Assembly: GCA_014526335.1 (NCBI GenBank)
Contig: JACTAT010000035.1
Coordinates: 2,271,452 to 2,335,451 of the forward strand
DNA: 64,000 nucleotides
Reading direction: 5' to 3'
DNA from: Chrysaora quinquecirrha
Lineage: Eukaryota; Cnidaria; Scyphozoa; Semaeostomeae; Pelagiidae
In this document: positions 1 to 64,000 of the stretch, one piece after another
How the letters are laid out: each line of letters opens with the position of its first letter
Position numbering within the stretch: position 1 is the first letter of the stretch
Program-made: the position numbers and the translations under genes
The notes under the pieces: model-generated
What the model saw: only the letters and a program-made list of their open reading frames with translations
The model's database searches: none
What the model was told of the DNA's origin: nothing

Positions 1-299
1 ATCGTATAGCGACTGTTCCATCAATACACTATTCCAACTTCACCTTCATTCTATATTTCGGTGATATAACGAGACTTTTCTGAATGAGTTCTTCGGGCTA
101 TAATTGGCTGTTAGGTTGTAGGCTGAGGCATATGTATAGGTTGAATAGTACAAGGCTTTTATATGTTTTAAGTCGTCCTGCTGGCAGTAATACCTAAATC
201 TTTCCTATCAATGGAACAACTTCACACTTCGTGATTCCTTTGGCCCGTTGTGTGGAATTACAGACAGGCTCTTCAAGGTGAATTTGACCTTATAGTGCG

Positions 300-460
300 A
301 AACCTACATAATCATAACTGCTGTGGCTTCGTAGTATATCCGGCTAGCTCGGGTCAGGCCTCGATCCCTTGTAGCTGCAGCGTCACAGCCAGGGTCCCGT
401 TAATTCATCAACTTCTTAGATTCTAACGACAGGCACTAAATACATTATTTCACCTTTCAG
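300..460 (+). repeat. SINE copy (family shared with 49877-50040)
   Basis: The segment shares blocks in the same order with 49877-50040: a head containing GGCnTCGT, then GTCACAGCCAG, then GACAGGCACTAAAT and a TTTCACCTT end. The copy at 49.9 kb has a recognisable tRNA B-box-like GGTTCGAGCCC. This copy has diverged (CCTCGATCCC). It lies in the RUFY intron or flank. Confidence 0.5.
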
Positions 461-1233
461 CTTAAACTGATTGCAAACCAGACACAATAAGGACTTGGCC
501 ATGTCTACAACAGGGTAACTAAAAACCAAACCTGCCTGATAATGAATCCTTGAATCAATCTGCATGCGAATAGCAAACGTAACTATCTAATCACTCAGTT
601 ATCCATTCATTCATATAATGAATCCATAACGCAATCGACTAATGAACCTATTGATATGATTGCACATCCATTAAGATAAAGAACAATTATACATCAATAA
701 CTACTTGACCTGTTACTCTTTACAAGTACATAGCTAACTATTCTATCTTGCAGCTATCTGATAAGCTAGTCATATAAAAAGAAACGACTCTAGTCAATAT
801 ATACTTAAAAACACTCCTTTAATAAGCCCACCTGCACTGGGCCTGCACTTGGGAATTGTTACTATCTTATTATCTATCTATCAATTAATCATATCACTCA
901 GTCAATTAACAGATGAATTTGTGAATGTTCCAATGATTAAACAATCATATTGCTATGCTACTAACAAAATGATGTCTTTAAACACTTTATTGACAGGTTA
1001 TTGTCTTGTGTTCTTTGATTTATGTCTCTTTTCTTGATTGTCCTACTACCATTTCAGACAATTTCACAATAATAACTTCAATACGTTTGACAGTAGAGAG
1101 TCATCATCATTCTTATAATCAAGAATGAATCTTTAAGCTTATCAACACCCATTTTAAGATAAGTATGGATCTATCATTATGTGAATACATAATATATGAT
1201 ACTGTAGCAAATATAAAGAAATAAAAAGCATAC

Positions 1234-2845
1234 TTCATAGTGTTCTTTTCGTTGATAAGACCTTGCACCTGTTCTGCTAAAAGCTTCTGCATTAAAGCCA
1301 ATCGCATCCATGCTCTTGCACGGCCCAAATTTGTCCTGAAAAGATATGGTCAAGGTTTAAAAAGATTAGTTTTCTGATTTATGCTACTTGTTTTATTGGG
1401 TTTCACTCAATAAAACCAGAAGGCACCATTAGAAGATACTTGTTTGAAAGTGAGAGGGCTACTATTGTTCTATAAACAATAGAAAACAATAGTTGCAGGT
1501 GAAAGTGAAATGGTGTGTTTAGCACCAATCGCTAGGATCTCCGCATGATGCTTCCATGGCTGGAGGTTAAACCCCAACACTTCTAAGCTCTTGATGCCTC
1601 CAGCTGGCTAAGGTTTTGATTGTAGAGCAATCTCTTCATGTCCTTCATTAAGCAACAGCATTCCCAAGGTATCCAATCAGGTTATACCTGATACTATATA
1701 TACTATAAAGCTATACTATACTATACTGTACTATACTGTACTATACTATACAACTTGATGATTAAAATTATAACCAGAAGCTCAAACTTGTTGATAAAAA
1801 CAAACAAAAAATGCATGTTTGTTATTGACTGCATATTTTACTTTACTTCCCAACAATCCATTCCTCATATATCCAAGACAATACCAAACGTAACTTACTT
1901 TATAGTAGGCAAACTTCTTATGCTTAAAAGCATGTCTTTGAGACTTGGAATCTTACTCTCCAATGCTTCAAGAACACCCCAGTAATCTTTGCGAGATCCA
2001 AGCAAACTTCTTTTTGCTAAAAAATGACAAAATAAACAGTCACAAAGGGTTTGTGCTTTGTTTGTAAACCTCTGTTAGTAGTTGACAAGAGATTATATGT
2101 TCATAAAATAAAGATGAAATGGTTAAATTAGCTTCAGACAGTAGGATCTCAGAGGTAATGAATTGAGAAGCCCTTGACCTGGACGTGGCTCTAACCTGGC
2201 TTTGGCTCAAATTTTGACCTTACTTAGCTCATTAACATTACACGCTAGCAATGTCAGATGATGATGCCATTGGATGATGGTCAAACAAGCACTATAAACA
2301 AGTTTTTGTGGCATTATCATTGGTGTCATGATAACATACATTGCATAATGCACCCCTGGAGACCTTGTGAACCTCACTGCAGAGCATGACACTTGCAAAC
2401 CGGAGCTTTTCAATAGAACAATACTGTAGGCTAATAATAGGGTGGAACAACAGAAAGTGGCTTGCACACTGAACTGATGAGATCTTGTTTTGAAAATTGC
2501 CATACTCTTCAAACGGGCTGCAGAACAACCATGATTTGAAATACAAAAGAAATACAGAAAACAATTACCCTTAAGGCCATGTCTAAAAACATGCTCCATA
2601 ACAATAAAAAACTGGTTGAGTGGAGGAAAGTCGTCAGTCAAAATTCGTCCACATTTCAAAGAAGAATCGATCAGCGTTTTTATGCAGATCTTTGCAATAT
2701 TCAACAGATTACTCCTTTCAATTCTCCACTGAGAGTCTCTTTCTATGATTCCATTGCTGGATGACGAACTAGGTGTTCTGTCTCGTGCTGAGACAAGGAT
2801 AGAATCGGATGATTGATCTGAAATAGGACCTTCTTGCGCCGCCAT
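1234..2845 (-). CDS. RUFY1/2-like RUN-domain protein, 5' exons (partial gene)
   Basis: Three exons on the minus strand join in frame: 2569-2845, 1899-2016 and 1234-1335, each with GT donors and AG acceptors. I chose the ATG at 2843-2845 because it sits in AAGATGGCGGC, a strong start context, although the frame stays open upstream. The protein begins [13 protein letters not shown], then has a Ser-rich stretch, then the start of a RUN domain: [38 protein letters not shown], the exon-2 motif [14 protein letters not shown] and the exon-3 motif [16 protein letters not shown]. These closely follow RUFY1/RUFY2, which use an N-terminal RUN domain, long coiled coils and a C-terminal FYVE finger in Rab/Rap-linked endosomal traffic. 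The coiled-coil and FYVE exons should lie left of position 1; I found no further exon at 1-1233. RUFY family assignment is firm; which paralogue is not. Confidence 0.85.
1686..1751 (+). repeat. (ACTAT)n microsatellite
   Basis: Imperfect tandem copies of ACTAT/ACTGT with a short interruption, lying in the intron between RUFY exons 2 and 3. Confidence 0.8.
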
Positions 2846-2856
2846 CTTGCACTCTG
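2840..2856 (-). promoter_or_regulatory. YY1-like motif overlapping the RUFY start codon
   Basis: The minus strand reads AAGATGGCGGC across the proposed start codon. This matches the known YY1 consensus that often overlaps initiator ATGs of animal genes. It supports both the start choice and a nearby transcription start. No experimental support is available here. Confidence 0.35.
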
Positions 2857-2957
2857 TTGTTGACTGGCTTCCCCTCCTGAACGAGGCTGCAGAAAAAGCC
2901 TCTTTTTCCTTTTCTTGTTTCAAACTCTTTTTACTTGCATTCCATAGATGTATTCAT

Positions 2958-4231
2958 TCAATTTATTTGCATCTTTTTTTCTATAAATAAAAACATACAA
3001 CTACCATCGTCCTGAGCAATCAGATCTCCAGCCTTGCAAAAGGTTAGCAATCGCAACACCGCAACCCAATATTTTATGCACTTCCATGACAAGGAGGGGA
3101 ACAAACACATTGCAAATCTTGCTAAATTTATGAAGAGAAATTTTTCGATATCCCAGCAGCGTCTTTCGGCGGTTGCAACGGTTACTGGAATCGTTACGAA
3201 GAGGAGGACCAGTTTATAAACTTCAGGGAATGATGAGCTTACCCTGCTCTCGAGCATCAAATTTGAAAGATCCATGACCGACTCCTTCTCCGAAATTTTA
3301 GGTCTAAATTCTTTGACAAAGGACCTTAGCTCTGTTTCTAAGCAATCTGTGAAATCCATTTGGTACTTCTCAAGTATTCTTCTTGAAAAAACAGATATGT
3401 CAGCAACACTGCATTTTACCAAAGCTTTTGGGTGTAGAAAACTAAAAAGACTCGTTACTAGACTTTGCCCTTCAAATCTACTTCGTAACTGCATAAGAGC
3501 AGTATCGACTGTTTTGTAAAAAACTCGCACTTTAAAAGATTCTTCGGTATCAGTGAGGCATTCATCCTCCGACCATTCATCAAAGAAACGTTTGACTCTT
3601 CGTCTTCTTTTTTGAGTGAACGTCAGAGAAGAATTCCATGACTTTGCCAAAGCTGAGGCTGTCAGCTTAACTGAATCCCAAGAGCATCGGAGAATAAGAT
3701 GCTTAATCTCATAGCCTTGTCCCTTATCTTTCCAAACTCGATTCCAAGGTTTTCGATGAATGTTTTCGCAGTAGAGGCTATCCTTTCGCGTCGGGACTAG
3801 TTACCTTCACAAAACCCATGAAGCTCTCAACAACTGAGCAATTATCTCCCTCAATCTGAACCCAACGTATGACAACACTCAGTTGATCAACTCTAGAAAT
3901 ATCACTCGTCGTATCTAAGATGATGGACCAAAATGGAGAAGCATTAATCTTCTTGACAAGAGATGATCTTACCGCCTTTGCAAGAAGCTCTATCAATTCA
4001 TTCTGGATAGTAGCACTTAGGTATTTTGTAGCCCTGGCAGGGAGGGCAATAACTTCTGAAAGCACTTCGTCGTATTCTGCCAATAATGCAACCAGCCCAA
4101 GGAAGTTTCCTCCTTCACATATTCCATCCTTGAACTCTTCTCTGTGGCCTCTAAAGGCCAAAGATAAAGATGCAAGAGTCAATATTATTGTTATGATACG
4201 ATTAAGGATCCTATTCTCCTGTAACAACTAA
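2958..4231 (-). pseudogene. hAT-family (ZMYM1/DUF4371-like) transposase relic
   Basis: The minus strand encodes two pieces of one transposase-like protein in different frames. The 5' piece (3778-4227) has LAFRGHRE, GNFLGLVALLAEYDEVL, KYLSATIQNELIELLAK and FWSIILDTTSDISRVDQLSV, the hallmark of DUF4371/ZMYM1-type hAT transposases; the DTTSD segment is the catalytic-core region. The 3' piece (2958-3650) ends in VTIPVTVATAERRCWDIEKF, matching the hAT C-terminal dimerisation motif (TLPVTVATAERSFS), and then degenerates. About 130 bp between them have lost the frame, and the zinc-finger N-terminus is absent. It sits just upstream of the RUFY start in the same orientation and is clearly inactive. 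Confidence 0.75.
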
Positions 4232-5611
4232 CCTTAAGTTCAATTTTTCTTATGCTTTTTCGCTCCTTACAGTTACAAACATGGCTTTGATACCTATAAA
4301 GTATAAGTGTTGGTTAGTAAAGTTAGAGTAACTCCAATAATTTAAGTTAGGGTTATTTGACATCACCTGGCTGGGGCCGGCTTGGGCTATGTTTGTAATA
4401 TTGTTGATAATAATAATAATAATGAGGTTGATGATTGATGATGATTATTATGATTATGATGATGGATGGCAATTATTCCCAAACCGTGATGCATATACTT
4501 TAGTTTATGTTTGATGGTCTTGGAAATTCTAATTTTCCACTAGATTGTCGTGTAGAGTTCCTTAACTTTAATTGTAAATTTGCATGACATACCTCGGCTT
4601 GGAGGCTTGAATGTACTGTATGTTTTATTTGATTATGATTATGATGATGTTGATGTGCTTTTAGTTTTAGCATAGCAACAGGCATTTCATACCTCCCAAC
4701 CCATTCTTTGTCTTTGTGATTGGGATGCACACCCAACAATTGGGTGTGGCGCAGAGAATCGGCATGAAAGGTAACCAAATGAAACCCGTCTATCAACAGC
4801 TGATTGTCCTCAACAGGGTTGACAACTGCCCTTCGACCGCAATGTTAGGTACCAGACCTCTGTCCGCCACACGAAGCCATTACAAAGCAAAGCATACACA
4901 TTGGGATCTGTTTAGTTCGCCCTACGATGATCGAAGTTTCTGTAAAACGAAAATGGGAGTTTATTTTGAAAAGCCGCACGAAAGTTTACTGATTTTTATT
5001 GTTAAATTTCAATTATCAGCACTGGTGTACTTTTCACTGTTTCCCAAAGGTATGTTTTATACAATTTCGTTTTATTGTCGGCATGCTTGTTCGTGATGAA
5101 AGTAGAAATTGAAGTGATTGTTGTAAAGCACGAAATAATCTGTTTGCTTTTCAGTTGATTTGTACTTCTCGACCTTTTTTATTCCTATAAGACCCGTTAC
5201 TCGGTTGATGATCGTTAATATTTACTAGCAGATCGAGTTTGAAAGTTTGAAAACGAACAGAATAGGCCAGACGATGATATACCGCCCTCTTCGTGATCGA
5301 GTATTCGTGCTGAAATCAAGGTCCTAAAGTTTGACCGGAGACACGATCTGTCACACTGAACCTTTAACGAATGTGCTGATTATTTAAAATTTGGTGTGAA
5401 TCCACAGTATCCTACTTCCTATTTGCAATTAACAACATTTAAGATTTATTGAAATCATTTCTTAAGCTTGCCACCTCGATCAATCGAGTAATAATCGATC
5501 GGATTGTTGGCAGGTGATAAATGGTTTGTTTTCAAGTCAAAACATTCACAACATTACGGACAATACTGTACGAAAGAATCCCATAAAAATTCCTTTCATA
5601 ATATTACTACC
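4232..5611. other. No recognised gene; (GAT/ATT)-rich stretch and one doubtful exon-like ORF
   Basis: Positions 4400-4470 are an imperfect ATGATG/ATT-rich microsatellite. On the minus strand around 4595-4835 there is an open stretch (VNPVEDNQLLIDGFHLV, then HADSLRHTQLLGVHPNHKDK) ending at a possible GTATGT donor. It resembles coding sequence, but I could not identify it or find partner exons. Nothing else is supported here. Confidence 0.3.
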
Positions 5612-5616
5612 TAGCT

Positions 5617-6316
5617 CAGCTAGGGATGTAAACCCGATCGGGAGGAAAGTAGCTCGATCGGGATGAAAGAAGCCCGATCGGGATGAAAACAGAAAAATTC
5701 TTTTACAAATTTTCCTCCCGATCGGGATGAAAATGCCAGGAATGTCTATTTACGTATTCCGGGGGATATTTTAGATGTCATTTTCGAAATCTACGCCCCA
5801 GAAAACCCTGTTATGTGTATAAAAATTTTGGGGTTCCGCGTGTGGATTTTCCAGAAATTGCGACTTTGTTAAAAATGACGTCATTTCCATTGTTCTGCAC
5901 CCTTCTTGCGTGTTTTCCGCTGACCTGGCCTAATGTTTTGGAACTTTCTCTCTAAATAAACTAATTTTTATGAAAATTATCATCATTTTTTCCTGCTCCA
6001 CACAATTTCGCGCAAAATTTCCAATAAACTGCCTGTAGAACAATGGAAATGACGTCATTTTTAACAAAGTCGCAATTTCTGGAAAATCCACACGCGGAAC
6101 CCCAAAATTTTTATACACATAACAGGGTTTTCTGGGGCGTAGATTTCGAAAATGACATCTAAAATATCCCCCGGAATACGTAAATAGACATTCCTGGCAT
6201 TTTCATCCCGATCGGGAGGAAAATTTGCAAAAGAATTTTTCTGTTTTCATCCCGATCGGGCTTCTTTCATCCCGATCGAGCTACTTTCCTCCCGATCGGG
6301 TTTATATCCCTAGCTG
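5617..6316. mobile_element. 700-bp foldback element (long inverted repeat with CCCGATCGGG blocks)
   Basis: Left arm 5617-5896 and right arm about 6037-6316 are near-identical inverted copies around a 140-bp loop. Ends are CAGCTAGGGAT...ATCCCTAGCTG, flanked on both sides by TAGCT (5612-5616 and 6317-6321), a likely 5-bp target-site duplication. Each arm carries several copies of the palindrome CCCGATCGGG or a one-base variant, each followed by AGGAAA or ATGAAA. No transposase is encoded. It looks like a foldback/MITE-type element; the superfamily is unknown. A transcript would form a hairpin of about 280 bp. Confidence 0.85.
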
Positions 6317-6321
6317 TAGCT

Positions 6322-9300
6322 CATTTTGCGCTAATACTTCTGTGTTTACAGTATGGAGAAATGTTATGACACACACGAGTTTCGAGATCTCGAAACTTCT
6401 TCAGCACTCTTTCGTCGGATTAAATTTAGGACCGAACTTCAGGCTTTCAATATTTCTGTAATCTTTTAAAAAATCCTTTTGTTTTCCCTCGAAGCAGCGA
6501 TTATGATTTGACGCCATTAAACCATGGTCTACTTATTTCAAATTAAATAAAATAGTTGGGGACTACACCACCATTTCAACCACATGCTGGTTTTTCAAGA
6601 GGATGTGCTCAAACGCTGATCCTTCCGATTTGCTTCATCCTTGTTGTTTGACACAAATAAATATGTTGTTTAGCGCAAACATCAATCACTAATTGGATTT
6701 CAAACGCTTTCGAAATGGCCTAGTTGCCTTGCTTACTAATTCAACAGTAAAATCTGCTCAAAATATCTCAGAAACGAGTGTGGGTGTATATTGCTTTCTC
6801 TTGACTACCCTATGAAAATGCCGAGCCTATTTAGTGGCAAGGAAACTGTAGCTCTAATATCTTGATGAGCAGAGAGCTATTTTACTATTTCTCCCCCGAA
6901 GCCCACAGTAAAGCCTTTTTCTCCTCCTCAACTCAATAAAGATACATGGTCTACAATATTAAATACAATGTAACACAACAAGCCACTCTGGTTCAAATGT
7001 TCAAAACTATGCATTGGCTTCTCTGATAAAGAAAAAGGAATCCATATACATGCAGGACTGTGGCATTGTAATGGTATCCGGCCAAGGTTTCAGTAGATAT
7101 GAACATTTTCACCATTAATATAACCCTGAAAAGGCCTCATAACCACCAAAGATCGAACACAACTTTGAAACATTTTGTGTTTCGTCGTGTAGGTGGCAAT
7201 ATTTGCTACTTGACACCTCAATACTGAACATTTGGGCAACTAAAATGGGTTAATAAATTCTCGTTTACATTCATGTAAACGATGCCTGACAATTCATTCT
7301 TCTGTTTATTGAAAGGAAAAAACTCCTTATGTACTCCGAGCTCCGTGTTTAGAATTCGGCGTCTTCCTTAAATTTCTAAGTAATCACTATGATTTACATT
7401 GGTTTTATATTTCACAATAAAGTTCATGCAAGTATTAGTTGGTATGCTGTTTCCTAATCAACGGCTTATTGCCCTAGCCACTAGTACCTTGGCCCTCCGA
7501 GGGTCCTTGGATCTAATTACCCGTCCGGACAACATCGATTGCACAGCAGTGCCTAATAGCAGTACCTAATACACTGTAGCAGTACCTAAGAGTTAGCAGT
7601 GTCGCTCATTTGCAATGACCGTCCGTATAGCTTTCAAACTAGCATGTCCATCCGTGTTATAATGCTTTTTGTCCACGTCGACGGCTGTCCGTAAATGCTT
7701 GTTCGTTCTTCCTATAGGTACTGTGTGTATAACAGTGTTTAGAGCCTCAAATATAAGTCTTTTATAATGTTTCAAAAGTTGTCCGGCATGGAGAAAACTT
7801 CAATTCACAGACAGTGTCCCACAATTTGGCCTCAATATACGTAGCTACGTTTTGTTTATTTGCTTATGGAGAACTTCCACCTCCTATATCAGATTGTAAG
7901 AGCGCTGCATTTGAGTTGCCAGATCCTCGATTGATCTTCGGTATTTTTATTTTAATGCTCCGTGCATTATTTCAGATCCGGAAACATTGCTTACTGTTTC
8001 CTTTGACCCGGACGGAAGCGCCGTTATTGATCCGAAGGCATGTTTACGCTATCAGCAATCTAAATATGATTAGTCGCGAGAAATTCAATTACATGCATCA
8101 CGAATTTGATACTATAAAAGTCAAGGAAATGGAACGGCGCTATAATACCATACAGTTGCTTGAACTTCTTGCTAAATGACTGTGGGGGAGATAACCTTCA
8201 GGCATTGTCATTGATCCCATGCTTCACAGGCTGTTGATATTAACGCATTAAACAGCCACAGCATAAGCAACCACAGCATTGTAATTTTTGTGGCATGAAT
8301 GTGTTGATGTCATTAAAACACTAAGGCAGCAGTGATGTGTTTCATGATTGTGATAAGGCCAATTATCATTACAGAACCATCGTCACCATTAGCCTAATTT
8401 ATCAAGTTCAAGTTCAAATGCCCTCTGTTTTCAACCAACCGGGGCAAAACTTTATGTACTCTCGAGTAAATGCTCAAACATCTCTTGGTCTCTTATTCTA
8501 GAAAGGCTAAGAAGCTGTTGATCCTTTGATGCCAGCTTGCAGTCCCTTTATAAGAAACATTGCTGCCAGAGTCGTCCTATTGTCATTTGCATAACCTGAC
8601 CCGAAACTCCGGGCCTATCTTTCAGCTACAAATTGCAGAAAGACGTCTTGGAACCTTCCTGTATTTTAGGCCAATAGAAATGTGTCTATTGGGTTTAGGC
8701 TCGTTTAAAAAGAGACCGGTCCTAATCTTTCCCCATTCTGCCTTTTTTGGACCTGCCGTACTTACACCAGCCGGTTTCAATCGTTCTTGCGTTCAGCTAT
8801 CATCGCTTGTGGTACGTTCCGCTTCCTCCACCAGGTACCCAAGTACAATGGGATCTCCATATATAGGAGTTGAGGTGACAGCTATGATCAATGTACCTGT
8901 GTACCGGCCTTTTTTCAAGCGTACCGGTCAGTATTCTTGACAATGTACCGGTGTACCGGTTTTAACGCATGTGCATGTTATGGCTTTGACCATGGCTTTG
9001 ACTTTTCAAGTGTACAATGTACCGGATTGCGTTTGTACCGTACCAGGTCGATTTTTGGCCTGCCGTACCACCTGGAGGGCCAATGCTCTTGCCCGTTGTA
9101 GAGAGGTGTTCACTGTATCGAGGTTTACAAAGCACGACCCTTTAGGGCGATGATATTTGTATATTGGTCCGAGGTGTACGCTTTTAAAGGTGTCCGGTGA
9201 TAAAGGTTGCGCTGTACCGCCATGAAACAAAGGGCCTGTGCAAAACAAACTCCAAAAGGAAGACTGTGGCTAGCTAATGTTGTAGGTGCCGCAAGCTGGT

Positions 9301-10569
9301 AATTTGAACCTTCTGGAATGTGACCAAAGACTAACTTGGTAAATCAACCTCTAAAATAGGAGCAAATTGATATTAAAATGGAAATGGAAGCTTGAATTGA
9401 GAAAGGCTCTCTAGTCTCAATATTTACAGACCTCTTTTACCTCATTTTGTCAGCAATTTCTGTTGTCTGTCTGATATTATTTATCACGGAAGGCTCGTTA
9501 GAAATACTTGTAAGACCGCACGTTGCTGGACCAATCTTTTTGTGGATGTATGGTCTTGTGCGGTTTACAATTTAGGCCAAAAGTGGGGTTTAACTGCTCT
9601 TTTCGTAACGTCAATTTTAAGTAGAACTTGCACCCGATAAAAGTAAGGTTATGTGCATAAAGGAGTTTAAAGGCACTTCGCATGCTGTTAAAAGGGCAGC
9701 ACTGGCTGTAAGCTAAACGCGATCGCCCTTAGCTTGATTCCGCTCTGTCCCTTCCCTCAAACTACCACGCTCCTCGATAGCCGTTTCACCTCTGATCTTC
9801 TTCAACTGTTCTTACTTCTGAACTGATCGCTTCCAAACCGTTCTTAATTTCAACTTCCTCCGACTCCAATCCACTCCTGACTCATAGCCATTCACCCCAA
9901 TCCTTCCAAAGTCATGTCTAACATTTGTGACAGTCTTCCGGACTAACAAGCAAACTTCTTTCCTTGAGAGTACGCTGGCGCACTCTGAAGACAAGAATCG
10001 TAAACCGTCGTAGACTCTCTTATCTTGCGCACAGCCTTTGAAGAAATAGTTTAGGCCTATTTCTCTGTGGCTCAAGATTTCGTAGCCATCTGCCGCCCCA
10101 GTTGCGCTTTGGCAACGCAGAAAGTCCATTACACATATGCCATTCAATATTAACCTCTTGTCTCTGTTTTCCAAACTCTGTCCGATAAAGGTGTTGTGCA
10201 ACTTCTGGCTGCTCTTGATGATAGGAGATATTCTGGTTAGAACCTAAGCCAGCAAGCAAGCAACTTTTATTCGCTAATATAGAACTGGGATTCTGACAGA
10301 AGCTTACGTGGAGCAGCTGTTCTAGAACGACTACCTTAAGTACTCATTAACGGATGCCGGACAGATGGACAGCAAATGAAAAAGAATTGTTTGTGCCGGG
10401 TGTACTGCAAGTTACCTTGACGAGATTCGAATCTATTAACTCTCGATGGGTCCGCCGAACGCCTGTATAGCTCGGTTAGACTCTTCTTCAAGTATCTGTT
10501 TAAAGTAGTGTTATCATTCAAGTATAGGTTTGTGATGATAATAATGACACGACTATCATTTTTTTCTAG
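6322..10569. other. Gene-free stretch upstream of the first recognised BMP-receptor exon
   Basis: No exon with family-level similarity was found on either strand. The missing first exon (signal peptide) of the receptor gene could lie here but cannot be picked out by eye. A cluster of GTACCGG-type motifs lies at 8895-9215. Open frames at 8560-8940 and 9812-10259 show no recognisable domain. Confidence 0.4.
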
Positions 10570-10863
10570 TCAACTCATTACTGTGTGAATGCGATGAATT
10601 CTGCCCTGATAACCACTTCAACAACTACACCTGCTCCACAAGCAAAGGCTATTGCTTTGCAAAACTGCATTTTGACGAGAAAAATAAAACTATTGTGAGA
10701 ACACACGGCTGTACGGCAGACACTCACGATGGTGGAATTTTCCAATGTCGTCACAAGAAGCATGAAAAACCTACAGAAATGATGTGCTGCAAAGATAATG
10801 ATTATTGTAACAGTCATCTGCAACCAACACTGAAACCTTTCACAAAGTCAAAGTTTCCAAATG
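10570..10863 (+). other. BMP-receptor ectodomain exon (three-finger fold)
   Basis: The exon follows a pyrimidine tract ending CTAG and ends at G|GTGAGT. It encodes ten cysteines: CECDEFC, TC, YC, GC, QC, then CCKDNDYCN. The closing CC-x5-CN pattern is diagnostic of TGF-beta-family type I receptors. It enters mid-codon (two bases carried), so at least one coding exon precedes it. Confidence 0.9.
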
Positions 10864-13800
10864 GTGAGTGTCTTGTCTTTTGAATAATTCTTCAGATGCT
10901 CATGTAGCATTTAAGATGAAGCATGTTGATACTCGCTTGCTTTTGGGCAATGCACGAGCCTCTTTTTCGGGCCCGAAACGAGTCTCGACCCTTCTTATGT
11001 CAGAGTGGCGCAGTTGACGGCTGTAGAACTTTCACATTTTTGTTTTCTTAACCAAGATTCTATTGCGAACGAAGATGTTCTAGGCCAAAGATCCAAAAGA
11101 ATTTGCTCATGTAAAAACACATGACGTTGTCACGAACGACTTGACCTGTTTATTTGGTTGCATTTCACGTTTTTCTGCATGATTTCGGCCTATTTTGTGT
11201 TGTGACACTTCAATAAGATTGTAACTTATTTGAAACACTTCCATTTATTGAGCAGTCAATGAAATTTGGAATAGGTCGTTTGGATACTCGGACAGAAAAC
11301 GTATTGGGCCGAGTTTGATAATGCACTTTTTTGGCTTTTCATACACTTTAGATTTTCAACTTGAACCGGCGTTTGAAAGTCGAAGTCCTAAAAACTCGAT
11401 GTTGTGCCGCTGAAACCAAATGGCCGTTCTATCTGCGTTCTATTTCGGTAACTTGCGACAAAGTCGTTGGACTGTGACAAATTTGACTTGGAACTTTTTA
11501 CATTGTTAAGAGTTATCAATGTAAAATTATCTTTAAAATTAAGATAAAGTTTCCTGGTACTTTCGCTTATTGAAACATTAAGGTTGTTGTCAGTAAAAAA
11601 ACCCACATTTATTTACTAGTTAAGTAGGCCTAAAGCCGTAGCTAGACGATCAAACATTGTTGCACAAACATTTGAAATAAGCACGTCAAACATTATGTTC
11701 AGACCGTTCTACCACACGCAAAACATTGCTGATCAAACATTTATGCTTGTGACAAGCAAATTAAATGTGTCACCAGCAATGCTTGATCGTTTGGTCAAGG
11801 CCTTAGAAAAATTGATAGTGTTTGCTGTTGGAAGTTGGCTACAAACATTAGTGTCTGAGAATTGTAAAACATCATTGACCCTATGCCAGATGACGATATT
11901 ATGCATTCTGCTGCCAGACAGATCTAATTACCCAATTAAGCAATCAATGAACATCCGAAATGTACAAATGGGTAATTTTCCAAGTTAAAAATTGCAACTG
12001 ATATCATATCATTTTGGACTTAATAGTGGGCTTAATTCTCATTGATTTCCTGCCCTGATAAAGAGCGCTTCTTCGTCATCTGGTTCCATATTTTTAAACC
12101 TTCTCTTTCCTGCCTTCACTGCTTGTTTTAAGGGGATGCAAATAATTGTTTTTAATCGGGAAGTAACCTTATGGTCATCGCAATTTCTTGCCTAATTAAC
12201 TTTAAAGAATGGTTCTGTACCAGGCTAATTCAACCTAATCTCTTGTCCAGTCATTCACATGCGGCCTAAATTTCTCATGAAGGAAACTTTTCGAAAATGG
12301 TGACGACTGGCGATAGGAGAACGATGGCAAAGGTGACAGCAGCGATAATGACTGACAATGATGACAATAATGGAGCCTCTCGACGACACTTCTCGAATAG
12401 CCTAAAAAAATATATCAGTCGAGCTTTCCCAAATCGCAACATGACGTTTTTAATGAATGCAGAATATACTTCAAGGAAAAGACATCCTTTCTAGAAGAAG
12501 GCCAAGACCGATGAAATTTTTGTACCAGTTTTTGACCTGGTACCCTTGCTCAGCTGCCCAAAAACACCACTGTTATTATCAGTCCATTTAATTAAAAAAG
12601 CTATTTAATTGTTATTATAGCTTTCGTTGCTACCCTTAGAAGGTTAAGAAGAAATTTTTTGAAGTAGACGTTTGTAGGTCTTACGAAAGTTTATCCTTAT
12701 CCTCATCTTGCATACAAGTAGAGATTATTTAGATCAATTAATTTGCAGACTGTTAACCGATTTCAATTTAAATATATTTTGCAGCCATTACATCTAATCA
12801 TCAAGTTCCAAAGCACCATACTCCCTATGGTATTGCTCTGGTAATTTCAATCACTGTCTGCGTGATGTTACTTATCATATTGGTCACATACCTGTATTTC
12901 AGGTAAGCTCTATATGTTTAATAGACTTTTTTTACCTAAGTCCCAGTTATCGCTCATGAAAGCGAGGCTAGCACTCAGATGAGATCGCTCAAACGTAGTT
13001 GTAGGTCAAGCGGGGTGTCGGGGTGGTGGAGGAGCAGAAGCTAACAACTCAGGTAATAAGTCTATAAGGTTATTACAGTTGGCTTTTTGTAATTAAAGTC
13101 ACAGGGTTACTCCGTGATTGCGGGCTGTCAGCCCACCCAGAAACAGATAACGGTGAAGATGGAGACCCTACCGGACGGTCAAACATTGTTTATCAAACAT
13201 TTGAAATCCGCTAGCCAAGCAAAGTATTTGATCGTGTAGCTACAAACAGTGTTTTCTAAGCATGCTTGCTTCTAGCATTCGCGATTTGTTCAACTGCTTG
13301 ATTACAGTATTTAATCACAATATGCTATCCTGCGTTTATGGTTTGAATTAGTGTGGCCTTATCTACGAATAACTAAACCACGATCCTTGCCGTTGCGGTG
13401 GGCTGGACGTCAAGTCTCTAAGCCACTTGTAAATCATGTGTTATTCGGTATATATTTCTGTCCTGCCCTTAGATATTGTTGTATAACCAAATATCGAGGT
13501 GTCAGACTTTAGGAATTTAGGGGTTTAGTTTAGTTCTCGAAATATTATCCTTAAGGTCTTGAATTCCCAGAAACTCGTGCCTTTTTTCATTATGATATGT
13601 AAAAGAACTCCAGCTTAAAGATAGACTAAAGACTAAACGCTTTTATCTATAAGAACGCCTAGCGCTCCTGTCAATCTTTATGTCTCTTATTTTCTTATTC
13701 TTATTCGTTTTGATGATTCTGCACAAGCTATAGACCTCTTACCCTAAACGCATTTCAGTTTCATTTAGAGCAATTGTTTCACGCTGGAAATGTTTGTAGC

Positions 13801-15228
13801 AGTTTTGCCTCATACTTTTCTAGCAGTGATCGTGTCCTCTAATCAAACTTATTTGTTCTTTAGCTTGACCCCGTTCATAAACAACCGTTGCAGGCCGGAG
13901 GTCCAAAGTGATTGTTTGACAAACTTGTCCTTTTCTCCACGCACATCTTTCCCTTTGCATCTCCATAGAGTTGGTTTAATTAAATCTTCTACTATTCTAG
14001 TCAGTGGTAATATGGGCCAAAAAAGCCCGCCGAGGCGCGGATATTAGGCAAGATAATCCTTCTCCCTTAACGTTCACAAATAAACATACTGTATGCGGGC
14101 AATGGCCAGTTGAAGATAAATTGCTAATGCAACTGATGGAAATTTTTCGTGACGAGATAGTTCTGTCGTCCTTCTCATCACTAGGGAATGCTGTGGTCTT
14201 ACCAGAGTGTTGAATATTCATTTGCTGAGGTATAGATGCACATACCTAGGATTAAGCATTGCATTATTCATCTGGCGACACCCGAGGCGAAAGCCTTTCA
14301 GCCAAGATGTTAATCAACGCAGATTTACCCTTCTTAGTCAAGCAAGCTTTGTCTTCACGCTTTGTGTAAATTCTTATTATTGTTTCCGTGTATACGGGAT
14401 ACGACTGACGGAAGGGTCTTTCCGTGTTCTTTGTCCTGGCTTTTCGAGGTAGGCCAAAGCGGCTAGGCCAAACTTTAAGTAGCTCTCAATAATGCGAGCT
14501 GATTGGGTCTTGCTTTGACGGTGCCATTTAAGAGGTCTGTAGGTAAACCACTAAGCTAAACCCAGTTTTGAAGAGAGCATTGGCTAGGCCAGATTTTGGG
14601 AGCTCTTTTGTTTGATGCTGCGTTGCCCCATCATAGAGTTCTTTCGCTTAGGCCCACTCTGAAGAACATAGTTAACCATATTGTTTCGCATAAAGTTTTG
14701 AGATATGGATTTCTTGTAAGAAAGTTGACGACTCAGCTCTCGGTTCTAAATCGATACTCTAGCGTTTAAGAACTATGGATGGAAGTGCCATGACCTGTTT
14801 TCTTAGCTATTACTCTTACTGTTTTCTTTCTCTCCTATTTGCCAACAGTGGCGCAGCTAATTTCAACCCGGCTTTTCAAATACAACGGCATGCTTACAAA
14901 ATAAATGATTAGTGATAGAACTGGCAAAAGACTACGCTAGGCCTATAGAACCTGCCATCGTCACAATAAAAAAGCAGAAAACAAAATGGTTCGGCCACGC
15001 GACAAGTCACAAGCCAAGTCACTAGTCACTAGCGAAGTCAATTCTCTAAGGATGGGTATCGGGCGAGTGAAACGGCGAGCGTACGGACGCCAGGAAGCAA
15101 TGGATGGAAAACAGTCTGGAATGGACAGAGCTACCCTTCGCGGAAGAGGTGCGTAGAGCCGACGACAGAATCAAGTTGTTTCCCCGAGGGTCCCCAATCA
15201 GCCATCCCTGTGGTTTGGCTACGGGATA

Positions 15229-15300
<72 letters not shown>

Positions 15301-18300
15301 ATGATTATGCTAATGATGATGATGATGATGGTGGCGATGATGATGATGATGATGATGATGATGACGACGATAATCATGACGGTGATGCAATTCAGATTGT
15401 AGATCTTTCAATCCGGAGGATTCATGGGGACAGATTCAATGCAGAGTTAATTTTCAAATAATTTAGCCGATGACCATTATTGGCCATGATCTAAAGGCTT
15501 ATCCCCCTTATGTTTTTCAAAGCATAATTTATCCGTTTTTATTAAATATTTTTGAGCCGCTTAAATTTGACTGTACCGATAGTAATGAGGCTTTTGATCA
15601 ACTGCGCGATGTGTTTGACATGTCTGCAAGGAAATTCGGAAATTTTGTATCTCAAAGGAGCATTCATATCTTTGCCTAATCCACGTGAAGGTCAAACTAT
15701 TGGTCAACTCAGCATCTGCAATGTAGATCATCTTCGGAGATTTATTATTTTGCATCCTGTTGTGAACCAAATATAATATGAAGTCTTTGTATGGAGAAGT
15801 CAGTTAATTCCAGCGTGAATATTTCAAACCGTTCAATTTTGTTCATCAAAATGTCAGATTACATGTATAATTGACACAGTGAATGCTTCTTTGCCGAAGA
15901 AACGTTTAGTTTTCTTTAATTCAATTCAATTTTCGCGCCTTTCTTCAAGAACCTGTTCATGAATTCTACTGCACGGGATCGATTCCGTTTGGAACCGTTT
16001 TCCCGAACGGTTACGGATTGGCGTCGCCTTTCAACGAGAACTGCTGGAGCTAAAATCGGCCTGGTTTGATAGCAACTTCGTCCGAAGGATAATTAAGTCC
16101 CTACGGGTCCCTACGCGAAACGTCGTCCACGCTTCAAAAGATTCTGGCATAGACGGCGTCCACGGAGCGCGCGAAAAGAGGCAAGAGGAGCCATAATAAT
16201 CGTCTGTAGCTATATTCCGACATCTGGACTATATTCGTGAGATGCATAGACTGAGTTTCGCAACTCACTACAAAACTCGTAGTTTCGCTTCCAGCTTCAA
16301 GCTCACCCGTAAATTGTCTGGAGTTCGAGCTACCTACCGCTTAAGAACTTTTATTTGCAATTTTGGAATGAGTTGAATTAAAGTGACGTAAAACTTTGAT
16401 TCATTCAATTAGTGGCAACACCAGTCCCTGCCTCTCCACCTGTTATTCCTGTTCTTGGCAGCTAAGGAAGAGACCTCAGAAATCTGCGACTAGCGGCCTG
16501 TCAGTTCTGAGAAGCACAACAGAGACTTATATAGCCTAATGCCATGGTAGACTTATTACCTGAGTCGTCGTAGCTATCGCTGTTGAATTGAATTGCTGGA
16601 CGCTCCCATCTACTGTCTGAAGTGAGCAACACAACAACAATTCAAATCAATATGATGTGAGCGAAAGTTAGGGACTTCTGTAATCAAGTCCACTGCCATG
16701 GCACAAATAAGCAGCTGGGTAAGCCCGCAGTTCTTTCCAGCGGTTTCAAGGTCATATGATCCACTCGATGTATTGATCTGACCCAAGCGCGAAAACACGA
16801 AGGATACCTGTGATCTGGAGCCTAGAATCAGCTGGATATAATCCCGTTCACAGCGAAACGACAGGTTCGCAAGAGTGGTCATGAATTAGATTATCAAATC
16901 ACTGTTTCTGCGGCCGTTGACACAGAAAAGATTTCCCACAATATGTGCAGGTGCATTATTGACGGGAAAATAAAATGAAACGAAGCTCATCTCAGACACA
17001 ATATAGCTTGATATTTCGTTGTTGCTTTCGCTATTGAATTGCATTCCTAAAGCCCTACACTCTTTTTTCTTTATAAGAATAAGAATATTCAGGCTCAAAA
17101 TTGCCAAGAAAACAATGGAAATTTAAGAATAACAATGGAAACGTTCAAGCCTTGGCAAAAATTAGTTCTTATAAAAAAAAGGTGTAATACAAGTACTCTC
17201 ACAAACACTCATCAGCAAATACAAGCAAAAGGTGCTCGAAAGTCGAGCACAGTTTTCAAATGGCCAAATTATAATACATTTTAGCGCCCCTTATTTGAAA
17301 ATTCATCTCAAAGAGGAGAGAATATTTGAAAATTTATGAATAAACTAACGTTCTGACGAAAACTCATCTCCTTCCCAGTTCCTCATCCCCTGCGCAGCGG
17401 CTACGGCTCTGGTACCCAGGGTTGCGAAAACTAAGTTTTGCAGCAACTAGCAAAAGGTGTCTCTTGATTCCTCCCATCAGTTGCTGCCACACACACTATC
17501 CAAGGAGTGTCTTTTACCACCTTGATGGACAGGATAGCCCAATCTAAAGGGGACGCTTATTCTTTGACAGCAGCTGTGCAGTGATTGGTTGCCAGTCCAA
17601 AACTTTCGCTTTAGCTCTACAAGCACTGCCAATGGCCAAATAAAAATTCAACACAAGAAAATTCTGCAATTTGGTTTACACCAGCTCATTTGTGGTACCA
17701 CTGACTTGAAGTGAACAGCAGTTGAGACGTTTTGTTGTAGAAGGTTGTTGTTGTTTTTTGATAATGTTGCAGTTGCTGTTTTGGAAGACTGGGCAAAAGT
17801 GTAATTATATATGTCTAGTTTCTAATGGGCCTAAATTTATGAAAGTGAAATGCTGCCTAAAATTGGCCAAATATGGCTGGTTAAGATATAATCAGAGTCT
17901 TGTCAAGATAAATTTAATTGTTTGTGCTGATATCAGTGGGACCCTTCTATCTTTTCGTTAAAACGCTTGGAAACTACACAGCTTGTAGACAATGAGACTA
18001 GGCCGCCCGCTGCGTTAAGTTTACAACACCTTGCGCGAGTTGAGAAACCTCGGTTTTTTTTATAATGCTCCTGCTGAGAACCACGTTTTTTATGTTTCTT
18101 CAGACAACCGATCTCAAAAGCCGCTAGGTAGCCCAGGCGCCTTTGCGAAGTTCGAGCACCTGTTACAGGCCTCTATAGAAGCTTTGAAATAATTTTGTGT
18201 TGGAAAATTACCCCCAGAAAGGCGTAAATTTCCTCTATGCATTTGTATTGAGCGGTTAAATAATAAGGGCATCACTATGGAACACAAACGATTGATACAG

Positions 18301-19251
18301 TATAGCAAAAAGAGAACAACTAAATCCTGTATGTAGTTGATTACAGGCCAAAGCCACCAATTTAATCTTGCAAACGTTTAACTTAATGCGCGTTAACAAT
18401 TTCCGATAGAAGTTGAAAACAAATTATGGCCTTCTTTCAGCACAAATCAGGTTTTATGTTCTTGACCGAGCGAGACGATCTTACTATCCTTTATGGAGTA
18501 CCAACAAGTTGCAATAAAGTTCTTTAATTTTCTTATTGACAGTAGAATAACAGAATACTTGCCATGATTTGGGGTGTTCCTAGGCCTGGCCAAACACTGT
18601 CTGTCAAACATTTGAAATCTGCTTGTCAAGCAAGATGCTTTTCCGTTTGGCCATGTCTCAAGATGCCCGGAAAATATTTTTGAACTTTTTGAAAAACACC
18701 ACAACATTAACTTTTCTTCGCACTGCTACGTGGCAAAACGCCTAAACAGTGTTTGATAAGCGAATGTCAAATGTTTGACAAACAATGTTTGTTCGTTTGG
18801 CCACGCTCTTACGCACACCTTCTTCCAAGAGAACGGTACTGCAGTGCTGTTATGAAGCCCACCAAGTAATAGCAATATTAGTAGAATGTAACGTATATTG
18901 TAAATCTTGACCTGAGTATCAGAAATTAATAATGAACAACATCTTTCAGACATCGTCAGACACATATGAAGCGAAAATATGATACAGAGAGACAGATCAT
19001 TATACAACATGGCACACGGCCTGTTGGGTCTTTGAGAGAGCTGTTGGACGAATCGGAAGCAACTGGTACAGGATCTGGAGTGCCACTTCTGGTATGTCTG
19101 TATAGCAATATTGTTAACTGTACCTATTCTTGTCTACCAATCCCCTAATTTGCTGGTAGATACATAAAATAATTACGACCTCGATTACGACTTCGGGGGG
19201 CTAACTAAGAGATTGATTAACTAACTAACTAGCAAACTAGCTAGTAGCTAG

Positions 19252-19289
<38 letters not shown>

Positions 19290-22200
19290 TACAAGCTATG
19301 CTTACTAACTAACTAACTGTCTAACTAACTAACTTAGTAACTAACTAACTAACTTGCCAACTAACAAACTAACTTACTTACTAACTAACTAACTAGTTAA
19401 CTAACTGACTAATTATCTTACTAACTTACAAGTTATACTTAACTATTTTTATTACGACTTCGGGCTTTTCATCCTGCTTAAGCAGGGCTTAAGTTTTAGA
19501 CATGAATATAGCTAAGACCATACGTATGCACCTTTTTTCAATAGGCACAGGGCCTGCCCTCAACGTTGCTTAAAACGTCTTAGGTTGCAATCCTCAGAGT
19601 TGCTTAACCTCCACTACAATATTGTATTTCTTTTTGTGTTGTGCTTAGCAGCACAATCGCACAACAGAGTTTTTGTGATGCAAAAAGTCACATTTTGGCG
19701 CTTTCCCTGCTAAAATGTTAGGTCAAATTGACAAGATCCACAATTATGTTCAGACAAAACGATTTTAACCAAAAAGGTAAAAAGTGAGATACTCTTTTGT
19801 GCAGTTGCTTTCATGTTCTCTTCCAAACCCTAATGTTGCTAACCTTGTATTTGATTCAAATAGTTGCTTATTGAACGATTTGTTGTTTAAGAAGGAGAAG
19901 TGTATCAAGGACATGCCTTGTATCTGAAAACAATGGCGTTGAATTTATATACATGAGACTGTTTTGGGAAAATAAGAATAACGAAGGGCAATTTATTGTT
20001 TGCACTGATAGCCATTTATTCTTATTACTAGGGTTTTTAATCTTAATGGGCGTATACCACCCCAGATAATAACGAAACAGACTTATTCAGAAGTTTAACT
20101 TCTTATCTGCGGCATTTGTCTGTGTTATTAGCTGGGTCTGGTTGATTTGCGATTAAAATTTGGGGCTCCATTATGTCACATTGCTATGTTTTTAATCCAA
20201 TGGCCTATCTTTTCACTGTCTTTTAGGCTAATAATTTTAAGATCGATTTTAAGCAAGAGCTTTTAGCTTCAACCTGAAACCAAATCTCTAGTTGTGTTCT
20301 TTTGATAATTGGCTTATGTTCTGTCATTTTTCTGAGAAATAAAGTAATTAATAAAGAGGCTTACTGGTAACAAGGAATTCGATTTCAGTTTTATTCTGCG
20401 TCAGTTAATTAGTAAACATTTTCCATAAATTACATTGGTTTGCGTTGGAATCTCTTGAAGTTTCCGTAAATTACAAGCTGTCTTGGTCCTAATTGGAAAT
20501 CCTATATTAACTAGACTTCAGTGTTTAAAGTTCACGGTTAATTCTATTCTGTGTCTGGCAGAGCAAACTTTATTTTGGTTTAATCGGTCTAGCTATTCAG
20601 GGAAGAAAGAACCCGTCTGCAAATGTCGAATGATTTTTATGCTATTCGTCTCAAAGATTCCAAATGTAATGCTCAGACCCTGACCAGACCATCAAACATT
20701 GTTTGTCAAACATTTGAAGTTTGCTTGTCATACTTGTTTCTGTTTGACCGTTTGTCCACATCACAACTCTTTTGTTGTCAAACAAGCGTAAAATTCATTA
20801 AAAAAATTTTCAAAACATTGCTATGCTTGTCAAGCAATGTTTTGTGACGTGGCCAAACTGTCAAACACTGCTTCTGACTAATAATGTTTGATCGTTTAGC
20901 TATGGCTTTCTTCCGACGCACCTTAGCCTTACCCTCAGTCTGGACGTACAACACGAGTCACTAGTTTCCGCTCCCCGACTTTTGAATTGTCGCTCCAACA
21001 GAGATTGTATTCTAATTTTGTGTTGCCCCTCAAACTAAGCGATTGTAAGCAAAGAAGATAACATTGAGCGAAGTAATGTGACTTATGTAGTGAGTCTATT
21101 TCACGTCCCCGACATATATACTTGGTACAACAGAACAGGCAATTGACTTGAATGTCTTCTCGTTTTCAGATTCAGCGAACCATTGCACGACAAATAACAT
21201 TCCAGAACTGCATTGGAAAGGGTCGATTCGGGGAAGTATGGAAGGGAAGATGGCGAGGAGAGGAAGTCGCGGTGAAAATATTTGCACCAACCGAGGAAGA
21301 ATTTTGGTACAGAGAAGCTGAGTTTTATCAGACTGTTTTACTACGACACGATCATGTGCTAGGATTTATCGCTGCCGACACACGAACAATCGGAGCAGAG
21401 TCAAAATTATTACTCATAACAGAGTACCATAAATACGGGTCTCTGTACGACTTTCTTCAGAATTTTACTTACGACTATCGAATTTTGTTACGACTGGCGT
21501 ATACAACTGTCAGCGGATTGTCGTATTTGCATCGTGATATTTATGGAATGAAAGGCAAACCTGCTATTGCCCATAGAGACGTTAAAAGTCGAAATATTCT
21601 CGTAAAATCGAACTTTACATGTGCATTAGGAGATTTGGGATTAGCTGTTAGGCTAAATCCGGATACTAAAGAACTCGACATTGCAAAAAGTAAGAGACTT
21701 CCAACGGCACGATATGCTGCTCCAGAGGTATTAGAAAACACGTTAGATGAGACGCATTTCGATGCTTATAGAGTGGCGGATATGTATTCATTTGGACTTG
21801 TGCTATGGGAAATGGCAAGGAGATGCCAGACGCAAGGTAAATGCATTCTATTTTCAATGGTAGACTCGACTAAGAAGTATAATAAGTTTTTCAGTGTCAC
21901 CTTAAAAATTGCCGTAAACTTGTGAAAAGTGCTCGAAGCATTCGTCACTCTCGATTAAAGCTTACGACAATAACGAAAGAGTTCATTGAGAATCGTTACT
22001 TCTTAAACTCCTTCCTTTGAAGCAGTAGCAAATTAATCGGCTTTGACGAAGTCATGGCAATCTGAAAGCTTTTAACGCCACTAATCATCCCTAGTGGGTC
22101 TAGTCGAGTGCTAGGCTGATAGGCAGGATTGTCGTATTTAATTACTTCCAGGCGGATGGTTAGGAGGATTGTCGTGTTTAAGTACTTACAGGCGGATTGA

Positions 22201-24425
22201 TAGGCGGATTTTCGTATTTAAGTACTTCGAGTCGGATGGATAGGCGGATTTGTCCTATTTACATATTTGATATCTTCTGCCCGGCGGATAAGCGGATAGG
22301 ATGGTCGTATAAGCATATCTGATATGTAGTCATTGTTCATTACACTCTTTTTTTATAAGAATACTTTAAATTTTGTCCAGCCTCAATATTCTTAAAAAAT
22401 GTTCGTTTTGAGCCTGAATATATTCTTAAAGTATTCTTATTTTTCAAATCTGATATGCGGTTTTAGAGGAACATAGTTAAAAGAAAAATCATCTCATATG
22501 GTCGAGCGAAAGAAATATTTAACTATTATAACAAAAAGAATGTTGTTAACAATCATGAAGTTTCGTTCTAACATTGCAAAACAGGCATCTGCTGAAAAAT
22601 GAGACAGAAATATGGGAGAGCTGAGGCTGAGCATATTCTTACAATATTCTTAAAAATAGGATGATTCTGAGCCTGAATATTCTTATAAACTATATTCTTA
22701 TAAAAAAAGAGTGTATAGACGAATGGCTTTTGAATGAATTTTAGGACAGTGCTGTTTTAGAGCACCCTGAATTTGGGAACAAAACTTATCAGGTAGTACA
22801 TGTGAAAATAGGCAGAGAGACGTTGGATTGCATTTTCGCTTGATCACAGTCATTGACCTTGGGATTTCTGTTTTGCATTCTAGACACTGTTGATCAATAC
22901 AAACCGCCATTTTTTGAATGGCTTGGTGAGGACCCAACTTTTGAAGAAGTAAGAGCAGTTGTAGTGAAAGACAGGCAAAGACCCGAAATACCTGAACGAT
23001 GGTCAACAGATCAGGTAGGACTGAATTCTATCTAAGTTTCATTTTGTGGTATCTTGACGTTCTATGTCAAAGAGATATTTTTTATGCTGTTTAGTAATAA
23101 TCTTGACTGCACTTTGAACGTTTTGCTTTTAACACCAAGTTTTTTACCATGCCAAAATGTTTGGAATGAACGCTTTTCCTATTTTTCGCTTGGTGCCAAA
23201 TTTTCCCTCCCCCTCCGTTAATATGTTGGTCTACTCTTCGAAGGATTGAGCTGAGTTCAGCAAAAAACTTAATTGCTAAGCATTTCTCATCCTTCTAAAG
23301 ATTGTCGAGGGGAATTGCTGGTCTGTTGCAAACAAACGGAGGATTGGTTTGTCTTTAACCAATAAGCATCGAGTGCCCAAAGTCGTGTGATTCTTTTTAA
23401 CAATAAGATTCAATCTTATTTTGCTTGTGCGCATGACTAATGGCCTGACGGACGGCTGTATCTCCTGGATCTGTTCTTCTTCTCCCAGCAAAAGAAACAA
23501 TGTTTCCCCGGGCAGTTAATAGCTTAGTATATTGTTTGTTGCAAAACATTTCAAGGTTGTTCCAAGTTATTTTGGTAAACAGGTCACGGGTAGATTACGT
23601 GTCTTGGTCCATTTTAATTTATATCAATTAAAAAATTTATTTCCATTACCTGAATTTCGAGTGCTTTTGTGTAATTCATTGTGGCCACTTTAAGGCAATG
23701 TCAGTTTCATCACTCTGCTTGCAACTGCTGTTACTGTATCCATTGTTTGTGCAGAGACTCCCCGACTGACCACGCATGTACTTGAGGGGTTAAATTTGAT
23801 CTGTGATTTAGCAGTATGTCTAATTATAAGAGAAAATTGACAAGTCAGTTATAAACTTTAAAGCTTTTTTCACTAGAGCAGAAATTTGTCTATATGTTAC
23901 CTTCTAAGACTCTAACAGTAAGTAAACTGGTATCTTGTTTTGTCAAAAATGCAAGTACACTCTGGCACAAATGCTGATTGAATTTTGTCTGGTCACCGTT
24001 CTCTCCCGATTCCATCCCTCTCTCTTCGTTTTGCTGTGTTGTAGCCGCAGATGTGTCTATTTTTGTAATGCATTCTTACTGTTAATCTATAGTACCTATT
24101 TTTACTCATTCCTGGAGATTCTTTCTAAAATCTTTTTCCATGTGTAAAGCAAGTTATTACTATTGAAATAAATACTGTATGCTTTAAGATATTTGTTCCT
24201 AAGCTATTAAGGTACTAACACATTTCCAAATGTCTTTTGCAGCCGATACAAACCTTGAAAATTATTTCTAAATTATTTCTTTTTTTACAGCATTTACGAC
24301 TTGCTACTAAACTGATGTGCGAGTGCTGGAGTCATTCTCCGGCGGCAAGACTAACTGCCGCGCGGGTGAAGAAGACCCTACAAGCGTTTGTTACGGACGA
24401 AGAGTCGGAGTCCAGTTACTCATGA
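10570..24425 (+). CDS. BMP/activin type I receptor Ser/Thr kinase (BMPR1-like), 5' end missing
   Basis: Six exons join in frame with consensus splice sites: 10570-10863, 12785-12902, 18950-19091, 21170-21836, 22884-23014 and 24291-24425 (stop TGA). They encode, in order, a ten-cysteine ligand-binding ectodomain, one membrane helix, the GS box and a full kinase domain ending ESESSYS. The ectodomain spacing and LQPTLKPF after the last cysteines resemble BMPR1A/1B most. Type II receptors phosphorylate the GS box of such type I receptors, which then phosphorylate receptor SMADs at the plasma membrane. All catalytic motifs are intact and no frame break was seen. The signal-peptide exon was not located. 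Ortholog class (BMPR1 versus ACVR1/ACVRL1) is not settled, since the L45 loop is unusual. Confidence 0.92.
11632..11805. mobile_element. MITE, CAAACATTG family, copy 1
   Basis: Terminal inverted repeats resemble GGCCAAACGATCAAACATTG: left TAGACGATCAAACATTG, right the reverse complement of ACCAAACGATCAAGCATTG. No coding capacity. Further copies lie at 13170-13262, 18581-18811, 20674-20910, 29089-29200 with 29605-29715, 31785-32085, 41036-41250 and 51590-51680. Confidence 0.65.
12785..12902 (+). other. BMP-receptor transmembrane exon
   Basis: This exon encodes a short juxtamembrane stretch and the helix [20 protein letters not shown], followed by YLYFR. The flanks are TTTTGCAG and AG|GTAAGC. 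Phase matches the ectodomain exon before it and the GS exon after it. Confidence 0.9.
13170..13262. mobile_element. MITE, CAAACATTG family, partial copy
   Basis: GGACGGTCAAACATTGTTTA and TCAAACATTTGAAATCCGCT match the left end and subterminal part of the family. The right end is truncated or diverged. Confidence 0.55.
14955..15228 (+). pseudogene. 5'-truncated LINE 3' end (RT C-terminus relic)
   Basis: Translated pieces in more than one frame follow the C-terminal tail of RTE-like or related reverse transcriptases: [15 protein letters not shown], a [15 protein letters not shown] basic stretch and VRRADDRIK. Compare WFGHVTR...GRGRPRNTW...MDRGRW in the fuller LINE at 53.3-55.6 kb. The coding trace runs straight into a (GAT)n tract, as expected for a LINE with a short-repeat 3' tail. 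Confidence 0.55.
15229..15370 (+). repeat. (GAT)n microsatellite
   Basis: About 45 imperfect GAT units with a few ATT, GCT and GGC interruptions. They create a spurious poly-Asp open frame. The tract abuts the LINE remnant and probably began as its 3' tail. Confidence 0.9.
17058..17185. mobile_element. MITE, CACTCTTTTTT family, copy 1
   Basis: The left end (CACTCTTTTTTCTTTATAAG) and right end (CTTATAAAAAAAAGGTG) are inverted. Other copies are at 22343-22713 and 46337-46590. TA next to the ends suggests a Tc1/mariner-type target site, but that is tentative. Confidence 0.55.
18581..18811. mobile_element. MITE, CAAACATTG family, copy
   Basis: Starts GGCCTGGCCAAACACTGT and ends AACAATGTTTGTTCGTTTGG followed by CCACG. 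Internal TCAAACATTTGAAATCTGCT is shared with other copies. It lies in the receptor intron about 140 bp before the GS exon. Confidence 0.7.
18950..19091 (+). other. BMP-receptor GS-box exon
   Basis: After the acceptor CTTTCAG the exon encodes [16 protein letters not shown], then [26 protein letters not shown] is the regulatory Ser/Thr-Gly box phosphorylated by type II receptors (SGSGSG in most relatives). PLL at the exon end and IQRT at the next exon start reconstruct the family motif LPLLVQRT. Confidence 0.92.
19200..19440 (+). repeat. (CTAA)n degenerate microsatellite
   Basis: Long run of CTAACTAA units with scattered substitutions, in the receptor intron downstream of the GS exon. The same unit recurs at 33110-33215 (as TTAG) and 62816-63240. 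Confidence 0.9.
20674..20910. mobile_element. MITE, CAAACATTG family, copy
   Basis: Left end CCAGACCATCAAACATTG and right end AATGTTTGATCGTTTAGC are inverted. Internal GACGTGGCCAAACTGTCAAA is shared with the copy near 32.0 kb. Confidence 0.7.
22100..22300 (+). repeat. About 53-bp minisatellite, three to four units
   Basis: Units share GGCGGATnGATAGGCGGATT, then GTCGTATTTAAGTACTTCC with substitutions. It lies in the receptor intron between the first and second kinase exons. Confidence 0.7.
22343..22713. mobile_element. MITE, CACTCTTTTTT family, copy 2
   Basis: Begins CACTCTTTTTTTATAAGAAT and ends in the near-exact inverse, ATTCTTATAAAAAAAGAGTG, each flanked by TA. The interior repeats TGAGCCTGAATAT and ATTCTTA motifs on both sides. 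No open frame. Confidence 0.75.
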
Positions 24426-27218
24426 TTGGAGTGGTAGCTAAATGGTATGCCTCTTAATGATATGTCAAATTCAGTTGAATAGTCAGATTTTGGCTTTAAA
24501 CGTTCATCAGTCAGCTAAGGCGAAAGCATCTCTTGGTTCTGTTTAAATGATGATAATTTCAAAGAACCGCTGCCTATTAACAGTTGTCGAATCAGTATGG
24601 ATTGTTTTGATGTTTTGATATAATATCAAGAACTACTGAGTCCAAGTGACACATGTATGAAAACTTTCGCTTGAAGAACCTGCAAATGGCATTAGCTTCG
24701 TTTGGACTTGCAGAAGACATTTAAAAAGTCTTTTTTTTCAAATCCAGATGTTCAGTTCATTGAACAGTTTATTGACAGAAATTAGATTTTATTGGTAGAG
24801 ATTTGTAGCTTAATCGACACAAATTTTTTAATACATGTTTATCCTTCGTTAATTGTTATAAATTGATTGTTATGAATGGACGTTTTAGGCTCGTCTGTGC
24901 AGATGAATGTAATGTAGAATATGTCCTTCCACTTGGTAACGAGTTAATTAGTCTTTTTTGATAAAGACATTTACTACAGACCATACAGGAATATGCTATG
25001 TTGAGCCATGTTAACAGTTTAATGTGCGATTTTCTCATCACATCCGATCTACAGTAAGTCTATTAAGTATAAAAGCACGCTGGAACCTCGATTTGACGGA
25101 CACCCGAGGAACCAATGTCCGCTGTATGCAGGGTTATCTTAACAACGCTATTTCGGTTTTGAAACAATATGTAATACAGTTTTTGTCCGGTTTTCGGAGG
25201 TGTCCACTGATTAGCTTTGTCCGTTAGGAGGTTCCACTATATCCACGTTCTTGTCGTAATCCCAGTAGAAAACGTAGGAGCCAGAAAACATGCCGTCTTA
25301 ATACAACTCTGTTTGCTTCTTATATGTTGCATTTGATTGCCCATTTTGTGATTGAGTTCCAAGATTCTTTCGGTTTGCTGCTAAATATGGCCTATGCTAA
25401 ACGTTTGCCCTTGTACGTTTCCTTTGTTGAGCCTTTTCACTACGTTTACAACTTCAGTCACACGATAAGCATTCAACTAGAAAAAGCGATGAACATTCTG
25501 AGAATGACAAAGTGATGCACAGTCGCCACAATGACAAGGCCTAGTTTTTCCCAGACATCTCTTCAGCCAATTGAAAAATTTAGGCCAACCTGGCACTTCA
25601 CTTGGCATACTGTGTGAAAATACATCGTACAGCATTTGCATTTGCAAACGTCTTAATCGCAACACAATCTTGTGATTTTATCTACACGGTCTTTGAATAA
25701 TTTTATATACAAATATTTCGTAGTAAGAAATATTAACATAGCAGAAACTCGGAATTCTTTTGATTTGTGATTTTCTTGTTGCTTATGAAACGTCGTCCAT
25801 GTTTTAATTTGTAAATATAATCAACTCAATGTTGAATCGTGCAAAGGACTGGTTCATACTTCCTTTATACTACAATCCCTCCTATGCATCACACTATACA
25901 GTTTATTGTTTTTCTTAGTCTTAAGTTTTACATATACAGTTGTTGTATTTACCATTATAAGACCTTGTATATAAAATGTTATCTTATATTTTCGATTTGA
26001 TTAATGCTATCATATTAAACATCTGGGTGTAAGGGTTTCTATTGCCTTAGAAATTCAGTAATGGCATTTTGTTGCGTTCTTGCATTTTTTCCTACTTCTG
26101 CTCTGGCAATTAGTTGGTCTCCATGATACATCTGCTTAAAATAGTCTAAAATAGCGAATATAATAGCGAGTACTGCGATAGCTACGTTTCTCACATTAAC
26201 GCACACCTCAACCTTTTTCAACTTCGCTTAGAAAGCAATAGGCCTCAAGGCCAACAAAAGTGACTGTAAATGGTCTGAGAGGTAAATCGGGGATGGTTAC
26301 CTGTGCAAAATTTCACCGAATTGCACTGAAATGGAGGCGCACGGCAGCTAAAATTCGTGCATGTTACATAAAATATTCCAGAGCTTTGGAGCAAGTTTTA
26401 AGCCATTTTGCAACAACATTTACAATGCAAATGGTTTTAGACCAAATTGAATACAAAAATGCTGAAAGAACTTACCATTATTGCTGCAGTATTGCTGATA
26501 ACATTAGGTCTTTTTCATTCCGTTATTTCCTTGCGACTAAGGAAATAATCCGTGAATTAGGGCCTAATGGGCCTAATTGGTTCGCTTCTCCTTATCTGAA
26601 AATATGCAATTGCGCATGAGTACAGCCGCTGTGCAAGGAGAGATTATTCGATACAGAATGTTTTGTTACTTTTCAAACCATAGTCATTGAAAAATCAAAT
26701 TAGTTTAAGAAAATTATTTATAAACATTTTTGTCGATACCAGTTTCAAACTCAATGAAAAACTAGATTCAACTTTTGTACAGCAATTCTCAATTTGCCGC
26801 GCAGTTTCAGGCTGCAGGCTGTGGTAACTCAGTTCAAACCAAACGACTTAAATGTTTACAATTAAGTATACCAAAATAAAGATTACTTATGTACCAAAAT
26901 AAGAGCAAAATTGAAGCATATTGACCGGTGTTTGTACAAGATTGAATACAGTTTTTGACAAGAGCATCCAGGACGGATGCAAGACAAGACTTTGCAAGTG
27001 TAAAGGCATAGTGTAAGACGCAGTTTTGCCATGCCCTTTGTGGTCTGACTTTTCAGTCAACTAGTATCTGAAGATGAAGGGGAGACGAAATACTTCATCA
27101 ATACCGTTCGATGCTGAATACCATTATATGTGAGTATAGCAATGGATGAAAGCGATCTTACATGATTCAATACATGATTCATACATGACCCTGATATGTC
27201 CGGTAATGTTTCAGTGTC
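24426..27218. other. Receptor 3' flank and intergenic DNA
   Basis: Contains the presumed 3' UTR of the receptor and the 3' UTR of the convergent transporter gene. I saw no canonical polyadenylation signal that I could assign with confidence. Open frames at 26039-26221 (minus, one hydrophobic stretch) and 26260-26619 (plus) have no recognised domain or exon-like borders. Confidence 0.4.
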
Positions 27219-28987
27219 TTAATACTTGCACGGCGCAAGATTAAACGCTTTTTGAACAGCTTTATTGAAAACATTGTCGCACTTAACAAAGCAAGGGCAG
27301 CGATAGGTATGCTTATAAACAAGCAGAAAATACATCGGAACGCCAAATAGAATGACATCGATCGTAATTCCGCATTCAATGGGTTTTTCCAGGAAAGGAA
27401 TCGATACCAAGAATAATGATATCAATGTCATCAACACTGGAACAATTAGCCAAATACGGAACGGTCTTTCTAGATCAGGTTTCCTTATACGGAGAACAAC
27501 AACAGCAAAAATCGACATTCCATATATGGTCCAACAGGCGAAGTTAAAGTAACCAATCAGCGATTCGAGATTACTTGCATCAGGGACAAGCATTAAACCG
27601 GCAATGAGACTTGCCAGGATTATCGCTGGGATTGGCGTCAAGCGTTTTTTGTGAATCATCGCGAATGCTTCAGGCATGTGTCCTTCACGCGCGGCAGCTA
27701 GTGTCAATCTACCGCACGCGAAGACAGTTCCGTTTGCAGCACCGTAGCAAGAAAGCGCCACTAAAACAGGCATGACATAAGCGACTTTCTTTCCGAGAAT
27801 CTTCTGCACAAATGTGATGACGACGGTTGGGTTACTTGCGATTTCATCCTTTGTTAAAACGGTCATCAGGGACAGGTTGACGGCAACATAGCAGATTATG
27901 ACAAACGGAATTCCCGTTATGACGGACAAAAACAAATTGCGCTCCAGGTTATGCATTTCTTCCGTAACATTGCTAACCAGCGACCAGCCATCATACGACC
28001 ACAAACCATTATACAGCGCCATTGCCAACTGGCCTAATTGAACAGTGCCGAAATGAGTTGCAGTTGAGTTACTGCTACTGAACATCGTGCGTATATTATC
28101 AACTTTACCCATAGCCATTTGCCAAATGCCTAAGATGACGACAAAAATAACCGCTGAGATTTGTGCGAACGTGAAAATTGCTTGCGCTCTTGAAGCGGCC
28201 TTTACACTCCAACAATTCACAATGGCGATGATCAAAATACAAGCGGCGGCAAGAACTTTGGCTAACCACGCCATTTCTTTATCCTCGTAAAACGGCTTCA
28301 CGGCATACGTTCCAAAAGTTAACGTTACTGCAGCTATTCCCGCTGGGTCGATAATAAATACCGTTGTCCAACTACAAAGGAAAGCTGGCAACGGACCGTA
28401 CGCTTCATATATATACGCGTAATTACCGCCAGCTCGCTTAATTGCACAGCCAAGCTCACAATAACTCAAGGCGCCGAAAAGAGCGATTAACCCACATCCT
28501 ATCCAGATCATTATCGCGATTCCCATATTTTCCGTCGCACCTGCGACTAAAGACGGTGATAAGAAGATTCCGGATCCAATGAGAATTCCAACAATGAGAA
28601 AAATCCTTGAGCAAATCCAAGACTTTTCTGTAGCTGTCTTATAGAAGCTGAGAATGCATGCGATATACTGTTGATGACCCCCTGACCGATAGAACCATGC
28701 CAGGAGAGACCAAAGGATTTTGTACGGCCTTTTGTGAGGTGTGGATACAATAACGGGGTGGCTTCTGTTGAAAGCTGAGGCAAAACATGATCTTTGTCGT
28801 CATGATCAAAATAATCATCACTTTGAATGGTGACTCGCGGGTGCTTCGGTCTCCCTGAACTCTCAATGCTTCCAACGCGAATGCGTGTACCAGAAAATGA
28901 ATTAGGCGATGTTGAGAAATTCATTTCACTACCTGATGACAAAAATGACCTGGAGTCTAAAGAATCTCTATTCGTGTTGCTATCCAT
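27219..28987 (-). CDS. SLC7 (LAT/light-chain type) amino-acid transporter, one apparent frame slip
   Basis: The N-terminal segment (ATG 28985-28987, about 127 residues, mostly polar cytosolic tail) and the rest (to stop at 27219) lie in adjacent frames. They meet near 28600, where a T5 run should be T6 to give LGFAQGFF followed by LIVGILIGSGIFLSP, the first-helix GSGIF signature of APC/SLC7 transporters. Further signatures are GALSYCELGCAIKRAGGNYA, AIVNCWSVKAASRAQ and LWSYDGWSLVSNVTEEM (helix 6), with about 12 hydrophobic segments in all. Family members exchange neutral or cationic amino acids, usually disulfide-linked to an SLC3 heavy chain. Here the loop that carries that cysteine reads AVKPFYEDKEM and has none. 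A splice acceptor just upstream (exon from 29009) implies a 5' UTR intron. The subfamily is uncertain. Confidence 0.88.
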
Positions 28988-29088
28988 TCTCGACTAGTCT
29001 ATATTTTGCCTACAGAAGAAAAGTATAAATCAATAATGGCACTGAAAGCAGGTCCGTCTCATCATTATACTCCAACTGGAAAAAGCAA

Positions 29089-29715
29089 CTTTGGCCACAC
29101 GATCAAACATTGTTAATCAAACATTTGAAATTTGCTTGTCAAACCAAATGTTTGACCGTTCAGTCACGCCGTAAAACATTGCTTGTCACACATGCTTTAC
29201 TTACAACAAAAAGATAAGGAACAGACTTGTAAAAGAAAGTATTCACTCGGTTCTATCAACTCCTTCTATCAATCAAGTATCTTACTCTATTCCAGAAGTC
29301 TGGTTGAATAACATCAAAAGTTGCACTGAGCGAAATTTTGGCGCCACAAATTTTAGAAACCGAGCGCCAAAAACTCCGAGCTTCCTCGCAGGGCCGATTA
29401 AGTGAAGACCTTTCGATCCGACCTTTGCAATAAATAGGAAAGAAACCACATTTCTCATTGCCCGATGATGGAAGGCAGATCTCTCCCGAAACGTTGTCCT
29501 ACAAAATATCAAAGGCTTGTCATGATAAGTGGTATAGCTATAATGTCTAATATGGTGTAAGATGATAATGTGCCTGAAATTATCCTAAAACTTTTTCCAG
29601 CTAATTCTGCTTGTCACGCAATGTTTGCGATGTAGCAAAACAGGCAAATATTCCTAGCAAAACAAATATTTAATGTTTGACAAACAATGTTTCATCGTTT
29701 GTTCAGGACCTTATA
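29089..29715. mobile_element. CAAACATTG-family MITE, probably split by an insertion
   Basis: The left half at 29089-29200 starts TTTGGCCACACGATCAAACA. A matching right half at 29605-29715 ends AACAATGTTTCATCGTTTG. About 400 bp of unrelated sequence separates them, consistent with one element interrupted or two solo ends. Confidence 0.5.
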
Positions 29716-30860
29716 GGCTTCATTTGCAAGTGATCTGTTCTAAATTGAACCGAAACCACCGTGGGTGCATTTCGATTTGGATATTACTAACATTACCGTT
29801 CTTGTTAGTTCGGAAATTCAACACCGTTCCTTATACTTATTTCTTTTATCGTGGAATCAGGAAATGGTCAAATAACGACAACCGTTTTTGTTCCAAGTTG
29901 AGGTATTGGTTTTCTTTGATCCATCATGGTATATATCAGGTTTATACCTGTAATCTGAGTAACCTGAAATCAAGTTAGGAATTTCAAGGCCTATGTCAAG
30001 AATGCAAGCAAAATCGCAGCAATGGATCACAGAGATACGCAAAATTTGATGATCTTCACCCACCATGCTACTCTTGGTTTGGACATATGTACGAGGATGC
30101 AAGATTCCGGGTTTCCATTCAGATGAAAAATTTACACGTGGATCCTCCCTTGTGAACATTTTTAACGGGTTCTTGCTATGTACAAGATCAACTCAAAATT
30201 TTAGCGTTTATGAGGAATATTTCGAGGAATACGGGGGGAATACGTTTTGGAAATTTTTACTTGAATATAGTACACGTTTACCAAATCAAGGTATAACAAT
30301 GACCAAGATAACATAAGAGTTCTCTTATGTTATCTTGCAATGACGTATACCTACACCGTGTAGGCCAACAGAAAACACTACATAACTTGTAAGGACATCA
30401 GGTTGAGAAAGGAGGCTGGTGCCTGACGGACGGGGTTTACATCAGTTTTATGCAATGGAGCATGTAATAACAGTGATGCTTACCTCCCTGATTAGTTTCA
30501 AACTGCAGTTTCAAATTGAAGGACGAAAACCTTTGCTCGGAGTCAAAACATCAAATCTACCAAAATCCCATGCTCGATATCAATAAGTTGCCTTTGTAAA
30601 AAGATAAGTTTAGCTGTATTTACAATCTCGATCAATTGAATAAAGAAGCTCTGTCAACATCAGCGAACACGTGTACACTTGCCCAGCATGAAGACCAGCA
30701 GCAAAGGGATAAGTTGAAAGCACGTTGAAGATCTTGAATGATAAAAAATGTAATCCAAGAAGGTGCAAGAAAGCCAAGAGCAAATAGAACGTTAAATACG
30801 CTATGGTGGCGGAGGCGACCGCCGCAAGGGTACCGCAAAAAGGCTCCATTGCGAGTAAAG

Positions 30861-31130
30861 CTATGGCTAAACTAGGAGACATTTCGCATGCGACATTGTA
30901 TTTGGCGTGTCTCCCAAGCTGGCTAAACATGCGAGCGACAAGCGAGCAACATGTCCCTGGAGTCGCGGAGACAAGAAATGTTTCTGTTATCTCCCAAAAA
31001 CATTTGCGTGTCTCTCGCTACAAATTTTGTCGCTCGTTACAAAGTTTCCGAGGTGGCTAAACTGGCAGAAATCGAGGGGACATTTGTAACAATGTCGCGC
31101 GCGACATGTCTTCTAGTTTAGACAGGCCTT
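30861..31130. mobile_element. 270-bp MITE with GGCTAAACTAG ends
   Basis: Left end GGCTAAACTAGGAGACAT followed by TTCGCATGCGACATTG. The right end inverted reads GTCTAAACTAGAAGACATGT followed by CGCGCGCGACATTG. Terminal inverted repeats run about 35 bp. The interior is CpG-rich and has no protein. Confidence 0.75.
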
Positions 31131-31784
31131 AACAAGCTTCCTCGTCAGAAGAAAATTGCGCTTATTATCCAGGTGAACCAGGCAAGAAAACTTACGCAAA
31201 CAGTTGCTACCAGATAGCCTTCCTCTAATAAGCGCCCACCCTGGAATAAGCGACCCATTTAGATTGTGCGGCCCATCAGACTGGCGCCAGACACTTCTTT
31301 TATAGGGTAGGTGCAAGCTTCTGATGGGAGGAATCAATATAGACCTTTTGCTAGTTTTACTTGAACTATACAGTAAGTTTCAGTAATATATTCGACGAAA
31401 AGAAACAACTGACTTGAACTGATGAAATTTGAATATCAACATAACAGAACAATCTACAAAATGAATGCTAATAAATTTAATATATGCTATTCGCTAAATA
31501 CCCAAGATTTGGTAAGGTTTTGGTATAAATATTCCATACAAAATTTTCGTAATGTTAACGTAGAGTTGGGTAAAAATGTTTAGCTAAATTTAATAGAATC
31601 TTTTTTGTTACAGCAGTATTGAGAAAAGAAGTCCAACTCAGATTTAACAGTACGAGCGGACATACTAGGATACGCTATGTTTGAATAAAGACAGCCGAAG
31701 ACCTACGTTGATGAATATGCATAAGCAACTACCAAACTGCTATATAATTTACAAACGAAGGACATTGCACATACTTTCGGATCT

Positions 31785-32085
31785 GGCCCAAAGATCAAAA
31801 GCTCTGGCCAAACGATCAAACATAGCTTGTCTAACATTTTTTGCTTGCCTCATGCAGGAAGTTTTTCAAACATTGCGCAACAAATGAAGCAAACTACCAA
31901 ACTGCAATCTACTTTACAAAACGAAATACATTTTACATACCAGGCCCTGGCCCAGCAATCAAAATAAAACAATGTTTTTGCTTGTCAGGAAATGTTTTCT
32001 GATGTGGCCAAACGGTCAAACATTGCTTCAGAAACGGATCTCATATGTTTGACCAACAATGTTTGATCGTTTGGCTAGGACCTTA
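31785..32085. mobile_element. MITE, CAAACATTG family, copy
   Basis: Starts CTGGCCAAACGATCAAACAT and ends AACAATGTTTGATCGTTTGG. Internal GATGTGGCCAAACGGTCAAA matches the copy at 20.7 kb. Confidence 0.7.
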
Positions 32086-32608
32086 ATTTCGGGAATGTCG
32101 GGGCAAGAAAAAAAAACTTTGGCTCAGTTTTGTTATCTTCTAATTTACATTGAAAACTTGAGAGTTTAATTTTAAAAATCATGTCGTAGAATTTTGATTG
32201 ATCGAGGCTTGTTGCACATAAGATTCTCCACGGAACAAGAATTTTTCAAACATTATATTATCGGTGTCTTAGGAGGCAGGATTGCCTCAAGCAATATTTC
32301 ATTAGCTAACAATTCCCTTTATTTAAAATTCGTTAAAAAATCTAACACAACTTGAGAGGAAGTTAACATAAGTAATTTGTGGCATTGCAAGAAACGAGCG
32401 ACGCTATTATTTCAACAAAACATTGAACAAAAAATGCAACAAAAATAATATCTACATAACTTTGCAGCACGTATAAAGTATTGCAATTATTATGTTCTCA
32501 CTGAAGTGTTTATCTTTAGATATCTTCAGAGGCCTTCTTGTCAATAATAAGGGTGACAACGGTCAGGCTCAATGAAGGTTCATGAGCTTGTGAAGGATGA
32601 AGCCTTTT

Positions 32609-32664
32609 TTACTTCTTCCATTCTTCCTTACTTCTTCCATTCTTCCTTACTTCTTCCATTCTTC
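32609..32664 (+). repeat. Triplicated 19-bp unit at the pseudokinase stop codon
   Basis: Unit TTACTTCTTCCATTCTTCC occurs at 32609-32627 and 32628-32646, with 18 of its 19 bases at 32647-32664. In the mRNA the first unit contains the stop codon and the others follow in the 3' UTR. Confidence 0.9.
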
Positions 32665-32949
32665 AGAGAAAGTTTCAAGTCCATCGCTTTCATCCTCAGC
32701 TGTCTTTTCTTTGTCAGCTTCTTCAGATTTTGGGACTTCGGATTCAGATACTTCAGGCTGTAGAATATCTGCAGTAGCGTCCGTAGAGTGAACCACAGTA
32801 TCGCTTTCCGTACTTTTCGCGCAGTCACCAATATTGTCCTTTACTTCTTCCTTTGGAGGCTGTTCAGCTTCACTGCCTAATGCAAAGCTATTCTCGATGT
32901 TGACAAAACTGTCACTCAAGTCCTTCATATGACTAAGCAGTTCCTCGGA
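32647..32949 (-). other. Acidic C-terminal exon of the pseudokinase gene
   Basis: The exon follows acceptor TTTGACAG and encodes SEELLSHMKDLSDSFVNIEN, then an acidic Ser/Glu-rich tail ending SEEWKK and TAA. The last 18 bases including the stop are repeated twice more downstream as 19-bp units (32609-32664 in all). Confidence 0.85.
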
Positions 32950-33123
32950 CTGTCAAAATAAAGAGGGATAAAAAAATTCCTGCTTTTCTTGCTTTCTCGT
33001 AGAGTTTTAGTTAAATCTTTTAAGTAAAATTACCTCATAAATGTAGACATGTTTTTGCAGCGCCCACATTCAGTATAATTGCCTAACTACTTAGTATAAT
33101 TAGCCAGTTAGTTATTTGGCTAT

Positions 33124-33168
<45 letters not shown>

Positions 33169-36100
33169 AAGCAAGTAACTTAGTAAGTTAGTAAATTAGG
33201 TAGTTAGTTAGTTACCTAATACTTGGTTTCGTTTAGATCGAAAATTGCGAGAAATAGCGGAATCTTCGAAAATGTAAGATGCGAATAATTACTTCCCGAA
33301 AAATTACGGAGAGTGAGCGAATAAGCCATCTCTTAAGCCAGTTTTTCATTCATTAGATAATTTCTGTCATCTGATGCTTCTGGCTATTGCTGAACGTTTG
33401 GAGCTTGATCGATCGATGTCACTGGAACTTCTGCCTCCACTGTCTCTTGCAATGGCCACGAGGTTTCGGGTAAAGTCTAAACAATTTTGAATGATGCAGC
33501 CTAAAATTCTAGGATAACTTTTCGTGTGACTTGTGATGACCGTTTCCTTATGCTTGCAGTCTGTTGTGCTCTTGGGAAAACAAAGCCATACTCAAGGAGG
33601 CAATTGCTGTCATATCGCCGGCTGTTTTCAAAACAGTTTAGAACCTGATTGGAAGCATTTTCTTTTAACAAATTCAGGGACAACTAATGTCAGGCACTTT
33701 AAAGCAGGCATTATGGCGTTTTTAACAGTTTCCAAGCTTTGAGACTGTTTTGAGTGTTCAACACAACTACTGATGTTTAATTTCGATAATTAATTAAATC
33801 TTAAGTGTTTGCCGGTAATTACATTAAGCATTGCAATTGCACTGTCAAAGTTGATTGAAATATATTGAATTGAAAAAATCATATAGATGAACTTACTGGA
33901 GTCTGTGGTCGTTCTTCAGCCGTTTCGAAGAATGCATGCATCAACGCATCTTCAGCTGTCATTCGAAGGCTTGGTACTTTGTTAAGAAGACATTCGAGTA
34001 AGTCACCAACTGGACTGTCCTGAAAAAAGAACGCGAACATATATTACTTGTTAAGCTTTTGCAGATCCTTATTGCCTAGTGTATTATCAACTATCAGCTA
34101 TGCACAAAGATCCCACAAACCAAAGTAAATAGCTTCGGAAAACCTTGAGAGAAACTGCAGATGAAGCTTTCCCTTTAAGCAAAAAAACAATATTGAACAA
34201 AGAAATTGAAAAATAAGGGTATGATCACCGAAAGTAAAGGCCCATTTCCACTTCGTTCGCATTCGCTGTTGGCTGTTCACTAGCCATCAAAAATGGCGAA
34301 CGCCACGCGATTTTGATTTACACACAAGTCAAGCTAAAGCTTTCGCAAAAGTTTTACTTTTTTATCGCCTAAAATTGATCACGAAGGCTGTATTCTGTTC
34401 GCAAGCGAGCGGCGAACTGCAAATTCGCTGGCGAACAGAGAATGCGAACAAAGTGGAAATACGTCTTAGGGAATAAGTGAAAATTTCGCCTTGACAAGAA
34501 CCTATCTACTTTATCTATGAGGCACAAGAACAGTAGCATACGTTGACAAAAAAAATCAATATTGTCACAACAATTTTGTCTCTCATTTTAGTTTGTGTCA
34601 CAGAGATAAGTTCTAGCGATACACAAAAATAATATTGACTACGCGTTAAAACAAAGTAGGTATTACCTTGACTACATCTTTTAGTATTGACCGCAAATCT
34701 CCAGATAACTTGGCATCAGGAAAGTACGCCTAAAAGCAATACTTTCATGTCAAACAGAGTTTGTGAAATACAAACAGTAATATAAGTCATGTAAAGATCC
34801 ACGTAAGATTACTCAATGTGTTTGACATTCAATTACGAGCAGTGCTGACAGAAACTAGTTCTCGCGCACGTGTTACTCTTTCAGCTAAGTATACGGCTTG
34901 AAACTAACCACATCGCAAGAGTTTATAAATGTGTTATAAACAGTATTTCCTCTTAAAAAAGGTCTTGTCTCTCCCGCGAACATTGTAAATTTAATAACAC
35001 CTTCCTCTTATATAGGCCTCTCCTGTCCCTCACACATTACAAAAAATGTCTCCTTACATTAACACCTTTCTTTAATAAACACCCACAAATTCCCTTTAAA
35101 TTTGGCTTTTATTATAGGAACTACGGTATACTATTCACAGTAAGCTAACAAAATTAGCGGAGAACCAGCTAACTGATTTAAAATTTCTTGAGGGTTTCTA
35201 TCTTTTTCCATTCCTGCCCCATACAAGGACTTGTATTAGGCTCGAGTGTGTGGAGCTGGGGAGGTCTGAACAGAACAGCAGCAATACAAACAGAGATTCA
35301 AGAAAACTTGAATGACTTAAAAGAGTTTCTCAGCTCCTTGAGATGAACTGGCAAATCCAGAAACAGTACTCTACTATCATGTTGTAAACGATTTCTTACC
35401 CAAAGCATCAGTAACCCGAAACAGAAGACATCAAATTGAGGAGATGGTAGCTCTGATTCAGCATTGATTGATGGATAGTTGATAGATGATGACAAACAGG
35501 ACAAATCTTTGAATCTCTCTGCCTGAAATGTCAAAATAGCAGATAAATATGAAACACTGTATTTCTTGTATTCTAAAAATTAATTACTGTCATAAGACTT
35601 CAGATAGCTAGAGTAGAACCGAGTAGTAAAATTGAAAAGAGGTTCTACCTTGCAATATAATTGAAACTAGGGCATGGCTGAAGGTGATAAAAAAAGAGCT
35701 ACATCAACTCCAGAAATATAAGCTCAGGCCCAAATGTCTTTTTCTGGAACATTTCAAACTCAAAGTATAATATAAGGAATATGAAAAGTAAAGGTGTTAC
35801 AAAAAAATTAAAAATTAAAACGACAGATCAACCTGACTCAGAGCATATTCATATATATCTTCACGATTCAGAGAGATTCCCAGTAATTTGTCATCACAGC
35901 CAGGTAGCAAAGCATTTCAAGAATATCAACAACAATATTCTGATATTAAGTATTTTTTAATTCTACGTAAAATCTGAAATACTTATAAAGCTACAATACC
36001 TCATCTTTTGCGAAATTGGGTTCTTCCAAATGAGCCGACAGATATCCATCTTCCTTTGTAATGAAGACACTTTTTGGTGAGACACTACCGTGGGTTACAT

Positions 36101-39100
36101 TGTCTTTATGGAGACAAGCCAGGCCTTTCAAGATTCCATGAAGCATTTTGTGGACTTCCTATAAAGATAAACAATGCTTGACTCTTGAAACGAAGCAGCA
36201 GGCACAAGAAGTCTTTTGATAGAGTATATCTATCTCTCATATGATGCACATAACCTATAATAGGCCTTTCGTGCGGGGTTATGTTATATGACAGCTATAA
36301 TATAGGATAAAATAAGTCTTTAAAAGGATAAGTCATTATTACCACTGAATCTGGCTTCGTCTTCATTAACTCTAATAAGTTGCCTTCATTGTAAAATTTT
36401 GTTTGAAGGTATCCTTTTCTTCCACCCTGACAAGAGGAAAATCATATTTATTTGATCATAAGAGAGGCGACAATAAGAACTACAACTTATTCTGAGGCTG
36501 ATTCCAAGAATTTTGGTTTAATTAACTTTCATGATGATAGATAATACCAGGAAAAAATTACAAAAGTTCAACCTGACTCAGAACATCTATTTATAGTATC
36601 TTCATAATTCAGAGAGATTCCCATTTGTTTGTCATCATAGTCAGGAAGCACAGCATTGCATTAATAAGAGTTAAATCCCAATGTCCTACATTTACTCTTT
36701 ACGTCTGGCTTAACGCTATAATCCAAGTATTTTCACTTATCATGGACTGTCTTTTTTAACTGGTCTTGCCTATCTTCACGAAAGCTTAATTAGAATGAAT
36801 ATCTCTTGGAATTAGCCTCAAAAGATGTCATGTTTATTGTCGCCATTACAGTCATCGAATTCATTATAAAGAGACGTTTTCCTGCCAATTCACCTATCCA
36901 AAATAATGCTTTATTGTAATGAAATTGGAGAGAATGGCTCTCTGTTCTCGCGGCTCTCTAATGGTCAGGTCTCTATTGTAGAGAGTGGCTTAATACAACT
37001 ATAACTAATTCTGTTTTACTAGAAACTATTTTGACGATATAAAGCTGACATATGCCTATACATCATGAATAATAATGAAAGTACTCTTAGCTACAGTGTG
37101 GGCCATTTATTCTCTTTTCATATTTTCTGAGACCTCCTGCAGCATATTTTCACCACCTCTTATATTTATGTTGAACGAGTATTTAGGTGTGACCATGACT
37201 ATGGTGTAACAAAAAGCAAATTGACTTCTTGAAGAAAAATACCCGTTTGCTTTATTGACCAACCGTTTATTCTGAACCTAAGAGTACAAAACAGAGCTCA
37301 GCTGCAAGTTTTATGAAACGTTACAGCAACACCATGTCTGATTGAGTGGACTTCAGCTTATCACAGTTGAAACAGGACGAAACGCGCATTGAAACGCCAT
37401 AAATTTTCTAAAACAAAGACTGATAGAGGACGATGTTCTAACGATTGGCACTTACCTTATCAAAGAAAAGACCATCCAGAGAAACAAGATTTTCGTGTTT
37501 ACATTTTGAGTAGCTTATCATGGTAGATTTTAGTTTCTCTTTATTACAACGGTCGTTGAGTGAGTATTCCTACAAGACGTAGCAATAATATGAATGAACA
37601 AAGAACCCTCTGTAAACATGAATGAACAAATAACCCCTCTGCAACTCTGCCACAATGACGAACTTCTGAACAGATCCAGAACTGGCTCTAAGAAGTGCCA
37701 GAACAGGTACGGATCCAAGAGATTCCGTGTAAACGGAAGGCTTTTTCGAGCCAAAACATCGGACCAGAGCCGGTCCAGTTTCTCTCGTGTAAACGGGGTC
37801 TCAGTTAGAACAGAAGAGAATCTCATGCCACACCTACGACACGCCTATTTTTCATTGTGCAGCTAAAGCCCACTTTTCTGTACTCTGACTGAAAAAGTTT
37901 GAAAACGAATAGTTGCTAACTTTGCAACCTGGGTAAGTAGACATAGTGTGAAATCCTATTGACAATTATCCTGACTCAGGCGGAAAAAGAGCATAAAAAT
38001 GTTCACAGAGATTCACGGTGTACTTGTAATCATTGTCAGGTTAACAATAGAACTAAGCCTACATTTGGTATTATCTTGTTTCATATCCAACAGAAAAGCT
38101 ATATTACCGCGCCCAAGACACTACAGCCCTAAAAAGCCACCAAGATTAAGTATACATGCTGTGTTCACACATTTGCACTACTCTTTGAAATATTGACAAC
38201 TATTTCTAAAGCTCACTCTAGAAGTTCAAAGAGCTGCAAGGCATTTAAACGTGTTTAAGTATCTTTGCTTCCTTCTTTCGAACTACACTAGATTCGCCCT
38301 AGGTTCGTCAGTCAAGTTCCTTATTGGCACAAGCTCGGCATCCTGAAGCAAATCGAACATCCTGAAGCATATATTGAATTTGAAAAAGTGGTGAATCAGT
38401 GGCGGTGGTGGTCATTGTTGAAGGAAGCATATAAGAAAAATTACCTTTATCACGCAAGGTTCTTGGTTGAATTTTGTTTTGAATATTACTGGCTGCTTGG
38501 TAGCAGATGAAAGAAGAGGCAAAGCATGATGATCGTAATGTTCCAGCTCACGAACGCGTACCAAGCCATTTGTTTCCTAAAAGAAGGAATGACATCTTAA
38601 AATGCGCTATTGTAATCAAATGGAGCAAAGTCACAACCCTTGGGCAGGCTACAGTATTAATGTCCATACATGATGTTGTTGTCGATGCACAGAGTAAGTA
38701 TATAACGAGGTAAACCTTACAAGTATAAGAACACGAATATACAATTTCTCATGTTGATTCATGTGGCTTGTCTAACTCAGAATAAATCATCTTCATGAAT
38801 GTTTCAGAGAGATTCCCATTAGTGTATCATCATCGTTAGACATTAATTAATAAACATAGAGACTAGCAATAGTGGTTTCAGGAAAAGATGGCGGTTGTTT
38901 CTGCCCTTTTATTTTGTGAAGGACCATCCTCTTCTTAGCTCTATACCTTGTTGTAATCTTAAACCTGCATTCACGGTCATTACTAACATTTACTGTTACT
39001 ATCATATTGCACTAATTTCCATCATTACGTGTATTCATTAAAATTCATTGCATTGATAGTGTAGAGATATATCATCGATTTTATGCAAGGTAATAGCTGA

Positions 39101-42100
39101 GATATTTAGGTAGGTAGCTTCAATTAAGTAAGATTTGACAAAACAAAAAATTACAAAGGGAGAAACTACAATCTTTTCATTTAACATAAAGGTACATCAA
39201 GGTGAGAATCATGTTTATACAGGTTTCAGACTTGACACCAAGAACAAGGTTTTGCTCAAGGCAGGTAAGGCTTTAAACAACATACTTCTACAGAAGCCAA
39301 AATAATTTTCATTTTACTAAAGGTACTCGAAAAGAATATACACAGAAAGAACATACTACATGTTATAATCAGGTCAAATTTAGCAAGGGATTCCCAGCAT
39401 TAAAGTTGACAAAATGAATATAATACCAACCAAGAATAGTGCTATGCCAAGGTCAGCATGCTGGATTGGCAGCTCTGGGAAATGAGTAGCAGCAATACTG
39501 CTTAGCTCTTCCTAAAGGAAATAGAACAAAGGCATTCGTCATAGGATATGTTGTATTTCAGTACTTATCATATTCAGAACGAAAGAAATCAATAATTTTC
39601 AACTCAGACGGATCAACTCGGATTCTCATCAGATATATATTGCAGAGAGATTCCCATTAGTTAATCATCATTGTTGAAATAAATACTAATATACTACGAA
39701 AAAACAGCAAGTAACAATTAATCTACAAGTACATAAATATACTAAGGGTTCACATCAATGATGTATTAAGTGACCAATATCTTAGACTCTACCACTACTT
39801 ACAAGGAGTTTGTGTTCTTCCACAAAAACAGCATGAAGCTCATTTCGTATAAATTCAAGTTCTTTCTCAGTCTGCAAAAAGATAGTTGAACCACATGATT
39901 AACGCCAGACAGTCTATCATAAAAGAATAGATTACATCAACTGAGTTACTGATGTATTTAGTCAGCAGGGCTTTGGAGCTTCTACTCCACTAGCTTTGTA
40001 TTTAAGCAAACCAACAAGATTAAATGGGCAACAAAATTTCTCTTATTATTATCACTTAAAATCTCGCGGAGATATAACTTAACAGGTTAACATTAGAATA
40101 TCTGCAGGGAATACCAGCAACATTATAATCAATAGCAAAATCTTAAATACAGTCCAATATAGTGACATTTCAGTACCTGTGCTAATTGCTCTTTTTCATC
40201 GGGATCCTGAAAATGGAAAGGATCTACGATAAAACTACAATAGACAAAATAAAGAAATTGAGATTTGAAATAAAAGGCTAGAAATTTTGCTAGCGAATGG
40301 CAGTGAGAAAAGAATGACTAAAACTCCAGTAAATAATCAGCAAGGAAGTTACTGACTCAAAGCATTGATCAGGGTGATGATTTTACCAGCAAAGATAGTC
40401 GTTGAAGCCATTACTCGTTAACTACTTATAGACCTGCACAAGAAACGATGGGATTATCTTGGTTGTGTTTCCCAGACACGAGAAACAAAAAAAGAGATGG
40501 GTTCTTGCATACAAAAAACGAGTAAAAATCACACATTCAAAAGTTGAATGTTGCTAGAGTCTTCTACCACTTTAGGGTTTTCATGCTTGGTGAACGGTCT
40601 AAATCTGAAATTTATTTCTTAGTTGCAAAGTTTTGCAAAGTAAAAAAGCCTTAGTGAGTGAAGTCAACATATGAATTATTTCTGCACTCACTTCTTCAAA
40701 ATCTCTTCTGTCAGCTTGTTTATGTCTAAATTTCGATTTCAGATTTTTGAGTGTGTTTCTTGTGCGTTTAAGTTTTGAAACATCGGGAACTTTATGTGTC
40801 CATTTGGTGATATCATCCTGCAAAAGATTATTTCACATCCTTGAGCTTAGAGGTGAAAAGCATTAGAAGTACTTTTATGCAAATTAGCCAGTTGCTCACA
40901 GATTATCAATGTAAAAGATTAGTGTTTAGTACGACCAGTAACGAAACAAAAGCCATGGAAAATTTGAGAAGCATCATTAGGGTGAAGTATTAAAAGAAGA
41001 AAACGAATGAGGACATCCAAGAAATTTAAAGGTTTAGGGACTTGGCTAAAAGATCAAACATTGTTGATGCGTCACTAAACATTGTTTGGCAAGTAAAACT
41101 CCCTGAGCAAGGTTTCTGAAAGCTACAAACAATTTTGTGTGTTTGTATCAGAAAAAATGTCTGTTTGACAATATGGTTGCCAAAAAGTCAACCAAGACGT
41201 TTGAGAACTAGAATTCAAATCTTTGGCAAGCAATTTTCGATCGCTTTGATCGCTTAATTTTGACGGAAATCAAACACTTTGTTCTCGTTGCTCACTCAAT
41301 TTTTAATTAATTACTATCAATTATCATTTATAATATTATCGCCAATAAACATCAGTTGGTCGATTCAATCCACTTTTCAAAGAGAAGAGACCCACTTAGC
41401 AAACGGTATTGCAAAAGATATGTACCATATAGTTTTACATCAATGTTGATGTCAATTCGCAGAGGAAGTATGTAGGAGGAAGTATGTAGGAGTAAGAGTT
41501 ATACTTTGCAAGTATAAGAATAGGTAGATATCACTTCTAATATTGCTTGATTTGGTTTGTCTAACTCAGAACATATCATCTTCATGAATATATCAGAGAG
41601 ATTCCCATTGATTTATCATCATCGTTAGACACATTAACAAATCAAAATGCAGTCTAGATTTCAATTGTTTTACCACCTGTTTCTAAATTAGGAAGGTAGT
41701 ACGAAAAATTTGGCTACGACGCTTTGGACTATTACAGAGAAACTGTCAAAGAACACAAATTGAATCAAATTGTAGAAAAGAAGATTAGGTGGCAACCCTA
41801 AAAGGTCTAGAAAGAAAACTCTGCGGAGAGACGGTCCATTTAAGGAAAGAGAATTTTCAAGGTGATTTTGTGATTTACTCCAAAATAGTACCTTTTCCTT
41901 CTCATACGTCTGGAGCAGTTCATCCCTACAAGAAGATAATACCATTTAAAGAAATGACTTTGACATTCAAAAACGCTACAATGTTTCTTTTACACAGAAT
42001 CTGACATACAAAGGGTAAAGGACCTAGAGGAAAGTATTATAGTACGAATCAACATCCAGAAGACAGCAAGAAACATGTTGACATGTACGATGGATGATCT

Positions 42101-45100
42101 GACTCAGATGTTGACGAGCTACAACTCTGCATTAGTAAACATCAGCAAAAGTAACCATACTGTAGCCTGCTAATAATTTGGTAGTAAGCCACAAGCAAAT
42201 AGTGCACTTATAAGAAAGGCCTTCTCTAGCTATCAAACCTTGAACTATGCTTTGTTTTTCTGGCAATTTGGCAACTGCTTTAACGAAGGCTCATATGTGC
42301 TGTGTTTAATGTATATAAAGATATATATATAAGATAAAAACAAAGGAAACTCAGAAGAAAGATTCAAGTTCTTTAAAACGGAACCAGCTTCATCCTTTGT
42401 GGAGGAATCTTCAGCCTTCAATGCGTCTGGTATTTTTGAATCGTGTGGCTGGTGTAACTATTCAAAACAAAACGGTTTTGCCATAATGACGGCCTTTGAT
42501 TTTGGTTTATGTCACATGCATAGAATTAATAAAAGGAAAGACAAGACAATAGGAACCAAATAAACAGTAGTGAATTTGGCTTATCTTTATCTACCTTAGC
42601 TTCTTTATATCGCCAAGTTCAGCATTAATAGCATTAACCAGAGCAACAACGAGATTCGTTATCATCTGCTTTGCTTCTGTATTTATATTGGATTCCTAGA
42701 AGAATTTGAAACAAATAAAAAATATATATATATATAAATAAAGACAATTTTGATTTAAACGTGACTCGATACTTGACTCAATTTTATAAAGACATACATT
42801 AAATAAAATTTTGAGAGCTGCAGACAAGAATTTTATAAACTCGTTGTAGACCAAGTTTATTTTCTTTAAAATTTTAAATCTCAGTCACCACAAGTCTTTT
42901 CAACACTTTCTAATCATTTCAAAACACTCTATTTGGGGTTTTGCTGGTTTTATAGGATACAACCAAACAGCTAAATGAGCATATGCTCTTGACAGCACGA
43001 CAGGCAACGTACCTTGATCTGTGAAACTTCACTGGAAATAGCCTTTGAGTAGTCTTCTATTAGCTTATCCACAGTCTCAGTGCTTTGCTCTACATTTATT
43101 TCTATGTCAATGAGCATTGGTTGGTAGTTCAAATCCACTTTCTAAACAGAAGAGTACACGACAATTTAACAAACAAGAAGAAGGAGAAACAGAACAAAAG
43201 GATATATTTTTCCACAATTGGCATACCACAGTTGATGAGATTTGAACCCAAGACTGCACGATCAGAGAGACAACGACGACTCCACTGAACTGAGAGCTCA
43301 ATGAAATCGTCGAGTAACTGTCCAAGTCATACCGCTTAACACTCTCCTACCTTGAGCCTTCTTCAGCAACATAACTGTTCATATATATTTGTCATCAATG
43401 GTGTATATATATATATATCATATATCATATATATATCTAGTCATATATAAGAGAAGTATGCAAGAAGTTAGTTAAACAACACTTTGTATTATAATATGTA
43501 TACATTCTATTGAAATTTCCAATGTTGCCTATAACAAGTTTTGTCTAACTCAGTAGAGATTGTCTTCACGAATATATCAGAGAGATTCCCATAGGTATCA
43601 TCATTGTTAGACACTTGTGTTTAGGCTAGGCCACTTCACAATATCAAAAGTAGAGTATAACAAAAAGCAGTACTGTGTAGACAGAAGTAGGTAGCTTTTC
43701 CTTTGGACTCTTAAACGAAAATTCCATGTCACTATTTCTTGTTTCCTAATTTTTGTTCCAATTTTTGTGCCAATAAAGGTTAAAATTTATGATTGGCTCC
43801 TTTCCACCAAAATTCAGCTGATGTTTCGTCTCAGAAACTAAGAAACTTTCTTTCCTATCTGATGTATACTAAGTAAACGATGATTTAGCAAAAAGAAAGA
43901 AGGGTGATACAAATAGTTAGCTAAACTGAACCATACAGAAGTATATTGATAAACGTACCAACTTATAAAATCATCATCATTATGTCTCTCACAGTTCTAA
44001 ACCGTCATATGAGCACACGTAAAGCAGAAAGAGACTGAAGGTCTGAAAAGGACTGTTTACCAACCAATTAAAGAAAAATAGTTCTAGAAAAGCAAACTCG
44101 AACCTGTTTTAGGTTGTCAAGACAGTTGCTCAGAGTCAATGAGCAGGCATTTGCAACACTTTGTAGCTCTTTCACGCTATCGATTTTCTTCAACTAGAAC
44201 AAGGAGAATAAACAACTTTAAAAATAAAAACATTGTCTTCAGATTTCAAAATTAAAGACGTCAAGTAAACACTACGTATATGGTGGGCTGCAATTCTTGC
44301 CAAAACAACTTGAAACCCCCCATAAAATGTTACTTCCAATAATCTAGCCATCCTATATCTACCAATATCCCCGCAGCTGTCTTACCCCCCCCCCCCCAAC
44401 TGAATAACAATGCTTGCACAAAATATCTTATCTATTTGCCTCTGACGAATTTTGCCAATGACAAAAGGGTCACTTCATATCAAATTCATCACACAAACTT
44501 TGTCCTTGAATGACGAGGAGAAAGGACAGAGAGACCAATTTTGATGTGTTCGGGAAAGATTGTAGTTCCAACAGTGTCATTAGCAGAAACGATTCATACT
44601 TCAACGATAAAAAAGTGGAGCCTCCAAGCAACGGATACCTATGGAATCAATGTTGTCAGTGATACAGAGCTTTTCACTTTATGAAGGTTGGTTTCCACGA
44701 GGAAGAACATTCCAGAAATAAGATATTTATCTGATGTTTGAAGCAGTACTTTGTATAGAGGTGCTAATCAATAAAGGTCTTTATGCATACTTCACATTTT
44801 GCAATAATGACTGTAAAGCTGATTTGTATTGGTGGGGGTTAACTTTCAGCCGGAATTCCAGTCCGGATAGCAATTTAAACATATGTAACAGGTGTTTACT
44901 ACACGTGCAAGCACTATTAGCCTGCAAATGCGAAAAGTCCAGTATTGATATATCCCTTGTCCTCTGCCTGCAGATAACTATCACATGCAAAAGCGAGGAA
45001 CAAGGGAACTTTGGAGAAACAAACATCTTAATTACAGAAAACAAGTTTTGAGGCATCAAACACTGACTGCCTAGAATTGAAGAAATGTAGAAGAAAGACA

Positions 45101-48100
45101 TTATGATTAGAGGTCAATTAAAAGGAAAAACAAAATTTCTTTTACTGATTAAACTGGAATCGAAACAAGGCAGTAAAGCTTTAGTGTGTTCAAACTTCAT
45201 AACATATTAAACCAAACTTACTCGCCAATTTTCATACGCTTGAACTGCTTCGGTTACAGATGAAGTATCTAAAGTAATGAAATTAAAGGAAAGAAATCGA
45301 GAAAATCAAAGAGATAGCTAAGCGAGAACAGTCTACCATCATCATGGACAAACATTAGAAAAGAGCAAACTTTAAAAAAGAGTTCATTACAAATTCTTGT
45401 GAGATAATTACCTGTCGAGGTTGGTGGTAATACGTATTTATTTCTTATTTCAGACAACACTGTCTAAAACGAAAAATAATTAGCATTATTAATTGTTATT
45501 CAAAACATTTATTCATTGGATATATAAAATGATACTTCATCCTAAATTTTGAGAATTTTATAAATAGTTCACTAGCTATACCTCGAGTTCCTTTTGTCTT
45601 TTTTCAAAATGTAAATTTCCACTAAATTCAAGAAATCCTTGCATTTTTTCAAGGAGACTCTGTCTCGACTCGTCTCTTTTTGCCACCAGCTCTCCTAAAG
45701 ATTCCTAAAAGCGAACGATTTTAAAAAGCTAGATCACGTTATAAAGGATAACGGATGAAGGATAATCAGACAACCGACTGTGGCGTAACGACATTTCAGT
45801 ATTTTCTGAACTATCATAATAGAAAGAAAACCATTTCTGCTGTACCAAAACCATACCTACTGCAAGAATTTGTAATCGGTTAAGATCATCAGCTATCAAG
45901 TGCTTTTCCTAATGGTCATACTGATACGTGGAGTTGATAAAACTGAATGAATGCTTGTGTCAGTGTCCGTTATTGCGTATCTGAACTGAACATAGGAAAT
46001 ATTCAACAAGGTTTAAAATGACGCTGTTTTTACAACTAGATTTCACCTTATCTGCACAGTTCTTCACATCTGACTGGCGTTGTTTTAACGTCTCTTCAGC
46101 CTCAAGTAACTGTTGAAGAATGCAAATGATTGTAAACATCTATTAAATATCTATTGTACATTATAATTTCAAGATAATGAGAGACAGAGGAAACATCTTC
46201 AAAGATATATGTTCTGTAGAACTGAAAGTCTTCATCTTAACATCAACTTACAACATAAGCATCCTTAATGATGCATCCTTAGCTTCGATTTATATTTTCA
46301 GGGGTTGCAACAATGACAGGTCCCAGACAACAAGTACACGTTTTTTTATAAGAAAAACCTGTATAAGAAACACGAGGATGAAATTTGGGTCAAACATTTT
46401 TGCCATCTCCAAAACTATTTGAGATACCCACGAGCAAAGTTCACCAGCGTAAAGCCCTTGCCCGGAAACGCATTTTAAACATGTTTTGGAGAAGGGTAGG
46501 GGGTGGGTGACAAATTAGTGAAAAAGCGTTGTAAAAATAGGAAACAGGCAGGATAAGATCGAAGCAAAGTGTTCTTATAAAAAAAACGTGTCTAGATAAA
46601 TATGAATACACATGTATTATAAAACATAAACACAACTGTCAGTTATTGTGTGTATCTGGTGTTTACTACACGTGCAAGCACTATTAGCTTGCAAATGCGA
46701 AAAGCCCAGGTATAATATCTCCTTCTACCTCTTCTTGCAGACAACTATCACCGGCAAAAGTGAGGAATGAGAAGGATACCTATAACAATGCTGCTGCAAA
46801 AGAAGCATCTGACTGAGTCTGTTTGACGTGATTCATCAGGCAATCTGAAAGCTAGGTTACTATCTTTGCAAGGAACTGCATAAAGCGATTCCTAAACATA
46901 TACATATACTTGTCACATTCTGCCTCAGTCTTTGCGCAATTAAGAAAAAACCATTTACCACTACAGCAGGCAAACTGCGATTGGGTCCAGTTGCTTAATT
47001 CTACCTTTTTCCAAATGAAACAAGTGATTCATTTATAAAAGCATTTTCAAATCTTCCCATATTAAAACAAAAAGGCCGATTCTGTGTAGAAAGAGAGTTC
47101 GTTTCTTCACTTGGACTCTTCAATTAATTCCATTGGTCTTCCCACCCTATCTCGCGAGCTAATGGTGTTAAAAACACAATAACAATTCAGCTTCATTTCT
47201 GATTGGTGCATTTCGATCAGCATGATGGCATAAATACCGCCTTATGAAGTTCCGTCTGTTTCTGACGTTTTCTCTGAGATGTGTTAGACAAAAACTCTAA
47301 TATATAGGTCATTAGCAAGAAAAGCACTGCCCCTTACCTCTTGATAAGCAGTCATGCTGCTTAGATTTATAGACATTTCCCTGTCGGCCATTAAATCAAC
47401 TGCCGTTTTAAGATGAGGATTTAGAGAGTCTTCCAGATGCATTTCATCTCTTAGTTTCCGCAATGCAGCGACCTCATCAGAAAGACTGTTCAGCTTTTTC
47501 GACATAACCGGACTATTGCTCTGTAATGTATTTTCTTCTAAAGACTTTTCAAGTCGACTGTTATCTTGTTTGAATTTGTCCAACTGCGCTTGCATAGCCT
47601 AGAAAGAGAAGTTCAGATTTCTTCACAGTAACTTTGGTTTGAAGGAAAAATCAAAAAGCTTTTGCAAAAATTAAAGAAAAATTCCATTTTCTCAATCATT
47701 AAACAAGCGATGTTCAGTTCTCATCCCTATATCAGTTTCTGTCTCAATGGCAACCAATTTGTCACTACACACTCGAAACCCACATACCTTTACTACCAAA
47801 ATCTGAATTTATGCACTTTAGAGCATTGATATATGCAATAACAACATGTTTCATAAAGTTTGTCCAGATCTGAACTAATCTTTGGGTTTGAATTGCCATG
47901 TTAAAAATGACGTCATCAAATGACAATTTTTAACATGACACCATATCTCACATGAATGGTTGTAGGAAAAAATTGTGTTCTTTGCCTGCCGGGCAACATT
48001 ATACCAATTTTAGTTGTTTTATCTCAAATGAAAGCCGAGATTAATAGGGATTGCATATCCCCCCATGATGAGAATGTTCTGAAACCCCCAGGTGAGATGG

Positions 48101-51100
48101 GATTATGCTAATGGATTATGCCACCTTACCTCAACTTTGCTCTTCAACTCTTGGTTCTCTCTTGACATTTGGAAGGAGTTTGCACCTCTTGGTGGTCTAG
48201 GAGCAAAAACTTAATCTCAGCTGTTTCTATTGACTTTAAGAAGCGATCTTACCATTTTAACAAGATACAAGAATTGCGTTGAAAAAGTTATGAGTTAATG
48301 GAAAATCAGTCTTCAAGCAGACAAGGTCAGCAGCTTCACGATAGTCATATTTAATTTTGCCACCGATCATTTCAGGTTGGTATTTTCTGATGCACAGCTG
48401 CATGCCATTCTTTCATTTCACGATTCAAAAAAGCTGCAGAAACCAGCTTTTTAGCATCCTTCAGGAGACCCCGAGAAGCAAAGGAGTTGATTCATCAGAA
48501 TCAAAAATTTAAACGGAATATTAGAGCACAAAACGAGAACAAAACTCTTTATATCTCTCTGCTTCACCAAGCATCGTACCTCGTTACATCAAGTGTGAAC
48601 CTAGCTTTTAAGACTTGTAATTAAGAGCCTTAATAAAGATATTATCTACCTGATTGCCTGTGCATTGGCAGACGGTTTAGTAAAAGAAGGTCTTTCCTCC
48701 ATTAGTTTTGGCTGAGGGAAAAGAACAGTAAAAAATACATCAATGATCTTCAAAAACTATTCGAAGACGTTCAATATGAAGTAACATCTTTTAGAAATGG
48801 ATATTAATGATAATATGCCTTATGCGTATCAGAAAAAGGTTATAAAATGAATGCTCGACAATACTGTAGCCAACAATGCCTGCCAAAAGTGCTGAAAAAC
48901 CAGTTCAGAAGACTGCTTTGACTGTTTGCTATTCCCCTTCTCCACTCCAATCCCTTCCACACTGATGATGAAGGACAACATTCTTAGCTACTTTTGGGTT
49001 TGCATGATTCCTTAGATCGTTATATTCAACATCAAAAATACTTAAAGGTATGGCGAGATTTGTATCTTGTAAAAACTAGATTATCTGCAAATTCTATCTA
49101 AGAGGCTACTTTGAATCGAGGGTTTTCCAACTACTGTTTGTACCCACTGAAGCTTCTAAATCACAGGAAGTCCTTCTTTTTTTAATAGGGAGTTACAAGC
49201 ACGCTGTTTGCTTGACTCAGACAACACTGATATTTCTTCATATAGTTTTTCAGAGAGATTCCCATTTGCTGTCATCATTGTCAAACCTACAGCTTCCCTT
49301 ACGAACGTTTAAGTGAGGACTTTTCAGGTAATAATTACTAAGGAAGATAAACTAGTTTCGTTTTGCAATTAGGTAGCAGTGCCATTTCACCTTTTCAATT
49401 ACTGTAGCATGCCCAGCGGCAACAATTTTTTCTGCAATGTCTGTATTAGTTTTGTCCAAATAGGCAGTGACAGTCGTGAAATCACCTTAAAAAGGAACAA
49501 AAAAGTCAGTCTTTAATTCGAAAACATTGTCAATAATTTAATAGTGATTTCAGTAACTAAAAATTGTTTCTAGAAGTAGTGTAGAAACCCAACCTTTAGT
49601 TGTTTCAAATCGAACAACTTGGTCCAGAACCATCTTTTTGAGGAATTCAGTTCCCTTGAAAAGAAAAACATATATTAGCATTCAAAAGCTCGCTATAAAA
49701 ATCCAGACAAAAGAAAAGTTATTATCAATAACTCTGTCCGTATGATAGCATGGAAAATTACCAGGAAGAAGAATAAAATTCAAATTACTTGAAATGGTAA
49801 AAAAATGAAAGACAAAGAAACACAGTTATTCATCAGAGTATAGATAAGTATTTTACCCCAGCCTGCAAGACATGAAGGTGCTGCGGCCTCGTCGTGTAAT
49901 CCAGCTGACGCGTGGTGTCAGGAGCTCAATGTAGTTAGGGTTCGAGCCCACACATGGTAGCGTCACAGCCAGTGTCGAGGTATCGATTAGATCACCTACT
50001 ACTGAGATCCTAGCAACTGACACTAAATCACCATTTCACCTTCACATTCACCAGCTTCACTTAAAGGTAAAACTCTCCGTTTTCTGGAACCAGGAAGAAG
50101 CATTGTATAATTATGTCAGACATTAGTGAATCATATCAAAACCAATGCTTAAATTTAATTCTCGTCATTATGCATTAAGTACACTGCAGATTACACTGCA
50201 GATTAACGGACACTTGAAACAACAGACACCTGACTTCAAACAAAGATTTTACCCCAAAATTGCACACAATAATTTATTGAGCGACCTCTATTCACCGGAC
50301 ATCTCTTTACAACGGACAGAATTACAGCATTACTGACCCAGACAATACAATACCATAAAGACCATAACCATAACCTCTTTTAGTTTTTACAGCATAACAA
50401 TTTTTCATTCAAATCCAATTGCCAGAACTGTCAAAACTTTAATTGTAGCGTCTTAATTTTCATTGTGTTATAGAAGTGTTATCTTTCTTCAACTTCCAGT
50501 AAGGAACAACAGGTTCTCAAGGGTTGCTTCTCGAAGAGTCAACTTTGTTTTTGCAAAACATTTGTACTTCGTTCACTTGTGGTAAATTCCACATTAATTT
50601 CATTACAATGTTCTGAGCTTAAACATTGTGTTCCTTTCAAGTGTCATTCTTTTCATAATACCTTCTGAGAAATTTTCTGTACAGTATGGAGAAAATTAGA
50701 CATGTATACACAGCTGACGCTTCTCTTCGTACAACAGACGAGATATATGGTCCCAAACAGTGGTACCAAATATTGGTATTGAAATATTGGCCCCACAGTT
50801 CTCTGTTATACGAAGGTTAGAATGAAACATTAATCCAAGGGTTCTTACCTGTTTGAATTTTATAGATGCTTCATCTATATTGACAGGCTTAATGTCAAGT
50901 ACATACTCCTTGGCACAAGGTACAGGCTGGTCCAATGATGGAGGAAGAATGACAAGACTATTGAGGTCAACAACCTCCCAGTTACCATAATCGATATATC
51001 TAACTTTGACCTGAAAGCAAAACAAACACTGCTTTCAAACTGACGTGATTAATCCAGCTTTATATAAACCAGTATGTAGATTTCAACCAATAAAATAAAT

Positions 51101-54100
51101 TCAAATTACTAGACTGATCAATCTCTTGTAACATTTGTTAAATACTGTAGTTTACCGTATTTTCTCTAATAAACGCTGCCCTCAGATAAACGCCGCACTT
51201 CGAGCCGAACCTTTGTAATAAACGCCGCCCTCTATTAAACGCCGCTCTCTATTAAACGCCACATTCTGGAAAGTGGCGTTTATTAGAAAAAAGATCAAAC
51301 AAGAAATAACAAATAGTTTATACGAATCTCACTTGTTTTCTATCAACAAATTCTTCTTTATTCTACAACAACGTGAACAATTCTTCAGTGAACTCTAAAT
51401 TTTTCACGCAATCCTTTTGAAGTCAATTTACCCTTTTCTCATTTCTCGCTTTTTAATAAACGCCGCCCTCTGATAAACGCTACCCTCTATTAAACGCCAC
51501 ATTCAAAAATTTGATTAACGCCATACGGTAGTTTAACTTGCAGTGCAAATGTGGTATAAAAGAGCAACTGAGTTTGTAGCTACGAGTGAACGTGAGTGAA
51601 TAAACATTGTTTCTCAAACATCTGAGATTGGCACATCAAAACGATCAGTCACATAACAAAACATTGAAATTAAACAAGCATTAATTGCAATAAAATGAAA
51701 GCCTAGCTTGAGAGCATTACTAATGTAAAACAAAGAAATCCAGGCCACAAAGGTTTAGACACCGAAAGTAGTCTAAAATCAAGAATTAAGATTTCCAACC
51801 TTCATTCCTTGGTCAGGGTATTGCTTTTCGACTTTACATCTGTACCAGGCATCATCCTCAGAAAACTTGCATGCAAAGAGCTAAAATAAAAGTTTGGTGT
51901 ATAACAATCAAAATCCAAGCTGAATTTAAATTATAACTCAAAATTTGAGAAGAAAAAGGTGCCCAGAAGCTTCAAACAGCAACGGTAACAGCAAGATGAA
52001 TCTCAATTCACTATCCATTGATCTACAACTCAACAAGTAACTGAAGAAAAAGTCCCTACCTTTCCGTATGGTATGGTTTGTCCAGAGAGGTGTGGTAACG
52101 TTGGACACTGGGTCTGTAAATCTTCTGAAATTTTAGCTAATGCACTTGCTATTTCATGAACAATAGCCTGTTAAATACATATAAAATATTAACAAGGCTC
52201 TTTTTATAGAATTCTTAAGATTATGTACTAAAAATTGAGTAGTTATATTTCTCTTACCTGTCCCCACATCTTTACTGGGTTATCTACATGCATAATCAAC
52301 ACACTTTCTTTCTACAGAAAAAAGAGAAATCACGTCAATGGAAGGAAATCATTATCTTGGTAAAGAGCTCCAACGACCCATTTAATATAGGAACAACAGT
52401 AGATATGGGTCCAATCTACACAAGAGCCTTAAACTTGCCTAAAGCAGCAGGCTGCAAGTGCCCAAACACAAATACCTCGATTTCCGTCCATATTTTGAGA
52501 AGCTTTGCATTAGATGTCTCAATTTGAATTCGCAATACATAGATTTCATTGAAAGCGAGCTTTGAGTTGGTGATGGCAACTAAGGACAATTTGGAGATGC
52601 TCCGGACCATCTCCAAAGTGCACAAAGTGGCATCAACAGCTTCATTCATCTTTGCTTTAAATTTGGGACTTGGAAGAATACTCAAAGCAATCATATCTAC
52701 ACGACGGCACAAAGCAAACTTGGGATAATCCTCTCAAGAATGCAATAGGGCATGTTTTGGGCACTTGCTTAGATCAGCCAATATATATACAAAATACCTG
52801 CACAACTTTTTCTTTTGGTGGTGTTGCAGCATTATTAGTTGGGTGGCCTAAAAAAGAAGTATGTATAAATAAAAAGGGTCTTCTCTCAGAATCACAGCAT
52901 GCAGTATACTAATGCTTCCACTTAGAGCTGATACGCAGTATGTATGAGACCAGTGATGACATATGACTCTGAAGCATGGATCAAGTCTACTAAAAAGAAC
53001 ATAGCAGGCTAAGATAAATCCTTGTAAACTAATCGAGGAAGATGTGCTGAGTGAGAACGACAGATAGGCTTGAAGATCAGGACTTGACGGACAGATTGGG
53101 ACTGAAGGACAGCATCATAGATATGACAAACAGAAATGCTACGAGACAGCTTTTCCCATTCTAATGAGGGACACTAGGAAGGGATAAGGCAAGATCTCAA
53201 TTGCAAAGTAGAGAGGCAAGGAAAGGAGCAGACACTAGATGAGCTGGAAGGATGCAATTATGAAGATGTACAAAGGTGATTAATACTGCTCCAGCAGTAT
53301 TAATGGTCACAAGACAAGGTCTTTCCCAGGAGCTGACATAGCTAGTGACCATAATCTTGTGATGACAACGTTGAAGCTGAAATTAAAGAAGATAAAAAGA
53401 CCAAAATCTTTAAGAATAAAGTATGATATAAGCCGACTGAACGATGCAGAAACGTCGGAACACTTCAGGGCTAAAATAGGTGGAAAATTTGCACCACTAC
53501 TAGAAATGACTGAAATGCAAGAGATGACAGACTTGTTCACCGATGGAATGAACGAAACAGCATTGGAAGTCCTTGGAAAAGAGAAAAAGAAGAAACAACC
53601 TTGGATGACACATGAAATAATGGATAAATGTGATGAAAGAAGGAGGCTAAAAGCAGACAAATTCAAAGATGACGAATGTAGCAAGAAATATAGAACTGCC
53701 AACAACATGGTGAGGAGAGAAATAAGGAAGGCAAAAGAAGAATTCTTGCAAAAAAAGTGCAAAGAAATTACAACAACATTCGAGAAAAATGATTCGAGAA
53801 CGGCTTACAGGGTAGTCAAGGAACTAACCAACGAGAAAACAGTGAGAGTATCAGTAATAGAAGATGCAGATGGGAAGTTGCTAACTGAAGCAACAAAAAT
53901 CCAGAAAAGATGGACTGAATACATTCAGGAACTATACAACTATCCGATTTCGACAGATGATGACATCATAAAGACATTACAACAAGAAGGTCCAGGTGTA
54001 AAAGAATGTGAGCCCGATATCCTGATAAGCGAAGTTGAAGAAGCTGTAAGAACTTTGAAGAATGGCAAAGCTGCCGGTTTCGACAACATACCGTCAGAAC

Positions 54101-57100
54101 TACTAAAACACGGTGGTGAAGTCATAGTCAAAATACTGCACAAAATTTGTAATCTAGTGTGGGAGAGAGGAAAATGGCCAACACAATGGACGAAGTCACT
54201 AATCATTCCACTTCCAAAGAAGGGAGATTTGAAGAAATGTACAAATTATAGAACGATAAGTTTAATAAGTCATCCAAGTAAAGTACTACTGAAGGTCATC
54301 AATAACAGACTAAAGATGAAAGTAGAAGAGATATTGGCTGAGGAACAGGCCCGGATTCAGAAGTGGGAGGAGCACTGTAGAACAGATTGGAAATGTAAGA
54401 ATTCTAGGGGAAAAATACCGCGACCACCAGATGGAGATCCATCACAACTTTATAGATTTTAAAAAAAGCATTCGATAGAGTGTGGAGGAAAGCACTCTGG
54501 CTAGTGATGAAGAAGCACAACGTTGGTACTGGGCTCGTAAACGTGATTGAATCTCTCTATAGCGACAACAGCAACGCTGTGATGACTAATCTCGGTTACA
54601 TGGAGTGGTTTCGGACGACAGTCGGTGTGCGTCAAGGGTGCATCCTCTCCCCATGCTTGTTTAACATCTTCCTAGAACAGATCATGTCAGACACACTCGA
54701 GAACCATGCAGGAACAGTAAAGATCTCGGTAGGCAGATAACTAATCTGCGGTTCATGGATGACATAGACCTCATTGCTGGCTCCAAGGTAGAGTTGGCAG
54801 AGCTCACTACTAGATTAGACACAACAGCAAGAAAATACGGAATGGAAATCAGCGCTGAAAAAAGCAAAATAATGGTCACTTCTAGAGTTGAAGCCGAAAA
54901 CGACATCTATACTGGGGTCAAAGTTGGTGGAACAGAGCTGGCAGAAGTGAAGGCATTCCAATACCTCGGCTCAACATTGAACGCAGATGTTACTTCAGAA
55001 TATGAAATCAAGAAAAGGCTAGCAGTAGCTACAAACCAACTTGCAAAATTGAACAGATTGTGGGAATCCAACGGTATCTCAACTATGATGAAAGCGAAAC
55101 TACTGAAATCTTTGATAACATCCATTGCCCTTTATGGCTGTGAGTCGTGGACCCACAGCAAATATCTGGAGAAAAAGATTTGTGCATTCGAACTTCGATG
55201 CTTTAGGCGAATACTTGGGATAACTTGGAAACAGAAGGTCACCAACATAGAAGTGGAACAAAGGATGAGGAGACTAATTGGTGCCTATGAATCACTGATA
55301 GTAACAGCAAGACGTCGGAAATTGCAATGGTTTGGGCATGTGACCAGACAAAACAGAACATTAGCTCGAGACATAATGCACGGAGGGGTAGAAGGTAGAA
55401 GAGGAAGAGGACGCCCCAGGAACACATGGTTAGGAGACATCGCTAAATGGTCAGGGAAGAGTATGACGGAGTGTACGAGGCTGGCCATGGATCGCGGAAG
55501 GTGGAGGAAAATAGTGGACTTATCAAAGTGCCCCAACGGTCAAAGGGCCATGGGAGTGACATGACATGACATGACATGACAAAGGTGAGCCTGCAACTAG
55601 AGTGTACTGTGGAAAGAAAGAAACGGAGAGAGTGAGTGAATGTTAACTTTCAGCCACCCATATGCAAAGCATACAAATACCACATAAAGCATTCTGATGA
55701 TTTGACTCAGCAAATTGACTAGGCAATGTTTTTGAAAAACTACTTACTTGAAGAACTGTTATCATCCCAACAATCTTCACTCTTACTGAATCCATTTGTC
55801 ATGCTATCCTTTTGCAAACCTTGATTATTTTGTGTGAACCCAGAGGAAGATGTTGATAACCCTCCTCTTCCAAACCCTCCTCTTCCTCTTGCTGAGAATC
55901 CACCTCTTGTTGCACTCTTTTCATTTGATGTCTGTTTTGAAAACCAGATGACCCAAATCCACCACTACTGTCACCTCCACTAATAAAAGATATTAAGGCA
56001 AGGTCAGTAATTTTTTCCATACAACATGGATGTGATCGTGGCACAGTAGTTAGCATGCAGGTCTCAGGACAACAATATTGTGGGTTCAAGCCACGGCCTT
56101 TCCACTTGCATTGCAGAGATAATAACCATGGGCAAGTTGCTAACACAAATGTGCCTATCTTTACCCAGGTGTTTGAATGAGTACCTGGTAGGTTGAGCAC
56201 CATATGTGGCTGCACCCTACTATATGCTAATGTATCCAAACCAGAGGTAAAAAGTAAAGTTGACTGAGTTGCCCTTGGTTAGTAGTAGACTTAAAAATGG
56301 CAACTTTACTCTGCTTTTTATATGTATAGCTCATACACTTAGGAGACAAAAGTATTGCAACGCCTGACCTTAAATGGCAGCCAATAGTAGCCATAGGCCC
56401 AAAAACACTGACAGGCGAGATAAGAATATGGAGCAAATTCAAGTAATTCAAAATTTCTTGATTGCTCTAAATCAAAAGAGAGATGTAACAGAAGATTTTC
56501 TTATACCCTGCCTGTGCATCTTTTTTCCGATAGGTTACCTACAAAAGAAATTGCCTTACTGTATATAACAAAGAAATGATGATGGGACTGTGCATTATTA
56601 CTTCTTAAACTGATACAAAAATTATATCTTACATTTATATTCTAGTTTTAGCTGTTTTTTCAGAATTGTCAGCTGTTCAAGTTAGCTAGTGTGGCTGGTT
56701 TAAAGGTCTCATCGGCTCAGCTACCATATCTTGGATGATTCAGCCAGTGTGTACACATGTCAACCTGGCACTACAACAGTCACTGTCAGAGGGTTTCTAA
56801 AGTTACCAGTTCATCTGAGAAAGGTATGCCACTTTACAAGATCATTAAAGTCACAGTATGCAAGGCTTTTTCACCTTATTCTCCCCTTACTTACGCTTAC
56901 CCTTACCACAAACGATTCAAATGCTGCAAGACTGTTGCTTTTATTCAAACTGACGTTTACCAACATTTTATTACAACTTGACTTACCAAAAGATTGCTGT
57001 TGTCTACTGGAGAATTATTCATGTATTTTGCAGCACATATTGCATCTTCTTCATTGGTATATTTAACAAACCTGTTGTAAAACAACAGCCATCACATTTG

Positions 57101-58043
57101 GATTGCATGACTGAGATAGTACACACCCTAAGATACTCAGATTTACTCTGCCATGGGTTAGCAGTCCTGGATAAATCTTTCACTCAGAGACCAGAAGAAG
57201 AAGATAACCCAGCTACAACAAACTGTCTCAGACATCAAAATGTTCTAAGATTTTGTCTAGGGGTGATTAAGTGCTTGACGTTTGGTACATATTACAAGAC
57301 CGTCAGAAGGAATCTCAGATTGGGGGGGGGGCTGAACAACTGAAAAATACTTGATGATGTAATGACCCAGCCCCCGCTTCTGACAGCCCTGTGACAAACT
57401 GTCACCAGTCGAGTGTAATGGGGGTTTGGAAGCAGAGTCCCTAATGTTACCAATTAAATAATAGGGAAACTAGACAAAAGAAGTGTCATTTCAGTTTGAG
57501 CAGAATTACAGAGGGAAAAGAAAGTTGGGCTAACCAGAAGTTGGACAAAATGTCTTGAAAGCTTATGTATACTTACGCATAATTAGATGTGTAATCTCCT
57601 TTCCCTTTCTTTATTGAAACTGAGGTAACCTTTCCAATCGTACTAAAGATATCCGCCAGTTTGGCCTGAAAAAAAGCCATTCTTAAGAATATTGTCGAAA
57701 ATGAAAATAGTTCAACCTTTGTTGAAGGATTAGGCTTTGAACAGTTTCTGATGTGTGCCTTAAAAATCAGTTTTCAAGTTAAGTGTTTAGAGTTGTCTTC
57801 TGCCAAAGTGACTTGACCATATTTGCAGAAGTTGACAGTGGTAAGTTGGCAATGTGGCGAGTTGACTTTTTACCCAAGGCATACCAAGAATTGAGATTAC
57901 CCAGCTACACAACACCAGTTTTAAGAGCTGTTTGCAAAAATCACCTCATCAACTGATTGTGGAATTCTGGCAACATAGACATCAAATGTTTGCTCATCTT
58001 GTTTGCTGTTGGAAGACCCAAAGCCTCCTTTACTGCCAAACAT
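32647..58043 (-). CDS. RRM-Tudor-coiled coil-pseudokinase protein (STK31/TDRD8-like)
   Basis: About 34 coding exons read from ATG 58041-58043 to stop TAA 32647-32649. Nearly all junctions keep phase with GT-AG borders; the problems are confined to exons 2-4. The protein of roughly 1,160 residues has an N-terminal partial RRM, a Gly/Arg-rich linker, an extended Tudor domain, a long helical coiled-coil region, a C-terminal kinase-like domain and an acidic tail. Tudor, coiled coil and divergent kinase in this order define STK31 (TDRD8), a germ-cell protein of vertebrates linked to PIWI/piRNA complexes; Tudor domains bind methyl-arginine tails. An RRM is not part of vertebrate STK31, as far as I know. 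At least nine introns each carry a small RNA in sense orientation, so the transcript also serves as a snoRNA host. A germline role is inferred from the family. Confidence 0.87.
33110..33215 (+). repeat. (TTAG)n microsatellite
   Basis: About 20 GTTAGTTA-type units, partly degenerate, in the last intron of the pseudokinase gene. Confidence 0.85.
34235..34468. mobile_element. 234-bp MITE with GTGGAAAT ends
   Basis: The left end CCATTTCCACTTCGTTCGCA and right end GCGAACAAAGTGGAAATACG are inverted. The interior repeats TTCGC/GCGAA motifs. No protein. It lies in an intron of the pseudokinase gene. Confidence 0.7.
35831..35905 (-). ncRNA. Intronic C/D-box snoRNA, copy 1
   Basis: Minus-strand RNA with closing stem ACCTGGCT/AGTCAGGT, box C GTGATGA, guide TGGGAATCTCT directly before D' CTGA, a C'-like GTGAAGATA and box D CTGA. 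It lies in one host intron (35523-35999) in the host's orientation. The D' guide is the same in all seven copies. Confidence 0.82.
36572..36645 (-). ncRNA. Intronic C/D-box snoRNA, copy 2
   Basis: Closing stem CCTGACT/AGTCAGG, box C ATGATGA, guide AATGGGAATCTCT then D' CTGA, C'-like ATGAAGATA, box D CTGA. Sole small RNA seen in host intron 36427-37455. Confidence 0.85.
38770..38841 (-). ncRNA. Intronic C/D-box snoRNA, copy 3
   Basis: Closing stem GTCTAAC/GTTAGAC, box C GATGATGA, guide AATGGGAATCTCT, D' CTGA, C'-like ATGAAGATGA, box D CTGA. Lies in host intron 38577-39430. Nearly identical to copy 5. Confidence 0.88.
39597..39679 (-). ncRNA. Intronic C/D-box snoRNA, copy 4 (divergent, canonical C')
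   Basis: Closing stem TTTCAAC/GTTGAAA, box C AATGATGA, the same guide AATGGGAATCTCT but D' reads CTGC, then a canonical C' TGATGAG and box D CTGA preceded by GAGTTGATCCGT. This copy is longer and may carry a second, D-box guide absent from its siblings. It lies in the 291-bp host intron 39512-39802. Confidence 0.78.
41036..41250. mobile_element. MITE, CAAACATTG family, diverged copy
   Basis: Starts TTGGCTAAAAGATCAAACAT followed by TGTTG. The right end is poorly preserved. It shares an intron with snoRNA copy 5 but does not overlap it. Confidence 0.5.
41559..41630 (-). ncRNA. Intronic C/D-box snoRNA, copy 5
   Basis: Closing stem GTCTAAC/GTTAGAC, box C GATGATGA, guide CAATGGGAATCTCT, D' CTGA, C'-like ATGAAGATGA, box D CTGA. 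Lies in host intron 40818-41891. Confidence 0.88.
43543..43612 (-). ncRNA. Intronic C/D-box snoRNA, copy 6
   Basis: Closing stem GTCTAAC/GTTAGAC, box C AATGATGA, guide TATGGGAATCTCT, D' CTGA, degenerate C' GTGAAGACA, box D CTGA. Lies in host intron 43142-44103. Confidence 0.85.
44890..45008 (-). ncRNA. Intronic H/ACA-like snoRNA, copy A
   Basis: The minus strand folds as two hairpins. The 5' stem is CCCTTGTTCCTC with GAGGACAAGGG. A hinge contains ATATCA (H-box pattern ANANNA). The 3' hairpin has TGCAGGC with GCTTGCA. The tail ends AAACACCT, with ACA three bases from the end. It lies in host intron 44194-45221. A second copy at 46657-46777 keeps the fold with paired changes. Confidence 0.72.
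46337..46590. mobile_element. MITE, CACTCTTTTTT family, copy 3
   Basis: The left end CACGTTTTTTTATAAGAA and right end GTTCTTATAAAAAAAACGTG are inverted. It ends about 65 bp from the H/ACA copy B. Confidence 0.6.
46657..46777 (-). ncRNA. Intronic H/ACA-like snoRNA, copy B
   Basis: Homologue of copy A. The 5' stem is TCCTTCTCATTCCTC with GAGGTAGAAGGA, the hinge contains ATATTA, the 3' stem is TGCAAGC with GCTTGCA, and the tail is AAACACCA. The 3' hairpin is almost identical to copy A. It lies in host intron 46110-47337. Confidence 0.72.
49212..49284 (-). ncRNA. Intronic C/D-box snoRNA, copy 7
   Basis: Closing stem TTGAC/GTCAA, box C AATGATGA, guide AATGGGAATCTCT, D' CTGA, degenerate C' ATGAAGAAA, box D CTGA. 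Lies in host intron 48712-49390, far upstream of the other six. Confidence 0.83.
49877..50040 (+). repeat. tRNA-derived SINE
   Basis: The head has GCGGCCTCGTCGTGTAATCC and a B-box-like GGTTCGAGCCC. The body, GTCACAGCCAGTGTCGAGG and CTGACACTAAATCA, is shared with the copy at 300-460. Confidence 0.6.
51151..51535. mobile_element. AATAAACGCC repeat element
   Basis: Repeated (A)TAAACGCCGCCCTC units in two clusters (51170-51290, 51450-51530). TTTTCTCTAATAAACGC at the left is inverted as GTGGCGTTTATTAGAAAA near 51,290. ACCGTAT occurs near both outer ends. Related fragments (AATAAGCGCCC, AATAAACACCC) lie at 31.2 and 35.07 kb. Confidence 0.55.
51590..51680. mobile_element. MITE, CAAACATTG family, fragment
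   Basis: AAACATTGTTTCTCAAACAT and AACAAAACATTG motifs match the family, but the ends are lost. Confidence 0.4.
52930..53290 (+). pseudogene. Short LINE RT 3' fragment
   Basis: RPVMTYDSEAWIKSTKKN resembles the conserved YGSETW...KK block after the reverse-transcriptase core, and SWKDAIMKMYK resembles the terminal GRPR.SW..D block. Several frame breaks. It directly precedes the longer LINE, in the same direction. Confidence 0.5.
53300..55585 (+). mobile_element. 5'-truncated RTE-like LINE retrotransposon (inactive)
   Basis: It starts within the end of the endonuclease domain (GADIASDHNLVMTT carries the conserved SDH). The reverse transcriptase follows: LKNGKAAGFDNIPSELLKHG, WTKSLIIPLPKKGD, NYRTISLISHPSKVLLKVIN, KKAFDRVW, VRQGCILSPCLFNIFLEQIM and the active-site FMDDIDLIAG. 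Then come FQYLGSTLNAD, LYGCESWT, RCFRRILGIT, WFGHVTRQN and GRRGRGRPRNTW. Frame breaks occur near 54,350, 54,465 and 54,738. The element ends in ATGAC repeats (55557-55580), typical of RTE-type 3' tails. It is antisense inside a host-gene intron. Confidence 0.85.
56025..56215 (+). repeat. tRNA-derived SINE
   Basis: A-box-like TGGCACAGTAGTTAGCATGC and B-box-like GGGTTCAAGCC are about 35 bp apart. The tail has ACCCAGGTGTTTGAATGAGT then ACCTGG. Located in an intron near the Gly/Arg-rich exon. Confidence 0.6.
56660..57310 (+). pseudogene. Unidentified coding relic, possibly a processed copy
   Basis: The plus strand is open almost continuously across three frames with two slips. NCQLFKLASVAGLKVSSAQL shifts near 56,734 to DDSASVYTCQPGTTTVTVRG and FLKLPVHLRKV, running to about 57,060. 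It then shifts to KPVVKQQPSHLDCMTEIVHT and LRHQNVLRFCLGVIKCL, ending near a G9 run. The sequence reads like a helical repeat protein but I cannot name it. It lies antisense in an intron of the pseudokinase gene. Lack of introns suggests a retrocopy; a real exon of a nested gene is an alternative. Confidence 0.35.
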
Positions 58044-59585
58044 GGTTAGAGCAGTCAGTTCTGTGAAAATTAAAGACAATTAAATATGAATAATCATTAA
58101 ATACTTTGGGAAAGCACACAGTTTGGATTGGAGATGGTTTGGGATGGGGGCCTCAGGTTTCTTGGCTTTGAATTTGATCTTGTACAATACAGTGGTCCTA
58201 TTCAGTAATGTATAGATATATCTTTGTGCAACAGTACAAGTGTTAAGTTGCCCATTATCCTCCAGGTTCAGAAAATGATGAGTGCAAGACCTTCGATTAG
58301 GCTAGTCTAGATACCTAGGCTAAGCCACTGCCATTCGACGGAACACACAGACGAAAGAAATGTGATTTGACAGCAGGCTTCATGGCAGAGTTGGCCTTTC
58401 GTACGAATCTTAAACAATAATTTTGTTAATGAGGTTATTCATTTTTATAAGATCAGGGCAATCGAAGTAACACTGATGGGCCTGAGAAACGAAACACTAC
58501 CAACTAAAATACTCACAAGACAGTTGTCGGAGGAGCCACAGGAAAGGAACAAGAAGATGAAATGAAAACCTCGTGCATTGATCCACATGCGCACGCAGGC
58601 AGGAAGCACATGGAGCTTGGAGCTATGAAAATTAGGAACAGTGGAACAATCAGGAAGGATCACAGACGCTGGAACTCACTGAATCATGGAATCACGGGAA
58701 CATTGTTACTATGAGATATCTATCATAGTTCTTCCAGCCAAAATTACAGCCAAAAGCTCGAGACAAAAACCCTCTGCACGTTAAAGTGCTTTGAAAAAAC
58801 TGGCAATTTTTCTTCCTCATCTCAAATTCCAGTTTTCTGACTTTGGATCTCATACTTTTCATTACGCACGTAGCTCTTTAAAAAATTTTCATAAATTCAA
58901 AGTTTATGTATCCAGGTTTTAACTGTAGGCCCAGTACGATTTGTGATTGTCATGATTTTCTAGAAATTAGTCCTGTGTGGCAATATTGGCAACAAATATT
59001 AATTATGTGCCTATTATTGTCTTTTTGTACCATTTTGTCTTGTTCCTTACGACATTGTATTCTGAATAGTTTTGCCAATATATCCAATGATTCCCCTTAT
59101 TTTGGGAAAAAAGGAAGCACTGGAGTAACGAAAGTAGTAAATCGATAGAATAGCCAATTTTTTCCAACAGACCTTGTTCAGATTATTTTGTCCGAGATAG
59201 GTACATGTGATCATGGTGATAATGATTTTACCAGATACGGATGATGATGATGCTTTTGATGCTGATAATGATTATGGTTTGTGGATGTGATGATTTAGAT
59301 GATAAGAAACTTGGCTTTTCACATGAGCACACGATACAGCCAAATATAAAACCGTCAAAGTCAATTTCGTAGTTTACTTGTATCTTACCTATTCTTGTTA
59401 CGCTAATAATGCATAAAATGCATAAAACGATATTGTCTCATAATGAAGAAAACAAGAATGTTATGTAATTTTTAATGAATAGAGGCATAGACTTTTGCCA
59501 TAGATGAGTAATATTTTCATCTAAATAATTGACGGACAAGAGTTCTTAGTAAAAAGACTTAAAGACGCATCCAGTCGCAGCTTAA

Positions 59586-61386
59586 CCCTTTCCTGCATGA
59601 TGTTGCTCTCAAGCAACAATCTTTTGACGCTGCGCAGCATCTGCGCAGGAGCCTTTATTTTAAATTTTGCTTTGTTTTCTTTCAAAACACATATTGACAA
59701 TGCTATCTGTTGCTGTAGTAACATTATACCATGGATACATGAGGATTTACAGAGCTTTGAATTTTGGCCTAAGCAATGGCGGCCATTTTTTCTCAAAGTG
59801 CAACTTCGACATCCTGTCACTTCTTACCAGGTAATTATTTCTTTCTATAAAAAATGTTTTCATATAGAGCTAACCTTATTTTAATAATATATAACAGTGG
59901 TGAACATTGTTGGGTAACCCTCTGTGGAAGCAGACCCATTTTTAGATTGTTGCTCCAGAGCAACATCATGCAGCAAGGGTATAGAATTAGGCCACTTAGG
60001 CCATGCCTAGGCCATACTTTAGCTGGATTGCTTTAGCTATAAATGTATCTGCCATCAGTCATAAGGCATATTTCAAGTACTCTAACATAAATTTTACTGA
60101 TTTTGCACAATTTTCAGACATAAATTTAAATTTTTAAATGAAAATTTCTTTCATTTTAGGAAGTACTATGGTATACACCGTATCCATCATGGTGTGAAAC
60201 AAATAAAGGTACTTGAAATGGGACCTCAACAAACATCTTTCATTCATCAGAATAGATGACAAATATGTGGAACCAGATGACTGCAGCAACATTAGCAGAG
60301 TTTGAAAAGATTTGCCAGAACAGTATGTACGTCAACTGAATCAACGTAGCTACCGGATGCGGATAGCACAGGTATGCTTAGAAGTAATGCAGAAGATAAT
60401 AGACCAAATGGAATGGAACAAGCAAGGAAGAGATGAAATCAAGAAATCATAATACAGTTGCATCATCCTGGAAAAATTAACATAATAACACTCTGGTCTG
60501 TGGAGGGTGGCATGTGCACAAATAGGATAAACAATAGAACAATAGAAGAGAACAATAGAAATGCAGTTTTGCATGCATGAGATCACAACGAGAACTGCCA
60601 TACTGGATTTTACTGATCATTGTTTCACCCTCAGAAGATACAGGGGCATGTTTTCATTGATTTGGGCTCAAAATAATATCCACTTGACCCAAAGTAATGA
60701 AAAATCCAAGGATAATCGTCGTCCCTGTAAGCTACCAAGGACACAAAAAAGTTACGATATGAAGCAGTACATGCCTTAGAAAATGCCTTAGATGTGAAAG
60801 AGCAATCTATTTTGCATTATTTGTGCAGCAAAACACATAATGCTATACAGAAAAAGGCACAGAATGGTGTCTGACCAGTAGCGTTCATAATAAACAAAAG
60901 CCTTCCTGGTGGCCAGTGGACTTTTCTATTAAAAAATCTACAAGTATGGTAAAGAGCTGCAATTTCAAGTTCCTACTGATTGAGGATATGAACATAATAC
61001 CCATATAAGGGTTTTTATCTGTCATTTTATTGATGTAACAGACATGATTTGATCAAAAACATGGTATCACAGCATCATATATAATTTTGAAATTGTTAGG
61101 AAATGGTTGTAAATTTGCTTTATGAGATGAAAACCAACTGCCATTGATATGTTTTGTAAGTATTTTGCTTAAAAACAATGTAGAAATCTCAACTGAGATC
61201 AATACTTTTATTGCCTTATTATACCCTTGCCGCATGATGTTGCTCTGGAGCAACAATTCAGAAATGTATCAAAATGTAATTTTTTTCAAATTTTTTTGTT
61301 CACTTGAGAAACTGGACCCAAAATACATACAAATCTGCAAGAAAATAATTTTTTCCTTGAAAAACAAAAATTCATGCAGGAAAGGG
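59586..61386. mobile_element. piggyBac-like TTAA-flanked repeat block
   Basis: The outer ends CCCTTTCCTGCATGA are exact inverted repeats directly flanked by TTAA (59582-59585 and 61387-61390), as piggyBac-type elements are. Two inner ends, near 59,979 and 61,224, carry related CCCTTGCnGCATGATGTTGC ends in opposite orientation. Three of the four ends have a small hairpin of the type GTTGCTCTGGAGCAAC; the right outer end lacks it. So the block is either one element with subterminal repeats or two MITEs (59586-59979, 61224-61386) around unrelated DNA. No transposase was recognised. Confidence 0.6.
60222..60452 (+). pseudogene. Possible cytochrome bc1 subunit 7 (UQCRB/QCR7) relic
   Basis: One frame reads DLNKHLSFIRIDDKYVEPDD, a TGA stop, then KDLPEQYVRQLNQRSYRMRI and KIIDQMEWNKQGRDE. 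Landmarks fit UQCRB/QCR7 in order: NK...DD...E...(A)xRLPE...R.(Y/F)R..RA...(I/L)LP..(E/Q)W.K..(E/D)D. The stop falls where an Arg/Lys is normal and could be a decayed CGA. The spacing before the YR motif is four residues too long and the N-terminus is unclear. Similarity is weak. Confidence 0.3.
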
Positions 61387-62689
61387 TTAATACGTTTCAA
61401 TTTTGATAGGAAAGCTTTCGTCTTATACACGGAAAACTGCATGGGAAACTGCAGCTTGAAGGCGGACCCCAAGCACGTCAGAGTGGGAAAATCTAAATAA
61501 TTCAGAAAAAAGAGCAAACCGCATGGGTCAACCTTGAACACAAGTTAATGAAACGCTGGAAATTATGAAATTGACTTGGTGCTTGGATTGTTCAATGGTG
61601 AATCGACATTCTGAAGTGTTTGTCATCAAGCAGGTTGACAGATACAACGATCGATTACGAAAGCATAACTCTTAGCAGTTGTGTTTCGATTTATTTAAGC
61701 TTCTTAATATCCATTTATTTTAATTAGAATTATCATCATCTACACGGCTACTGGATGCATTTTTAGAGTAAATATCTGGGTCACAATTCTCGGAACGAAG
61801 AACGAGTGAAGACTCTCATTTCGAAAGTGAATAAATAAACCAGTTTCTAGACACAGCTTTCTGGTTGTTTATGAATAAAGATTTGAATCATATGTATGTT
61901 TTTTAAGGTAAATATTTTTCTACTTATCCATGAAGTCTTTTTTTAACAAGCAACTTGAGTCAGGGCAAGCCCTTAAAATTTCTTAAAATATCGGAGATTT
62001 CAGCCGTCAGAGTTGCCAATGAATTGCTTAACTTTTAGCAAGATGTATAATTTTAACAACATAGTTTAGACAAGTCAATTATAGGGCTTTTCCAACTAGA
62101 ATTTTCGTTAAAATTGACAAATTTTGCGATAATGTATAAACAAAGCGATTTGAACTAAGAAGGATTTCGATAGCAAGATTAATTCTTGCAGTGAAGTTGC
62201 TTACAGCTTTTTGCTGAGACCTCGAGTTGCTTGACATATTGTAATCCCAGTCCTACAGTTTCATATTGACCGGTTGCTTTGCTTATCAGGAAAAGTGTAG
62301 ACATTGTGTTGATATGAGAAAACTAGAGTTAGAGAGATTTATCTGCCTTCAATGCCATGCAAGAAAGTAGATGTGGTCCGCACTGATACCACGAGCAAGC
62401 TGGATTAGACCACAATACCACATCACCTTCGGGTCAGCTTGGCCAAGTGGTGGGCGAGTCGCAGTCGCAATTTATGATTGTGGGCTAGGTTCCAACCTGG
62501 ATCAAACTTGATAAGGAGAGCGAGGAGAGTCACCAAGTCTCTGTAATTCTAGGCAAAAGAATCACGATGTGTGGTCACATTTTGGAAGGACTGGGGTCTC
62601 ACTGCTTAAATTTGCCCTGGGCTATGCAGCGGACACCCTGTGCTAAGCACAAAAACCAATACCTTACGAAGACTGCAGGTGTGTGTGTG

Positions 62690-62815
62690 CCTAACTGACT
62701 GACTGACTGACTGACTGACTGACTGACTGACTGACTGACTGACTGACTGACTGACTGACTGACTGACTGACTGACTGACTGACTGGCTGACTGACTGACT
62801 GACTGACTGACTAAC
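62690..62815 (+). repeat. (CTGA)n microsatellite
   Basis: About 30 nearly perfect ACTG units, giving a spurious Ser-Gln-Val frame on the other strand. Confidence 0.95.
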
Positions 62816-62986
62816 CAACTAAATAACTAACTAACAAACTAAATGAATAACTAACTAACTAACTAAATGAATAACTAACCAACTTAATAACTAACTAACT
62901 ATCTAACTAGCTAACTAACGAACTAGCTATCTAATTAGCTAATTAAGTAATAAATTAAGTAACTAAGTAAGTTACTAACTAACTAG

Positions 62987-63019
<33 letters not shown>

Positions 63020-63159
63020 CAAATAACTAACTAATTAACTAACTAACTAACTAACTTAATAGCTAATAAACTAACTAACTAACTATGTAACTAACTACTA
63101 ACATACTAACTAACAAACTATCTAACTTACTAACTAACTAACTAACTAACTAACTAGCG

Positions 63160-63190
<31 letters not shown>

Positions 63191-63198
63191 CAATTAAA

Positions 63199-63240
<42 letters not shown>
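62816..63240 (+). repeat. Degenerate (CTAA)n tract
   Basis: Over 400 bp of CTAACTAA units with many substitutions, continuous with the preceding CTGA array, suggesting one unit mutated into the other and expanded. Confidence 0.92.
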
Positions 63241-63356
63241 GGCATAGCAACTTCACTCTGAGCGCCAAAATCTCAGATGTTTCATGAATCTTCGAAGACT
63301 ACTAATTACATAAAAATTGCAAATGATCTTTATTTTCATACAGAGATAATGAGAAA

Positions 63357-64000
63357 ATGGGAGTACGTTCTGTGAAAGACAAGAAGGCACAAGAAGAAAA
63401 ACAAGCACTGAAGAAAATCATCACAGAGTTCCTTATTCAGCTGCTTTTTACCTTAATCAGATACGGCACACAAGTTGCATTTATCATAGAAGCATTAGAG
63501 TTCGAAAGAAAGCTTAGAGCATCAGTTGGATCAAAGGAACCTTACAAAGCTCTTAACATGACTCAGAAGGTTTACTACTGTGTTCCTCAAACGTGGAAAG
63601 CAGATGATATCTCTCAAAGCACAGCACACTACCGTGGTATCGTGTACACGTTTCTATTTTTTCTTCTTGGCTCTTCAATAGTCGCTATTATACACATTAT
63701 GTTATGGATTATTCTGCTTATTCAACTTATACGTCAAGAAGACTACGAAATGAAGACTTTAAAATTAGCTTCCACAGTGAGAACGAAATTTGGATTTATA
63801 GAAAACATCGTCCATGACATGCCGTTGACTGCATTCGCAACAGAAATATTTCTAGCTAGAGCAGGCCCTAAGGGTCTGACGTGCTTATTCTGTGCATCAA
63901 ACTCTCTATGCATCGAAGATAAGTTCGTGAAACAAATTGTTACTACTGCTTCAGGGTCCTGGCTATTTCATTGTGTGTTATAGCTCTGACAACAGCATGG
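63357..64000 (+). CDS. Unidentified multi-pass membrane protein (partial, 3' end off window)
   Basis: The ATG at 63357 sits in GAGAAAATGGG, 14 bp after a TTTTCATACAG acceptor, so a 5' UTR exon probably precedes. The frame encodes a Lys-rich N-terminus, a hydrophobic segment (IITEFLIQLLFTLIRYGTQV, about residues 21-45), a Cys-containing loop, a strong membrane helix (YTFLFFLLGSSIVAIIHIML, about 96-122) and a motif block (FGFIENIVHDMPLTAFATEI, then ARAGPKGLTCLFCAS). A TAG at about 63,981 closes the frame. The adjacent frame reads LAISLCVIALTTAW, a plausible next membrane helix, up to the window edge, so one base is probably missing near 63,960. I do not recognise the family. It could be a lineage-restricted transporter or receptor-like protein. 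Confidence 0.6.

What the first reader, a model, noticed from the sequence alone, without database searches (positions are those of the whole stretch)
35831..49284. Seven copies of one C/D-box snoRNA, each alone in its own intron of a Tudor/pseudokinase gene
Seen directly: seven 70-83-nt segments on the host strand share box C, the invariant guide TGGGAATCTCT, box D' (CTGC in one copy), box D and a closing stem. The stems differ between copies (GTCTAAC/GTTAGAC, CCTGACT/AGTCAGG, TTTCAAC/GTTGAAA, TTGAC/GTCAA) yet always pair. Each sits in a different intron. From knowledge: C/D snoRNAs direct 2'-O-methylation and animal copies are usually intronic, one per intron. A seven-member family in a germline-type gene is unusual, because hosts are normally housekeeping genes.
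Basis: partly seen in the sequence, partly recalled or inferred. Interest (0 to 1): 0.88.

Follow-up and report, generated by a model that had tools for sequence, protein, structure and literature searches.

The report
Seven SNORD79-type snoRNAs in one gene
Seven copies of a well-known small RNA that guides a chemical mark on the ribosome sit one per intron in a probable cnidarian's germline-type gene (STK31), the only place where copies were found in its genome assembly: an ordinary kind of snoRNA cluster in an unusual host.

Summary
All seven minus-strand segments have box C/D snoRNA anatomy. Rfam calls five SNORD79 above its curated cut-off; the other two score 44.1 and 33.4 bits against 47. 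A scan for C/D anatomy that ignores the guide finds these seven with an exact box C in 64 kb, none on the other strand and none in 30 shuffles. The closing stem covaries. Each copy lies alone in its own intron of an STK31-type gene (RRM, Tudor, coiled coil, pseudokinase). Guide plus box D' occurs exactly six times in the 328 Mb assembly, all here. Most likely function: the D' guide directs 2'-O-methylation of the 28S rRNA adenine in CGAGATTCCCA. The copies arose by local DNA duplication and look held by selection. In-gene multiplication of C/D snoRNAs is ordinary (Drosophila mfl is a close precedent); the STK31 host is what is unusual. Expression, methylation and this species' own 28S are untested.

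The parts
35831..35905 (-). SNORD79-like copy c1 (44.1 bits, below the Rfam cut-off of 47; intron 35523-35999)
36571..36646 (-). SNORD79 copy c2 (50.3 bits; intron 36427-37455)
37969..38041 (-). decayed eighth copy cX: stem and box D kept, box C, D' and guide damaged; alone in intron 37570-38444
38770..38841 (-). SNORD79 copy c3 (53.2 bits; intron 38577-39430)
39597..39679 (-). SNORD79-like copy c4, D' CTGC (33.4 bits, below the Rfam cut-off; intron 39512-39802)
41559..41630 (-). SNORD79 copy c5 (51.4 bits; intron 40818-41891)
43543..43612 (-). SNORD79 copy c6 (47.7 bits; intron 43142-44103)
49210..49286 (-). SNORD79 copy c7 (49.4 bits; intron 48712-49390)
44881..45009 (-). putative H/ACA-like RNA h1: when folded within these bounds, hairpin, hinge ATATCA, hairpin, ACA three nt from the end; alone in intron 44194-45221
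46648..46778 (-). putative H/ACA-like RNA h2, paralogue of h1 (84% over 117 nt); alone in intron 46110-47337
32653..58043 (-). host gene: STK31-type, RRM + Tudor + coiled coil + pseudokinase; 36 exons and 35 introns in my model, of which exon 45857-45908 has no support from the relative P0001
   Evidence: coiled coil is inferred from the sequence and STK31 relatives, not from a call
41343..41389 (-). possible exon relict: 77% identical over 47 nt to 43108-43154 (start of exon 43013-43141 and the adjoining intron end); suggestive only
   Evidence: not reported by BLASTN at E 1e-3

Best explanation
[not shown]
Against: No RNA or methylation data. The window species' own 28S could not be read: 22 identical requests did not complete (first, last). 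Distances of the seven from the 3' splice site run from 85 to 741 nt; only c4 lies near the ~70 nt reported as optimal. c4 has an imperfect D', and c1 and c4 score below the Rfam cut-off. The first guide base would face a C in 28S. The copies were first picked by their guide, so its invariance is partly by choice; the guide-blind scan answers this only in part, since it misses cX, the copy with a damaged guide.
Confidence: 0.87

Rival explanations
1. Only some copies (for example c2, c3, c5, c6, c7) are working snoRNAs; c1 and especially c4 are on the way to pseudogenes like cX, and the number seven reflects slow turnover rather than selected dosage.
For: c4 has D' CTGC and scores 33.4 bits, c1 44.1, against a cut-off of 47; cX shows that decay happens here.
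Against: Guide and box D are intact in all seven and the stem pairs in 48 of 49 cells; c4 keeps a perfect 7-bp stem.
Confidence: 0.35
2. The elements are copies of a dispersed repeat or a retroposed snoRNA (snoRTE) that happens to carry snoRNA boxes.
For: Several similar copies in introns; snoRNA retroposition is known in mammals (PMC8178906, passages).
Against: No exact copy of guide plus D' outside this gene in 328 Mb. A DNA search with c5 finds three sites, all here, though its reach is short: it did not find c1, c2, c4 or c7. Of the 16 one-mismatch loci elsewhere the best scores 19.1 bits with the seven-copy model, against 73-95 for the seven; the four best alignments shown have no intact box C. 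Similarity runs 18-63 nt past the RNA ends, which fits DNA duplication rather than retroposition of the mature RNA.
Confidence: 0.02
3. The RNAs act mainly in cis, shaping splicing of STK31 (as reported for SNORD2 and SNORD86 in their hosts), not as rRNA guides.
For: Many copies in one host; the 3' splice-site distances are not those of a tuned rRNA-guide array; precedents in PMC11028025 (passages).
Against: The most constrained part is the rRNA-complementary guide, invariant in seven of seven, which a purely cis role would not require.
Confidence: 0.07

Closest known systems
[not shown]
   Same: Boxes, the whole guide TGGGAATCTCT next to D', stem; same predicted 28S adenine.
   Different: Seven copies plus one decayed in an STK31 host, against one listed copy in a non-coding gas5-like host in chicken. 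That human SNORD79 lies in GAS5 is recalled.
Drosophila mfl (dyskerin) intronic cluster: four DmSnR60 C/D copies, two snm60 copies and one H/ACA snoRNA (PMC1821038, passages)
   Same: C/D paralogues, one per intron of a protein-coding gene, together with an H/ACA snoRNA; the authors infer several duplications.
   Different: Host is the pseudouridine synthase, a snoRNP enzyme; the four C/D copies sit about 70 nt from the 3' splice site; expression was shown and is sex-biased. Here the host is a Tudor/pseudokinase gene, positions vary and expression is unknown.
gas5-like snoRNA hosts (PMC2653536, passages)
   Same: Multi-intron host with serial C/D snoRNAs; cis duplication seen there too (two U80 copies in chicken).
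   Different: Non-coding host with mostly different snoRNAs.
SNORD115/116 and SNORD113/114 arrays (PMC11028025, passages)
   Same: C/D families multiplied locally.
   Different: Large orphan tandem arrays in imprinted domains; here a few rRNA-guide copies spread over introns of a coding gene.

Membership tests
Box C/D snoRNA | Box C (RUGAUGA) near the 5' end, box D (CUGA) near the 3' end, closed by a terminal stem | tested here: met
   boxes exact in 7 of 7; stem pairs in 48 of 49 cells and covaries
Box C/D snoRNA | Stable 70-90 nt RNA bound by fibrillarin/Nop56/Nop58/15.5K (recalled) | not testable with these tools
   no RNA or binding data held
SNORD79 (RF00152): copies c2, c3, c5, c6, c7 | Score at or above the Rfam gathering cut-off of 47 bits | tested here: met
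   47.7-53.2 bits, 5 of the 7 copies
SNORD79 (RF00152): copies c1 and c4 | Score at or above the Rfam gathering cut-off of 47 bits | tested here: not met
   44.1 and 33.4 bits; called SNORD79-like, by paralogy with the other five
SNORD79 (RF00152) | Guide complementary to 28S rRNA at the U79 adenine | tested here: inconclusive
   10-bp match to human and trout 28S from published primers; this species' own 28S could not be fetched (22 unanswered requests, first, last)
SNORD79 (RF00152) | 2'-O-methylation of that adenine | not testable with these tools
   needs RiboMeth-seq
STK31/TDRD8 host gene | Tudor domain and C-terminal kinase-like domain, best hits STK31 | tested here: met
   Pfam TUDOR 1e-21, Pkinase 5e-9; 9 of 10 hits carry the name serine/threonine-protein kinase 31 or 31-like, the best hit is an unnamed EukProt gene model
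STK31/TDRD8 host gene | Germline-restricted expression | not testable with these tools
   known for mouse (PMC3929691, passages); not known here
H/ACA snoRNA (h1, h2) | Hairpin - ANANNA hinge - hairpin - ACA three nt from the 3' end (recalled) | tested here: inconclusive
   present in both copies when folded within chosen bounds; with longer flanks the hinge is paired with flanking sequence in both. Three of seven pairs of the outer 5' stem differ on both sides when paired from outside; RNAalifold shows none
H/ACA snoRNA (h1, h2) | Match to a described H/ACA family | tested here: not met
   no Rfam H/ACA match; therefore called H/ACA-like only
Retroposed snoRNA (snoRTE) | Dispersed copies that end with the RNA, with A-tail and target-site duplication | tested here: not met
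   copies found in one gene only; similarity runs past the RNA ends in two pairs; A-tails and target-site duplications were not looked for separately

The most novel reading that the evidence does not exclude
The genome's supply of one 28S methylation guide, and perhaps of one H/ACA-like RNA, hangs on a germline/stem-cell Tudor gene. Methylation of this 28S adenine would then follow STK31 expression (germ cells and stem cells against soma), a naturally tissue-graded ribosome, with copy number raised to make up for a weak or narrow host.
Probability: 0.15. Interest if true: 0.75.

Novelty: new member of a known kind. Interest (0 to 1): 0.42.

Why it matters
snoRNA hosts are said to need broad expression (human data, PMC3511168, abstract and passages), while STK31 is germ-cell-specific in mouse (PMC3929691, passages). 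A genome whose only detected SNORD79 copies lie in STK31 is either a case where that gene is broadly expressed, or a natural test of whether one rRNA methylation varies between germline and soma. The gene is also a compact record of snoRNA birth and decay: close pairs with shared flanks, diverged copies and one decayed copy, all in one host.

Tried and rejected
Dispersed transposon: rejected by genome-wide pattern and DNA searches. A second guide next to box D: the sequence before D is not conserved between copies, so none is proposed. Site at 39386 (one-mismatch guide): no box C or D seen around it by eye. Weak hit at 12350-12420 on the plus strand (18.4 bits): the guide is absent. L026, a one-mismatch site on another contig: a 7-bp stem but no intact box C or D by eye; 17.9 bits. 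Retroposition: not favoured, because flanks are shared. H/ACA pair against Rfam: no family. The first alignment fold of that pair used wrong bounds and was redone; the sequence alignment there misplaces the outer stem, and neither call shows double changes; the three that I report come from pairing from the outside. With longer flanks the hinge of each copy pairs with flanking bases.

Gene model: the last exon (33384-33476) was replaced by 32653-32949 after comparison with P0001; exon 45857-45908 has no counterpart in P0001. The protein used still holds the old last exon and 45857-45908. A few exons beside RNA-bearing introns (41892-41925, 46047-46109) match P0001 by eye only, and 48650-48711 weakly (E 0.21); without them the introns would be longer but would still hold one RNA each.

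Baseline for copy number: SNORD15 gives two sub-cut-off hits on two different contigs, 48 of 24,938 candidates scored. Requests for RF00016, RF00284 and RF00049 (SNORD14, SNORD74 and SNORD36 by recall) did not complete, so whether seven copies is unusual for this genome is not known.
Full report
What is there. TGGGAATCTCT occurs exactly seven times in the window, all on that strand. Alignment shows an exact box C, the invariant guide, D' (CTGA, or CTGC in the 39597 copy), a C'-like TGAAGA (TGATGA in that copy), box D and a closing stem of up to 7 bp. The stem forms standard pairs in 98% of 49 cells, one cell being unpaired; 0 of 500 shuffles reach that percentage or the covariation score, 19 of 500 reach the count of 5 pairs with double changes, and 416 of 500 reach the count of further pair types; sliding the partners destroys the pairing. 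A scan that asks only for box C, an internal CTGA, box D and a stem gives nine minus-strand hits: these seven, with an exact box C, and two with a one-mismatch box C (one inside the host exon at 40711-40819, one overlapping c4). It gives nothing on the plus strand, and in 30 Markov shuffles no exact-C hit and a mean of 0.57 hits per strand.

What family. Rfam at curated thresholds names five of the seven SNORD79 (47.7-53.2 bits, cut-off 47). The other two score 44.1 and 33.4 with the same model over its full length, so I call them SNORD79-like. An eighth copy, cX at 37969-38041, scores 29.1 bits (E 4e-5) with a model built only from the seven. It keeps the stem and box D but has a damaged box C, guide and D', so it is a decayed copy.

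The host. A splice-aware reading of the minus strand, checked against a relative at 59% identity (P0001), gives a gene of about 36 exons from 58043 down to 32653. Pfam finds RRM_1, TUDOR and Pkinase. Of ten protein hits, nine carry the name serine/threonine-protein kinase 31 or 31-like and one is an unnamed EukProt gene model; the best named one is from the jellyfish Rhopilema esculentum at 43%, vertebrates at 22-25%. The catalytic-loop aspartate (HGS for HRD) and DFG (EPN) are missing (my reading; the canonical motifs are recalled), so it is probably a pseudokinase. The organism is probably a cnidarian, by these hits only. The seven copies and cX each lie in a different intron, and no intron holds two.

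More in the same gene. A repeat pair noticed on the way folds in both copies, within chosen bounds, as hairpin - ANANNA hinge - hairpin - ACA plus three nt, the H/ACA plan, at 44881-45009 and 46648-46778. With longer flanks both still form the two hairpins but the hinge pairs with flanking bases; in that and 4 of 200 shuffles fold as well (z -2.8 and -2.2). Paired from the outside, three of seven pairs of the 5' outer stem differ on both sides yet pair; the RNAalifold runs on the sequence alignment show no double change. There is no Rfam H/ACA match. A DNA search of the assembly with h1 finds only these two. Each is alone in its own intron (there the outer bounds were set some bases differently), so ten introns of 35 in my model carry snoRNA-like elements.

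Genome-wide. With guide plus D' as a 15-mer, six exact matches in 328 Mb, all in this gene; 17 with one mismatch, of which one is the 39597 copy (the reversed pattern gives six in all as control). Of the other 16 loci, five have a match of 16.2-19.1 bits and one of 11.7 with the seven-copy model, ten none at E 10, and the four best alignments shown have no intact box C; the seven score 73-95. The Rfam family search of the assembly returned six matches, all here, though only 62 of 130,663 first-look candidates were scored, and it did not return c4. A DNA search with c5 found three sites, all here; it did not reach c1, c2, c4 or c7, so its reach is short. These searches do not exclude a diverged copy or a differently built guide to the same site, and the assembly may be incomplete.

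How it arose. Similarity between c3 and c5 runs over 162 bp (80%) and between c1 and c2 over 117 bp (79%), 18-63 nt past the ends of the RNA, so these copies were made by duplication of intron DNA. In these two pairs boxes plus guide are 25/25 and 26/26 identical, stems 14/14 and 12/14, spacers 26/33 and 24/36, flanks 78/133 and 35/61. Across all seven, pairwise identity is 100% in the guide and box D, 96% in box C, 93% in D', 62% in the stem and 45% in spacers, gaps counted as differences. I read that as selection on the guide in each copy, with the caution that the copies were first picked by their guide and that cX, which lost it, is set aside. A 47-nt stretch at 41343 resembles the start of the exon 43013-43141 (77%) and sits where a duplicated exon would be expected, but it was not reported by BLASTN at E 1e-3; I treat it as suggestive.

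How unusual. Human C/D family members mostly share one host gene, by cis duplication (PMC8178906, passages); chicken shows the same (PMC2653536, passages). Drosophila mfl holds four copies of one C/D snoRNA, two of another small RNA and an H/ACA snoRNA, one per intron, with sex-biased amounts (PMC1821038, passages). So the arrangement is known. What stands out is the host: hosts are said to need broad expression (PMC3511168, abstract and passages), while STK31 is germ-cell-specific in mouse (PMC3929691, passages). I found no paper on snoRNAs in STK31: the five papers holding both words (search listing) show no such link in title or start of abstract. Searches for SNORD79 with host gene, jellyfish snoRNAs (10 of 94 listed) and cnidarian or Nematostella snoRNA hosts (15 of 64 listed, 2 of 2) showed nothing on this in title or start of abstract. 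Against tuned expression: distances of the seven to the 3' splice site vary from 85 to 741 nt, where about 70 nt is reported as optimal (PMC1821038, passage). A baseline for copy number in this genome could be had only for SNORD15: two sub-cut-off hits on two contigs.

Verdict. A real, well-conserved SNORD79-type family multiplied inside an STK31-type gene, with a decayed eighth copy and a possible H/ACA pair. New members of a known kind in an unusual host. The bolder reading, a methylation whose supply is tied to a germline-type gene, is not excluded and is directly testable.

Noticed in passing
44881-45009 and 46648-46778, minus strand: Possible H/ACA snoRNA pair without an Rfam family; a DNA search of the assembly finds only these two; each alone in an intron of the same gene.
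   Followed up: partly
53284-55564, plus strand: Two overlapping long ORFs that read like a LINE-type reverse transcriptase (by eye, not searched), inside an intron and antisense to the host gene.
   Followed up: no
51160-51510: Short imperfect repeats of an AAACGCCGCCCTC-like unit within a host intron.
   Followed up: no
56981-58043, minus strand: The STK31 of this animal, of P0001 and of Rhopilema (P0002) has an N-terminal RRM that the eight vertebrate STK31 hits lack in their Pfam listing.
   Followed up: partly
27219-28993, minus strand: ORFs that read like an amino-acid transporter of the APC/LAT type (by eye, not searched), downstream of the host gene.
   Followed up: no
21152-21925, plus strand: ORF that reads like a TGF-beta-receptor-type kinase exon (by eye, not searched).
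   Followed up: no
2207-4227, minus strand: Broken ORFs that look like a hAT-type transposase (by eye, not searched).
   Followed up: no
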